Positions 1 to 50,732 of a stretch of 50,732 bases of DNA are shown in pieces (the first letter of the stretch is position 1; every line of letters starts with the position of its first letter). The stretch comes from Tannerellaceae bacterium (GTDB lineage Bacteria; Bacteroidota; Bacteroidia; Bacteroidales; Tannerellaceae). The stretch covers positions 1 to 50,732 of the forward strand of contig JAITGL010000003.1 in NCBI GenBank assembly GCA_031280645.1, in the 5' to 3' direction. Made by a program: the position numbers and the translations under genes. Under the pieces are notes generated by a model. The model saw nothing but the letters and a program-made list of their open reading frames with translations. It did not search any database and was not told where the DNA came from.

Positions 1-219
1 AGCGGACGTTCGGCCTTCGCCAACCTCGGCAGCAGTAGCGGATTCATGCTGATAGCTCTGGTAATCATAGCCGGCCAATGGCTGATAGTCACCCTCGGTC
101 GGGAGATGTTCAACGTCACTCCGCTGCAAGCCATGGATTGGCTGATCATTATCGGCGGCACCTCCGTAGTTCTCTGGATAGGCGAGGGGATTAGATGGGC
201 CCGGAGATTCCGCAATTAA
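1..219 (+). CDS. Cation-transporting P-type ATPase, C-terminal end (partial)
   Basis: The window opens inside this gene; frame 1 stays open to a TAA at 217-219. The 72 residues seen include a membrane helix with GQWLIVTLGREMF, then PLQAMDWLIIIG, a second helix and a basic tail ending RWARRFRN. This order is typical of the last two helices of the cation-ATPase C-terminal domain of calcium-type P-type pumps. The ion cannot be told from this end. The pump would sit in the inner membrane. A strong hairpin terminator follows about 60 bases later, so the gene probably ends a transcript. Confidence 0.75.
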   Translation, partial: SGRSAFANLGSSSGFMLIALVIIAGQWLIVTLGREMFNVTPLQAMDWLIIIGGTSVVLWIGEGIRWARRFRN

Positions 220-246
220 TATAGTTGGCAAGCGGTTGGAATAATT

Positions 247-327
247 CCGAAATGCGCCGGAAATTTCCGGAGGGCATCCAAAAAAATCCGAAACGCTCCA
301 GAGATTTCCGGAGCGTTTCGGATTTTT
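247..327. repeat. Two-copy repeat, offset 41 bases, that forms the terminator
   Basis: Two related copies start at 247 (CCGAAATGCGCCGGAAATTT) and 288 (CCGAAACGCTCCAGAGATTT), both continuing into CCGGAG. The first copy contains a perfect 14-base palindrome, CCGGAAATTTCCGG, at 257-270. The second copy is the terminator stem. The 41-base offset is close to the 42-base period of other intergenic arrays in this window. Confidence 0.6.
282..327 (+). terminator. Rho-independent terminator after the ATPase gene
   Basis: An 18-base perfect stem (282-299 with 310-327) closes a 10-base loop. The core arm AATCCGAAACGCTCC pairs with GGAGCGTTTCGGATT, and the 3' arm ends in a run of T. It is A-rich on the other side, so it could also terminate minus-strand transcripts. 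Confidence 0.85.
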
Positions 328-429
328 ATTAGCAAGCCGGCCCGTTTCCGGCGGGGCTTCCTGCCTGATCGGATGGGAACTCGGGCTTTGCATGGGTAAA
401 CGGGAAAGGTTGGAGGCGGCAAGGATACA

Positions 430-461
430 TTTCCGATTTCCACCTCAAACAAATATCTTTA
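430..461 (+). promoter_or_regulatory. Probable cstA promoter
   Basis: TATCTTTA at 454-461 resembles the Bacteroidetes -7 element TAnnTTTG with one mismatch. TTTC at 430-433 lies 20 bases upstream in the place of the -33 TTTG. Transcription would start near 468, about 20 bases before the ATG at 489. Both boxes are imperfect. Confidence 0.4.
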
Positions 462-488
462 CCCGCGAAAAAAGATCTTCATAGTATC

Positions 489-1904
489 ATGATCACTTTT
501 ATCTTATCAATACTTCTCCTTATCGGAGGATATGCGGGCTACGGATATATCGTTGAGCGAGTGTTTGGGGCCGACGCCGGCCGCCCTACGCCTGCGGTTG
601 AAATGGCCGACGGCGTTGATTACGTGCCGATGGGCTGGGGGAAAATCTTTCTCATCCAGTTTCTAAATATTGCCGGGCTTGGGCCGATATTCGGGGCTGT
701 AATGGGCGCCGTATACGGTCCGGCGGCATTCCTTTGGATAGTGTTCGGAAGTATTTTCGGCGGGGCTGCGCACGATTATTTGTCGGGCATGATGTCGGCG
801 CGCAACAAGGGTATGAGCTTGCCCGAGCTTGGCGGGGCTTGCCTGGGCAACGCGTTCAAACAGTTTATGCGCGGGTTTGCCGTGTTGCTGATGGTACTTG
901 TGGGGGCGGTATTTATCGCCGGGCCTTCAAAGCTCCTGGCCGGACTTACGCCCGATGTTTTCGGATATACTTTTTGGTGCGTCGCTATATTCATTTATTA
1001 TGTTGTGGCAACCATGCTGCCGATCGACAAGGTTATCGGGCGGATATATCCCGCGTTTGGCTTCGCGCTGCTGTTTATGGCTATTGGCATCGGCTCGATG
1101 ATTATTATCCGCAACGCTCCGGTTCCTGAGGCAACGCCTGCCAACCTGTACAACATGCACTCAAGGGCCGAGGCTTTCCCTATCTTCCCGATGCTTTTTA
1201 TCTCGATTGCCTGCGGGGCCGTGTCGGGATTCCACGCCACGCAGTCGCCGCTAATGGCAAGGTGCTTGCGGAACGAGAAGCATGGCCGGAGGGTGTTCTA
1301 CGGAGCGATGATTGCCGAAGGAATAGTGGCCCTGATATGGGCCGCCGCCGCGATGAGCTTTTTCGGAAGCGTTGGCGGATTGCAAGAGTTCCTTGCCGCC
1401 AATGACAATAATGCCGCCGCGGCGGTTGACAGCATTGCCCGCTCATGGCTTGGTCGCGCCGGCGGACTGCTTGCGATAGTGGGGGTGATAGCCGCTCCGA
1501 TCACGTCGGGCGATACCGCGTTCCGGTCGGCGCGGCTCATAGTGGCCGACTTTTTGGGCTATCCGCAAAAGCCGCTGCTTAATCGCGCCTTGATAGCCTT
1601 GCCGCTGTTTGCCGTTGGATTTGTTATCCTTCAGATGAATTTCGAGGCTCTGTGGCGGTACTTTGCATGGGCTAACCAAACGCTGGCGGCGGCCACGCTG
1701 TGGGTCGTAACCGTATATCTTTATAATGAGAAGAAATGCTTTTGGATATCTCTTTTCCCTGCAATATTTATGACGATGGTTGTTGCAACCTACATTGCCA
1801 TCGCTCCCGAAGGCTTCCGCCTCCCGCCTTATGCGGGCTACATTGCGGGCGGATGCGTAACGATGGGTATAACGGCGTGGCTGCGATTCAGAATTTTACT
1901 CTGA
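489..1904 (+). CDS. cstA: Carbon starvation protein CstA family transporter
   Basis: A 471-residue, very hydrophobic inner-membrane protein. It has the CstA family signatures: an early GYIVERVFGAD followed by a pre-helix DYVPMGW, the motif GPIFGAVMGAVYGPAAFLWI, and GGAAHDYLSGMMSARNKG near residue 95. The later GFHATQSPLMARCLRNE and ITSGDTAFRSARLI segments also fit. CstA proteins take up peptides or pyruvate, mostly when carbon is scarce. The protein is shorter than the roughly 700-residue enterobacterial form, which is usual for Bacteroidales. It is followed after 34 bases by the stringent-response enzyme gene, a sensible neighbour for a starvation transporter, but co-transcription is inferred only from spacing. 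Confidence 0.92.
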   Translation: MITFILSILLLIGGYAGYGYIVERVFGADAGRPTPAVEMADGVDYVPMGWGKIFLIQFLNIAGLGPIFGAVMGAVYGPAAFLWIVFGSIFGGAAHDYLSGMMSARNKGMSLPELGGACLGNAFKQFMRGFAVLLMVLVGAVFIAGPSKLLAGLTPDVFGYTFWCVAIFIYYVVATMLPIDKVIGRIYPAFGFALLFMAIGIGSMIIIRNAPVPEATPANLYNMHSRAEAFPIFPMLFISIACGAVSGFHATQSPLMARCLRNEKHGRRVFYGAMIAEGIVALIWAAAAMSFFGSVGGLQEFLAANDNNAAAAVDSIARSWLGRAGGLLAIVGVIAAPITSGDTAFRSARLIVADFLGYPQKPLLNRALIALPLFAVGFVILQMNFEALWRYFAWANQTLAAATLWVVTVYLYNEKKCFWISLFPAIFMTMVVATYIAIAPEGFRLPPYAGYIAGGCVTMGITAWLRFRILL

Positions 1905-1938
1905 CCCGCTTATTTGTAAAACGAAAAAATATCAACCC

Positions 1939-4152
1939 ATGAACCCAGACATTTTTTTCACTGACGACGAGTGTATCCGCTTCAACGCCTCGGTTCGCTC
2001 CCTGGCCCGCATCCTTATATCTTTCATGAGCAAATGCGATATACGGAAGCTGAAGCAAATAGTTGCCGACGCCGCCGCTCAAGGCTGTTACGACCGCGAT
2101 CGTAACGGCATTAACGGATTGCTGCGCAATATGGAAACGGTTAGGATAGCCGCCGGCGAGATGGGGCTCAAGCGGGCGCCCATCGTTGCCCAGATACTTT
2201 ACAGGCCGGCGCTCAAGAAGCTTCATTCGGCGGCCGACGTAGAGAAGCTTTTCGACGCCGACGCAGCCCAGCTTGTTGAGCGCCTGCTGCGCACCTCGGA
2301 GCTTTACGCCCGCAATACGGCCGTAGACTCGGAGAACTTCCATCGCCTGCTGTTCAGCTTTGCCGAAGACGTTAGGGTGATCCTCCTAATGCTGGCCGAC
2401 CGCTTGTACATGATGCGGGCGGGCAAGCAAATTGCCGACAACGAGCAGCGCTTGCGCCTGGCCCGCGAGGCGTCGTACCTCTACGCTCCGCTGGCCCACC
2501 GCCTCGGCCTGTATGCCATCAAGGGCGAGCTTGAAGACTTGTCGCTCAAGTATACCGATCCCGATCAGTTTGCTTTCATAAAGGCTAAACTTAGTGAAAC
2601 CAAACAATCGCGCGATGCTTACATAGCCCGCTTCATTGCTCCGATAAAGGAAAAGCTACTGGATGATGGATTTACTTTCGACATTAAAGGGCGCACGAAA
2701 TCTATCCATTCCATTAATAACAAATTAAAGAAGCAGCAAACGGAGTTTGAAAAGATATACGACCTGTTTGCCATCCGCGTAATCCTCGACATGCCGTTCG
2801 ACTCGCGCGAGAAAGAACGCTCGGAATGCTGGCGGGCCTTTTCCATAATTACCAATATGTACCAGCCCAATCCCAAGAGGCTGAAAGATTGGACTTCAAT
2901 CCCGAAAAGCAACGGATATGAGAGCCTGCACACAACCGTGATGGGGCCTCGCGAGCAGTGGGTGGAAGTTCAGATCCGCACGCGCCGCATGGACGAGATT
3001 GCCGAGAAAGGCTTCGCCGCCCATTGGAAGTATAAAGGAGTGAAAGAAGATACCGGCCTCGACGAGATCCTTGCCAACGTTCGCCTCGCGCTCGAAGCGA
3101 AGGACGCCGATCCTTACGATTTGATGAAGAACTTCCGCATGGATCTGTACAGCGATGAGATTTACGTGTTCACTCCCAAAGGCGCCATCATCAAGCTGCC
3201 TAAAGGATCAACGGTACTCGACTTCGCCTTTGCCGTGCATACCGAGGTAGGCTCGCGGTGCGTGTCGGCCCGCGTTAACGATCGAAATGTTCCGATACGG
3301 CATGTGCTGAGCAACGGCGATACCGTTGCGGTTCAAACCCTGCCCACGCAATCGCCCAAGCCCGGATGGCTGGCCTTTGTTTCAACCTCGAAGGCGCGGA
3401 TAAAAATAAAGCAGGCGCTGAGGGAAGAAGCGGCCAAGAACACCGAGTTTGCCAAGGAACTCCTCCAACGACGATTCAAAAACCGCAAGATCGACCTCGG
3501 CGAAGCCACCCTCATGCGCTTCATAAAGAAGAAAGGCTACAAAACCGTTACCGACTTCTACCTCGACATAGCCGAAGGCAAACTCGACGCCGGGCAACTG
3601 ATCGACGAGTACGTTGACTTCGACCGTAAGGAACGCGAGCCCGACCAGGAAGTAATCAGCGCCGGATCATTCGCCCCCACCCACGAACTCGAAGAACTCA
3701 CCACCCAGCCCGACGTGCTGATAATCGACAAGAACCTTACCGGCATCGAGTTCAAGCTGGCCAAATGCTGCAACCCGATATTCGGCGACGAAGTGTTCGC
3801 CTTCGTATCAACCCAGGGCATCAAGATACACCGCGCCGACTGCCCCAACAGCCACGCCATGCGCAGCCGCCTGGGATTCCGCATCCTCGAAGCACGCTGG
3901 AGCGGCAAAGGAGCGAACGACTACGTGGTCGACCTCATCGTATCAGGGCGCGACGACATCGGAATCGTAACCAACGTATCCTCCGTGATAAGCAAAGAAG
4001 CCGGCGTTGTACTACGCAACTTTAACATCGACTCAACCGACGGCTTCTTCCAGGGACGCTTCGGAGTGATCGTGAAAAACACCCGGTCGCTCGCAACGCT
4101 TGTAGGCAAAATAAAAGCCGTTAAAGGCGTAAGCGGCGTAACAAGGCGATGA
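1939..4152 (+). CDS. RelA/SpoT-type (p)ppGpp synthetase, hydrolase domain degenerate
   Basis: A 737-residue long Rel protein. Residues about 20-190 occupy the HD hydrolase position, but the catalytic HD and ED pairs are gone: where families have an LLHDVVEDT-like motif this protein reads [10 protein letters not shown]. Only the LADRLYMMR element (about 152-160) survives. The synthetase domain is intact: [13 protein letters not shown] near 251, YDLFAIRVI near 274, [18 protein letters not shown] near 314 and EVQIRT near 343. A TGS domain (about 404-466), a zinc-finger-like segment with KCCNP and HRADCP (about 610-640) and a C-terminal ACT domain follow. It should make (p)ppGpp at the ribosome during amino-acid starvation, while hydrolysis would need another enzyme. 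The charge motif is RxKD rather than the ExDD of classical RelA. Confidence 0.9.
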
Positions 4153-4177
4153 GCCGCAACGTAACCGTTACCTTTCG

Positions 4178-4185
4178 TACATTTG
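4178..4185 (+). promoter_or_regulatory. -7 element of the pyrB promoter
   Basis: TACATTTG is a perfect match to TAnnTTTG. Transcription would start near 4192, 17 bases before the pyrB ATG at 4209. No good -33 box is seen. Its place inside an upstream in-frame extension argues that pyrB starts at 4209 and not at the ATG at 4149. Confidence 0.55.
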
Positions 4186-4208
4186 CAAGCAACAGAAAAC
4201 AAAATCTA

Positions 4209-5132
4209 ATGGAAAATAAAAGTTTAGTATCAATAGACCAATACAGCCGGCCCGACATTATCCGGATCCTCGATAATGCCGCACGCTTTGAAAAGATCCC
4301 CAACCGCTACCTCCTTGAAGGAAAAATTGCCGCAACGCTCTTCTTTGAACCCTCAACGCGAACCCGCCTGAGCTTTGAAACAGCCGTGCTGAGGCTTGGA
4401 GGAAAAGTAATCGGCTTTCAAGACGCCTCGACCACCAGCTCCGCCAAGGGCGAAACCCTTAAAGACACCATACTGATGGTAAGCAATTACGCCGACCTTA
4501 TCATCATGCGGCACTACCTCGAAGGAGCCGCGCGATACGCCTCCGAAATAACCAACATTCCCGTAATCAACGCCGGCGACGGAGCCAACCAGCATCCCTC
4601 GCAAACACTACTCGACCTTTACTCCATACGGAAAACCCAAAACGGACAACTCGAAGGGAAAACCATCACCATCGTAGGCGACCTTAAATACGGCCGAACC
4701 GTACACTCGCTCATATCAGGCATGTCGCACTTCAGCCCAACCTTCCACTTCGTATCGCCCGACGAACTGAGGATGCCCGACGAGCAAAAACACTTCTGCG
4801 ACAACCTCGGCATACGATACACCGAGCAAACCGACTTCTCCCCCTCCGTAATAAACGGCAGCGATATAATTTACATGACGCGCGTACAGCGCGAACGATT
4901 TACCGACATGGAAGAATACGAGAAAGTGAAAAACGTATACGTACTCCGCGCCGAGATGCTCGCCCACTGCAAAAGCAACCTCCACATCCTGCACCCGCTT
5001 CCACGCGTTACCGAAATAGCGCTCAACGTTGACGACACGCCGCAAGCCTATTACTTTGAACAGGCCCGCAACGGCCTCTTCACCCGGCAAGCCATTATCT
5101 GCGAAGTATTAGGCATTAACCATTTAATATAA
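4209..5132 (+). CDS. pyrB: Aspartate carbamoyltransferase catalytic subunit
   Basis: A 307-residue protein of the usual ATCase length when started at 4209 ([13 protein letters not shown]). It catalyses carbamoyl phosphate plus aspartate to carbamoyl aspartate, the committed step of pyrimidine synthesis. The carbamoyl-phosphate loop [15 protein letters not shown] lies near residue 50. [12 protein letters not shown] is in the middle, and [14 protein letters not shown] near 262 carries the substrate-binding HPLPR. An earlier in-frame ATG at 4149 overlaps the rel stop and would add 20 residues with no family counterpart. The regulatory subunit gene follows after 6 bases, so the two are surely co-transcribed and form the allosteric holoenzyme. 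Confidence 0.97.
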
Positions 5133-5138
5133 TTACAG

Positions 5139-5606
5139 ATGCAAAGCGAAAACAAGAAAGAAGTAGCCGCCATCGAAAACGGTACTACCATCGACCACAT
5201 CCCCCCGAAGCAACTGTTCAAAGTAGCACACCTGCTCGAACTCGAACTCATCGAAAACTCAACCGTGATAATAGGCAACAACTTCTCCAGCCGCAAGATG
5301 GGCCGGAAAGGCATGATAAAAATTGAAGACAGGCACTTCAGCGAAAACGAAATAAGCCGCATCGCACTCGTTGCCCCAAACGCCGTTCTCAACAAGATAA
5401 CAGCCTATAAAGTGGCCGGCAAATACAACGTGCGCGACTTCCTGCCCAACCGCGTCAGCGGCCTCGTAAAATGCAATAACCCCCGCTGCATCACCAACAA
5501 CGAACCCATGAGCACCCGCTTCAATGTTGTCGACAAAGAGAAATGCCTGCTACAATGCTGCTACTGCGAACGAAAAATTAACCACGACGACATAATTATC
5601 CTTTAG
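5139..5606 (+). CDS. pyrI: Aspartate carbamoyltransferase regulatory subunit
   Basis: A 155-residue protein matching PyrI in size and layout. The N-terminal allosteric nucleotide-binding half includes GTTIDHIPPKQLFKV. The C-terminal zinc domain has the four-cysteine pattern CNNPRC ... CLLQCCYC (about 110-147) that makes the contact with PyrB. It confers CTP/ATP regulation on the catalytic trimers. There is one more cysteine in the second pair region (CCYC) than the minimum needed. The gene sits between pyrB (6-base gap) and a flavin reductase (3-base gap). Confidence 0.96.
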   Translation: MQSENKKEVAAIENGTTIDHIPPKQLFKVAHLLELELIENSTVIIGNNFSSRKMGRKGMIKIEDRHFSENEISRIALVAPNAVLNKITAYKVAGKYNVRDFLPNRVSGLVKCNNPRCITNNEPMSTRFNVVDKEKCLLQCCYCERKINHDDIIIL

Positions 5607-5609
5607 CCC

Positions 5610-6173
5610 ATGAAAACCGACTGGAAACCCGGAACAATGATCTACCCCCTGCCCGCCGTCATGATAAGCTGCGGCAGCAATCCAACCGATTATAACATCA
5701 TCACGGCAAGCTGGGTAGGAACCCTATGCTCCAACCCGCCGATGTGCTACGCCTCGATCCGGCCCGAGCGCCATTCGCACGCCATTATCAGCGCCACCCG
5801 CGAATTTGTAATCAACCTTACCACCGTAACCCTCGCACAGGCAACCGACTGGTGCGGCGTAAAATCGGGGCGCGACTGCAACAAGTTTGAAGCCATGAGC
5901 CTCACGCCCGGCAAAGCGTCGGTAACAGGAGCCCCAACAATCGCCGAATCGCCCCTCGCCATCGAGTGCCGCGTGTGCAACGTAATACCGCTCGGCAGCC
6001 ACGACATGTTTATGGCCAACGTTGTAAACATCCAGGCCGACTCGCAATACCTCGACGAGCAAACCGGCGCATTCAACATGGAAGCCGCCGGCCTCCTGGC
6101 CTACTCGCACGGCAAGTACTTCGCACTGGGAGAATTTATCGGGAAATTCGGATGGACGGTAAAGAAAGGCTAA
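5610..6173 (+). CDS. Flavin reductase-like FMN-binding protein
   Basis: A 187-residue protein of the flavin reductase/DIM6-NTAB fold. Features include KPGTMIYPLPAVMISCG at the N terminus, ITASWVGTLCSNPPMCYASIRP around residue 35 and EFVINLTT near 68. The closing segment AAGLLAYSHGKYFALGE is typical of the Bacteroidales members. It should bind FMN and reduce it or use it for redox transfer; the physiological partner is unknown. It starts 3 bases after pyrI, so it is probably translated from the same mRNA. The link to pyrimidine synthesis is only by position. Confidence 0.85.
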   Translation: MKTDWKPGTMIYPLPAVMISCGSNPTDYNIITASWVGTLCSNPPMCYASIRPERHSHAIISATREFVINLTTVTLAQATDWCGVKSGRDCNKFEAMSLTPGKASVTGAPTIAESPLAIECRVCNVIPLGSHDMFMANVVNIQADSQYLDEQTGAFNMEAAGLLAYSHGKYFALGEFIGKFGWTVKKG

Positions 6174-6379
6174 CAGAGGATAAGCCGCCGCAACGCAGCC
6201 GGCCGGCGCTACCCCGTTAGCCGTAACAACCCGCTTCGCCGGCTTTGAAACAAACCGCCGGCCTGCAATCGCCTTGCGCAGGCTCCCGTTCGGTCGGCAT
6301 TAATATAATGTGAAAAGGATAAGAGCCCGCGTATTTTGTGCGAGACAGTTTCGCGCGCGCAACGGCCCCGCCCGGATAA

Positions 6380-7065
6380 TCAGGCCTCAATGCGCCGGCG
6401 AAACGATTCCGGGCGGTTAAATTGGGGGCGGAATGCAGGCGAAATGTTTCCGGTAAAAACCGATGGCCTCAATGTGAAGTGGGTATTCTGCCCCTGAAAT
6501 GGATTGGTAAAATAGTGCCGACGCATTTATCTAAGTTGAGTTGGATTGGTAAAATTTCGCCGACACTTTTATCTAAGTTGAGTTGGATCGGTAAAATTTC
6601 GCCGACGCATTTATCTAAGTTGAGTTGGATCGGTAAAATTTCGCCGACACTTTTATCTAAGTTGAGTTGGATCGGTAAAATTTCGCCGACGCATTTATCT
6701 AATTTCAACTGGGGGACGAAATTTCGCCGGCACTTTTGCCCCGGAAAAATTTCGCGAGAAAATGCCGGCGAAATCCGGGCTCCATTTTTACCTGGATCTT
6801 TAAACTGCGCGGCGCAATGCTGCGGCTTGGTTCGCGGGGGAGGAATCTGCGGGAGATGCGTTGTCGCCGCCGTGAAATGAGTGGAGCGCTACGGGGCAAT
6901 TGTTCCGGGCGGTTAAACCGGGGGCGGAACGCGGGCGCAATATTCCCGGTAAAAAAATGGGGGGCTCAATGTGAAGCGACATTTTGCCGATATAACGAAT
7001 CGGGCAAATTGTGCCGGCACATTGGCCTCAAAGAAATTTGGCGAGAAAATGCCGGCGCAGCATAG
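6380..7065. repeat. Intergenic repeat region with a 42-base tandem core
   Basis: This fills most of the gap between the flavin reductase and the PglE-like gene; no gene is supported here. The core has contiguous 42-base units starting at 6501, 6543, 6585, 6627 and 6669, each with GGATYGGTAAAATTTCGCCG. Successive units alternate between ACGCATTTATC and ACACTTTTATC, giving an 84-base higher order. Diverged relatives flank the core: GGCGAAACGATTCCGG (6397) and GGCGAAATGTTTCCGG (6438) are 41 apart. A roughly 85-base stretch near 6410 (GGGCGGTTAAATTGGGGGCG) recurs near 6910. A further pair sharing GCGAGAAAATGCCGGCG lies near 6755 and 7045. Reading frames through the core are a by-product of a period divisible by 3. 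Confidence 0.9.
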
Positions 7066-7107
7066 CCCTCTTTTTTTAGCGGAACGATAAACGCGCAGGC
7101 TATGAAT

Positions 7108-8241
7108 TTATCTCGCAAAACCTTGAATCACATCGGTAACCCTCTCAAGGTCGGCGTCGGAAAGCGAGGGGCCGGAGGGGAGGCAGAGGCCTTGGGCAAA
7201 CAGGGCCTCCGAGGTTCCGTCGCCATAAAAGGCCGCCCCGGCAAAAACGGGCTGAAGGTGCATAGGTTTCCAGAGCGGACGGGTTTCGATATTGGCCCGC
7301 TCCATCGCCTGCCGCAAATCTTCGCGGGTGAACCCGCTTTTTTCCGGATCTACCTGTATGCAGGTTAGCCAATGGTTGGACTGGAAACCGGCGGCGGGAT
7401 TTTTGAGGAGGCTAACGCCGTTGATTTTTGCCAGCCGCCCGGCGTATATAGCATTTATAGCGCGCCGCCGCGCAACATATTTGTCGAGCCATTCCATTTG
7501 TCCGCGGCCAATGCCGGCGCATATATTGCTCATCCGGTAATTGTATCCTATGGCGGAATGCTGGTAGTGCGGAGCCGGGTCGCGCGCCTGGGTGGCGTAA
7601 AAGCGCGCGGTTTCGGCCTCGGCGGCCGTTCGGCACGCTAAGGCTCCTCCGCCGGAGGTGGTTATCATCTTGTTGCCGTTAAACGAAAGGCAGGCGAAGC
7701 GGCCGAACGATCCGCATTTGCGGCCCTGATATTCGGATCCGAGGGCCTCGGCGGCGTCTTCGAGTACAGGAATTTTGTAGGCCTCGGCAATCCGGCTTAT
7801 TTCATCCATTGCGGCGGGCATTCCGTAAAGATGTACGGGGATAATAGCTTTGGGAGCTTTCCCTGTGAGCTTCAATCGGTCGCGTATGGCGATCTCCAAA
7901 AAGCGGGGCGACATGTTCCACGTTTCCTTTTCGCTATCCACAAATACGGGCCTGGCTCCCACATAAACGATGGGATTAGCCGATGCGGCGAAGGTAAACG
8001 ATTGGCAAATAACCTCGTCGCCGGCTCCGGCGCCCAGCATTACGAGCCCCAGGTGCAGGGCGGCCGTTCCGGAGCTAAGGGCGGCTACATGCCGGTTGCC
8101 GATATATTGCCCGAGCTGAGATTCAAAGGCGTCGACATTGGGTCCGAGCGGTACAACCCAATTGGTATCAAATGCTTCGCTGACGTATTTTTGCTCGGAG
8201 CCGCTCATCGTGGCGAGGGAGAGGTGGAGGCGCGGGGGCAT
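7108..8241 (-). CDS. DegT/DnrJ/EryC1-type sugar aminotransferase (PglE-like)
   Basis: A 377-residue PLP enzyme that would transfer an amino group to a 4-keto nucleotide sugar. SSGTAALHL near residue 56 is the phosphate-binding loop. EDAAEALGS carries the cofactor-contacting Asp162. The Schiff-base lysine is Lys191 in SFNGNKMITTSGGG. WKPMHLQPVF near 330 is a substrate-side element common in the UDP-4-amino-sugar branch. Together with PglD-like and PglC-like genes just upstream, and a PglF-like dehydratase at the head of the locus, it probably makes the 4-amino sugar of a bacillosamine-type pathway. The sugar assignment is inferred from context. It is the last gene of the glycan operon, 4 bases after the PglD-like gene. 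Confidence 0.88.
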   Translation of the reverse strand: MPPRLHLSLATMSGSEQKYVSEAFDTNWVVPLGPNVDAFESQLGQYIGNRHVAALSSGTAALHLGLVMLGAGAGDEVICQSFTFAASANPIVYVGARPVFVDSEKETWNMSPRFLEIAIRDRLKLTGKAPKAIIPVHLYGMPAAMDEISRIAEAYKIPVLEDAAEALGSEYQGRKCGSFGRFACLSFNGNKMITTSGGGALACRTAAEAETARFYATQARDPAPHYQHSAIGYNYRMSNICAGIGRGQMEWLDKYVARRRAINAIYAGRLAKINGVSLLKNPAAGFQSNHWLTCIQVDPEKSGFTREDLRQAMERANIETRPLWKPMHLQPVFAGAAFYGDGTSEALFAQGLCLPSGPSLSDADLERVTDVIQGFAR

Positions 8242-8245
8242 TGCT

Positions 8246-8851
8246 TTATTTATATGGATTATTTTCCTGGGAGCTACGGATTATTCGGCACTTATTGCCG
8301 GCCGCCACCACCATGTCAGGGATATTTTGTCTCACAACAGAGCCGGCTCCTATAATAGCCCATTTGCCGATTGTTACTCCCGGCAGTACGGTTGCTCCCG
8401 CGCCGATCCAGGATCCTTCGCCAACTTTTACGTTGCCGCATAAGGTGGCATGAGGAGCGATATGTACAAAGCTTTCGATAACGCACTCGTGATCTATTGA
8501 GGATGCGCTATTTACAATACAGTGTTTCCCAATTTCGCTGCACGATTGGATAACCGCGCCTTGCATAACCACGGTTCCATCCTTTATTGTTGCCCGGCGC
8601 GACATAATTGCCGAAGGATGTATGGCTTTACTGAAATTGAGTTTGAGCGAACAGGCGATCTTGTATCGTGTATAATTATCGCCAATTCCTATAATCAGCG
8701 GTCCTTTCACTTGGCTTGTAGGGTAAACCATATATCCATAGTGGGAGCCAACGCTTGCATTGTCGGCAAAAAGAGCATCAACGCTGATACCGCTATCTTC
8801 AAGAATTTCAAGGATTACTTTTGCATGACCTCCTGCTCCGTATATGTACAT
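8246..8851 (-). CDS. Sugar N-acyltransferase, PglD/NeuD-like
   Basis: A 201-residue protein with an N-terminal Rossmann-like PglD domain (MYIYGAGGHAKVILEILEDSG) and a C-terminal left-handed beta-helix of hexapeptide repeats. The beta-helix is visible as repeated small-residue turns such as GKHCIVNSASSIDHEC and GNVKVGEGSWIGAGATVLPG. The His in SIDHEC is in the place of the catalytic base of PglD. It should acetylate the 4-amino group of a UDP-sugar using acetyl-CoA in the cytosol. It is flanked by the aminotransferase and the phospho-sugar transferase of the same predicted pathway. Confidence 0.88.
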   Translation of the reverse strand: MYIYGAGGHAKVILEILEDSGISVDALFADNASVGSHYGYMVYPTSQVKGPLIIGIGDNYTRYKIACSLKLNFSKAIHPSAIMSRRATIKDGTVVMQGAVIQSCSEIGKHCIVNSASSIDHECVIESFVHIAPHATLCGNVKVGEGSWIGAGATVLPGVTIGKWAIIGAGSVVRQNIPDMVVAAGNKCRIIRSSQENNPYK

Positions 8852-8874
8852 GGATTACGTTGTTGTGTATTTTT

Positions 8875-9480
8875 TTATTGATTTCCTGCAAACGGTTCCA
8901 TAGCTCCACTTGTACTTGGATTTATACCTTCCGTTAAAAACACTTTCTTCACAGTAGCCAAAAGAATTTTCACGTCCAGCAGAACAGAAACATTATCAAC
9001 ATACCATACATCCATTGCGAATTTTTCCTCCCATTTAATCAGATTTCTTCCATTTATTTGCGCCCAGCCTGTAATGCCGGGGCGCACTTCATGCCTGCGC
9101 ATTTGTTCATTATTGTATAACGGCAAATATTCAACCAACAACGGGCGAGGCCCTACCAGGCTCATGTCGCCCTTAATTACATTGATTAATTGAGGAAGCT
9201 CGTCAAGCGATGTTTTGCGAAGTATTTTACCTATAGTTGTTAAACGCTCGGAGTCGGGGAGTAGATTGCCATTCGGGCTTCGCTGGTCGGTCATTGTTTT
9301 GAATTTAATGGTCTTAAATATTTCGCATTGCTTTCCAGGGCGAGGCTGGAGGAAGAATGGTTTCCCTTTATTCGTATAAAGTAATATCATAACTATAATA
9401 ATTAAAATAGGGGAAATAATTATGATTCCGCATGTCGACAGGAATAAATCTATTATTCGTTTAATGCAATGCCTATACAT
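8875..9480 (-). CDS. Initiating phosphoglycosyltransferase, PglC-like
   Basis: A 201-residue small monotopic bacterial sugar transferase. It has one N-terminal membrane segment (IIDLFLSTCGIIIISPILII), then the family core FKTIKFKTM, KTSLDELPQLINVIKGDMSLVGPRPL and RPGITGWAQINGRN. The Asp-Glu in SLDELPQ is the catalytic dyad of this class. It would transfer a phospho-sugar from UDP to undecaprenyl phosphate on the inner face of the membrane, starting glycan assembly. Its start overlaps the end of the upstream glycosyltransferase by 8 bases. Short PglC-type length rather than the WbaP type agrees with the neighbouring PglD/PglE-like genes. Confidence 0.9.
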   Translation of the reverse strand: MYRHCIKRIIDLFLSTCGIIIISPILIIIVMILLYTNKGKPFFLQPRPGKQCEIFKTIKFKTMTDQRSPNGNLLPDSERLTTIGKILRKTSLDELPQLINVIKGDMSLVGPRPLLVEYLPLYNNEQMRRHEVRPGITGWAQINGRNLIKWEEKFAMDVWYVDNVSVLLDVKILLATVKKVFLTEGINPSTSGAMEPFAGNQ

Positions 9481-10684
9481 ATGCTACACTCTCCAGCAAA
9501 TCGACAAACTCGGTTGAAAGTTTTTCTCTTGAAAACTGATTTTCGGCAAATTTACGAGCATTTCTTCCAAGATGTTTTCGATATTGATCATCATCACACA
9601 ATGCAATTAAACCTTCTGCCAATGCTTTCGGATCGTCGGGAGGAACAACAATTCCCAAGCTATTTTCCGTGATCATATCGGCCAGCCAACCGGGATAATT
9701 ATTCAATACCGGAAGGCCGGATGAGATATAATCAAAGAATTTATTTGGTGATGTTCCATAATAAAAAGCTGGAGTATTCGAGAGAATCATCAGTCCTATA
9801 TCGGCTGATGCAATAATCTCAGATAATTTGTTTTTAGGCATTGGCGGGAAAAATATGCAATTGATAAGCTTCTCTTTGTTCGCTCTTTGTTGAAGATGAT
9901 CTTTCATTTTACCGTCGCCTATCAAGATAATTTTAATATTGCGTCTTTCAAGTTTTATCAGATGATGCGCTGCGTTAAGAATGGCATCCAAACCATTGGC
10001 TACACCATGTGCCCCGGCAAATACTGCAACTTTATCAGATGGCGTTATGCCTTCAAGCGAAATTTGCTTTCGTAGAAGCGGGTGGAATACCTCCAGATCG
10101 CATCCGTTCGGTATCATTTTTATAATTCTCGCGATGGGACTGCGCCTCTTAATTCCTTCGCATATACCGGGCGAAAGTCCGATACAGGCATCCGAACAGC
10201 GATAACTCAAATATTCCAGCAAACTCATGCATGCGATTAAAAACGGATTTTTCATTCCCAATGCTTTAGGGATTTCGGGCCATAAATCCCGTACTTCAAA
10301 TACAAAAGTTTTTCGCTTGAATATTTTTGCGATTATGCCGGGAATGCCGGCAGTTAGCGGAGTGGATGTTGCAAACAGTAAATCATAGTTTTCGCGCAAA
10401 GCAAATTTAATTCCTTGCCATGAAAACCGGATAAATATAATTGTTCGTTTGGCTATATTATCATTATTGGAATAAGGCAAATCTATTTGAGAAACACGTA
10501 TGCCGTCGATATGATCTTCACACAAATTTCTTTTAATACGAGTCAAATTTAAGTCGGTAGTCTTTCCACATACAATATGAACCGTATGACCTCTTGCAAT
10601 TAATTGCTGGGCAAATTCATACGAGCGGGTTCCTCCTGCATGACTAGGCGTTGCAAAATGTTGGTGAAAGTAAAGGATTCTCAT
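9473..10684 (-). CDS. GT4-family glycosyltransferase (WbuB-like)
   Basis: A 403-residue retaining GT-B glycosyltransferase. The N terminus MRILYFHQHFATPSHAGGTR with GTRSYEFAQQLIARGH is characteristic of WbuB-like enzymes that add the second sugar in O-antigen or capsule units. The C-terminal nucleotide-binding half contains VAVFAGAHGVANGLD and the late motif ISSGLPVLNNYPGW. It probably acts on the lipid-linked sugar made by the PglC-like enzyme encoded next to it. Its start codon shares one base with the stop of the heparinase-like gene, so translation is coupled. Confidence 0.88.
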   Translation of the reverse strand: MRILYFHQHFATPSHAGGTRSYEFAQQLIARGHTVHIVCGKTTDLNLTRIKRNLCEDHIDGIRVSQIDLPYSNNDNIAKRTIIFIRFSWQGIKFALRENYDLLFATSTPLTAGIPGIIAKIFKRKTFVFEVRDLWPEIPKALGMKNPFLIACMSLLEYLSYRCSDACIGLSPGICEGIKRRSPIARIIKMIPNGCDLEVFHPLLRKQISLEGITPSDKVAVFAGAHGVANGLDAILNAAHHLIKLERRNIKIILIGDGKMKDHLQQRANKEKLINCIFFPPMPKNKLSEIIASADIGLMILSNTPAFYYGTSPNKFFDYISSGLPVLNNYPGWLADMITENSLGIVVPPDDPKALAEGLIALCDDDQYRKHLGRNARKFAENQFSREKLSTEFVDLLESVAYV

Positions 10685-12549
10685 TAAATGATCCGTATTA
10701 AAGTTTTAATACGATTGTTTTTCGTTGCAAATTCAATTTGCTTTATTCTTTGTTTATATCCATAATATGGCGAATATTGGCCTGAGGATATTAAAGGAGT
10801 TATATCGCTACATTCAGTTTGAAGAGATTCTGAATCAGTATGCCATAATTGGCGCATTAGCGAATTGTAGGGCATATTTTCTATAACATCTTCAACGATC
10901 CATTCAGCGGAATGCTTTATTTTACGAATAGATCTTCTATGTTTTATTTTTCTGTTCAGATAAGTAAAACAGCTGATAGTTCCTTCAAAATAGTAGCTAT
11001 TCGCATCTTCATAAATATTTACATTTAAGGCCTGCGACCGGTAATACCAAATAAATCGTTCTCCCTTCAGCATTTGATCGTAATTATCCAGTATTACCGT
11101 ATTATGCGATGCCGTTCCCATGAAATATTTAAGGGTATCGCGATCGGTATTATACTTATAACTGCCACTATCTATCAATATGTTTTCGCCTTTATGCCAT
11201 ATATCAATGTGAAGATTATCAGCATGGGCAGGCCTATCATTATGTTTGCCGCAACGGATGAATGTAAGCGTATCTTTTTCCCGTATTAAATAATATCCTC
11301 CAATTTCAAATCTAATTATACCATATTCCTTTATGATAGGTTTAAAGTTATATGTAATGCTCGTTCCATACCAGCAAATATCTTCATAAATGTTTTCATA
11401 CAGAGAATTTCCGGTTAAAAGAAAATGAAGAGCATCAAGTTGAGGGCGATAATCCCTATAATCGTTACCGGATAGCTTGAAAAACAATGCTCCGTCATTT
11501 GAACCGTAATTAGGCAAATAGCCATTACTACTTTCCTGAAATTGATATAGGAATCTTATAGATTTATATGCCTTTTCATATATAACCGGCGCAAACAATT
11601 CATTGTTAAGATCCGCAATCCGAATTGCCCATGTAAGTAACTGAACAACCACGCGATGATAATTCATACTGAATTGTAAATATGCACCATCATCATATAT
11701 CTGATAGTTGATTTCCTCTTCGAACCATTTCTTTCCCTTTCGTTTCCATTCGGAAGCATTAGGAAATTGAGGAAATAAAGTTGAAACGATATAAAGAGTT
11801 AGTGTTTCGGTAATTGCATGGTTATTTCTGACTGCTATTTTTGAAAAATTAATATTGCTATATACATGATGCAACTGCCAATAAATAGAGCGAATGATTT
11901 TATCAAACAAAACCTCCGTCAAGTAAATAGAGTTTTTGTAATAATACAATATAAAAAGCCAGTTCAATAGTCGCAATGAAATCTCCTGACTGCATTTATA
12001 GTTAGGGCCACAATTGAGAGGATTCTTTTCAATCCAATCTTCAATTTGTTGGAATACAAATTCAGAATGATCTTCATCGAAATGATAGTCGTAGCGTATA
12101 ACTGTATATAAATATGAAAAGCGTGACTTCTCCCAAACATATTTTATATCTCCGGCAGCCATACCATAATCCTCAACTGCCGTCCAATGTTTACCTGTGT
12201 CGTATTTGTATCCAGTATCAGGATTAGTTATCCATTCGTCATTTAATCCCAAATTAAAGTATTGATAACTGAAAAATTGAATTCTGCCATTAATAATGTG
12301 TTCGACTTCATGTTTCAGAGTTTCGTTTGGATTTTTTTTGAAATTCAATTCCTCGCGTGATTGAAAGAAAAAAGGTTTGGAGGATGCTTTCCAGTCAGAT
12401 AGATCTAATTGTACAGCATCGATAGTAATCGGATATTTCCTTTTTAGAATGCCAGTTTTTCGTTTAATTTCGTACAACAGGCGAAAAGCAACATAGCGGA
12501 ATCCCATGTTAGACAATAATTGTCTGCATTTTGAAATTATATTAATCAA
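10684..12549 (-). CDS. Heparinase II/III-like protein of the glycan locus
   Basis: A 621-residue protein with an all-alpha N-terminal half (about 100-370), including EISLRLLNWLF and the catalytic-region motif NNHAITETLTLYIV. The beta-sandwich C-terminal half contains HADNLHIDIWHKGENILID, FMGTASHNTVILD and the tail WHTD. This is the layout of heparinase II/III lyases. No signal peptide is visible, so it probably acts in the cytosol. Members next to WecB/WecC-type genes are common in O-antigen loci, where their reaction is not established; acting on a uronic-acid-containing intermediate is an inference. It overlaps both neighbours by a few bases. The coding sequence is AT-rich. Confidence 0.8.
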   Translation of the reverse strand: MINIISKCRQLLSNMGFRYVAFRLLYEIKRKTGILKRKYPITIDAVQLDLSDWKASSKPFFFQSREELNFKKNPNETLKHEVEHIINGRIQFFSYQYFNLGLNDEWITNPDTGYKYDTGKHWTAVEDYGMAAGDIKYVWEKSRFSYLYTVIRYDYHFDEDHSEFVFQQIEDWIEKNPLNCGPNYKCSQEISLRLLNWLFILYYYKNSIYLTEVLFDKIIRSIYWQLHHVYSNINFSKIAVRNNHAITETLTLYIVSTLFPQFPNASEWKRKGKKWFEEEINYQIYDDGAYLQFSMNYHRVVVQLLTWAIRIADLNNELFAPVIYEKAYKSIRFLYQFQESSNGYLPNYGSNDGALFFKLSGNDYRDYRPQLDALHFLLTGNSLYENIYEDICWYGTSITYNFKPIIKEYGIIRFEIGGYYLIREKDTLTFIRCGKHNDRPAHADNLHIDIWHKGENILIDSGSYKYNTDRDTLKYFMGTASHNTVILDNYDQMLKGERFIWYYRSQALNVNIYEDANSYYFEGTISCFTYLNRKIKHRRSIRKIKHSAEWIVEDVIENMPYNSLMRQLWHTDSESLQTECSDITPLISSGQYSPYYGYKQRIKQIEFATKNNRIKTLIRII

Positions 12550-14659
12550 TGCTTATCCAGGATTGAGATTTTAAACTTTCAATACAGGCAAAACTCGCCT
12601 TGGTCGTATTTATAATACTCTCAAATGGAATCAATGATTCCCCACCATTTCTCATTCTTTCGTTTAATAAAGCAAACTGGGCCTGATGTCCTTTATCTTG
12701 CCGACTCTTTATTCTGGAAAAGTGCTTAAAACCATATCCTTTCAATACTTTCCAATTATCCATAATTAGGGTTCTTTCTTGGGAGTATACCTCAATCCTT
12801 TCTTTGGAATATGCTTTACTGCCATTTGAAAAATAATTAATACTTGCATTTGCGCCGTTTTCATATTTCAAAAGAATAGAGCCGTTATCCGTGTTTTCTA
12901 TTAAACCTATACCTAAAGCATTCATGCAAACCGCAACAATACGACTGCCGGATAAATATGAACATAGATCGATCAAATGACATGCTTCACCGATAATTCG
13001 TCCACCGCCAATTGCCAGATCATGCACCCAGATTTCAGGAGGTATCAATCCTGCATTCATTGTAGCAATAATATTCATAGGAGAATGAGCTAATAATTGT
13101 TTCATTTTGATTGCAAATGGAGAAAATCGTCGATTGAAGCCAACATTTATAGTGAGATTTTGTTTTTGTTTATATAGATCTATTATTGCCGATAGTTCGT
13201 TTTTATTCAAGCATAATGGCTTTTCAACAAACACATTCTTGTTAGCATTCAAACAATCCATAATTATATGCGCATGATTGTTGTGCCTTGTTGCAATCAA
13301 CACAAGCTCTATTTCTGGATCGTTCAGTATTTCATTATAATCAGAAACGGCATATTCAGCCTTTGCTTTTTTAGCAAGATTTTTGGCCGATAAACCCTGT
13401 GCACTTGCAATATATTTGATTTTTGCATTCGCTTTGTGTAAGGCGGGCAACATTGTTGCAGAACTAAAATTTCCTGCGCCGATAATTCCTATCCTGCCTT
13501 TTGATATAGTAAAGTCAGCAGTTTTAATTTTAACAATTGTTTTGGCTGTTATTTGTTCCGGATATTTCAAAATGGAGGCAATGACTCCTTCCTTCTTCAT
13601 ATCTCCATAAACTTCTTCGTATTTACATAATGGGACAATTTCGGATATAAATGGTTTTACATCTAATGAACCGGATGAAATAGCGTGCAATACAGTTTCA
13701 AAATTTCGTTTTTCAGTCCATCGTACATAAGCAATCGGATAATCCAATCCTTTATTTTCGTAGTTGTCATCGTATCGTCCCGGACCGTATGAGCATGATA
13801 CCTGAAATGTGAGTTCTTTTTTATAGAAATCCTCACGGCGAATATTCAGTTCTATAACTCCAACTAAAATAATGCGTCCACGCTTGCGCGACATTTGTGC
13901 CGCCTGATGTATTATTTCATTATCTTTTGCAGAAGCCGTGATTATTACACCATCAGCACCAATACCTGCAGTTTGCTCCATCACTAAACTTATTATTTCT
14001 CCATCAGTTATTGGATTAAAAGCAATAACTCCTTTGCCTTTTGCAATATTTACTTTTTGCCTATCAATATCAATTCCAATAACACGACATCCGTTGGCTT
14101 TCAATAACTCGGCCGAAACCAATCCAATTAAACCAAGCCCGATGACAACAATAGTTTCACCTAATGTTGGCTGCAGTAGTCTTATTCCCTGCAATCCAAT
14201 AGAACCGATAACAGTAAATGTTGCTTCCTCATCAGATACGTTATCCGGAATTTTTACAACAAGATTTCGAGGCACACAAACAATCTCTGCATGTGCACCG
14301 TTTGAAGCAACACGATCGCCCTCACGAAAATCGCTTACACCTTTGCCAACAGCAATAATTCTTCCAACATTGCAATAACCAAGCGGCAATGGTAATCCTA
14401 ATTTATTAACTACGGCGTCCAATGTCGGAAGTAAACCATCTGCTCTTATTTTATCCAATACCTGAATTACTCTTTCAGACTGCTGTCGTGCTTTTGTAAT
14501 TAAATTGGCTCGCCCAAATTCAACAAGCATTCGTTCGGTTCCTAATGATACAAGTGAGCGTGTTGTTTGAATCAACACGAATCCTTCACAGACTTTCGGT
14601 GCCGGGATTTCTTCCAGTATTGTTTCACCGGTCTTTAGATTTAGTATTAGTTGTTTCAT
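12542..14659 (-). CDS. Two-domain oxidoreductase: MDR dehydrogenase fused to Gfo/Idh/MocA
   Basis: A 705-residue natural fusion. Residues 1 to about 350 are a medium-chain zinc-type alcohol dehydrogenase, with GDRVASNGAHAEIVCVPR and the NAD-binding GLGLIGLVSAELLKANG. Residues about 385-705 are a Gfo/Idh/MocA oxidoreductase starting GRIGIIGAGNFSSATMLPAL, with the EKPLCLN signature near 490. Both halves would bind a nicotinamide cofactor, suggesting a two-step redox change such as an epimerisation on a sugar. This fusion often accompanies the heparinase-like protein in polysaccharide loci, and here they overlap by 8 bases. The substrate is unknown. The DNA is AT-rich compared with the flanks of the window. 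Confidence 0.85.
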   Translation of the reverse strand: MKQLILNLKTGETILEEIPAPKVCEGFVLIQTTRSLVSLGTERMLVEFGRANLITKARQQSERVIQVLDKIRADGLLPTLDAVVNKLGLPLPLGYCNVGRIIAVGKGVSDFREGDRVASNGAHAEIVCVPRNLVVKIPDNVSDEEATFTVIGSIGLQGIRLLQPTLGETIVVIGLGLIGLVSAELLKANGCRVIGIDIDRQKVNIAKGKGVIAFNPITDGEIISLVMEQTAGIGADGVIITASAKDNEIIHQAAQMSRKRGRIILVGVIELNIRREDFYKKELTFQVSCSYGPGRYDDNYENKGLDYPIAYVRWTEKRNFETVLHAISSGSLDVKPFISEIVPLCKYEEVYGDMKKEGVIASILKYPEQITAKTIVKIKTADFTISKGRIGIIGAGNFSSATMLPALHKANAKIKYIASAQGLSAKNLAKKAKAEYAVSDYNEILNDPEIELVLIATRHNNHAHIIMDCLNANKNVFVEKPLCLNKNELSAIIDLYKQKQNLTINVGFNRRFSPFAIKMKQLLAHSPMNIIATMNAGLIPPEIWVHDLAIGGGRIIGEACHLIDLCSYLSGSRIVAVCMNALGIGLIENTDNGSILLKYENGANASINYFSNGSKAYSKERIEVYSQERTLIMDNWKVLKGYGFKHFSRIKSRQDKGHQAQFALLNERMRNGGESLIPFESIINTTKASFACIESLKSQSWISID

Positions 14660-14694
14660 TTGTAATTAGTAATTTGAATGATTATTATTATATT

Positions 14695-14940
14695 TTAGTA
14701 GTAAATATCATCTCCGCTATAGCTTGGGATTAGTAGAAAAAAATACGCAAACAGTATCCATAATCCATCCCTTTCTATATCCAAACGAGATGACTCCGGG
14801 GCTAACTTTACATTGGTGATAAACCAAGGCTTTTCCAAGTCTAATGCTGAGCTGAATAATGATAATGAATCCAAAGAAATAAAATTAACTGCGGATAGAG
14901 CCCTATTTTCATAAATATGGTCAAAGGTTGAGGCACTATT
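14695..14940 (-). pseudogene. Remnant of an ISL3-family transposase N terminus
   Basis: Reading the minus strand from 14940 gives 81 open codons to a TAA at 14695-14697, with no start codon. The middle contains LFSSALDLEKPWFITNVKL followed by APESSRLDIE, which resembles the N terminus of ISL3-type transposases (an LGL..PW.V..v.f......LDI pattern). The expected cysteine-rich zinc ribbon is missing: after LDIERDG the reading becomes unrelated. No terminal inverted repeats or catalytic residues remain. It is in frame with, and directly follows, the stop of the upstream glycosyltransferase. Assignment rests on about 30 residues. Confidence 0.5.
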
Positions 14941-15933
14941 TTATATATTTTTAATTACATTGCTTATATCCAAGTATCTTCTTGAATAGCTAAACTTATT
15001 GTTGATTATTTCGATCGCTTTTATTGAATATTGTTTTTTTCTTTCACAATCATTCAATAATAAATTCAATTCATTTTTTATCATCTCAATATCATAACCA
15101 CTTATAATAACCCCACTATCTCCAACAACATTTTGAACTTCTCCCACGTCAGAAACGACAACAGGCGCTCCACAGGCCATAGCTTCCGCAATTGCCAGAC
15201 CAAAACCTTCATACTTTGATATTTGAAAATATATCTCACATTGTTGTAGCAATGCTATTTTGTCGCTTTCACTAATTTCGCCTAATATCTTAATCCTTCC
15301 ATTCAGCTTCTTACCATTTACGTATCTTGTTAAAGAATCATATCCATCACCTTTTCTTCCGGCTATATAATAATATACATCATTTTCTTTAGATAATAAT
15401 TCAAAAGCGTCTATCATTTCGTATAGGCATTTTCTTGCCATATTACTTTTTTGCATCCAACTAATCGTAAAAATAAATTTTATCTGTACACTTTTCATTG
15501 CAGGAAAGTATTTATTGGTTTCCACAATATGAGGAGAATATGTCGTATTTTTCAAATTCCAATATGCTGTTACCAATTTATATTCATTCAATGAAACAAA
15601 AATATTTTTGCCTGCGTTTTTTACAGAATATCTTATTAGGATACGTTCAATTAACGGACGTCTAAAATAATCCGAGTTAGCTTCAGGGCATTTAAAATTA
15701 AAAGTACCTGTAATTATAACCTGTTTTCTGAAAATTTTTGATATAAAAACTGGCACAAATGCCCATGTCCACCACCAAATAAAAATTATGTCGCATGACC
15801 AATCAATTTGTTCCCATTTAGTAGCGATCTTAACTTCATACCCAAGATCCCTTAAAATATCAATATCCTGTTTATAAAAGCCAACAATATTCAATGCCTG
15901 TTTTTCAACTTTTGCAAAAAAACATATTTTCAT
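14941..15933 (-). CDS. GT4-family glycosyltransferase
   Basis: A 330-residue GT-B enzyme, slightly short for the family. The C-terminal half has the GT4 E-x7-E pattern in KYEGFGLAIAEAMACGAPVV (about 243-262) and a preceding KILGEISESDKIALLQQCEI loop. The N-terminal half is less conserved but begins with a Rossmann strand (MKICFFAKVEKQ). It should add one sugar to the growing lipid-linked unit at the cytosolic face. It overlaps the polymerase gene by 4 bases. Base composition is strongly AT-rich, consistent with import together with its two upstream neighbours. Donor and acceptor are unknown. Confidence 0.82.
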   Translation of the reverse strand: MKICFFAKVEKQALNIVGFYKQDIDILRDLGYEVKIATKWEQIDWSCDIIFIWWWTWAFVPVFISKIFRKQVIITGTFNFKCPEANSDYFRRPLIERILIRYSVKNAGKNIFVSLNEYKLVTAYWNLKNTTYSPHIVETNKYFPAMKSVQIKFIFTISWMQKSNMARKCLYEMIDAFELLSKENDVYYYIAGRKGDGYDSLTRYVNGKKLNGRIKILGEISESDKIALLQQCEIYFQISKYEGFGLAIAEAMACGAPVVVSDVGEVQNVVGDSGVIISGYDIEMIKNELNLLLNDCERKKQYSIKAIEIINNKFSYSRRYLDISNVIKNI

Positions 15934-17081
15934 ATTCTTTTAAGTGTTATCTTATAATTAATACCAATAGATATTATAAACCAATATAATAATCCAAGTC
16001 TTATATTATTGTGCGTCAAAAAAACCTCAAAATGCTGTTGTATTAATATCGATGTCGTAAATGCAGTAACATATTTAATTTGTTTTTCATTGCGAAAGTA
16101 CCAAAATATATCATAGACATGTTTGAAAAACAGTATTAGAAATGATAGTCCAAGAATTCCAACAGAAGTCAAGGTTTGTAAATAAAAATTGTGTGATGAT
16201 AATTCACTATACAATATTGATCGATGCCCTCCAGCACCGTATCCTAATATCGGGTTTCTTATAATTGCTGAAATTAATTGTGGCCACAATATATCTCTAC
16301 CTGAATTTAGTCTTGCTCCGGTATATTTTATGCTAATATCACTATAATTTTCCAAAAAACCAGTGACATCATGCATGGATACAAGGATAATAACAAGAAG
16401 CACGCCTATATTTGCAAAAAGCAGTAAATAAAAAATGTATTTCCTCCCTTTCAAGAATTTCCATGAATAGCTTATACTTATAAAAATAACAACTGATATA
16501 TATATAGATCTTGCAAACGCAAATATGATACAAAAGAGAACTAAAAGTCTGTATATGATTAAATATAAATGAGATACCTTCCTCTCAAGAAAATATGATA
16601 TTACAAATAAAAAAAATAAAAAACCAGCATAAATATTTGTGTTCGGGAAAAATGCACAATATGCTTCAGATTTAATCGTCGCTATTTCACGAGTTGATAA
16701 AAATCCAATATTTACAATTATTAAATAGAAGAAAAAATAAAAAAGTTTCTCGTTGAAAATATTTTCAAAATTTCCAAAAGGCAATACTGACACACCAATA
16801 CATACTCCAAATATCGTCAGTGCTGTATAATAATCAAACTCTGAAGCCCAAAAATATGAAAGAAAATAAATCAACGAATATATAAATAAAGGAGAGAAAA
16901 ATAAAAAACACTCTTTACCTAAAATATATTTAGAATTTAAACAGAAAGAAATAAAAAAATATGCTATTAAAACAAAAAGCAATATACTTCCAATAGTTTT
17001 TGTTATCGAATCATTGTTATAATATATTATGGAAGTGAATAACAATGCGAATATAAAAAGTATATTAGTATGTTTTATCAT
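15930..17081 (-). CDS. O-antigen polymerase/ligase-like membrane protein (Wzy candidate)
   Basis: A 383-residue protein made of about ten hydrophobic helices, with a longer loop after the middle. The segment DILWPQLISAIIRNPILGYG followed by AGGHRS and SHNFYLQTLTSVGILGL is the typical periplasmic-loop signature of the O-antigen ligase/polymerase (Wzy_C) family. It would join repeat units on the periplasmic side. Its place between flippase and glycosyltransferase genes favours polymerase over ligase. Sequence in this family is poorly conserved, so the call rests on topology, the loop motif and context. It overlaps the flippase gene by 17 bases. The DNA is very AT-rich. Confidence 0.8.
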   Translation of the reverse strand: MIKHTNILFIFALLFTSIIYYNNDSITKTIGSILLFVLIAYFFISFCLNSKYILGKECFLFFSPLFIYSLIYFLSYFWASEFDYYTALTIFGVCIGVSVLPFGNFENIFNEKLFYFFFYLIIVNIGFLSTREIATIKSEAYCAFFPNTNIYAGFLFFLFVISYFLERKVSHLYLIIYRLLVLFCIIFAFARSIYISVVIFISISYSWKFLKGRKYIFYLLLFANIGVLLVIILVSMHDVTGFLENYSDISIKYTGARLNSGRDILWPQLISAIIRNPILGYGAGGHRSILYSELSSHNFYLQTLTSVGILGLSFLILFFKHVYDIFWYFRNEKQIKYVTAFTTSILIQQHFEVFLTHNNIRLGLLYWFIISIGINYKITLKRI

Positions 17082-18312
17082 CTATTGTATAATTTGAAAT
17101 TTTAATTAGGGTTATAAATGTCATTAAATTAAAAAGAAACATACAAAAAAAATGTCCTAACACATATATAGAAAAATTCAGTTTATAATGATAAGAAAGC
17201 ATTGGTATGATAAAAAAAACACACATAAATCTTGGAATTTCTATTTGCATGGCAATTGAATATTTACCCCAAAGATTTAATAGGTGCATAAATGGATAGC
17301 TGAATAATTCTATCATACTGAAAAATATAATAATGCCAATATATTTCCCTCCATTTCTCCATTGTTCTCCCCAAATAGCTCCGACTATATCTTGTCCAAA
17401 CAAGTAAAATGTCAATGAAATAATGAGGAATGTCATTATAATATAAGTTGAGAATTTATCAAGGATGAATTTGTGAAAGAATGGGATGAAAGAATCTTTA
17501 AACTTACTCGATGTATTTAATTCCGATGTACAGATATTAATCAACGAACGTCTGGGTATTGATGTGACTGCGCTAATAGATTGAGTGATTAAGAAATAAA
17601 TGCCTAATGTGTGCGAAGAAAAAATAAAATTGCCGATTAACATTGGAGCTATTGGAGTTGACCATTGCATTGCAGAGATAAATGTGCTATTAATACTGTA
17701 TCGTATATTATCCTTGAAGATTGATAAAAGTTTTCCTAATGATATGTTAAAATGGATTTTAAGTTTAGTTAATAAAAAATATGACGCCACTATTTGTCCT
17801 ATAATAAAGGAATAGATTAATCCTTGATATAAAAGTATGGAACCAAATACTAATGCAAATCCGTATTGTATGATTCCTTGCATCGCGCGCGATATGGATA
17901 ATTCTTTATATCGTAATAAAGCGACTGAAAACTGTGTGGCAATATTATATATTGCTATTGAAAATAGTGCCGGGAAAAGTATAGAAAAACTATAATTGAA
18001 AAATCTTGGTAAGATAATACTTGCTATAATTGTGAAAACAACTACTGAAATAATTGATAATACAAAAAAATATTGAAGATTATTCTTTTTTATAAAAAAA
18101 GCATAATCAAAACGAGATGCCGCAATGATGGAGAAAAAATAGACAAGCGCATTTAATGTACCAAAGGTTCCAAAATCATTAGGAGAATATAAACGAGATA
18201 GAATAGGAGTAATTATAACAGCTATGATTTGAACTAATAAGCCGGCTCCAGACATTTGAATAAAAGCTTTAATAACTTTATTTTGCAAGATTATTTTTAG
18301 CATTTTCATCAC
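17065..18312 (-). CDS. Oligosaccharide flippase (Wzx-like)
   Basis: A 415-residue polytopic membrane protein with about twelve predicted helices. The start, MMKMLKIILQNKVIKAFIQMSG followed by helix 1 and LSRLYSPNDFGTFGTLNALV, is the standard opening of Wzx/MATE-like polysaccharide exporters. It would flip the undecaprenyl-linked repeat unit to the periplasm. It leads the three-gene AT-rich group flippase-polymerase-glycosyltransferase, in which every junction overlaps. Upstream lie about 645 bases without a gene, filled mostly by a degenerate 21-base periodic repeat. No convincing promoter was found directly before it. Confidence 0.85.
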   Translation of the reverse strand: MMKMLKIILQNKVIKAFIQMSGAGLLVQIIAVIITPILSRLYSPNDFGTFGTLNALVYFFSIIAASRFDYAFFIKKNNLQYFFVLSIISVVVFTIIASIILPRFFNYSFSILFPALFSIAIYNIATQFSVALLRYKELSISRAMQGIIQYGFALVFGSILLYQGLIYSFIIGQIVASYFLLTKLKIHFNISLGKLLSIFKDNIRYSINSTFISAMQWSTPIAPMLIGNFIFSSHTLGIYFLITQSISAVTSIPRRSLINICTSELNTSSKFKDSFIPFFHKFILDKFSTYIIMTFLIISLTFYLFGQDIVGAIWGEQWRNGGKYIGIIIFFSMIELFSYPFMHLLNLWGKYSIAMQIEIPRFMCVFFIIPMLSYHYKLNFSIYVLGHFFCMFLFNLMTFITLIKISNYTIDDKTY

Positions 18313-18545
18313 ACAAAGATGATTATTATGTTTGTATGTTTTACCACTTTGTCAAATTCAAAAAGCCAACATTGATATTTAAATATTATTTTACGCAATG
18401 ATTTGTTCATGATAGAATCAAATCTTTAAGAGTATAACTCTATATTTTGTTAGTATACATTTCATCAGCTATGTACCTGTCGGTTATTAGATAGTTATCA
18501 AACCGGTTATTCACATATTTTCACTACACTTCTATCTCACGTTAT

Positions 18546-18860
18546 GCGAAATGCCAATTCACATGTAAAATCGCGATTCTCACAATGTGACAATCGCCTC
18601 ACCAAATATATTTTGTATGCTTTAATTCTTATGGCATTAATTCAAAATGTATTTGCATGCATTCAAATTGAAACCGTGCTTTTCCTAAAATAGAATGGAG
18701 TATTTCAAGTTGAAAAGCGACTTTCTCAAAATAGGATTGAATCTTTTAGAGTTGCAATCGTACTTTTCTAAGATGGAGTGGGAGTATATCCAAGATAAGA
18801 TCATATACTTTCAAAATTAGATGAACTTTTTTGAAGTTCGGAATATCAAAACAAAGATTG
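18546..18860. repeat. Degenerate 21-base periodic array (about 15 units)
   Basis: The 645-base gap between wecB and the flippase gene holds no supported gene. Cut into 21-base rows from 18546, the sequence shows a recurring pattern of a GC- or CG-containing start, a T-run in the middle and CAA/AAAAT toward the end. It is clearest as 42-base units at 18664 (CAAATTGAAACCGTGCTTTT), 18706 (CAAGTTGAAAAGCGACTTTC), 18748 and about 18790. One step is 43 bases, so the phase is not protected as codons would be. Confidence 0.65.
18573..18597. other. 25-base near-perfect palindrome
   Basis: The arms GCGATTCTCACA and TGTGACAATCGC flank one central A, and 11 of 12 positions pair. It lies inside the gap upstream of the flippase gene. 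It could be an operator or a cruciform. It could also be an accident of two neighbouring 21-base repeat units, since a related TTCACATGTAAAATCGC lies one period upstream. Confidence 0.5.
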
Positions 18861-18957
18861 TAATGATGTGGTCGTTTGCTCCATTCATCCTTTTAACTTT
18901 TGAATTTGATGTTTTTATATTCCACAATACACATATTTCAACGAACTTGAATAATAT

Positions 18958-20082
18958 TCATATCACTTCCACTATCCTTTCGCACGCTCTCCCATCACCA
19001 TAAGGATTATGCGATTGAGACATTTGATTGTACCACTGTCTGTCCTGCAGCAACAGATTTACATTTGTTACTATGTTATTTGTATTGGCTCCAACAAGCT
19101 TAACCGTCCCGGCTTTAACTGCTTCGGGCCGCTCGGTCGTGCTGCGCATTACTAAAACGGGCTTGCCCAGCGATGGGGCTTCTTCTTGTACGCCGCCGCT
19201 GTCGGTTAATATCAAATGGGAGTTTTGCATCAAATAAATAAATGGTAAATAGTTTAGGGGAGATATGAGGTAGATGTTGGATCTGTTGCTCAGAAGTTCA
19301 AATACAGGTTTTTGTACGTTAGGATTGAGGTGAACAGGATATACGATATCAATGTCGGGATGTTTGTGGGCTATCTCGCTGAGGGCTTTGCAAATGGCGA
19401 AAAATCCGTCGCCGAAATTTTCTCGTCTGTGGCCGGTTACAAGAATATATTGGTTGTTTTTCATCAAATAACCTGCTGCCGCAATTTCCTTTATTATATT
19501 CTCTTGCAACTCACGCTTTGTTTTAATCATATTTACGGCCATCAGAAGCGCATCTATAACGGTATTGCCGGTCACATAGATATTTTGTGAATTTATCTTC
19601 TCGGAAATAAGATTGTTCTTGGCTGTTTCGGTGGGCGCAAAACAATATGTGCAAAGGCGATCGGTTAATTGGCGGTTCATTTCTTCGGGCCAGGGAGAGT
19701 ATAAATTATATGTGCGGAGACCGGCTTCTATGTGTGCAATTTTTATTTGTTGATAGAATGAAGCAATTGTTGCAGCCATTGATGTGGTGGTATCTCCGTG
19801 AACAAAAACAACGTCGGGGTTACATTCCTTTAATACATTTCTTAATCCAAGTAATACTTTTGCGGTTATATCGTAAAGATCCTGATCGGGCGACATTATG
19901 TTTAAGTCGTAATCTGCTTTAATGTCGAAGACTTCAAGTACCTGATCCAGCATTTGCCGATGCTGGGCAGTTATACAAACCAGGGATTCAAATTTATCGG
20001 AATGTTTTTGAAATTCCTTCACTAATGGAGCCATTTTGATTGCTTCGGGCCTGGTGCCGAAAACAAGTAGTACCTTTTTCAT
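18958..20082 (-). CDS. wecB: UDP-N-acetylglucosamine 2-epimerase (non-hydrolysing)
   Basis: A 374-residue protein starting at MKKVLLVFGTRPEAIKMAPL. It interconverts UDP-GlcNAc and UDP-ManNAc in the cytosol. Signatures are GTRPEAIKMAPL at the N terminus, FVHGDTTTSMAATIAS near 95, HIEAGLRTYN near 120, TGHRRENFGDG near 205 and DSGGVQEEAPSLGKPVLVMR near 285. I chose the start at 20082 because its ATG overlaps the wecC stop as ATGA, a coupled-translation arrangement; an ATG 15 bases upstream is possible. The product feeds WecC. Confidence 0.95.
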   Translation of the reverse strand: MKKVLLVFGTRPEAIKMAPLVKEFQKHSDKFESLVCITAQHRQMLDQVLEVFDIKADYDLNIMSPDQDLYDITAKVLLGLRNVLKECNPDVVFVHGDTTTSMAATIASFYQQIKIAHIEAGLRTYNLYSPWPEEMNRQLTDRLCTYCFAPTETAKNNLISEKINSQNIYVTGNTVIDALLMAVNMIKTKRELQENIIKEIAAAGYLMKNNQYILVTGHRRENFGDGFFAICKALSEIAHKHPDIDIVYPVHLNPNVQKPVFELLSNRSNIYLISPLNYLPFIYLMQNSHLILTDSGGVQEEAPSLGKPVLVMRSTTERPEAVKAGTVKLVGANTNNIVTNVNLLLQDRQWYNQMSQSHNPYGDGRACERIVEVI

Positions 20083-21296
20083 TTTCTTATTCCACAAAAA
20101 TCAAGTTCTATCTTAGATTTATTTTCGGGTATGTCGTAAAATTGCTTGTGCGCAATTAGCCATGCAACGATGTCTGCTTTACGGTACGCTTCTTCATAAC
20201 CGGTGAGTTGAAAGGTTGCGTGACGTGAGATATTGGGCTCAACAACCAAAACCTCTACGTTTGATTCGCTTAATATTCGGGATGTTATATATTTCGCAGG
20301 CGATTCTCTCAAATCGTCGATATTGGGTTTGAAGGCTAAACCCATGCAGGCAATGACAGGTTCGCGTCCGTTCTGCGATTCAAACAATCTGCTTTCTGCC
20401 AATACTTTTCCTGCGCACCAATCAGCCTTGTAATCGTTAGTTTCGCGCGAACGTTTAATTATTTGTGCCTGTTCGGGATAATCGGAGACGATAAACCACG
20501 GGTCAACTGCGATGCAGTGTCCGCCTACTCCCGATCCCGGCTGTAATATATTAACTCGCGGATGTTTGTTTGCGAGATTTATCAGCTCCCATACATTTAT
20601 CCCAGCCTTATCACAGATCATTGACAACTCGTTGGCAAAAGCAATCTGCACATCTCGTGAAGAATTTTCAACAAGCTTGCACATTTCTGCGGTACGTGCG
20701 TTTGTGGGATGTAAACTCCCTTTTACGAATTGCGAATAAAAATTTATCGCCTTTGTTGTCGATTCTGGGTTTATCCCGCCAATCACGCGGTCGTTATGTT
20801 CAAGTTCATGAAGTACGTTCCCCGGCAAAACTCTTTCGGGACAGTATGCGATGAAAATTTTATCTCTCAAGTCCGGACGCTCCTTAAAAATCAGAGCCGC
20901 CATTCTGTCGGTTGTTGAAACGGGCGAGGTCGATTCGATTACAAATAAATCGCCGTTTTTCAGCAACGGAATAACGCTCCTCGTTGCAGTTTCCACATAC
21001 GAAATATCCGCCCGGTGATTTTGCTTGAAAGGCGTAGGGACAACTATAAAATAAGCCTCGGCAATTTCGGACTTTGTTGAAGCGCGCAAAGTCCCGTTGG
21101 ATGTAGTTTTCTCTACCAGCGTTTTTAAATGCGGTTCAACAATATGGATTTCGCCGCGGTTTACCGTATCTACAACATCCGGATTTATATCCACGCCAAG
21201 TACGCTCAAGCCTTTAGACGCTGCGAAAGCTGCCGTTGGAAGGCCGATGTAGCCTAAGCCGATGAAGACGGCGTTTGTGGTTGTTTTATTCATCAA
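20079..21296 (-). CDS. wecC: UDP-N-acetyl-D-mannosamine dehydrogenase
   Basis: A 405-residue UDP-sugar dehydrogenase that oxidises UDP-ManNAc to UDP-ManNAcA with two NAD. The NAD-binding GLGYIGLP is at 13-20, FIVVPTPFK near 83 and the nucleophile Cys261 lies in GSGVGGHCIAVDP. MGLAFKPNIDDLRESPA in the C-terminal domain binds UDP. The WecC type, rather than UDP-glucose dehydrogenase, is supported by the coupled wecB gene downstream. A second ATG at 21293 is equally possible as start. The acid sugar it makes may be what the heparinase-like and two-domain oxidoreductase proteins of this locus act on (inference). Confidence 0.93.
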   Translation of the reverse strand: MMNKTTTNAVFIGLGYIGLPTAAFAASKGLSVLGVDINPDVVDTVNRGEIHIVEPHLKTLVEKTTSNGTLRASTKSEIAEAYFIVVPTPFKQNHRADISYVETATRSVIPLLKNGDLFVIESTSPVSTTDRMAALIFKERPDLRDKIFIAYCPERVLPGNVLHELEHNDRVIGGINPESTTKAINFYSQFVKGSLHPTNARTAEMCKLVENSSRDVQIAFANELSMICDKAGINVWELINLANKHPRVNILQPGSGVGGHCIAVDPWFIVSDYPEQAQIIKRSRETNDYKADWCAGKVLAESRLFESQNGREPVIACMGLAFKPNIDDLRESPAKYITSRILSESNVEVLVVEPNISRHATFQLTGYEEAYRKADIVAWLIAHKQFYDIPENKSKIELDFCGIRK

Positions 21297-21389
21297 TTAT
21301 TGGATTATACTATGAAATGACATGTTTTATTTCGCCGAATTTTTCTCATATAGGATTGAAAAAGTCTCACTCTTAAAATTTCAAGACGC

Positions 21390-23306
21390 TCAGGCGCTCA
21401 AATCGTCTAACACCTCAAACTCCGACTGCCTGCTCCTAAACTCCGGCGCAAGCTCCTTCATCTTCCGAACCGTTTCGATAATTCGCACCGCCTCTGCCGA
21501 CGCGCAAAGCGATTGGAGTTCAGGCAGTATCGTTGCATAGTTATACTCGCGCACCTTGGCGCGGAATATTTTGCGGTTCGAGGTGGGGAGGCTCGTTTCG
21601 CTGTCGGCAAGAAGCTCCTCGTAGAGCTTTTCGCCGGGACGGAGGCCGGTGTATTCTATTAATATGTCGCGGTCGGGCTCAAGGCCGGCAAGCTCTATCA
21701 TGCGGCGGGCAAGGCGGTCGATCTTGACCGGAGATCCCATGTCGAATACGAAAATTTCGTTGCCCTCGCCCATGCAGGCCGCCTCGAGTACCAATCTGCA
21801 TGCCTCGGGAATGGTCATGAAAAAACGTACAATCTCGGGATGAGTTACCGTTAAAGGACCGCCTTTTATCAACTGCTCGCGGAAACGGGGTATCACCGAA
21901 CCGTTGCTGCCCAGCACGTTACCGAATCGAGTGGTGATGAACCTCGGCGAGCCGGCAGAGCCCTTGGCTGTGTCGAGGCTTTGTACATATATCTCGGCCA
22001 AGCGTTTCGACGCCCCCATCACGTTAGTGGGATTCACGGCCTTGTCGGTTGAAATCATTATGAATTTTTCGGCGCCGAACCTTACCGCGGCGTCGGCCAC
22101 AATCATCGTGCCGCCTACGTTGGTGCCGACAGCCTCGCACGGATTCTCCTCCATCAGAGGCACATGCTTGTAGGCCGCGGCGTGAAAGACGGTTTGAGGC
22201 GAAAAGCGTTTGAAGGCCGATTCTACGCGGCTTTTGTTGCGAATGTCGCCCATGATGGGGTGGAGCGCAACGGCGGGAAACTCGCTCTCAAGCTCGAGGC
22301 GGAGGTTGTGCATCGGGGTTTCGGCGCAGTCGAAAAGTATAAGATCGCTCACCCCCACGCTGCATAATTGCCGGCAAAGCTCGCTCCCGATCGAACCCGC
22401 GGCGCCGGTTATCATCACCGATTTGCCGCTCAGGCTGTGGGTGATAGCCTCTGTGTTTATCTCTATTTCCCTCCTCTCGAGCAAGTCTTCAATCCGCACT
22501 TCGGGGATGCTGAGGCTCTTTGCGCGGCCGTTAACAATTTCAACAACCGGAGGCGCTATCATCATCCTTATCCTCTTTTTCTCGCAATAGCGAATCAGGC
22601 GGTTTTCTTCCTCTCTAACAGAGGATTGGTTGGGAAATAATACCGCGGCTACGCGGCGGCGACGGATAAGGCGGTCGAAATCTTCGGCGGTTTCGATCCA
22701 GTAAACGGGATATTCGCCGATGCGACCGTGACCGTTGCGACCGAATTTTACGTAGCCCATAATTTTATATTCCTGCCCGATACGTCCCAGGATAGAGGCG
22801 GTTGATGAAAGAGGATTAACGCCCGAATCGAACAGCAGGATGCCGGCCTTGTCGGCCCGGCCGGCAAATGTTCCGATAAAATAGTTGTAGGCTGCGATCA
22901 GGCCGGCGCGCACCAAAACGAGCGCCAGGAATGTAAAGAAAAGGTCGGCCACGGCTTCGGTTGTAAGGAGGCCGGTATTGCGTACGCCGGCGGCAAAAAA
23001 CATGCCTGCAAATATCAATCCGGCCTTAACGAGGGCGGCCATGGCGATGCGGCCCACTTCTACAAAGCCTGCGTGACGTATCACCGTGCGGTAGGTTTGG
23101 GTCCAGAAGATGGCAACGGCGCTTCCGGCGGCCGAGAAGAGCATGAATTTTGCGACCGTTGTATAAGGAATACCGGCAGCTATGAGCGGCTGCATAAATA
23201 ATAATGTAAGCCCTGTGCATGAAAATGACAGGGCAAGGTCGATCAGAAAAATAATCCACCTGTTGAGATATTTTATGTGTGAAAGGTAATCAGCAAACGT
23301 TTTCAT
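21390..23306 (-). CDS. PglF/CapD-like UDP-sugar 4,6-dehydratase, membrane form
   Basis: A 638-residue protein with four N-terminal membrane helices (about 15-125), a middle nucleotide-binding domain, and a C-terminal short-chain dehydrogenase domain opening GKSVMITGAAGSIGSELCRQ (about 280). The active-site region reads MISTDKAVNPTNVMGASKR, with the MxxxK variant of the YxxxK motif found in PglF/FlaA1-type dehydratases. It should convert UDP-GlcNAc to the 4-keto-6-deoxy sugar that PglE/PglD-like enzymes then aminate and acetylate. I chose the start at 23306 (MKTFADYLSHIKYLN), where the first helix begins. It heads the glycan locus and lies about 180 bases downstream of the promoter in the putative invertible segment. 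Confidence 0.9.
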   Translation of the reverse strand: MKTFADYLSHIKYLNRWIIFLIDLALSFSCTGLTLLFMQPLIAAGIPYTTVAKFMLFSAAGSAVAIFWTQTYRTVIRHAGFVEVGRIAMAALVKAGLIFAGMFFAAGVRNTGLLTTEAVADLFFTFLALVLVRAGLIAAYNYFIGTFAGRADKAGILLFDSGVNPLSSTASILGRIGQEYKIMGYVKFGRNGHGRIGEYPVYWIETAEDFDRLIRRRRVAAVLFPNQSSVREEENRLIRYCEKKRIRMMIAPPVVEIVNGRAKSLSIPEVRIEDLLERREIEINTEAITHSLSGKSVMITGAAGSIGSELCRQLCSVGVSDLILFDCAETPMHNLRLELESEFPAVALHPIMGDIRNKSRVESAFKRFSPQTVFHAAAYKHVPLMEENPCEAVGTNVGGTMIVADAAVRFGAEKFIMISTDKAVNPTNVMGASKRLAEIYVQSLDTAKGSAGSPRFITTRFGNVLGSNGSVIPRFREQLIKGGPLTVTHPEIVRFFMTIPEACRLVLEAACMGEGNEIFVFDMGSPVKIDRLARRMIELAGLEPDRDILIEYTGLRPGEKLYEELLADSETSLPTSNRKIFRAKVREYNYATILPELQSLCASAEAVRIIETVRKMKELAPEFRSRQSEFEVLDDLSA

Positions 23307-23442
23307 CTTAAATATTTGTAGTATGCCGCCATCGGTAGAGCATGTGGCGAACGGGTACGGCGAAAGTACGCCGGTAACATGAAGCATTACGCAACTATTT
23401 GGTTATCCGTTATTTATCTTAGGATTATCTTCCCCGGTTCCG

Positions 23443-23771
23443 GTTCCTCCTCTTGCATAGAAGGGGAACTCTCGCGGCTTTTTAGCGGCCGCAAATGTAC
23501 AAAAGATTTTGAGATTGCAAGTTATTGGAGAAAATTTTTTGCGAATAATCGGCACGCATCCCCGGGGCGCTTAGCTCCGCCTGCTGTGAATTAATATGTT
23601 TAACGGAATGTTTGTCGGATTTTTCGCCTTAATATCACAGTACCAGCATTTTTTCGCCCCGTGTTTAATAATTGTTGAACGCGGGGCACATTCCCCTCAT
23701 TTTACGCCCCTGTGCTGCAACATTCAACCGCTTTTTAATCTCCGGTTCCCCTTCTATGCAATAAGCGGAAC
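23443..23771. other. Putative invertible promoter segment flanked by 27-base inverted sites
   Basis: Arms at 23443-23469 and 23745-23771 are inverted copies, matching at 24 of 27 positions, with 17 consecutive identical bases (TTGCATAGAAGGGGAAC at 23453-23469). Each arm is itself a dyad: GTTCCTCCTCT, a TGCAT centre and AGAAGGGGAAC on the left; the right arm uses GTTCCGCTTAT as the variable half. Two inverted 11-base half-sites round a short centre is the design of a site-specific recombinase target. The 275 bases between contain a consensus promoter facing the glycan locus and a hairpin at 23660-23688. No recombinase gene is in the window. Inversion itself is inferred. Confidence 0.75.
23492..23520 (-). 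promoter_or_regulatory. Promoter inside the putative invertible segment, facing the glycan locus
   Basis: On the minus strand, TACATTTG (23499-23492) is a perfect -7 element. TTG (23520-23518), as part of CTTG, lies 18 bases upstream. Transcription would begin near 23485, cross the left inverted site, and reach the PglF-like start at 23306 after a leader of about 180 bases. Confidence 0.65.
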
Positions 23772-23877
23772 GCCGCGCGCCATCCGGCCAAAACCTTAGC
23801 GATATGTAAAAAATAACCGCCCGGCGATATCCCCCGAAAAAATATTTTTGAAAATCATTAAAAAAACGCCTCAAACA

Positions 23878-23910
23878 TTTGGAGTATTAAAATATATGTT
23901 CATACCTTTA
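23878..23910 (+). promoter_or_regulatory. Promoter upstream of the repeat-containing leader and unknown gene
   Basis: TTTG at 23878-23881, a 21-base spacer and TACCTTTA at 23903-23910 fit the Bacteroidetes -33/-7 pattern with one mismatch. Transcription would start near 23917, so the gene at 24333 would have a leader of about 415 bases containing the 21-base array. Confidence 0.55.
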
Positions 23911-23933
23911 CGCCGTTAAAAAAACGAGCAGCA

Positions 23934-24323
23934 ATGAACGAAATTTTTCAGCATGCAATACATAATGGAAGCGCCGCCCGGCCGACAGAGGGAGCCGGGA
24001 GGAGTTTGCAGCGCGACGGGAAGCAATTCCAGCCGGGCGCGGATAAATTCCGTTTTGCAGCGAATATTTTTTTGACTTTTTCATGCGTTTCGGGGACGGC
24101 ACCGGAAACCTTGGGGACGGCACCGGAGATCTCGGGGACGGCACCGGAGACTTCGGGGACGGCACCGGAGACCCTGGGGACGGCTCCGGAAACCCTGGGG
24201 ACGGCACCGGAAACCCTGGGGACGGCTCCGAAGACCTCGGGGACGGCTCCGGAAAGGTCGAAAACAGCTTCCAACAACACGCACGCCTGCGAGAATTATC
24301 TAAGTATCAATCTATTAAATTAA
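23934..24323 (+). CDS. Doubtful small protein with 7-residue repeats
   Basis: An open frame of 129 codons begins 17 bases after the predicted start of transcription and ends 9 bases before the next gene. Residues 1-50 are unremarkable. Residues about 53-110 are eight near-identical heptads of the type GTAPETL. In its favour are the promoter, the spacing and the absence of any frameshift in eight repeat units. Against it, the repeat is open in several frames on both strands, the composition resembles other intergenic arrays here, and no family is recognised. It may be only a transcribed leader. Confidence 0.25.
   Translation: MNEIFQHAIHNGSAARPTEGAGRSLQRDGKQFQPGADKFRFAANIFLTFSCVSGTAPETLGTAPEISGTAPETSGTAPETLGTAPETLGTAPETLGTAPKTSGTAPERSKTASNNTHACENYLSINLLN
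24092..24259. repeat. 21-base tandem array, eight units
   Basis: Units start at 24092, 24113, 24134, 24155, 24176, 24197, 24218 and 24239. Each begins GGGGACGGCACCGGA or GGGGACGGCTCCGGA, with a variable last third. Spacing is exactly 21 throughout. The array is GC-rich, unlike the AT-rich 18.6 kb array, but has the same period. Confidence 0.95.
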
Positions 24324-24332
24324 CACCTTATT

Positions 24333-25118
24333 ATGCCGCATTACGACGTATTTCCCAGATCCAAGCCCGAGTTTAACGATTGGCAGCGTTCATTTGTATC
24401 ATACATTATCAGTAACGCAGCAGAGCTGGCAATCCCGTCCTACGCCGAGCCGCCGGGCGTAGGAGAGCATAAAGCCGACGCCGCGCAGGCGGATGCAAAC
24501 CCGAAAATATCAGCCCCGCAAGTACTTTCCGACGGTTCGCATCTGAAAACCCAGCCCCCGTTTATGCTCGAAGACCTCGTCGCCGCCCAAACGTATTACG
24601 AGGCGACGTACCTTTTGGCATCCAAGCAGGTAACCCGTACGCACCCCGCAATTGTAGCAATGAATATAGCGTTTGACATTTACCAGAAAGTGATACGCGG
24701 ATTCATTAACGAGCGCATCCGGGGCAATTACCGCGTAACCGACGTGCACCTTGCCGGAATGGGGCTGCGCCCGCATGATCAGGTTCACACAACCGTAGAT
24801 CCTCCCCATGATCTTGTAGATCTCTCGGTAGAAGCCGCCGAAGGCATAGGCCGCATTTACATGAAACTGAGAAACAACATTACAGGGTCGCAGGCTATTA
24901 ACCGGAGATACAGCGGGGTAGTGGTTGCGATATTCGTGGGCAACAATCCCCCGTCAGACATTGACCTTTATCCCAGCATACTTGTAACACGCTCGCCATA
25001 TACCCATACTTTTAAGGATGCCGAACGCGGAAAAACCGCACATATAGCGGCATGCTATCAAAACGAAAAGGGGCAGAGAGGACAGTGGAGCCAAGTAGAG
25101 GTGATAACAATCCCGTAA
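24333..25118 (+). CDS. Uncharacterised protein
   Basis: A 261-residue soluble protein that I do not assign to a named family. It starts MPHYDVFPRSKPEFNDWQRS and has no signal peptide or membrane segment. The first third contains a Pro/Ala-rich stretch (about 40-75). The middle is helical (EDLVAAQTYYEATYLLASKQ). The last 90 residues look beta-rich and end with RGKTAHIAACYQNEKGQRGQ and WSQVEVITIP, reminiscent of a fibronectin-III-like or similar sandwich closing strand. Proteins opening in this way occur in Bacteroidales genomes without known function. It has its own promoter and a long repeat-containing leader, and it precedes murQ by about 255 bases in which I see nothing further. Confidence 0.75.
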   Translation: MPHYDVFPRSKPEFNDWQRSFVSYIISNAAELAIPSYAEPPGVGEHKADAAQADANPKISAPQVLSDGSHLKTQPPFMLEDLVAAQTYYEATYLLASKQVTRTHPAIVAMNIAFDIYQKVIRGFINERIRGNYRVTDVHLAGMGLRPHDQVHTTVDPPHDLVDLSVEAAEGIGRIYMKLRNNITGSQAINRRYSGVVVAIFVGNNPPSDIDLYPSILVTRSPYTHTFKDAERGKTAHIAACYQNEKGQRGQWSQVEVITIP

Positions 25119-25373
25119 TAAACAGCAAAATAGTAAAACAAGTTGAACATAGGCCGAAAGGCCCGCTTAAAAGGGAAAGATCTTAATGCTATCGGGAATA
25201 TTATAAATGCAGTTGTTAAAATATCCAAACCGAAGCGTTTGATTAACAACACTAAAGCAGCGATTTTTTCCGACAATAAATTTAAGTGTTTCAGGGGGCC
25301 TGTGAAGATGCGAATCTTTGAGGTCTCCGCTTTTTTTGCCCCATTTAACCGATAAATAAACCCGAAATAAATA

Positions 25374-26210
25374 ATGAACAACGTAACCGAATCGCCCTCC
25401 CCATTCCGTAATCTTCACACAATGAGCATCCGCGATCTGCTCACAGGCATCCACGCCAACGACGCCGCCGTACATATTGCCGTGGGCGCGGCCCTGCCGC
25501 AAATCGAAACCTTAACGCAAAAGATATACGAGAAAATGAGCCTCGGCGGACGCGTATTCTATATCGGAGCCGGCACAAGCGGCCGGCTCGGAGCGCTCGA
25601 CGCATCCGAGATACTGCCCACCTTCGGCCTCGAAGGCAAGTTCATAGGCGTTATCGCCGGCGGCGACCGCGCCCTCCGCAACCCCGTAGAAGCCGCCGAA
25701 GACAACCTCGAGGGCGCCTGGACCGACATGCAGCCCTACGCCCCCTCCGCCCTCGACGCCGTGATCGGGCTCGCCGCCTCCGGAACAACCCCCTACGTGA
25801 TAGGCGGCATACGCCGGGCGCGCGCCCAGGGATTGCTTACCGGCTGCATCGCCTGCAACCCCGGCTCGCCCCTCGCCGCCGAAGCCGAATACCCCGTGGA
25901 GGTGATCACAGGCCCCGAATTTGTGACCGGAAGCACCCGCCTCAAAGCCGGAACGGCACAGAAAATGACCCTCAACATGATATCCACCACCCTGATGATC
26001 CGCCTGGGCCGCGTGCACGACAACCGGATGACCAACATGCAATTAACCAACTCCAAACTACGCCGGCGCGCCATAGGCATCATCGCCCACTACGCTCAAA
26101 CCACCCCCCAGCGCGCCGAACAAATCCTGCTCGAAAGCGGCAGCCTGCCGCAGGCTCTCGAAGCCATACGCGCCGAAGCCGCTAACGCAAGGCCCTCCAA
26201 CGGGAAATAA
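25374..26210 (+). CDS. murQ: N-acetylmuramic acid 6-phosphate etherase
   Basis: A 278-residue SIS-domain enzyme that cleaves the lactyl ether of MurNAc-6-phosphate to GlcNAc-6-phosphate and D-lactate, recycling cell-wall sugar. Signatures are TESPSPFRNLHTMSI at the N terminus, GGRVFYIGAGTSGRLGALDA near 60, SEILPTFG, GDRALRNPVEAAEDN near 98, and KAGTAQKMTLNMISTTLMI near 190, followed by GRVHDNRM. The catalytic Glu corresponds to that in ASEILPTF. It is slightly shorter than the enterobacterial enzyme. No kinase or transporter gene for the substrate is adjacent. Its stop abuts the stop of the convergent gene with no gap. Confidence 0.95.
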   Translation: MNNVTESPSPFRNLHTMSIRDLLTGIHANDAAVHIAVGAALPQIETLTQKIYEKMSLGGRVFYIGAGTSGRLGALDASEILPTFGLEGKFIGVIAGGDRALRNPVEAAEDNLEGAWTDMQPYAPSALDAVIGLAASGTTPYVIGGIRRARAQGLLTGCIACNPGSPLAAEAEYPVEVITGPEFVTGSTRLKAGTAQKMTLNMISTTLMIRLGRVHDNRMTNMQLTNSKLRRRAIGIIAHYAQTTPQRAEQILLESGSLPQALEAIRAEAANARPSNGK

Positions 26211-26597
26211 TCATAGGCGACGGCGCATCACCTCCGCAACCGCCTTGTTGAGAATCGCAATGGCCTCCCGGAGGGCCTCCCTCACGGCGGGACTTGCAGC
26301 CCCGGTTTCGTTCATAATATAAGCCGCGTTAAGGGCGGAGGCAAGGATCTCAAACCCCCTGTCGACCTCGCCCCGCCATGCCTTTACGGAGGGATCGCGG
26401 GCGGCTGCGCGGCGCATAAGATACTCCTCGCGGGCAATCATCTGCCGGAAGGCGGCGTAAATGGTGGAAAGGAAGGGAATGGCGGCAAGCTTGTCCTCAA
26501 GGTCTTTGAGGGGAAGGTTGCCGTAAAAGCCGCAATGCTCGTCGTTGCGCAGCCGGCCAAAAGCTCCCATGAGCTTGTAAGTTTTTACTTGTAGCAT
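26211..26597 (-). CDS. Small DUF6261-like protein
   Basis: A 128-residue protein starting MLQVKTYKLMGAFGRLRNDE. The opening, with LRNDEHCGFY, and the helical remainder (ALNAAYIMNETG, REALREAIAILNKAVAEVM) recall DUF6261 proteins, which are numerous and uncharacterised in Bacteroidales. This assignment is by recall of the pattern only. A longer in-frame start at 26750 exists, but the minus-strand -7 element at 26638-26631 places transcription near 26625, so 26597 is the better start. The gene is convergent with murQ with zero spacing and divergent from the ATPase gene. Confidence 0.6.
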   Translation of the reverse strand: MLQVKTYKLMGAFGRLRNDEHCGFYGNLPLKDLEDKLAAIPFLSTIYAAFRQMIAREEYLMRRAAARDPSVKAWRGEVDRGFEILASALNAAYIMNETGAASPAVREALREAIAILNKAVAEVMRRRL

Positions 26598-26630
26598 TTT
26601 GAAACTAAGTTTTTGTGAAAAGAGTTGGGG

Positions 26631-26638
26631 CAAAGATA
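26631..26638 (-). promoter_or_regulatory. -7 element of the small convergent gene
   Basis: On the minus strand this reads TATCTTTG, a perfect TAnnTTTG. The expected transcript start near 26625 leaves a leader of about 28 bases to the ATG at 26597. No good -33 box is visible. Confidence 0.5.
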
Positions 26639-26758
26639 TGGGGGAATTTAACCGCAAGAGTTCATCATTGTTTGCAAAATGGCCGCTTTTGGGCAACCGG
26701 AGGGATAATTTTTTTCGCAGGCGACAGGCTTCGGATAGCTCAAATTGCAATCCCGGTA

Positions 26759-26788
26759 TTGCAAATCCGCCGGAAGATATTACTTTTG
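26759..26788 (+). promoter_or_regulatory. Promoter of the AAA ATPase gene
   Basis: TTG at 26759-26761, a 19-base spacer, and TACTTTTG at 26781-26788, a perfect -7 element. Transcription would start near 26795, after the upstream ATG candidates, which supports the GTG at 26812 as the start of the ATPase. Confidence 0.65.
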
Positions 26789-26811
26789 CCGGAAGATCAT
26801 CAAACAGTATT

Positions 26812-28002
26812 GTGGACTCTTTTTACCGTACGCATAATTATTTGCTTGAGCATTTATCCTCGCCCGTTCGCCGCACGCTGATGGACGAGATCGACTGGTC
26901 GGCGCGCCTCATAGGCATTAAGGGGTCGAGAGGCGTGGGTAAAACTACCTTTCTGCTTAAATATGCTTTGGAATGTTTTGGGATAAATAATCCCGCATGC
27001 CTTTATATTAATCTCAATCATTTTTATTTCACGGAGCGTTCGCTTATCGATTTCGCGGGCGAGTTTTTACGTCGGGGCGGCAAGGCGCTGCTGGTCGACC
27101 AGGTGTTTAAATATCCGGGATGGTCGAAGGAGTTGCGCTATTGTTACGACAATTATCCGGAGCTGAAGATTGTTTTTTCGGGCTCGTCGGTAATGAGGCT
27201 GAAGGAGGAGAATCCGGATCTTTCGGGACTTGTGGATTCGTACAACCTGCGGGGCTTCTCGTTCCGCGAATATGTAAATCTTACGGTGGGAACGCAATTC
27301 GGCCGGCGTACGCTGAGCGAGCTTCTCGACAATCACGAGGCGATTGCGGAGGAGGTTACGGCCGGGGCGAGCGGAGCGCTGTCGCTGTTCAGGGATTACC
27401 TTCACCACGGTTATTATCCGTTTTATCTTGAGAAGAGGAATTTTTCGGAAAATCTTCTGAAAACAATGAATATGACGCTTGAGGTAGACGTTCTTTATAT
27501 AAAGCAAATCGAGCAGAGCTATCTGCCGAAGCTCCGCAAGCTGCTGTATTTGCTTGCCGTAAGCGCCCCTTCGTCGCCCAACGTGAGCCGCCTCAGCGCA
27601 GAAGTTTCCGCAAGCCGCGCCACTGTGATGAACTACATTAAGTACCTTACCGACGCCAGGTTAACCAATATGCTTTACCGCGCGGGCGAATCCTTTCCGA
27701 AAAAGCCCGATAAGGTATACATGCACAACACAAACCTGATGTACCCCATACGCCCAACGGAGGTTGCGCCGCAAGCCTTGCGCGAAACCTTCTTTTACAA
27801 TATGCTGCACAAGGGGCACCTGCTCAATACCGGCGAGGGCCGCTCGCACTTCATGGTAGACGAGAAGTATAGCTTCAGGATAGAAGATTCGCCGCCCGAG
27901 GCGCGCTATAAGGCAAGGCCGGCGACGTATTACGCCGTCGACGGGATAACGAAGGGCGGCGGGGCCTGCATACCGCTCTGGCTTTTCGGTTTTCTTTACT
28001 GA
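26812..28002 (+). CDS. AAA ATPase with DUF4143-type C-terminal domain
   Basis: A 396-residue protein if it starts at GTG 26812 (reading DSFYRTHNYLLEHLSSPVRR), which matches the usual N terminus of this family. Upstream in-frame ATGs at 26599 and 26638 lie before or within the promoter. The Walker A motif GSRGVGKTTF follows LIGIK, a Walker B-like KALLVDQVFKYP comes about 45 residues later, and KIVFSGSSVMRL is a sensor strand. The rest contains a winged-helix-like segment (SRLSAEVSASRATVMNYIKY) and the standard ending IPLWLFGFLY. These ATPases are abundant in Bacteroidales and have no settled role. Confidence 0.85.
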   Translation: MDSFYRTHNYLLEHLSSPVRRTLMDEIDWSARLIGIKGSRGVGKTTFLLKYALECFGINNPACLYINLNHFYFTERSLIDFAGEFLRRGGKALLVDQVFKYPGWSKELRYCYDNYPELKIVFSGSSVMRLKEENPDLSGLVDSYNLRGFSFREYVNLTVGTQFGRRTLSELLDNHEAIAEEVTAGASGALSLFRDYLHHGYYPFYLEKRNFSENLLKTMNMTLEVDVLYIKQIEQSYLPKLRKLLYLLAVSAPSSPNVSRLSAEVSASRATVMNYIKYLTDARLTNMLYRAGESFPKKPDKVYMHNTNLMYPIRPTEVAPQALRETFFYNMLHKGHLLNTGEGRSHFMVDEKYSFRIEDSPPEARYKARPATYYAVDGITKGGGACIPLWLFGFLY

Positions 28003-28035
28003 GTAAATTCGATAATTTTTTAATATAATCTTACA

Positions 28036-31000
28036 ATGTCAAAAGGAAAAAAATTTCTTACATGCGATGGGAACCAGGCTGCCGCTCACATATCTTATAT
28101 GTTTAGCGAAGTGGCGGCCATTTATCCCATCACCCCTTCGTCTACGATGGCCGAGTATGTAGACGAGTGGGCCGCCTCGGGGCGGAAAAACATATTCGGC
28201 GAGACGGTAACGGTTCAGGAGATGCAATCGGAGGGAGGGGCGGCCGGCGCCGTTCACGGCTCTCTCCAGTCGGGGGCTCTTACCACCACCTACACTGCCT
28301 CGCAAGGCCTTCTGCTCATGATCCCGAACATGTACAAGATTGCGGGCGAGCTTTTGCCCTGCGTGTTTCACGTATCGGCCCGCGCCATAGCCTCGCACGC
28401 CCTCTCGATCTTTGGCGACCATCAAGACGTGATGGCCTGCCGCCAAACCGGCTACGCTATGCTTGCCGAGGGATCGGTTCAGGAGGTGATGGACCTGGCG
28501 GCCGTAGCTCACCTGGCAACCCTCAGGGCTCGCGTTCCGTTCGTAAACTTTTTCGACGGCTTCCGCACATCGCACGAGGTGCAGAAGATAGAATCGCTCG
28601 ACAACGACGACCTTGCGCATCTTATCGACCGCAAAGCCTTATCGGAATTCCGCGCCCGCGCCCTGAATCCCGAAAATCCCGTAGCCCGCGGCATGGCCGA
28701 GAACCCCGACGTATACTTCCAGCATCGCGAATCGTGCAATAAGTATTACGACGCCGTGCCAGCCATTGTGGAGGAGTACATGAAGGAGATATCCGTCATT
28801 ACAGGCCGCAAGTACGGCTTGTTCGACTATTATGGAGCGGAGGATGCCGACCGTATTATCATCGCAATGGGATCGGTTACGGAGGCTATCCGCGAAACCA
28901 TCGACTATCTGAGGGCAAAGGGCGAGAAGGTGGGGCTTGTGGCCGTGCATCTCTATCGCCCCTTCTCGGTTAAGCATCTTGCCGGGGTTATACCCTCGAC
29001 CGTTAAGCGCATCGCCGTGCTCGACCGCACCAAGGAGCCCGGAGCCGGCGGCGAGCCGCTGTACATGGATGTTGTGGAGGCTTTTGCGCAGAGCAAGTAT
29101 ATAAAGGTCGACTCGAAGCCTGCGATAGTAGGCGGCCGCTACGGCCTTTCATCGAAGGATACCACTCCGGCGCAAATCCTGTCGGTATACGAAAACCTGT
29201 CGCTGCCCGAACCCAAAAACGGATTCACGATCGGAATAGTAGACGACGTAACCTTCACCTCCCTCCCGCAAAAGGAGGAACTGGCGTTTGAAGGCGGATC
29301 GTACGAGGCGAAATTCTACGGCCTCGGAGCCGACGGAACCGTGGGCGCCAACAAGAACTCCATCAAGATTATCGGAGATAATACCGACAAGTACTGCCAG
29401 GCTTACTTTGCATACGATTCAAAAAAGTCGGGAGGCTTTACCTGTTCGCACCTTCGCTTCGGCGACGCGCCGATCCGCTCAACCTATCTGGTTAACACGC
29501 CAAACTTTGTGGCCTGCCACGTTCAGGCCTACCTGCGAATGTACGACGTTACGAAAGGACTTCGTCCGGGCGGTACCTTCCTGCTTAACACTGTGTGGGA
29601 CGGCGAGGAGCTCGCCGCTAACCTGCCGAACAAGGTGAAGAGGATATTTGCGCGCAATAATATTAAGGTATACTATATCAACGCCACCCGCATAGCTCAG
29701 GAGATAGGGTTAGGGAATCGCACAAACACCATACTCCAGTCGGCCTTCTTCCGCATCACGGAGGTAATCCCCGTAGACCTTGCCATCGAGCAGATGAAGA
29801 AATTCATCGTCAAGTCGTACGGAAAGAAGGGCGAGGAGATAATTAAGCAGAACTACGCAGCCGTAGACCAGGGCGGCGCCTACAAAATACTCGACGTAAA
29901 ACCCGAATGGGCAACCCTCCCCAACGACGAACTTGCCCGCAAAGGCGACCCCGACTTCATCGAGAAGATAGTGCACGTTATCAACGCCCAGGACGGCGAC
30001 CTCCTCCCCGTTTCGACCTTCGTAGGGCGCGAAGATGGAACCTGGCAGCAAGGCACGGCCCGCTACGAGAAGCGCGGCGTAGCCTCGCACGTTCCGGTAT
30101 GGAAATCGGCCAACTGTATACAGTGTAACCAATGCGCCTATGTATGCCCTCACGCCGCCATCCGCCCCTTTGTTCTAGATCAGAACGAGCAAGCCTCGGC
30201 CCCCTTTGCCGACATGCTGAAAGCCACCGGCAAGCAGTTCGACGGGATGAAGTTCCGGATTCAGGTGGATGTTCTCGACTGCCTCGGATGTAACAACTGC
30301 GCCGAAGTGTGCCCCGGCAACAAGCAAGGCAAAGCCCTCGAAATGGTAGAGCTCGGCCCGCAGCTTGCCGAAGCCGCCAACTGGGATTATTGCACAAGCA
30401 AGGTAAGCAGCAAGCAGCATCTTGTAGATCCGAGCCTCAACGTTAAGAACTCGCAGTTTGCCACTCCGCTATTTGAGTTCTCCGGCGCATGTTCGGGCTG
30501 CGGCGAGACTCCATACGTAAAGCTCCTCACCCAGCTATTCGGCGATCGGCAAATGATTTCGAACGCCACCGGATGTTCCTCCATCTACTCCGGCTCGGTA
30601 CCCTCCACTCCATACACAACCAACTCCAAAGGGCAAGGCCCTGCATGGGCAAACTCCTTGTTTGAAGACTTTGCCGAATACGGCCTCGGAATGACCCTCG
30701 GCGTTGAGAAGATGCGCGCCCGCATTGCCGCCCTCATGCAGCAAGCCATCGAAGCCGGCTGCCCCGCCGCGCCCCTCTACCAAGAGTGGATCGCCAATAT
30801 CGACAACGCCGGAAAGACGGCCGAGCTCGCCCCGCAAATCCGCGCCTTCCTCGAAAAAGACGCCTCCGACGGGAATCCGATCCGCGCCCAGCTTCTTGAG
30901 CTTGCGCCCTATCTCGTTAAGCGTTCTCAGTGGATTATCGGCGGAGACGGAGCCTCTTACGACATCGGATTCGGCGGCCTCGACCATGTGCTTGCATCGG

Positions 31001-31572
31001 GCAAAGACGTAAACGTTCTTGTGCTCGACACCGAAGTGTACTCGAACACCGGCGGACAGTCGTCGAAAGCTACTCCCTTAGGCGCCATCGCCAAATTTGC
31101 GGCATCGGGCAAGCGCATACGCAAGAAAGACCTTGGTTTGATTGCCGCCACCTATGGCTACGTTTACTGCGCTCAAATAGCCATGGGGGCCAACCAAGCC
31201 CAAACCCTAAAGGCCATCCGCGAAGCCGAAGCCTATCCGGGCCCCTCGCTTGTAATAGCGTATTCGCCGTGTATCAGTCACGGCCTCCGCTCCGGCATGG
31301 GCAAGAGCCAGGAAGAGGAAGCTCGCGCCGTTGCATGCGGCTATTGGCATCTATGGCGCTACAATCCGACTCTCGAAGCCGAAGGAAAAAATCCCTTCAC
31401 CCTCGACAGCAAAGAACCCGACTGGGATAAGTTTGAGGAATTCCTGATGGGCGAAGTGCGGTACTCATCCGTTGTGAAGCAGTATCCCTCCGAGGCCTCC
31501 GAACTGTTTGCCGCAGCGCGCGAAAATGCGAAGTGGCGGTATAATACGTACAAAAGGCTTGCAGCTAATTGA
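28036..31572 (+). CDS. nifJ: Pyruvate:ferredoxin (flavodoxin) oxidoreductase
   Basis: A 1178-residue single-chain PFOR of the usual length. It oxidises pyruvate with CoA to acetyl-CoA and CO2, reducing ferredoxin, and is central to anaerobic metabolism. Domain order: an N-terminal domain with YPITPSSTMAEYVDEWA (about 35-51), a CoA-contact domain, a gamma-type domain with GLGADGTVGANKNSIK, and two [4Fe-4S] clusters from CIQCNQCAYVCP and CLGCNNCAEVCP (about 695-760). The TPP domain has ACSGCGETP, GDGASYDIGFGGLDHVL and DTEVYSNTGGQSSKATP. The proximal cluster cysteines (CSGC and others) are present. It stands alone, 33 bases after the ATPase gene, with a strong terminator downstream. Confidence 0.98.
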   Translation: MSKGKKFLTCDGNQAAAHISYMFSEVAAIYPITPSSTMAEYVDEWAASGRKNIFGETVTVQEMQSEGGAAGAVHGSLQSGALTTTYTASQGLLLMIPNMYKIAGELLPCVFHVSARAIASHALSIFGDHQDVMACRQTGYAMLAEGSVQEVMDLAAVAHLATLRARVPFVNFFDGFRTSHEVQKIESLDNDDLAHLIDRKALSEFRARALNPENPVARGMAENPDVYFQHRESCNKYYDAVPAIVEEYMKEISVITGRKYGLFDYYGAEDADRIIIAMGSVTEAIRETIDYLRAKGEKVGLVAVHLYRPFSVKHLAGVIPSTVKRIAVLDRTKEPGAGGEPLYMDVVEAFAQSKYIKVDSKPAIVGGRYGLSSKDTTPAQILSVYENLSLPEPKNGFTIGIVDDVTFTSLPQKEELAFEGGSYEAKFYGLGADGTVGANKNSIKIIGDNTDKYCQAYFAYDSKKSGGFTCSHLRFGDAPIRSTYLVNTPNFVACHVQAYLRMYDVTKGLRPGGTFLLNTVWDGEELAANLPNKVKRIFARNNIKVYYINATRIAQEIGLGNRTNTILQSAFFRITEVIPVDLAIEQMKKFIVKSYGKKGEEIIKQNYAAVDQGGAYKILDVKPEWATLPNDELARKGDPDFIEKIVHVINAQDGDLLPVSTFVGREDGTWQQGTARYEKRGVASHVPVWKSANCIQCNQCAYVCPHAAIRPFVLDQNEQASAPFADMLKATGKQFDGMKFRIQVDVLDCLGCNNCAEVCPGNKQGKALEMVELGPQLAEAANWDYCTSKVSSKQHLVDPSLNVKNSQFATPLFEFSGACSGCGETPYVKLLTQLFGDRQMISNATGCSSIYSGSVPSTPYTTNSKGQGPAWANSLFEDFAEYGLGMTLGVEKMRARIAALMQQAIEAGCPAAPLYQEWIANIDNAGKTAELAPQIRAFLEKDASDGNPIRAQLLELAPYLVKRSQWIIGGDGASYDIGFGGLDHVLASGKDVNVLVLDTEVYSNTGGQSSKATPLGAIAKFAASGKRIRKKDLGLIAATYGYVYCAQIAMGANQAQTLKAIREAEAYPGPSLVIAYSPCISHGLRSGMGKSQEEEARAVACGYWHLWRYNPTLEAEGKNPFTLDSKEPDWDKFEEFLMGEVRYSSVVKQYPSEASELFAAARENAKWRYNTYKRLAAN

Positions 31573-31587
31573 GAATTACAGTAAAGG

Positions 31588-31621
31588 GCCGTCGGACGAT
31601 TTGAACGTTCGGCGGCTTTTT
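31588..31621 (+). terminator. Rho-independent terminator of nifJ
   Basis: An 11-base stem (31588-31598 with 31606-31616, GCCGTCGGACG against CGTTCGGCGGC, two G-T pairs) has a 7-base loop and is followed by five T. It begins 16 bases after the nifJ stop. Confidence 0.85.
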
Positions 31622-31748
31622 GATTTCTTTTATGTGGACTTGTTAAGATTGCAGCTTCGATGGGATTGTGTTGTATAACAGCAATGCTCGATACTTAAGC
31701 ATAGGCAATCAAGCTGAGCGTTGTTTGCGCTAAGTGGTGCACAACATA

Positions 31749-31777
31749 TTGGATTGTAAGGTTTTTCGTTATCTTTG
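31749..31777 (+). promoter_or_regulatory. Promoter of the unknown two-gene cassette
   Basis: TTG at 31749-31751, an 18-base spacer and TATCTTTG at 31770-31777, a perfect -7 element. Transcription would start near 31784, leaving a leader of about 44 bases before the ATG at 31828. The cassette is thus independent of nifJ. Confidence 0.65.
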
Positions 31778-31827
31778 TACGCAACAAACAAAATTTCATT
31801 CCTTTCCCGTTTACAAATAAATAATAA

Positions 31828-32445
31828 ATGAACAACTCACCTGAACTAGAGGCAGATAACAGGCCCTTTGATATTGACGCTTATTATCAGGAAGTAAGTG
31901 CTCTGATATCAACCCCGCAGGAAAGACTATTGCATAATGACGATCGTATCAAAACAAGTATAGTTCTGCGATCAATGTTTGAAAAGGCGCATGCGGATAT
32001 AAAAATATTTTGCGGTAAATTTTCCGTTTTCCGGACGGAGTTCCAGAAGAATTTAATTAATAGTTATCCAACAATAGCAGAGAAAGAGCTGCTCGCTCCT
32101 TTCAAAGAAGCTGTCGAGAAGTTCCTGGAGAAAGGACACAGGATAATCGCTATCATAGAAAATCCGGCCGAATGGGAACAGGAAAAGGAGAACAAAGGTT
32201 ACTTTGTAGAATTATTCCAAAAGTATGCCAAGCAAATAGAGCTGAGAACTACTGATAACTACTTTAATCAATTAATGAGAATGTCTCATTTTTATATATC
32301 CCCCACCATATCGACATTCGAGGGAGCTATACGCTGGGAGGTTGACGAAACGAACTACAAAGCCATTGTGTCTCCCTCTCAAAAACTATACAAAACCTAT
32401 AACAAAGCATTTGAGAAACTAAGTCGGTATTCGTATTTGATATAA
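31828..32445 (+). CDS. Unknown protein, possibly a degenerate phospholipase D-like fold (cassette gene 1)
   Basis: A 205-residue soluble protein without signal peptide. I do not recognise a named family. An amphipathic N-terminal half leads into HADIKIFCGKFSVFR (about 55-69), then GHRIIAIIENPAEWE (about 103), and near the C terminus HFYISPTISTFEGAIRWEVD followed by a helix KLYKTYNKAFEKL. Alternating strands with a late HFYI and a terminal F..L helix recall half of a phospholipase D-like domain. The HxKxxxxD signature itself is absent, so enzyme activity is doubtful. It is followed after 11 bases by a multi-helix membrane protein, and the two share one promoter. The region is AT-rich compared with nifJ, suggesting acquisition. 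Confidence 0.7.
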   Translation: MNNSPELEADNRPFDIDAYYQEVSALISTPQERLLHNDDRIKTSIVLRSMFEKAHADIKIFCGKFSVFRTEFQKNLINSYPTIAEKELLAPFKEAVEKFLEKGHRIIAIIENPAEWEQEKENKGYFVELFQKYAKQIELRTTDNYFNQLMRMSHFYISPTISTFEGAIRWEVDETNYKAIVSPSQKLYKTYNKAFEKLSRYSYLI

Positions 32446-32456
32446 AATCAACGTTC

Positions 32457-33503
32457 ATGTATTTGGGGGAAGGTATTTTAGACAACAGCCAAACCTTATG
32501 GGGTGTGCTGGCAACTCTATTGGCTTTGTGCATTTTTGCAGACAGTTCATCTAATTTCATAGTTGAATTTGCTAAAAGGATAGCCTGCGGGGGGCTATTG
32601 AATCTGAAGGATCGTATTAAAGAAGGAGAAAGAGTCCCCGATAAATTTGATGACCTTTATGATAACCTTGAAAACGATGTAAACAAATTAAAAACTAATA
32701 ACCCCAGGGCTGAAGAGATTAATGAAGCAGCCAACCAATTGCTTGTTGACATTCAAAAAAAGAGGGTGAACACACAAATTTGGATTGCATTCCATGACCA
32801 ACGCATCAGTAAGTTCTATACACGGTTGGAGAATAACAAATGGCAACCGGCGCATTCTATCTTCTATATGTTCCTTTACAGTTTGGTAATCCTGCTTTGC
32901 GACGTAATACCAGGCATGACGCATTTATTTGTTATCAGCTTCTCTCTGCTATCAGCAGTATTTTGCTTCTCCCCTTGGTTTTGTAGATCGAGTATCGGCT
33001 ATATCCTGAGGAGTAGAATTATATTTTGGACAAGCGTAGTAGCTTTTGCAATAGGGCAAGTCGTTTATATGCTTTCGGGATGCAACGACTCACCATGGGC
33101 ATATTTAGTTATAACCATTGTGCCGGCATTATTTATTTTGTGCTGCATATTAAGCAAGCTTTATCGTCGCCTAGTAATACCGTTTACCGCACAAGAGGAA
33201 TTTGTAATGATAAGCATGCTGACGGTTATTCTTCTGGCGCTGCTGATTGCTGGCTGTTGTCACCTGCATTTTCAAGAATCTGTTATATACGATTTATTGT
33301 GCTGCTATATGCCGTTGCTCAGGATAGGCATAGTCATTTTTGTTTTTACTGTTGGGTTAATCATCCCTTTCTGCACGCCGCTTATGTATAGTTTTACGAT
33401 ATATACGATGCTTTACGACAAACTTTCTGTAATATCTCTCTTCAGTTTAAAACAGCGAATAAGTGATTTAAGCGAACGATACGATACTTTGCTCAGGTAC
33501 TAA
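32457..33503 (+). CDS. Unknown multi-pass membrane protein (cassette gene 2)
   Basis: A 348-residue protein. One hydrophobic helix at about 13-28 precedes a charged cytosolic region (about 45-130) with KDRIKEGERVPDKFDDLYDN and a coiled-coil-prone stretch. About seven further membrane helices follow (about 138-320), and a short C-terminal tail (RISDLSERYDTLLRY) closes it. No transporter or receptor motif is recognised. A soluble sensor or effector candidate next to a membrane protein is a common plan for phage-defence and toxin systems, but nothing in the sequence proves that here. The start ATG is weakly separated from gene 1 (11 bases), so co-expression is likely. Confidence 0.7.
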   Translation: MYLGEGILDNSQTLWGVLATLLALCIFADSSSNFIVEFAKRIACGGLLNLKDRIKEGERVPDKFDDLYDNLENDVNKLKTNNPRAEEINEAANQLLVDIQKKRVNTQIWIAFHDQRISKFYTRLENNKWQPAHSIFYMFLYSLVILLCDVIPGMTHLFVISFSLLSAVFCFSPWFCRSSIGYILRSRIIFWTSVVAFAIGQVVYMLSGCNDSPWAYLVITIVPALFILCCILSKLYRRLVIPFTAQEEFVMISMLTVILLALLIAGCCHLHFQESVIYDLLCCYMPLLRIGIVIFVFTVGLIIPFCTPLMYSFTIYTMLYDKLSVISLFSLKQRISDLSERYDTLLRY

Positions 33504-33589
33504 AGGCCCTAATCTCCGGGCTTAGCCTCCGAATATCGCTATGCTATTGCCAAATCCCCGATTTTTTTATGTTTTATTGATTTGCATTT

Positions 33590-33650
33590 GATACAAGTTT
33601 AATTCAGACCTGCCAAGCCATAGGCAAGTTTGCCGTAATTGGTATTCACA
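33590..33650. repeat. Isolated diverged copy of the 36.2 kb repeat unit
   Basis: AATTCAGACCTGCC, then AAGTTTGCCGTAATTGGTAT and TCAC, follows the pattern of the 42-base units at 36.2-36.7 kb (ATTCAGACTTGCC, AGCTTGCCGACAATTG, GATTCA) in the same orientation. About 1.4 units are present. It abuts the broken end of the C39 peptidase remnant. Confidence 0.65.
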
Positions 33651-33904
33651 CTTTTTCAATATCGGGAACTGCAATATAATATTTATCATTTTCCCATTTT
33701 GTATAGAACAATAAAATGATCTTGCTTCCAGTGTAGAATACATGGCTTGTCAACTTTCTCTTGCAGCATTCGCAATGACAATTTAACACCCACAGCGCGA
33801 AATCCTATTAATTGAATATTCCTTTCCATAATATTCAGCTATCATTTGAAGGCCGGCAGCCCACAATCCATGACATCCAATTGTTTGACAAAAGGGAACT
33901 TCAC
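33646..33904 (-). pseudogene. Decayed C39 peptidase domain of a bacteriocin-type ABC exporter
   Basis: Reading the minus strand in successive frames gives a GTG start at 33904, then KFPFVKQLDVMDCG, next LQMIAEYYGKEYSINRIS, next GFRAVGVKLSLRMLQEKVDK followed by PCILHWKQDHFIVLYKMGK, and finally DKYYIAVPDIEKV. This is the C39 peptidase domain in order, with the Cys of QLDVMDCG, the His of WKQDHFIV and an Asp in VPD, but with at least three frame breaks and a small internal deletion. C39 domains cut double-glycine leaders during peptide export. The membrane and ATPase parts of the transporter are missing. The start lies 7 bases after the barrel gene's stop, so both were once one operon. Confidence 0.75.
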
Positions 33905-33911
33905 ATCATTA

Positions 33912-36177
33912 TTATTTTCCTATGCCCAACGCATTGTTGCCGGAGTCGCTGTTGGATATTCGTTGCTGTCCGGAATTAAATCTTCTTCCAAAATCTATAC
34001 TCCTGGCAAATTTCAAACTGAGCGCAAAAATCATATCTTTTGCATATACACTTTTTACGTAGGGAGCTATCCGGGAAATATTTTCCGTGGTCGTTCTGGC
34101 ATCAATAAACATGTTAGACAGCATAACTGTAAAATAGTTATTATTCTTTTGATACTGTACGCCCAGATAATTCCCTGTTCCATGAATTTGCTTAATCTCG
34201 CCGGAAAAACCTGCTCCCTGATCATATAACATCGCGTAAAACTGCCAGTTTTTATGATTATATTGGGCATTAAAATAGTAATAAGGGACAATATAAATAT
34301 AGCTGCCTGTCGAATAGCGATGTGTTCCATATTTGGCGGAAAGAAAGAACCTGTTATCAAACAACGACAATCTGGAATATAGACTAAATGTCAAACGCTG
34401 GAAGGTATCTGTATTACGATAAGTCCTAATAATTCTATTCTTTTCTATGATAGAATGATCCTGTATAAAATCGGCGCTGTACCAATGCGTTGCTTGCAAA
34501 GAGAGGTAAAGTTTATTAAAGGTATAATCCAACATGATATTATTATTATACGACATGCCGGGCTTCAATGCCGGATTACCGCGCCTTATTTGCAATGAAT
34601 CAATTATTACATCCACATCTGTCAGTTGAGCCAAAGTGGGAGTATCATTGTATATATTCAAACGATAACGGAATGAACCTTTGTCTTTAATCCTATAAAA
34701 CAGATTGAAAGTCGGTTGGACATTATAGTATGAATATTCGCCAATACCATCATTCTGAGTATACCCGGATCTTTTGCCTCCTATGCCAATAGTATAATTC
34801 AAACGACCAATATTGCTTGTATATTCGGAATAAAGATATGTTTCGCTTTGCTGCATGGAACTCTTAGTAAGCGCATCAATCAAATAATCATTATTAGTCC
34901 ATTTCTGCAAATGTTTTAGCCCTATATTCAACTTGCCTTTCTTCAACTCATTCTCATAAATTCCTTCGCTTATGATAGAGTACGCATTAGAGGTTAAGCG
35001 AGAGGAAAGAGCATACCAAGCGCTATCTTTTATTTCTTCATAGCTCCGTTTTGAATCTTGATTTCTACCAGTAGCAACAACATTCAGGCTTAGCTTTTGT
35101 TTGCCGGATAAAGTCTGCTCTAAATAGATATCAAGCGAAGGAAGATGTACATTATTGGAGGAATAATCGTTTACAACAACAGATGCCGGATCATTCGATA
35201 TGGTAAGAAGGCTGTTATAATCATCATGAGGAGCTCTAACAGTTTAGATATTTCATAGAAACATTCAGAAAGGTTTTGTTATTGGTTATATTGTAGTTTG
35301 CTACGATATTATGATAGATATTATAATATCTGCTTTTCCGGCTATCTTCAATCTGCTTTAATGAATAGTTGTCGAAGTAAAAATCCTCTACATTATGTCG
35401 TCTGTAATTGTAATAGTCGCGAAAATCATTGCCATAGCTGAATCCAAATTCGGATTTCTTGTAGTTTATTTTAGCAGCCAAAAGATCACTGCCGTAAATG
35501 CGCACAAGCGAATGGTTAAGCTCCAGGCGAACGTTACCTCCGGACAACTGTTTCTTTGTAATATAGTTTAAAACAACACTCACATTTTCATACCTTAAAC
35601 CGGGATTATCAATATATTCAATTCGCTCAATCGTATTGGGAGACAATGCGCGAACCTCGTCATTACTTGCCACAACATTATTTATGCGTAACTCCACTGT
35701 TTCGTTGCCAAGCAAACCGACAGAATTAGTAGCCGGATTTACTATCAGGCGAGGAATTGACAGCGATGATAGCAATGCAATACTGTTGACGGCAGATGCC
35801 ATTTGCTCGGCAGATGGAAACAGTATCCTCCTGTCGGCTGTCGTCAGGCTCGCAGCGGCGCTGACAATCACTTCATCCATTTGATTAGTATCTTCCTCTA
35901 AAGTGATGATACCTAAATCCAGAGCTCGCGATTGCCCTGAAACAGTATATGAAAGCGAACGGTATCCAATGTGAGAAATAGTCAAAATGTAATTCCCCTC
36001 GCTTGCCCCCTTCATTTCAAAAGCGCCGGCTTTATCTGAAACGGTTCCTTTGATAAAAACAGAATCTTCATCCAACAAAACAATAGAAACCATTTCAATA
36101 GGCTCATTATTTTCAACTGCGATTTTTCCTTTAATAGTGTGCTGTGCACAAACTATTGCAGGTGAAAACATAATCAC
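33912..36177 (-). pseudogene. Broken outer-membrane beta-barrel protein (TonB receptor-like)
   Basis: A full-length product would be about 755 residues: a CarboxypepD_reg-like domain (HTIKGKIAVENNEPIEMVSI), a plug-like domain (MDEVIVSAA ... ERIEYIDNPGLRYE) and a long barrel ending NSDSGNNALGIGK. The layout fits the OMP_b-brl_3 family. It is interrupted near 35240: the first frame ends MKYLNC at a TAG (35238-35236), while the barrel continues in the +1 frame as APHDDYNSLLTISNDPASVV, open to 33912. The 5' end is also damaged: a KKPFSDLVIMFSPAIVCAQ signal-like stretch has no ATG and is preceded by a stop near 36205, right beside the repeat array. A sequencing error could explain the frameshift but not the missing start. 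Confidence 0.8.
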
Positions 36178-36214
36178 TAAATCGGAAAATGGCTTTTTAA
36201 AGGACTAACAAATT

Positions 36215-36662
36215 AAATTCAACCTTGCCAAGCCCTATTATAGTTTGCCGACAATTGGATTCAGGCTTGTCCAGGTATGGGATAGTTTGCCGACAATTGG
36301 ATTCAGGCTTGTCCAGGGCTGGGCTAGCTTGCCGGCCATTGGATTCAGACTTGCCCAGGTCTGGGATAGTTTGCCGACAGTTGAATTCAGACTTGTCCGG
36401 GCATTAGATAGTTTGCCGACAGTTGGATTCAGACTTGCCCAGGGCTGGGATAGCTTGCCGACAGCTGGATTCAGACTTGCCCAGGTATGGGATAGCTTGC
36501 CGACAATTGAATTCAGACTTGTCCAGGTATGGGATAGTTTGCCGACAGTTGATTTCAGACTTGTCCAGGGCTGGACAAGTCTGCCGACAATTGGATTCAG
36601 ACTTGTCCAGGGCTGGGATAGTTTGCCGACAGGTCGATTCAACCCATCCAAGAAGTAAAATA
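36215..36662. repeat. 42-base tandem array, about 10.5 units
   Basis: Units begin at 36243, 36285, 36327, 36369, 36411, 36453, 36495, 36537, 36579 and 36621, each near GTTTGCCGACAATTGGATTC followed by a half like AGACTTGTCCAGGTATGGGAT. A half unit precedes at 36215. Both 21-base halves share a TTG..C.A...TGG skeleton, so the 42-base unit may be a diverged dimer. Spacing is exactly 42 and there are no unique spacers, so it is not a CRISPR array. Both strands stay open for 137 codons, which is a side effect of periodicity. Confidence 0.95.
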
Positions 36663-36683
36663 GATGCCGGGCGAGGCCGATTA

Positions 36684-37163
36684 TTAATCCTCAAGATAAA
36701 GCCTCCAATAATACATGCCGGGCGGAACTTCGCTGAAGCCGAGGCTGCGGTAGAGGTTTTGGGCGGAGTGATTGTCAACGCGTACTTCGAGGGTGATGCG
36801 GCGGCAGTTGCGGCGGCGGCCTTCGGCTATGATAGATTCCATCAGGAGGCGGCCTATGCCGTAGCCGCGGAAGCGGGAATCGACAAATACGTCGTGGATG
36901 TTGATCATCGGGCGGGCGGTGAAGGTTGAGAAATTGTCGAAGGCGGTGAGCATGCCGGCGTACTCGCAGCCTGCCTTGGCTAATAAGAGAATGGTGGCCG
37001 GACGGGATTCGAGGCCTGAGAGCAGGCGTTGGGCCTTGGTTTCGTCGAGGGGATCGCCGCCGCCCATGTCGTCGGCAATGTATTGGTTAATGAGGGATAC
37101 TACGGCCGAACGGTGATCGGGGTCGGCAAAGTTGCAGGGGATGATTGTCGGGTTATTCTTCAT
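36684..37163 (-). CDS. GNAT-family N-acetyltransferase
   Basis: A 159-residue GCN5-related acetyltransferase. The acetyl-CoA-binding motif A is INIHDVFVDSRFRGYGIGRL followed by LMESIIAEGRR (about 90-120). Motif B is ITLEVRVDNHSAQNLYRSLGF. It transfers an acetyl group from acetyl-CoA to an unidentified amine. I chose the start at 37163 (MKNNPTIIPCNFADPDHRS) because a promoter lies just upstream and the longer reading enters the -7 element. The substrate cannot be inferred from neighbours, which are chromate transporters upstream and a repeat array downstream. Confidence 0.88.
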   Translation of the reverse strand: MKNNPTIIPCNFADPDHRSAVVSLINQYIADDMGGGDPLDETKAQRLLSGLESRPATILLLAKAGCEYAGMLTAFDNFSTFTARPMINIHDVFVDSRFRGYGIGRLLMESIIAEGRRRNCRRITLEVRVDNHSAQNLYRSLGFSEVPPGMYYWRLYLED

Positions 37164-37189
37164 TGTATATCTTTTTAAAATTGTGGGCG

Positions 37190-37222
37190 CAAAGATAGCG
37201 GGCGATGGGCTAATAGAGCAAT
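37190..37222 (-). promoter_or_regulatory. Promoter of the GNAT gene
   Basis: On the minus strand, ATTG (37222-37219), a 21-base spacer and TATCTTTG (37197-37190), a perfect -7 element. The -33 box overlaps the last codons of the upstream chromate transporter gene. Transcription would start near 37184, about 20 bases before the ATG. Confidence 0.65.
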
Positions 37223-37758
37223 AGCCCGCCAAGGGCTGCGAGGATTATAACGGCAATGGGGTGAGCACTGTATTTCCATGTTAGGATGAAGGCTACGGCG
37301 AACAACAAAAGGCTCTTGAAGTCGATAAAGTTGTCGGCGTTGATCAGCATCAGGGCGGCGGCGGCGATGATACCTACTGTGGCGGGACGGAGTACTGCGA
37401 AGGCTGCCTCTATATGCTTGTTGCTGCGGAAGGCTGCGTAGCTTCGCGATATGGCGAGTACAATGGCGAACGAGGGAAGGCATACGGCGACGGTTGCCGT
37501 TACCGATCCGAGCACGGCTATTGCGGGCGGGTATCCGGCATTGACGGTTGCGGCGTAGCCAACGTAGGTTGCGCTGTTGATGCCTATTGGGCCTGGGGTG
37601 GTTTGCGATATGGCTACGATGTCGGTAAATTCTTGCGAGCCGATCCAGCAGCGCTTGTCTACTACTTCGTGGCGGATAAAGGAGAGCATGGCGTATCCGC
37701 CTCCGAAGTTAAACAGGCCTATTTTAAGGTAGGTAATAAATAGTTGAAGCAGTATCAT
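37210..37758 (-). CDS. Chromate transporter family protein, half-size (second of pair)
   Basis: A 182-residue membrane protein with one CHR domain: LKIGLFNFGGGYAMLSFIRH near the N terminus, the family's FGGGYAM signature, then QTTPGPIGINSATYVGY with the conserved PGP motif, and four to five further helices. Paired half-size CHR proteins work together as one transporter. The physiological substrate outside chromate stress is not established. I chose the start at 37758 because its ATG overlaps the previous stop as ATGA. A longer upstream reading is only overlap with the neighbour. Confidence 0.9.
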   Translation of the reverse strand: MILLQLFITYLKIGLFNFGGGYAMLSFIRHEVVDKRCWIGSQEFTDIVAISQTTPGPIGINSATYVGYAATVNAGYPPAIAVLGSVTATVAVCLPSFAIVLAISRSYAAFRSNKHIEAAFAVLRPATVGIIAAAALMLINADNFIDFKSLLLFAVAFILTWKYSAHPIAVIILAALGGLLLY

Positions 37759-38285
37759 CGCTTGTTTTTTATTATGCCGTAAATCCATCCCGCGGAGGCG
37801 GCCATAATTACTATGTATACGGGCGAGATGCCTGCTTGCCATATCAGCAATGCGGCGGCAATGGGGATAATGGCTGTTTTCCATGTAATCCCAACGGCTT
37901 TGGCAGCCGATATGCAGGGGGCGGCAATGAGGGCGACTGCTACGGGGCGCAGGCCTTTGAACATTTTCTCGATGAGGATGTTGTCTTTCATCTGCGTGAA
38001 GAAGAGGGCTATGAGGAGTATCATTGCGAACGATGGAAGCACGGAGCCTAAGCAGCATACAATGCTGCCGGGCGTTCGCTTGAGCCGATAGCCCAGGAAG
38101 ATGGATATGTTAACGGCAAATATCCCCGGCATGGCTTGCGATACGGCAAGGATGTCGAGGAAATCGTCGCGGCTCATCCACTTGCGGCTTACTACTTCGC
38201 GCTCAATGAGCGGCCACATGGCGTAGCCTCCTCCGATGGTAAAGGCTCCGATGCGAAGGAAGGCGAGAAATAGGGAGAGATACAT
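37755..38285 (-). CDS. Chromate transporter family protein, half-size (first of pair)
   Basis: A 176-residue membrane protein with one CHR domain, containing LRIGAFTIGGGYAMWPLIER and SQAMPGIFAVNISIFLGY, the counterpart of the PGP region. It is a diverged sister of the following gene and overlaps it by 4 bases, so the two subunits are made together. Its ATG directly follows the gldN stop with no base between, so it is probably read from the type IX secretion transcript as well. A functional link between the two is not known. Confidence 0.9.
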   Translation of the reverse strand: MYLSLFLAFLRIGAFTIGGGYAMWPLIEREVVSRKWMSRDDFLDILAVSQAMPGIFAVNISIFLGYRLKRTPGSIVCCLGSVLPSFAMILLIALFFTQMKDNILIEKMFKGLRPVAVALIAAPCISAAKAVGITWKTAIIPIAAALLIWQAGISPVYIVIMAASAGWIYGIIKNKR

Positions 38286-39362
38286 TTATCTGCTTCGCCT
38301 TACGCTGCGTACCGGCGCGCTCCGTTCGGCTTTGGGAGGTGGCGAGGCTTTGGGCGCGGATTGCTTTGACGAGGAGGCCGAGCTGCCGCGCGAGGAGGTT
38401 TTGACTTCCTTCCCGGCTTTTTTCGTTGCCTTGGGGTCGGAGGCGATTAGCGAATCAATGTTGAGGTAGAGGGATTGGCGAAAATCGTCGAGCTGCTTTT
38501 CGATGGTTTTTTGGGCCAGAGTTAACGAATCGGGGTCGGGATAGTATTCGCGCAGGGTTTTGTTCATGAGGTTTTCGGTTTTGATTATTTCGCCTTCAAA
38601 CATGCGGCGGCGGAAGTAGTCGTCGAGCGTAAAGGTTTTTACGTTGTTAATGTTGGAGGTCATTATGCGCGATTGGGAGATGTAGGGGCGGATGTTTTCA
38701 TAGGGCAGCCAGAACAGGGGGGTTGTTTCACGCTCGCCAAGGTCGCCCGACATGGTAACGAGCGGACAAATGGCTAACGTTTTGACGTCGAACACCGAAT
38801 TGTTCCTGTCGAAGTACCATGCTTCCTTTATATAATACGTCATCACCTCGGCGGAGGGTATATCGCTTTCGTTGATAACAAAGGAGGGGTCTGCGCCTGC
38901 CGCGCCGGGTATTTCTTCATAGTATATATGCGCGCCGTCGAGGAAGTCTTTGGGCTTTAGGAGATGTTCTTCGTCGAAGGCTTCGAAGCCGTCTTCGTAG
39001 CGATAGGCTTCTATCTTTCCTTCTATCATTAGTTGGAATATTTTTGAGAAGAGGTTCATGTTGCCGTTAACGGGGCGCGGCGGGTAATAGAGGGGGGCGT
39101 TTTGTTCCTTGTCGAGATCTACTTGCCGGTATATTACCCGCATCCAGTTGGCGTTGCCGGTTTCCTGGGTTAATCGCTGGTTCATATCCTGCGCGCGTAC
39201 GGTAAGTTCGGGCAGCCCGGTTTCTTTCTTCTCGGTTTCGCGAGCTCCGGTACGGGCCTGAGGCGAGCGTCGCTGGGTTTGATTGGCTTCCTGCTGTGCG
39301 GTGGCGGTTAGTGTTGCGGAGGCTATGAATGTAGACAGGAGGATGTAATGCAAGCGTTTCAT
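38286..39362 (-). CDS. gldN: Type IX secretion protein GldN/PorN
   Basis: A 358-residue protein with a signal peptide (MKRLHYILLSTFIASATLTATAQ). It has the GldN core: WMRVIYRQVDLDKEQNAPLY, YYPPRPVNGNMNLFSKIFQL and later ICPLVTMSGDLGERETTPLF, WLPYENIRPYI. PorN forms the periplasmic ring with the PorK lipoprotein of the T9SS. The C-terminal 50 residues are rich in Ser, Lys and Pro (TSSRGSSASSSKQSAPKASP), an extension not needed in all homologues. Order and strand match the usual porP-K-L-M-N operon; gldM lies 16 bases upstream. Confidence 0.95.
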   Translation of the reverse strand: MKRLHYILLSTFIASATLTATAQQEANQTQRRSPQARTGARETEKKETGLPELTVRAQDMNQRLTQETGNANWMRVIYRQVDLDKEQNAPLYYPPRPVNGNMNLFSKIFQLMIEGKIEAYRYEDGFEAFDEEHLLKPKDFLDGAHIYYEEIPGAAGADPSFVINESDIPSAEVMTYYIKEAWYFDRNNSVFDVKTLAICPLVTMSGDLGERETTPLFWLPYENIRPYISQSRIMTSNINNVKTFTLDDYFRRRMFEGEIIKTENLMNKTLREYYPDPDSLTLAQKTIEKQLDDFRQSLYLNIDSLIASDPKATKKAGKEVKTSSRGSSASSSKQSAPKASPPPKAERSAPVRSVRRSR

Positions 39363-39378
39363 ATTATTCTTACGGATT

Positions 39379-40947
39379 TTATTGGTTGACGATTACCTGT
39401 ATGGGCGATATTTTCCGTTCGATGCCGTCGGGGCCTTTAGCCGTCACGTTGTTTATCCAGAATTGTTTGCCGCGCGGCAGGTTGCGGATATAATTCTTTT
39501 GCCGTTCGGAGAAGTTACTTCCCTCAACGGTTTCCCTAAGCATATTGCCGAACGAGTCGGGATAAGTAAGTTCGAAGCGGAGAACGGAGAAGCGTATGCT
39601 GAGTATGCCGTCGTCGATAGCAGCCAGTATTCCGTCGGCCTGCATGAGGTCGCGCTTGGTGATTGTCCCTCCGCGGAAGCTGCGAACATTGCCGCCGGCA
39701 TCTTTGTATTCAAGATATGGCATAGGATCGGGCAGCATCTTGATGCGGAACTTGCGGCCGCTAACCCTCTGCGACGAGCCGTCGGCCATCCTAGCGCTGA
39801 CCACAACCTCTACTTCCTTCCCAACCGATCCGGCCGAGGGAAGCGCCACCCACAAGCTCCCCTGCGGCGTGAGGCGCACTCCCGCATCAGAGCTTGATGC
39901 GCTTATGTTACCGCTCGGAATACCCGACATAGCTATCTCTATTGGATTGTCTATGCCGGCATACAGCACGTTCATCATCGTCGGAGCCACCGTTGCCACG
40001 GGAGCAGTGACGAAATAGTTGGTTGACGCCGTATAAGTTTGCGTTGTTCCGTCGCTGCCCGGCAGGCGGATGGCGACATTGAGAGGGAAGGTTCCTACAG
40101 CTCCGGTTCGGGTAACGAAGCGTCCGCTGTCGGCTGCGGCAAGCTGAACGTCGTTCACCCATATTTCGGGTCTTTTGGTGGTATCGACGGCCGAGAGAAC
40201 AATGTTGGCTTCGTAGGAACTTCCCTGCATGACGATCTGGCTTTTGGGAACGATTTGCGCTTCGAGTTTGTTAACGCGATAATCTTTCACGTCGACGCTG
40301 CTTAACAGGTTGCTCATCACTTCGCCTTGCACATATCTGATATCGCTTTGCAGCTTGGTGAGGAGAGTCATGGCGGCGGCCACGGGCATGTTTTCAAACA
40401 GCGATTCCTCCCAGTTGCGTCCGGGCGTATGCGGCTCGGTTCCGAGGCTCTCGCGTATAACCCGTTTCTTAGTCGAATCCAGAACCATGCCGGCCATCAT
40501 CGAGCGATACGATACTATGGCCTCCCTCAGCCTTACGCCTTCGCCGTTGATGGGAGCGAGCATGATACGGGAGGCGGCTTCGAGATCGTCTTTGTGGACG
40601 ATATTGTTCGCGTCGGCGTTCTTGCCGTCGGCTGTGCGGGCGATACGTTCTTTCAGATCCTGTACGTAATTAAACAATTGTTCGGACTCGGCGCCTACGC
40701 GGATGCCTTTCTCGTACCATTCCTTTACCTTGTCGGGATTAGACGCATAATAATCGGCCATTTCCCGATTCACGATCTCGTTGCGCTTTTGCGCATTGTC
40801 GATGGTTTGGTTCAGGCTGTTTTCAACGAGCGCAAAGCCGTCCAGCACCTCCGACGAAACGTTGAGGGCCATCAGCGCAATGAACACCAGGTACATCAGG
40901 TTGATCATCTTCTGACGCGGAGAGTTGGGATTGTTGCCTATTGCCAT
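39379..40947 (-). CDS. gldM: Type IX secretion/gliding motor protein GldM/PorM
   Basis: A 522-residue protein with one N-terminal membrane helix (QKMINLMYLVFIALMALNVS, about 13-32) and a long periplasmic part. The opening NNPNSPRQKMINLMYLVFIA and SSEVLDGFALVENSL are hallmark GldM features. Beta-rich domains follow, ending GPDGIERKISPIQVIVNQ. GldM pairs with GldL to form the proton-driven motor and reaches the PorK/N ring. It is separated from gldL by 123 bases, the only real gap in this operon, which contains a stem-loop. Confidence 0.96.
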   Translation of the reverse strand: MAIGNNPNSPRQKMINLMYLVFIALMALNVSSEVLDGFALVENSLNQTIDNAQKRNEIVNREMADYYASNPDKVKEWYEKGIRVGAESEQLFNYVQDLKERIARTADGKNADANNIVHKDDLEAASRIMLAPINGEGVRLREAIVSYRSMMAGMVLDSTKKRVIRESLGTEPHTPGRNWEESLFENMPVAAAMTLLTKLQSDIRYVQGEVMSNLLSSVDVKDYRVNKLEAQIVPKSQIVMQGSSYEANIVLSAVDTTKRPEIWVNDVQLAAADSGRFVTRTGAVGTFPLNVAIRLPGSDGTTQTYTASTNYFVTAPVATVAPTMMNVLYAGIDNPIEIAMSGIPSGNISASSSDAGVRLTPQGSLWVALPSAGSVGKEVEVVVSARMADGSSQRVSGRKFRIKMLPDPMPYLEYKDAGGNVRSFRGGTITKRDLMQADGILAAIDDGILSIRFSVLRFELTYPDSFGNMLRETVEGSNFSERQKNYIRNLPRGKQFWINNVTAKGPDGIERKISPIQVIVNQ

Positions 40948-40978
40948 AGTCTCAATTACGTTGTTTTATCTTCGGTTC

Positions 40979-41038
40979 ATACTGCGTAAGGTATTGAATT
41001 GGAATCCGGCAAGCCGGCGGCAAACCAAAGCGCAGTAT
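40979..41038 (-). other. Stem-loop between gldL and gldM
   Basis: ATACTGCG at 40979-40986 and CGCAGTAT at 41031-41038 are perfect inverted 8-base arms around a 44-base loop that contains a smaller CCGGC-AA-GCCGG dyad. No T-run follows in either direction. It could affect mRNA stability or partial termination, or be neutral. Confidence 0.4.
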
Positions 41039-41070
41039 TTCTCTAATAACTCTCAATTGATAATTCTTGA

Positions 41071-41970
41071 TCACTTGGGTATTCCCATATTAACCGTCAT
41101 AGCTTGCAGAAGCCGGGCGTAAACCATATTAAGCTGGGCAAGCTGCTGGGCCATCTTTTCTGTTTCCGACCGGAATACGGAGCTGTCAACTATCGAACCG
41201 TCGTAAAGCTCCTTTATGCGGTTAAGACCGGCGTTGATATGCTCGATGGAGTTGATTTGAGAGCTTATGCTTTTTAGCTGGATTTCGTATATGGTGTTAA
41301 GTCCGGCCACATTGCGGCTAAGGGTTTCCATTTGCCGTATATAGTTCTGCGAATTGCTGCTGATGCCGCTCGACACGCCCGACAGCGAATCGGTAACGGA
41401 GCCGAACTGCTCCAGGTTATCGGATATTCTGGAGATTTGCTCCAGGTATCTTTGCGTTGCGTCTACAAGTTCGGGGATCTTAGCTATCCGGTCGGCTGCG
41501 TCGAGAACCTTTTGTATGCTATCCGATATGTTGCCGCCCTTGCCTGCGTCAAGCGATATGCCGCTTCCGCCGCCAATGTATACGGGGCCTCCTCCGCCCT
41601 GCGTCGCCGCTCCGGCGGGAATTGCTCCGTTATTGGCAACCTGAACGCTAACGCTGCCGATACCGGAAGATGATCCGGCGGCAAAGTCGGGACGGTCGAG
41701 AGGGTTCTTCGACTTTAGAACCGGGAAAACATCTTCCCAGCGATAATCGTTGATAGGCCTCTCAAATCCGAAGATGAAGAACACGAGGAACTCTGTGATC
41801 ATACCCACTGCAAGCATATGGTTGCCGTACGGCAGGTGAAGAATTTTGAACATGGCGCCCAGAATAACCACCGACGCTCCCCAGCTATAACAAAAGTTAA
41901 GCGTGCGCTTACCCTTATCGCTGCCGAGAAACATCTCCACCCTGTTCTTATAGCTCTTATATTTTCCCAT
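41071..41970 (-). CDS. gldL: Type IX secretion/gliding motor protein GldL/PorL
   Basis: A 299-residue inner-membrane protein. Two N-terminal helices (about 22-41 and 48-66) include FCYSWGASVVILGAMFKILH and MITEFLVFFIFGFERP, with the conserved Glu in the second helix that is implicated in proton flow. The cytosolic part contains a Gly-rich linker (about 110-140) and coiled-coil-like helices ending FRSETEKMAQQLAQLNMVYA. With GldM it forms the T9SS motor. It lies 42 bases downstream of gldK. Confidence 0.96.
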   Translation of the reverse strand: MGKYKSYKNRVEMFLGSDKGKRTLNFCYSWGASVVILGAMFKILHLPYGNHMLAVGMITEFLVFFIFGFERPINDYRWEDVFPVLKSKNPLDRPDFAAGSSSGIGSVSVQVANNGAIPAGAATQGGGGPVYIGGGSGISLDAGKGGNISDSIQKVLDAADRIAKIPELVDATQRYLEQISRISDNLEQFGSVTDSLSGVSSGISSNSQNYIRQMETLSRNVAGLNTIYEIQLKSISSQINSIEHINAGLNRIKELYDGSIVDSSVFRSETEKMAQQLAQLNMVYARLLQAMTVNMGIPK

Positions 41971-42012
41971 TATATCTGAAGCATTAAATAATATGTACGT
42001 ACTCTGTTTCTT

Positions 42013-43440
42013 TTATTTCTTCCCGCCCTTTGAGCGCGAGTATCCCACTTGCGTCCGCACGCAGCGGAAGCCGATATAGGAGCGCGTTTCGTTTTGATAC
42101 TCAAACGTGCGCATGTCGGAGCGGATAAACTGCGCCACGTCTTTCCACGATCCTCCGCGCACCACTTTGCTCTTCATCGCGTAAGGATCTTCGCGAGCGG
42201 CGTTGTATCGCAGGTCGGGGTTCATATCGTTCATTTGCCTGGGGCCCGATTCGGAGTAAACGGTCGACGTCCATTCGGCCACGTTGCCGGCCATGTCGTA
42301 AAGGCCGAACTCGTTGGGGCCGAAGGAGGCCACCTTCGAGGTGATCAGGTGCCCGTCTTCCGTATAGTTGCCGTCGCCGGGCTTGAAGTTGCCCAGGAAG
42401 CAATCTTTGGCAACCAGGCCGTCGGTATCCCAGGGATATTTGTATTCGTTTTTGCCTACTCGGGCGGCGTATTCCCATTCGCCCTCGGTTGGGAGGCGGA
42501 AGGGTTCGATGGCCATGCCGGGAGGCAGATTGTTTGACGATCGGTAAAGGAAAGTGCGCCATTCGCAAAAGGCTGTCGCCTGCTCCCACGATACGCCTAC
42601 AACGGGATAGTCGTCGTATCCGGCGTCGTTAAAGTAGCGGCGCAGATAAGGTTCGTTGTAAGCGTTGTTGAAATCGTTAATCCAGCAGGTTTCGTCGGGG
42701 TAGACGTTAATTATGCGGGTGTTGAGGAAGTCCCACTCGCTGCTTAGCGGGCGGGTGATGGTTTCGTTTACAACGCGTCCCTCCTCGTCGATATAGGCCG
42801 TGTCTTTCGATATCATGATAACTTCGTTGGGATCAACGCTTACGTCGGTGTTGCGCACACGCTCGGCGGGGTCGAGGCGGTGCTTGCGCAGGGCGGCGGA
42901 GGTGTAGTCGTACCATTCGTACCTGTACGTCATTTGCCGCGGATCGAGGCGGCGGTCGCCCGTTACGGGGTTGGTATAGTAAACGCTTTCGATGGCGAGT
43001 TGTTCCTCTTCGGTGGCTCGGCGCCAGGGGATGGGGCGGCTCCAGTCGAGGCGGGGGGTTATCGGTTCGCCGTAGCGGTCTTCGGTGATTTTGAAAAGGT
43101 CGTTGCCGCCGTATTGAGGGTCGGCCAGGCGTTCGCGGATTATGGAGTCGCGCACCCAGTGAACAAACTCCCGGTACTGCTTGTTAGTTACTTCGGTTCT
43201 ATCCATCCAGAAAGCGTCGAACGATACGCCCTTTGCGTCGGGCATTATGCCCCAGAGCGAATCCTTGTCGGCCGGCCCCATGTTGAATGCTCCGCGCTTT
43301 ACTAAAATCATGCCGTACGGCGCCGGCTCGTTTATGGCTATGCCTCTCGATCCGGTTATTTCTCCTCCGCCCATCAGCGACCGGCCGCAGGAGGACAGCA
43401 AGATTGCGCTTGCCGCAAGAATGAAAATAATATTCTTCAT
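42013..43440 (-). CDS. gldK: Type IX secretion lipoprotein GldK/PorK
   Basis: A 475-residue lipoprotein starting MKNIIFILAASAILLSSCGR; the lipobox LLSSC places the lipidated Cys at about 18. Most of the protein is a formylglycine-generating-enzyme-like domain: FNMGPADKDSLWG, DAFWMDRTEVTNKQYREFVH, PVVGVSWEQATAFCEW, LPTEGEWEYAARVG, GNVAEWTSTVY and VRGGSWKD. In GldK this fold is structural, forming the outer-membrane ring with PorN. I chose the start at 43440, where the signal peptide begins, 4 bases after the porP stop. Confidence 0.95.
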   Translation of the reverse strand: MKNIIFILAASAILLSSCGRSLMGGGEITGSRGIAINEPAPYGMILVKRGAFNMGPADKDSLWGIMPDAKGVSFDAFWMDRTEVTNKQYREFVHWVRDSIIRERLADPQYGGNDLFKITEDRYGEPITPRLDWSRPIPWRRATEEEQLAIESVYYTNPVTGDRRLDPRQMTYRYEWYDYTSAALRKHRLDPAERVRNTDVSVDPNEVIMISKDTAYIDEEGRVVNETITRPLSSEWDFLNTRIINVYPDETCWINDFNNAYNEPYLRRYFNDAGYDDYPVVGVSWEQATAFCEWRTFLYRSSNNLPPGMAIEPFRLPTEGEWEYAARVGKNEYKYPWDTDGLVAKDCFLGNFKPGDGNYTEDGHLITSKVASFGPNEFGLYDMAGNVAEWTSTVYSESGPRQMNDMNPDLRYNAAREDPYAMKSKVVRGGSWKDVAQFIRSDMRTFEYQNETRSYIGFRCVRTQVGYSRSKGGKK

Positions 43441-43444
43441 ATTA

Positions 43445-44392
43445 CTATAAGATACGTACACTTTTATGTCTGAAGTTTCCCGTCTTTGTTTTATCAAGTT
43501 TAAACCTGTACCTCAATACCACCTCGTGGCTTCCGCTGCTCACCTTCCTTATGGCCGATATCGGATAATCGTACGCATATCCTGCCTCTACGCTGGCAAA
43601 CGATGCTCCTAAAAACACTATTAACGATTCGTTAACCCGCCACGACAGCCCTCCGCTAAACATTTTGTTGTATACAAGCCGCCCGGTAATTTCTCCCTGG
43701 AAGGTTTGCAGGTCGGTTCTTATGAAAAATGAGGGTTGCAACTCAAATAACGTGTCGTTTAGTAATATATTGTATCCTCCCGACAAGTTGAAGCTGCGCG
43801 GAATAAAGGTTGTAACGTTCTGGTCGAGTTCAAACTCAGGGGCCATTACGTGCATTGCGCCCAGCCCCAGGTAAAAGTTCTTCCCCTTGTAATAAAGGCC
43901 AAGGTTAAGGTCGAACGTCGACCCGTTAACTTCGGCTTGCGGGATAGCCTCGTCTTCGCTCTCGTTTTCGGGCGATTCGCCAAGGTCGACTTTGCTGCCG
44001 TCGAAGCTTACGCTCATGAATCCGGGCTGGACGCCCAGGCTTAGCGCGCCTCCGAAAAGCTTTTGCTTAACAGACAGCTGGCCGGCAAAGTACGAGGTGT
44101 TGAAAAGCCCGATAGTTTCCTGGTAAAGCGCGGCCCCTGCGCCAACAGCCATAGAGCCCGCCCTGAAAGGCCTGTCGACTGCGGCAAACAGCGGCTTGGG
44201 CGCGCCCGGCATTCCGAGCCATTGCTGCTTGTGGGCAACAACAACGTTCATATCATCGCTCGATCCTGCAAAGGCCGGATTATAATACCCCATCGCCATA
44301 AAATAATGGCTGAAAATCGCATCAACCTGTCCTGCGGCGGGGAGAGAGTGTAGCAAAGTGAGGATTATAAGGATTATAACAGTTCTTGTCAT
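43445..44392 (-). CDS. PorP/SprF-family type IX secretion membrane protein
   Basis: A 315-residue protein with a signal peptide (MTRTVIILIILTLLHSLPAA, cleavage near AAGQ). It has the family opening DAIFSHYFMAMGYYNPAFAG, followed by HKQQWLGMPGAPKPLFAAVD. The remainder is an outer-membrane barrel closing with HEVVLRYRFKLDK. PorP/SprF proteins sit in the outer membrane with the T9SS and help deliver certain substrates. It is first of the P-K-L-M-N order, as in Porphyromonas. I chose the start at 44392, at the signal peptide; an upstream in-frame extension of 28 residues is not signal-like. Confidence 0.92.
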   Translation of the reverse strand: MTRTVIILIILTLLHSLPAAGQVDAIFSHYFMAMGYYNPAFAGSSDDMNVVVAHKQQWLGMPGAPKPLFAAVDRPFRAGSMAVGAGAALYQETIGLFNTSYFAGQLSVKQKLFGGALSLGVQPGFMSVSFDGSKVDLGESPENESEDEAIPQAEVNGSTFDLNLGLYYKGKNFYLGLGAMHVMAPEFELDQNVTTFIPRSFNLSGGYNILLNDTLFELQPSFFIRTDLQTFQGEITGRLVYNKMFSGGLSWRVNESLIVFLGASFASVEAGYAYDYPISAIRKVSSGSHEVVLRYRFKLDKTKTGNFRHKSVRIL

Positions 44393-44569
44393 GGCTTTCA
44401 AACGCTTGGGATGCGCGAATATTGTTTTTTTACCGGATAATGTAGCCCTGAGGCTTCTCAGGCCGGGCTTGCGCACAGGCGTTTCGCATCAAACCTGCGG
44501 AAAAACAGGATATCGCAACGGCGAATTTTCGTAATGCCGGATCAATTCCGCCTTAACAAGGCGATTTTG

Positions 44570-44757
44570 GTAGCTACACAAACGTTTTTCGTAGCTACCT
44601 AAACTCTTTTGGTAGCTACACAAATTCTTTTCGTAGCCACACAAACGTTTTCGTAGCTACCTAAACTCTTTTGGTAGCTACACAAATTCTTTTGGTAGCT
44701 ACACAAAACGTTTTCTCAACTACCCAAACAGTTTTTGTAGCTACCCAAATGCCTGTT
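44570..44757. repeat. 21-base tandem array, nine units
   Basis: GTAGCTAC-type cores start at 44570, 44591, 44612, 44633, 44653, 44674, 44695, 44716 and 44737, each followed by AAA/T-rich spacers such as ACAAATTCTTTT. All steps are 21 except one of 20. The core GTAGCTAC is itself an 8-base palindrome. The array lies in the roughly 430-base gap between the AddB-like gene and porP, upstream of the type IX operon; no gene is seen there. Confidence 0.95.
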
Positions 44758-44826
44758 TTATCCGGAAATTTCCGAACCGTTACGGCATTAACCGGATCGT
44801 TCCCGGCAATGGCAAAGCGCCGGGTA

Positions 44827-47682
44827 TTATCCGCAAAGCTCTTTAAAGCCGCACCATTCGCAGGCTTTGCCGTTAGGGGTGCGGGTAAAGGGGATGTCGG
44901 GGTTGAATATGTTGCCAAGGCATCCGGCGAGCGATTCTTCAAAGGGGGCGAGGAGTGGGCGAAAGTCGTCGACGCGCTCTTTGTTGCGGCCGGAGGCGAT
45001 GTAAACGGCGGGGTCGAAGGCGTCGGAAAAGATGGCGCGCATGAAGTATATTACGGGCTGGAGAGGCGTGGGGGATTGGCCTCCGGGGAGGGCGGCGAGC
45101 TTCATCCAGGCGTACATGAATACTTGCATTACGGCTTTGCGGCGGTCGGGCTCGGATGGGTTGAACAGGCTTTCGATGGAGGAGAAATGCGTTTCGCCGC
45201 GACCGCTTTTGTAGTCTACCACTCTCATCTTGCCGGCAATGCTGTCTACCCGGTCGATAAATCCTTTGAGGCGTATGCGGGAGCCGTCGGGGAGGGCGAT
45301 CGTTGCGGTGATTTTTTCTTCGGAGCTTATGTATCGGAAGGGCGTGAAGTGGCGGGCGTCGGTTTCGAGTATCCTGGCGGCGTACTTGCGGATCATTTCT
45401 CCGGCGAGGTAGTCTTGCCCGGCGAGGGGTTTTTCGCTGTCTGATTTGTAGCGTACGGCGAGGTAGTTGCGTCGAACGCTTTCGGTCATGGCGGCTTTAT
45501 CGTTGCGCAGTTGGCTGAGCAGGTCGGCGGTGACGAGCTGGTTGCATAGCGGGCGGTACATGTCTTCCATAACCTGGTGGAGTATGCTGCCGAATTCGTT
45601 GCTTTCGATGGTGTCGGACAGCTTGTCTTCTTCTTTTATTTCTTCGATTATGGTGAAATAGAATTTGAGCGGGCAGTCGAGCCAGGCGTTGATTGCGCTG
45701 GCCGAGAGGGCGAGGTTGGGGTCGGAGCGGTATTGCAGGAGGCGTTGCATGACTGTGCCGGTTTTTGCAACGCGGGCTACGGCGTTCTTTTCCGACGGGG
45801 CGAAGTTGTAGGCCATCCATTTTGTTTGCAGGGGGGCGTTGTAGTGGTAGCGTAGTTGGTGGATGAAGCGGCTCATTTCGCCGGTTTGCAGTCCGCCGCT
45901 GCGGGAGTCGTATATTAGGGTTACGTGTTTGGCGCGGTGGATGAGGCGGTAGAAGTGGTATGCCCGCACGCTGTCTTGGTGTTCGTAGGTGGGGAGGCCG
46001 AATCCTCGGCGGAGGTTCCAGGGGATGAATGATGAGGCGGCTCGTTTCTGCGGGAATATTCCTTCGTTCATTGAGAGGATGATAACCCGGTCGAAGTCGA
46101 GGGCTCGGGTTTCGAGTATGCCCATTATTTGGAGCCCGGCCAAGGGTTCGCCGGCGAAGGGGATGGCGATAGAGGCTGCCATGCGCTTGAGGAGGCGGAA
46201 GTAGGTGGGTAGCGTCATTTCCATGCTTTCGCTTGATTCGGCCATGGCTTCTTTCATGCGGTTTACTATTTTATGATAGTGGTAGATAAATTCTGTTTCC
46301 ATCCCGTTGTCGATATGCTGCGCGAGGGTTTGCAGTATCTGCAGCAGATAGTCGGATGCTTGGGCGGCGTTATCAATAATGGTAAACAGTTGTTGCAGGA
46401 AATCGGTTTGCCACAGCGATTCGGCGTCGACGAGCATTCTTTTCCGCATGGTTATTTCACGGGCCAAGGCGGTTACGGCGGGGGGATCAACGGCCATGAT
46501 GTAGCGGTGGTTAAGGAGTGGGAGTGCGTCGCGCAGATAAAAGTGCGGCTTGCCGTTTACGTACTTGGCGTTTTTCTGGAGGGATGGGATAAAATCCATG
46601 AGGGCGGCAACGGGGGTTCCGTCGGGCGGATATCCCATGGTTACGTTTATGTTCTCTACTGATTCGGGGATGGCGTTTAGCGTCGGAACGAGCATGTGTT
46701 CGTCGGGAAGTACAACGGCTGTTTTGATGGCGTTGTCGCCCTGCATTTCTCCGTTTTGCGCCCAAGAGTCGAGGATGGAATAAACTTGTTTGGCTTGTCC
46801 GATAGCCGATGGGATGCCGATAACGTTGATTATGGGATCGGGGAGGCTGCCGTCGTCGGGCAATGGGAGGCGGGAGGGGAAGCGTTGCATATTGGCTTCG
46901 GCGAATAACGATGCTTTGTTGTCGGGATCTTTCACGCGCGGCGAGGAGTAATCCCAATAAAAGTCGGCCACTCCTTTGCGCCGGAAGAATGCGAGCAGCT
47001 TTTCTTCGGCAACCGACAGTGCGTTGAGGCCTACGAATACCCAGCGGGCGTAGGCCGGCAGTTTATTGTCGGCGTCGTAGCGGTCGAGGTTTTCGGCTAC
47101 TTCGCGGAATATCATTCCTTCGTATCCTTTGCCTTCGCGGGCGAGCGACGCTTTGAAGTCGACGTACATAGGGTACAGGATTTGCCATACGGTTTGGAAG
47201 TTCCGGAGGCTGGCGCTTTTGGGGGTGAATGAGGCCCAGAATGTTCGGATGGCGGCGATTTGATTGTCGCTAAGGTCGTCGTATCCGCTGTCGATTTCTT
47301 TGAGGTCGGTTACGTTGGTGAAGATCATTCGGGCGTTGGCCATGTATTTGTCGATGTCGTCGAAATCGTTGAGCAGCATTTCTCCCCAAAATACAAACTC
47401 GTCGAATGATTCTTCCCAGGAGGCGTGCCTTACATATATATTATATAATGTAAACAGCATGCCTATGCGGTCGGCCGTTTGTTTTCCGCTAAGCGATACG
47501 AATAAGTCGTTGATGGTATAAACGGCGGGGGCGAATAATGGTTTTCCCGCTTCTTCGGCCAGGTACTTCCGGAAGAATAGCCCCGACCGCCTGTTGGGAA
47601 ATATAAAAACCATGTCTTCTATGCCGGCGCCATATTCGGCATAGAAAGATGAGGCGATTTGTGAGAGGAATGGTTTGATCAT
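44827..47682 (-). CDS. AddB-like PD-(D/E)XK nuclease/helicase-related protein
   Basis: A 951-residue protein typical of Bacteroidales AddB-like subunits. The N-terminal part begins MIKPFLSQIASSFYAEYG and has an inactive helicase-like region with FIFPNRRSGLFFRKYL. The C-terminal nuclease has GFIDRVDSIAGKMRVVDYKS, carrying the catalytic Asp and D-x-K. Four cysteines that can hold a [4Fe-4S] cluster are in WLDCPLKFYF and the final CEWCGFKELCG. It would process DNA ends for recombination together with an AddA-type helicase, which is not in this window. I chose the start at 47682; an earlier ATG adds 11 residues. Confidence 0.88.
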   Translation of the reverse strand: MIKPFLSQIASSFYAEYGAGIEDMVFIFPNRRSGLFFRKYLAEEAGKPLFAPAVYTINDLFVSLSGKQTADRIGMLFTLYNIYVRHASWEESFDEFVFWGEMLLNDFDDIDKYMANARMIFTNVTDLKEIDSGYDDLSDNQIAAIRTFWASFTPKSASLRNFQTVWQILYPMYVDFKASLAREGKGYEGMIFREVAENLDRYDADNKLPAYARWVFVGLNALSVAEEKLLAFFRRKGVADFYWDYSSPRVKDPDNKASLFAEANMQRFPSRLPLPDDGSLPDPIINVIGIPSAIGQAKQVYSILDSWAQNGEMQGDNAIKTAVVLPDEHMLVPTLNAIPESVENINVTMGYPPDGTPVAALMDFIPSLQKNAKYVNGKPHFYLRDALPLLNHRYIMAVDPPAVTALAREITMRKRMLVDAESLWQTDFLQQLFTIIDNAAQASDYLLQILQTLAQHIDNGMETEFIYHYHKIVNRMKEAMAESSESMEMTLPTYFRLLKRMAASIAIPFAGEPLAGLQIMGILETRALDFDRVIILSMNEGIFPQKRAASSFIPWNLRRGFGLPTYEHQDSVRAYHFYRLIHRAKHVTLIYDSRSGGLQTGEMSRFIHQLRYHYNAPLQTKWMAYNFAPSEKNAVARVAKTGTVMQRLLQYRSDPNLALSASAINAWLDCPLKFYFTIIEEIKEEDKLSDTIESNEFGSILHQVMEDMYRPLCNQLVTADLLSQLRNDKAAMTESVRRNYLAVRYKSDSEKPLAGQDYLAGEMIRKYAARILETDARHFTPFRYISSEEKITATIALPDGSRIRLKGFIDRVDSIAGKMRVVDYKSGRGETHFSSIESLFNPSEPDRRKAVMQVFMYAWMKLAALPGGQSPTPLQPVIYFMRAIFSDAFDPAVYIASGRNKERVDDFRPLLAPFEESLAGCLGNIFNPDIPFTRTPNGKACEWCGFKELCG

Positions 47683-47851
47683 AATATCGAATGAGGGGAG
47701 GAGGCCTGCGGCCATCCTCCGATTCCCTTCCCGCCAACAAAAATTAATTTACAAAGATGCTTAAAAAAACAACCTCGACGGCTTGCCTTTAATCTCGCGC
47801 AGAGCGAGGGGGGCGGTTGTACATCGAATTGTTTTTTTCTGAGGAATCGTT

Positions 47852-48022
47852 TTAGTATTCCCAACTGTCCAGATCTTCGGCTTTAACGCGGAAGATTTGT
47901 CCGTTACGAGAGAAGACCAGTTCGCCGTTTTCCTTTTTCTTTTGGGTTACTAAGCGTTGGAATGCAATGTTTGCACCTTTAACTACACTTTCCTCGAATT
48001 GTCGAATTTCTTGTTCATCCAT
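47852..48022 (-). CDS. 56-residue partner of the zeta-toxin-like kinase
   Basis: A small open frame starting ATG at 48022 (MDEQEIRQFEESVVKGANIA) and ending DLDSWEY. It overlaps the end of the zeta-toxin-like gene by 8 bases, so translation is coupled. The sequence is charged, with a helical first half and a beta-like second half (NGELVFSRNGQIFRVKAEDL). No family is recognised. As the only partner of a zeta-type kinase it is the candidate antitoxin or regulator, but it lies downstream of the kinase, unlike the classic epsilon-zeta order. Coding nature is supported by overlap, lack of stops and protein-like composition. Confidence 0.7.
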   Translation of the reverse strand: MDEQEIRQFEESVVKGANIAFQRLVTQKKKENGELVFSRNGQIFRVKAEDLDSWEY

Positions 48023-48590
48023 ACTGTTCAAGTTTTTTGAAAATCCTGGGGTTATATATTTCTTTTTTTCCGTTTTTAAATCCCTTTGCTATTACTTCCA
48101 TCGGCGACATCGAGTTGTCGGTCATCATCCAGTAATCGCTCGTTGGAAGATAGAGCTCAAACAGGTTTCTTATTCCCGACGCATATCGCCTGCGGATGGT
48201 TCCTTCGGCTATGTTGTGCCCTCCGGCAGCAACTCTCATCTTTACTCGCTCCACGGCTAAATCCGGGGTGTTCAACCAAAAGTACAGCAGCGTTACGAAG
48301 TATCCTTTCTCTTGCGCTTCCTGCATCAACTTCACCACAGAACGTGTTGCGAGCGTGGTTTCCAATGCGAATGTTTCTCCTGATGATATCAGCTCCTTGA
48401 TTCGCCGGTGCATTATCCTGCCGGCTTCTACGGCAACGGCTATACTTTCTGCATTGAAGGGGGATAGCCCCTTCGCAATCTCGTCGGAATTAACAAATTC
48501 TTTACACTTCAGCATTTCGGGTAGAATCGTGTAAGAGGCTGTCGTTTTTCCCGCTCCGTTGCATCCTGATATGATATACAAATATGGCAC
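48015..48590 (-). CDS. Zeta-toxin-family P-loop kinase
   Basis: A 191-residue P-loop protein. Walker A is GCNGAGKTT at residues 9-17. EFVNSDEIAKGLSPFNAE (about 32-49) provides the substrate-binding NxDE-like element, and GETFALETTLATRSVVKLMQ (about 71-90) is the family's LETT motif. VTLLYFWLNTPDLAVERVKM and RRRYASGIRNLFELYLP complete the core. Zeta toxins phosphorylate UDP-N-acetyl sugars and poison cell-wall synthesis; many short chromosomal relatives act on other substrates, so toxicity is not certain. It has its own promoter and a coupled small gene. A UDP-sugar-rich glycan locus lies in the same window, but no link is shown. Confidence 0.85.
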   Translation of the reverse strand: MPYLYIISGCNGAGKTTASYTILPEMLKCKEFVNSDEIAKGLSPFNAESIAVAVEAGRIMHRRIKELISSGETFALETTLATRSVVKLMQEAQEKGYFVTLLYFWLNTPDLAVERVKMRVAAGGHNIAEGTIRRRYASGIRNLFELYLPTSDYWMMTDNSMSPMEVIAKGFKNGKKEIYNPRIFKKLEQYG

Positions 48591-48608
48591 CTTCTCGCGT
48601 TATGGCGG

Positions 48609-48637
48609 CAAAGATAGAGATTACTTTGAACCTGCAA
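48609..48637 (-). promoter_or_regulatory. Promoter of the zeta-like module
   Basis: On the minus strand, TTG (48637-48635), an 18-base spacer and TATCTTTG (48616-48609), a perfect -7 element. Transcription would begin near 48602, only about 12 bases before the ATG at 48590. Confidence 0.65.
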
Positions 48638-48701
48638 TACATTTTGCGAGAAAATGTGCAGAAGATATACTTAAAATTCGGTAATTCGTCCTCGATATCC
48701 C

Positions 48702-49835
48702 CTATTTCGTGTAAGAATCCACTCTGAAGAGGCTCCTGATAACGGCGTCGGACACTAACATCCCGCGCCTGCTTAGCGACAGTCTATCTCCCTTATCCTC
48801 AAGTATTCCCGCCTTGATATACTTTTCAGACTCCTTCAGGCAAAACTCAAGCGATTCACGGCCGAAACGATCGGAAATATATGCCGTTTCAATGCCGCGG
48901 GAGGTGCGTAAGCCAGTCATTATGTATTCATTATAGGGGTGGGGAGCTTCGCGCTCCACAACGGGCGCCCCGCGGCTTATTCCTTTAATATATTCGGCTA
49001 TGGAAGAAATATTCCATTCGCGGCTTTCAATGTTGAACGAATGGGCGGAGGGACCTATGCCGAGATATTTTCTCCCTTCCCAATAAGACGAGTTATGCCG
49101 CGAGACGCGTCCGCCAAGGGCAAAGCTGGATATCTCGTAATGCTCGTAGCCGGCCTCGACGAGGCGGTCGGAAAGGAGGTTGAACATGTCTGCGCTATCG
49201 TCTTCGCCGGCAGGCTGCACCTGGCCGGCTTCGAGCATGGCGTAAAGGCGGGTGTCTGCCTCGTAGCTCAGATGATAGGCCGAGATGTGCGGAAGGGCCA
49301 TGCCGGCGGCCTCGGCGAGGTTGGCCTCCCACTGCCGGAGGGTTTGCCCGGGGAGGGCGTATATGAGGTCGATGCTGATGTTGTCGAATCCGTGGAGGAG
49401 GCAGGCGGCTATGGCTTGGCGGGCGCGACGGCTGTCGTGGCGGCGGCCCAGGAAGCGAAGGTCGGCGTCGCTAAAGCTTTGCACGCCCATGCTTACGCGG
49501 TTAACGGGCAGCGAGCGGAGGGAGGCAACATACGGTGGGGTCATGTCGTCGGGGTTGGCTTCGAGGGTGACCTCGGCGTTGGCGTCAACCGTGAAAAGGC
49601 GGCCTATGGCGTTAAAGATGCGCTCCAGGTCGGAGGCTGCGAGCAGCGATGGCGTGCCTCCCCCGAAGTAAATGGTGGCAACGCTTTCGCCTCCGAGGTA
49701 GTCGCGCCTGAGTTCCATCTCGCCGATTGCGGCTTGGAGCCAGGCTTCTTTCAGGCGCAGGGCCGGCGTTGAGAAAAAGTCGCAGTACAGGCATTTGCAG
49801 GCGCAAAAAGGCACGTGGATGTATATTCCGGCCAT
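48702..49835 (-). CDS. hemW: HemW-like radical SAM protein
   Basis: A 377-residue radical SAM protein starting MAGIYIHVPFCACKCLYCDF, in which C-x3-C-x2-C binds the [4Fe-4S] cluster. GGGTPSLL (about 71-78) is the SAM-binding motif. EANPDDM and the late HNSSYWEGRKYLGIGPSAHS are typical of HemW. Length and motifs fit HemW, a haem chaperone, rather than the longer HemN oxidase. I chose the start at 49835; the longer reading runs through the neighbouring ferredoxin gene. It is preceded at 19 bases by the ferredoxin gene on the same strand. Confidence 0.93.
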   Translation of the reverse strand: MAGIYIHVPFCACKCLYCDFFSTPALRLKEAWLQAAIGEMELRRDYLGGESVATIYFGGGTPSLLAASDLERIFNAIGRLFTVDANAEVTLEANPDDMTPPYVASLRSLPVNRVSMGVQSFSDADLRFLGRRHDSRRARQAIAACLLHGFDNISIDLIYALPGQTLRQWEANLAEAAGMALPHISAYHLSYEADTRLYAMLEAGQVQPAGEDDSADMFNLLSDRLVEAGYEHYEISSFALGGRVSRHNSSYWEGRKYLGIGPSAHSFNIESREWNISSIAEYIKGISRGAPVVEREAPHPYNEYIMTGLRTSRGIETAYISDRFGRESLEFCLKESEKYIKAGILEDKGDRLSLSRRGMLVSDAVIRSLFRVDSYTK

Positions 49836-49854
49836 GATTCGGGGTATTAAGCGG

Positions 49855-50115
49855 TTAAGCCTCGCCTCCCTCGGCTGGCGAGAATACTCCGCGCCGGCAC
49901 GCCTCGATACATTTCCCGCAATTGCTGCATCTCCCGGGGTGCAGAAGTATAATATGCCGCTTCCACATCCCGCCCGTTTTGCCGATAACCCCGTTTGGGC
50001 AGGCTTTGATACACCGCCCGCAGGCCCCGCATTTCTGCGGATCAATCCGAACCGCCTGTTGCCCGGGCGGCTTGATATCTTCTTTCATATTAAAATCATT
50101 TTCATTCGTATTCAT
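49855..50115 (-). CDS. Ferredoxin-type 2[4Fe-4S] protein
   Basis: An 86-residue protein with two cluster motifs: CGACGRCIKACP (about 29-40) and CSNCGKCIEACRRG (about 63-76). The second motif lacks the usual Pro after the last Cys. It should carry electrons in the cytosol and may serve the radical SAM protein encoded 19 bases downstream, which is inferred from position. An internal ATG nine codons later (MKEDIKPPGQQ) is an alternative start. Confidence 0.85.
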   Translation of the reverse strand: MNTNENDFNMKEDIKPPGQQAVRIDPQKCGACGRCIKACPNGVIGKTGGMWKRHIILLHPGRCSNCGKCIEACRRGVFSPAEGGEA

Positions 50116-50169
50116 AATTTATCTTCCGATTATTACTCTTTCTTGATTGACGGCGGCGTCTCCCGGCGG

Positions 50170-50204
50170 CAAAAGTATTTTATTTCGGGCATGTATTCGG
50201 CCAA
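50170..50204 (-). promoter_or_regulatory. Probable promoter of the ferredoxin-hemW operon
   Basis: On the minus strand TACTTTTG (50177-50170) is a perfect -7 element. TTG (50204-50202) lies 24 bases upstream, longer than the usual 18-21. The transcript would start near 50164 with a leader of about 48 bases. Confidence 0.45.
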
Positions 50205-50235
50205 TTCCATAAAGATTGCCGGCCGTCGCCGCGAG

Positions 50236-50285
50236 CAAGGGGTTTAATATCTTTAAGGGAATGAATCCCGCTCGCGTGGAGCGCC
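50236..50285 (+). repeat. Dispersed 50-base structured repeat, copy 1
   Basis: It starts CAAGGGGTTTAATATC and ends ATCCCGCTCGCGTGGAGCGC plus C. It holds two small dyads, GGGA..ATCCC and CGCTC..GAGCG. A second copy lies 290 bases away in the same orientation. Upstream of the ferredoxin promoter no gene is seen to the window end at 50732. Confidence 0.75.
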
Positions 50286-50525
50286 GGGATGCAGCGCGCC
50301 CGCCATCCCACGCCGCGGTAACCGCTATTCCTGTTCTGCGGGGGCGCGCAATTTGGGCAAAACAGGCCGTTGGCAGACTGTTGGGAAAGGCGCGAGTTGC
50401 GATTAAGGGGAAGGGAAACAGGGGAGCGCAAGCGCGTTTCGTGTTCCTCATGCTTTATCCGCTGATAATTTATTTGCAATTTAAGGGCCGGCGTATTGAA
50501 CAGGTTAGCAGTAAGCGCTGATAAA

Positions 50526-50575
50526 CAAGGGGTTTAAATATTTTGAAGGGATGAATCCCGCTCGCGGGGAGCGCC
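50526..50575 (+). repeat. Dispersed 50-base structured repeat, copy 2
   Basis: It starts CAAGGGGTTTAAATAT and ends ATCCCGCTCGCGGGGAGCGC plus C, matching copy 1 at about nine of ten positions when one-base gaps are allowed. It could be a REP-like element; its mirror reading gives the recurring pseudo-peptide RAGFIP. The rest of 50286-50732 shows only a short palindrome, CAAACGTTTG, at 50602-50611. Confidence 0.75.
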
Positions 50576-50732
50576 GAAATGCAAACGGGGCAGGGCGGCC
50601 GCAAACGTTTGTAATTCTCAGATTATTTTTTTTCCGGGAAAACGCATGCGCAGAAATGCAATTTTTTTCATTTGGAGGCTTTCTCAATTGATTATTTTCC
50701 CATTTGCCTTGTTTTCTCAACATTCCCACCTG

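Follow-up and report, generated by a model that had tools for sequence, protein, structure and literature searches.

A probable invertible promoter between 27-base inverted sites ahead of a surface-glycan locus in a Tannerellaceae bacterium

The glycan locus and the inverted arms in front of it

The window analysed here, that is, the whole stretch of 50,732 nucleotides, contains a glycan locus at 7108-23387 whose every gene lies on the minus strand and which is presumably a single transcription unit. Its first gene is PglF-like, and the genes that come after it encode a UDP-sugar dehydrogenase, a UDP-GlcNAc 2-epimerase, a Wzy_C protein, glycosyltransferases, a dehydrogenase/oxidoreductase, a heparinase-like protein, a sugar transferase, a PglD-like transferase and a DegT aminotransferase. 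Only 55 bases lie between the open reading frame (ORF) of the PglF-like gene and the nearer of two inverted arms, which enclose a short segment with a predicted promoter; the features are, in order of position:

7108..21296, minus strand: rest of the predicted regulated glycan locus (Pfam)
21390..23387, minus strand: first glycan gene, a PglF/CapD-like nucleotide-sugar dehydratase (Pfam Polysacc_synt_2, E 4e-114)
23443..23469, plus strand: left inverted site, with outer half GTTCCTCCTCT, centre TGCAT and inner half AGAAGGGGAAC
23470..23744, no strand: segment of 275 bases between the arms, predicted to invert; segments of the same site family occur in both orientations in relatives
23492..23520, minus strand: predicted promoter, with -7 element TACATTTG (23499-23492) and TTG box (23520-23518), a sequence match only
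23745..23771, minus strand: right inverted site, with the minus-strand reading GTTCCGCTTAT TGCAT AGAAGGGGAAC

The G+C content is 0.40 in the glycan locus and 0.51-0.54 around it, and the values of 0.28-0.30 in the core of the locus (14941-18958) suggest a horizontal origin of that core; the PglF-like gene, at 0.54, is like the rest of the window. The true start of this gene may be the ATG at 23306, because many homologue matches begin at residues 22-40.

An earlier note on this DNA had reported two inverted 27-base sites with 24 of 27 positions matching, an unbroken run of 17 identical bases and 275 bases between the sites, and precisely such a pair was found, base for base, at 23443-23469 and 23745-23771. 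Its further assertion that a 17-base inverted match would very rarely arise by chance was borne out, as none of 200 first-order Markov sequences of window length contained any exact inverted match of 17 nt at a distance of 30-1000 bp; apart from the arms, the window holds a single inverted match of 17 nt, which is a short hairpin near 282-327. The picture of each arm as a dyad of half-sites around TGCAT holds too: the dyad is present in both arms, but it is imperfect (9 of 13 half positions), and dyads scoring at least 9 are common, being found at 89 positions in the window, which makes the dyad score by itself unremarkable. It also had to be refined, since the part conserved alike in both arms, i.e., the 17 identical bases, consists of the spacer and the inner half-site, while the outer half-sites diverge (3 of 11 positions differ). 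The 7-base centre, TTGCATA, is asymmetric and identical in the two arms, and a dyad pattern written from the arms, with up to 3 mismatches allowed, matches the window at the two arm positions only, with 0.02 matches expected.

The -7 element at 23499-23492, with a TTG 18 bases upstream and aimed at the glycan locus, could likewise be confirmed as a sequence. It is the sole TAnnTTTG octamer in the 275-base segment, faces the PglF-like gene and lies 22 bases from the left arm. As chance would place about 0.23 TAnnTTTG octamers in 275 bp of the window (both strands), the presence of the octamer alone is weak evidence; the stronger point is the 22-base distance between octamer and arm, which is the same in two loci of the related genome G025 (L126 and L127). 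In addition, a 23-nt stretch of the window promoter is 96% identical to the corresponding part of locus L190. A weaker octamer, TACTTTCG, reads on the minus strand from 23368, inside the called ORF of the PglF-like gene, and, were the true start of that gene at 23306, it might act as a second promoter outside the switch, in which case the OFF state would be leaky. Sequences that resemble a -7 element and read rightward are found at 23843 and 23903, outside the segment, and the rightward genes therefore need not depend on inversion.

Several minor features of the window may be recorded here. A 21-base tandem repeat at 24092-24255 encodes GTAPET-like repeats within the ORF at 23934-24323, and an Rfam search over 22800-25000 returned only a sub-threshold guanidine-II match (24193-24251) inside that repeat, which is probably due to chance. 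The protein encoded at 24333-25118, for which a Pfam search gave no match, has several distant copies per genome in relatives, with 9 matches in G002. Long tandem repeats are found at 6500-6702 (42-base period), 36240-36631 (42/126) and 44565-44749 (21/42/62).

A family of sites in relatives

Among 123 genomes of the family to which G007 belongs, GldM places G024 (94%), G025 (92%) and G002 (83%) nearest to the window; the related metagenome-assembled genomes presumably come from termite guts, judging by their isolate names. In 15 of 74 loci, an inverted repeat of at least 16 nt is found within 1.2 kb upstream of the PglF homologue, some of these repeats being unlikely switches. These 74 were taken from 80 PglF loci, with L016, L023, L053, L054, L056 and L060 left out; of these six, five start no more than 212 bases from the locus end and one (L056) at 1195, and some of the retained loci have little upstream sequence too. 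Two loci, L001 and L014, carry GTACCRCTTCTTRSTAAGAAGYGGTAC-like sites upstream of PglF, the best of which (L014:1327) is identical to the right arm of the window at 20 of 27 positions, as counted by eye. Both have three such sites (L001:53, 575 and 814; L014:1327, 1698 and 1915), so more than one inversion product is possible there.

A degenerate pattern, GTWCCNCTTNTNNNNNANAAGNGGWAC, written from the sites of L001, L014 and the window, has 12 exact matches in 7 of the 123 Tannerellaceae genomes, the reversed-pattern control having none in the same 123, and none in 393 genomes from across the order Bacteroidales. A slightly looser pattern with up to one mismatch gives 42 sites in 17 of the 123 genomes, against 15 sites in 14 genomes for the reversed control. 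Of the 11 loci fetched around sites, ten have a second site (up to 4 mismatches) 197-357 bases away, start to start, the two forming an inverted match at 22-27 of 27 positions; a repeat finder shows the pair in at least 9 of the 11. The remaining locus, L135, has no second site, shows no pair with the repeat finder and was excluded from the segment, site-model and arm-comparison counts. The genes adjoining the segments differ in kind, with SusC-like receptors in L128, L129, L130, L132, L134 and L136, an MBOAT acyltransferase in L126, a BspA-type LRR protein in L131, an operon with zf-HC2 and caspase-like domains in L127, and PglF in L001 and L014. In 6 of 12 relative loci, as in the window, the distance from the octamer TAnnTTTG to an arm is 19-22 bp, and the segment is devoid of any TAnnTTTG in 4 of the 12.

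Comparison of the two arms within each of 19 relative loci shows columns 11-21 to be identical in every one, with the mismatches mostly in the outer half, and the 7-base centre to be identical within each pair and different between loci; the TGCAT of the window differs from the relatives' centres. Nearly identical inner half-sites and varying outer ones are thus seen in these 19 loci as they are in the window (23443-23771). In one genome, G016, near-identical one-mismatch sites of the GTACCGCTTCCTACTAAGAAGCGGTAC type occur on contigs C55, C82, C91, C96, C106 and C108, some of them near contig ends, which would suggest either a dispersed repeat or many switches.

At up to 3 mismatches, the window site itself has no copy in the 11 genomes, the 123 Tannerellaceae genomes and the 393 Bacteroidales genomes searched; the 17-base exact word of the site occurs in no stretch of the viral contigs, a looser dyad pattern has no exact match in the 80 loci, and an inverted-repeat search of the right-hand SIS gene neighbourhoods in G025 and G002 gave, among the matches listed, no pair like that of the window. 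As to a lack of related sites in close relatives, which the earlier note had named as counting against the switch, clear relatives of the site are present, but none within 3 mismatches, and none in G024. This genome (2.1 Mb), the closest by GldM, yielded neither sites nor an orthologue of the recombinase described below, and the system is therefore not universal among the closest relatives.

Whether the window arms fit this family can be judged from three site models built without the window, in all of which the two arms take ranks 1 and 2 among all window positions. A strand-symmetric model of 40 sites from 19 relative loci gives the arms 21.6 and 21.4 bits, while the next window position has -4.0 and no shuffle out of 200 exceeds 12.7. 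As part of this 40-site set came from the pattern written with the window in view, a second model was built from the 18 sites first found as inverted repeats, and it gives 23.4 and 20.2 bits, with 5.0 for the next position and 19.2 for the best of 200 shuffles; for both models, the registers of the sites in recombinase-adjacent loci were chosen so as to fit the pattern best. A third model, of 24 sites from 12 loci, gives 21.4 and 15.5 bits (the latter for the left arm), the next position scoring 0.0. When applied to 1.35 Mb of other PglF loci, the 24-site model has 15 matches of at least 6 bits, at least one of which, at 16.8, exceeds the left arm, so that the score of a single arm is no proof; two such matches in inverted orientation, 275 bases apart, are nevertheless far from chance. 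On these scores, the window arms can be assigned to the recombinase-linked site family of the relatives.

Direct comparative evidence that segments of this family invert is provided by three of the SusC loci (L128, L130 and L136), compared with SusC turned to the right. Their SusC-side right flanks align plus/plus (78% for L128-L130, 74% for L130-L136 and 85% for L128-L136), and the segments of L128 and L136 also align plus/plus (77%); the segment of L130, however, aligns in minus orientation only, both to L128 (E 5e-25) and to L136 (2e-28). The promoter octamer near the arm points toward SusC in L130 and away from it in L128 and L136.

A candidate recombinase

That no recombinase gene is nearby, as the earlier note had remarked, agrees with what was seen: there is no tyrosine-recombinase-like frame among 332 stop-to-stop frames of at least 60 aa in the 50.7-kb window, and no Pfam match to a serine recombinase among the 30 window ORFs searched. 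With no tyrosine recombinase gene in the 50.7 kb, inversion would call for an enzyme that acts in trans.

Tyrosine recombinases (PF00589) were matched in 12 of 13 genomes. Proteins of the XerC/XerD type were rejected as the special recombinase, being widespread, with a XerD-like protein in 12 of the 12 PF00589-bearing genomes, sites or not, and so was a larger cluster of proteins of mostly about 410 residues, which also includes the site-less G002 and G023. A cluster of seven proteins has one member of about 396 residues in each of G016, G017, G018, G020, G025 and G026, the last having a second one (38-40%), and was seen neither in the site-bearing G095, G001 and G006 nor in the site-less G002, G023, G024 and G028; the clustering omitted some weak or truncated PF00589 hits (e.g., G018:C136 and C81, G001:C2, G006:C1 and C123, G020:C74, G016:C19 and G002:C32). 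The two members tested have Arm-DNA-bind_5, Phage_int_SAM_5 and Phage_integrase domains, and R249, K275, R345, H368 and Y377, invariant in the seven aligned recombinases, are presumably the catalytic residues. In the protein collection, the G025 recombinase has relatives at 73-74% identity over nearly the full length (P0002-P0004), as well as a fragment at 83% (P0005).

Matches with at least 49% identity to the recombinase exist in at least 19 of 123 genomes, one of them over 155 residues only. With sites taken at up to one mismatch, such an orthologue is found in 13 of 17 site-bearing genomes and 6 of 106 others (Fisher 4e-10, which overstates the case because the genomes are related, the 49% cut was chosen after viewing the list and no more than 15 candidates per genome were scored), and with exact sites only, in 6 of 7 site-bearing genomes and 13 of 116 others (Fisher 4e-5). 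Six genomes have the orthologue and no site within one mismatch; conversely, G095 and G041 have sites and no orthologue at E<=1e-60, and G001 and G003 partial matches of 46-47% only.

Of 18 orthologue loci, 7 have a site pair adjoining the gene for the recombinase and 11 have none. According to a coordinate reading, six of these pairs are no more than about 70 bases from the 3' end of that gene and the seventh is about 630 bases away; TAnnTTTG is found 20-24 bp from an arm in 5 of the 7 loci, and in G026 the pair is located between the recombinase gene and a SusC-like gene. As to direction, the octamer faces the recombinase 3' end only in six of the seven recombinase-adjacent segments (L212, L213, L215, L216, L218 and L222), which in L218, that of G026, means away from the SusC-like gene, and L221 has octamers both ways. 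The site model has matches in 10 of the 18 close-orthologue loci and in none of 12 loci of homologues at 42-45%, and the type of site therefore follows the recombinase subfamily. The flanks of the enzyme gene, up to 1.5 kb on either side, show no pair of the site type in G016, G017, G018, G020 and G025, where the sites are located on separate contigs; this supports action in trans. The proposal that the enzyme acts in trans thereby gains support from relatives, in which the recombinase subfamily tracks the sites yet can lie apart from them.

Proposed mechanism, rival explanations and known systems

The reading that we favour, with a probability of about 0.87, is that the 275 bases between the 27-base sites are inverted by a tyrosine recombinase whose gene lies elsewhere in the genome, and that the glycan locus is thereby switched on and off. 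A promoter flipped by a recombinase is what the earlier note had proposed, and the inverted pairs of relatives, the window-excluded models, the opposite orientations of homologous segments and the co-occurrence with a recombinase all speak for it. The recombinase would bind the two half-sites of 10-11 bases in each arm, with strand exchange taking place inside the shared 7-base centre TTGCATA. As the segment lies now, transcription from the promoter would cross the left arm and enter the PglF-like gene, a state that, going by promoter direction only, would be ON; in the inverted orientation, the promoter would point to the right, away from the locus, which would then be OFF. The enzyme itself would be an orthologue of the recombinase of about 396 residues with the Arm-SAM5-Phage_integrase arrangement, able to act away from its own gene.

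A former invertible promoter that is now locked, either by divergence of the outer half-sites or by loss of the recombinase, would explain the 3 of 11 differing positions in the outer halves and would suit the lack of both recombinase orthologue and sites in the closest genome, G024. We regard this as rather improbable, since divergence of the outer halves is usual in relatives, both arms keep high site scores and an identical stretch of 17 bases would be expected to drift if it were unused. Far less probable still is that the near-palindromes are operators of a dimeric transcription factor, perhaps with looping, between which DNA does not invert: each arm is a dyad and one is located a little way downstream of the promoter, as operators might be, but these need no fixed mutual orientation, yet the relatives' sites form inverted pairs, and a centre that is identical within a pair and variable between loci fits strand exchange rather than operator recognition. 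Homologous segments in both orientations, and pairs beside recombinase genes in 7 of 18 loci, argue against operators too. An attenuator, i.e., an RNA hairpin formed by the left arm in the predicted leader of the glycan mRNA, is hardly credible, for the arm does fold as a hairpin, but no better than shuffles (z -0.97 and -0.79), the terminator scan has none at the left arm and the right arm is left unexplained. A small non-autonomous transposable element (MITE) with the arms as its terminal repeats would account for inverted repeats around a short non-coding segment, but is just as implausible, given that only stretches of 23 and 35 nt are common to the window segment and the segments of relatives and that 23380-23900 has no match by DNA similarity in the plasmid or phage collections.

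Switching by a recombinase, the preferred reading, is a mechanism of a known kind, the Bacteroidales invertible promoter. In B. fragilis, the tyrosine recombinase BF2766/Tsr19 inverts one local and one distant promoter (IVp-I and IVp-II; PMC4747536), Tsr0667 inverts SusC/SusD and other regions, and Mpi, one global enzyme with distant targets, inverts capsule promoters (both PMC4747536; PMC12632263). The Tsr19/Tsr0667 promoters resemble those described here in having TAnnTTTG between inverted repeats and in their polysaccharide and SusC/SusD targets, local as well as distant, and the multi-repeat IVp-I has its likeness in L001 and L014, with three sites upstream of PglF (PMC4747536). The claim that Bacteroides capsule loci use invertible promoters of this plan stands, as the Mpi-type serine-invertase capsule promoters have the same architecture and the same type of target (PMC4747536). 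Invertible promoters directly downstream of invertase genes are also on record, some of which drive resistance genes carried by Bacteroidales ICEs (PMC8748976), as is the tying of inverton groups to invertase groups by proximity (PMC11892184). The pairs located directly 3' of the recombinase in 6 of 18 orthologue loci are reminiscent of such local-invertase invertons, from which the window differs in having no tyrosine recombinase gene in 50.7 kb. Bacteroides capsular polysaccharide (CPS) loci often have upxY and upxZ as their first two genes (PMC12632263), whereas the first gene in the window, 55 bases from the left arm, is PglF-like, and the locus does not follow the UpxY/UpxZ arrangement.

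The sites themselves appear to set the window apart from these systems. Its site is a 27-base dyad of the GTWCC type, which may be distinct from the sites of Tsr19 and Tsr0667, and its arms are unlike the AACGTTCGT-type dyad, which we take to be the Mpi-type site. A literature search for the exact site word found no paper, searches for the Mpi-site words gave, among the matches listed, only unrelated papers, and, on invertons or phase variation in the termite gut, the matches listed contained only an unrelated phage isolation study. The GTWCC site type and the recombinase subfamily appear undescribed in the literature covered, from which the original B. fragilis site papers were absent. While the mechanism is one to be expected in Bacteroidales, the additions are thus the site code, the link to an enzyme and the several kinds of target genes.

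A broader proposition, to which we would give even odds, is that one master tyrosine recombinase with a site code of its own (GTWCC-n-CYTnT, a 5-base centre, then the mirrored half) flips promoters scattered over the genomes of this Tannerellaceae clade, ahead of glycan loci, SusC receptors, an acyltransferase, an LRR protein and caspase-like operons, and that PglF-led loci have kept the switch and swapped the class of enzyme, with a tyrosine recombinase for the window and an Mpi-like, serine-type site in G002. If such a master recombinase exists, each cell would draw one of many surface combinations. The site model, together with the candidate recombinase subfamily, would make the phase-variable promoters of this Tannerellaceae branch listable from sequence alone. 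The case of G002 suggests, moreover, that an on/off switch for a glycan can stay in its place even as the class of its recombinase changes: upstream of its PglF homologue lies a perfect 30-base inverted repeat (L113:4878-4907 and 5073-5102) with a dyad of the AAAACGTTCGTTTT type, which we assume to be Mpi-like, so that the same type of gene looks to be under a switch of another recombinase class, its octamer facing away from the gene.
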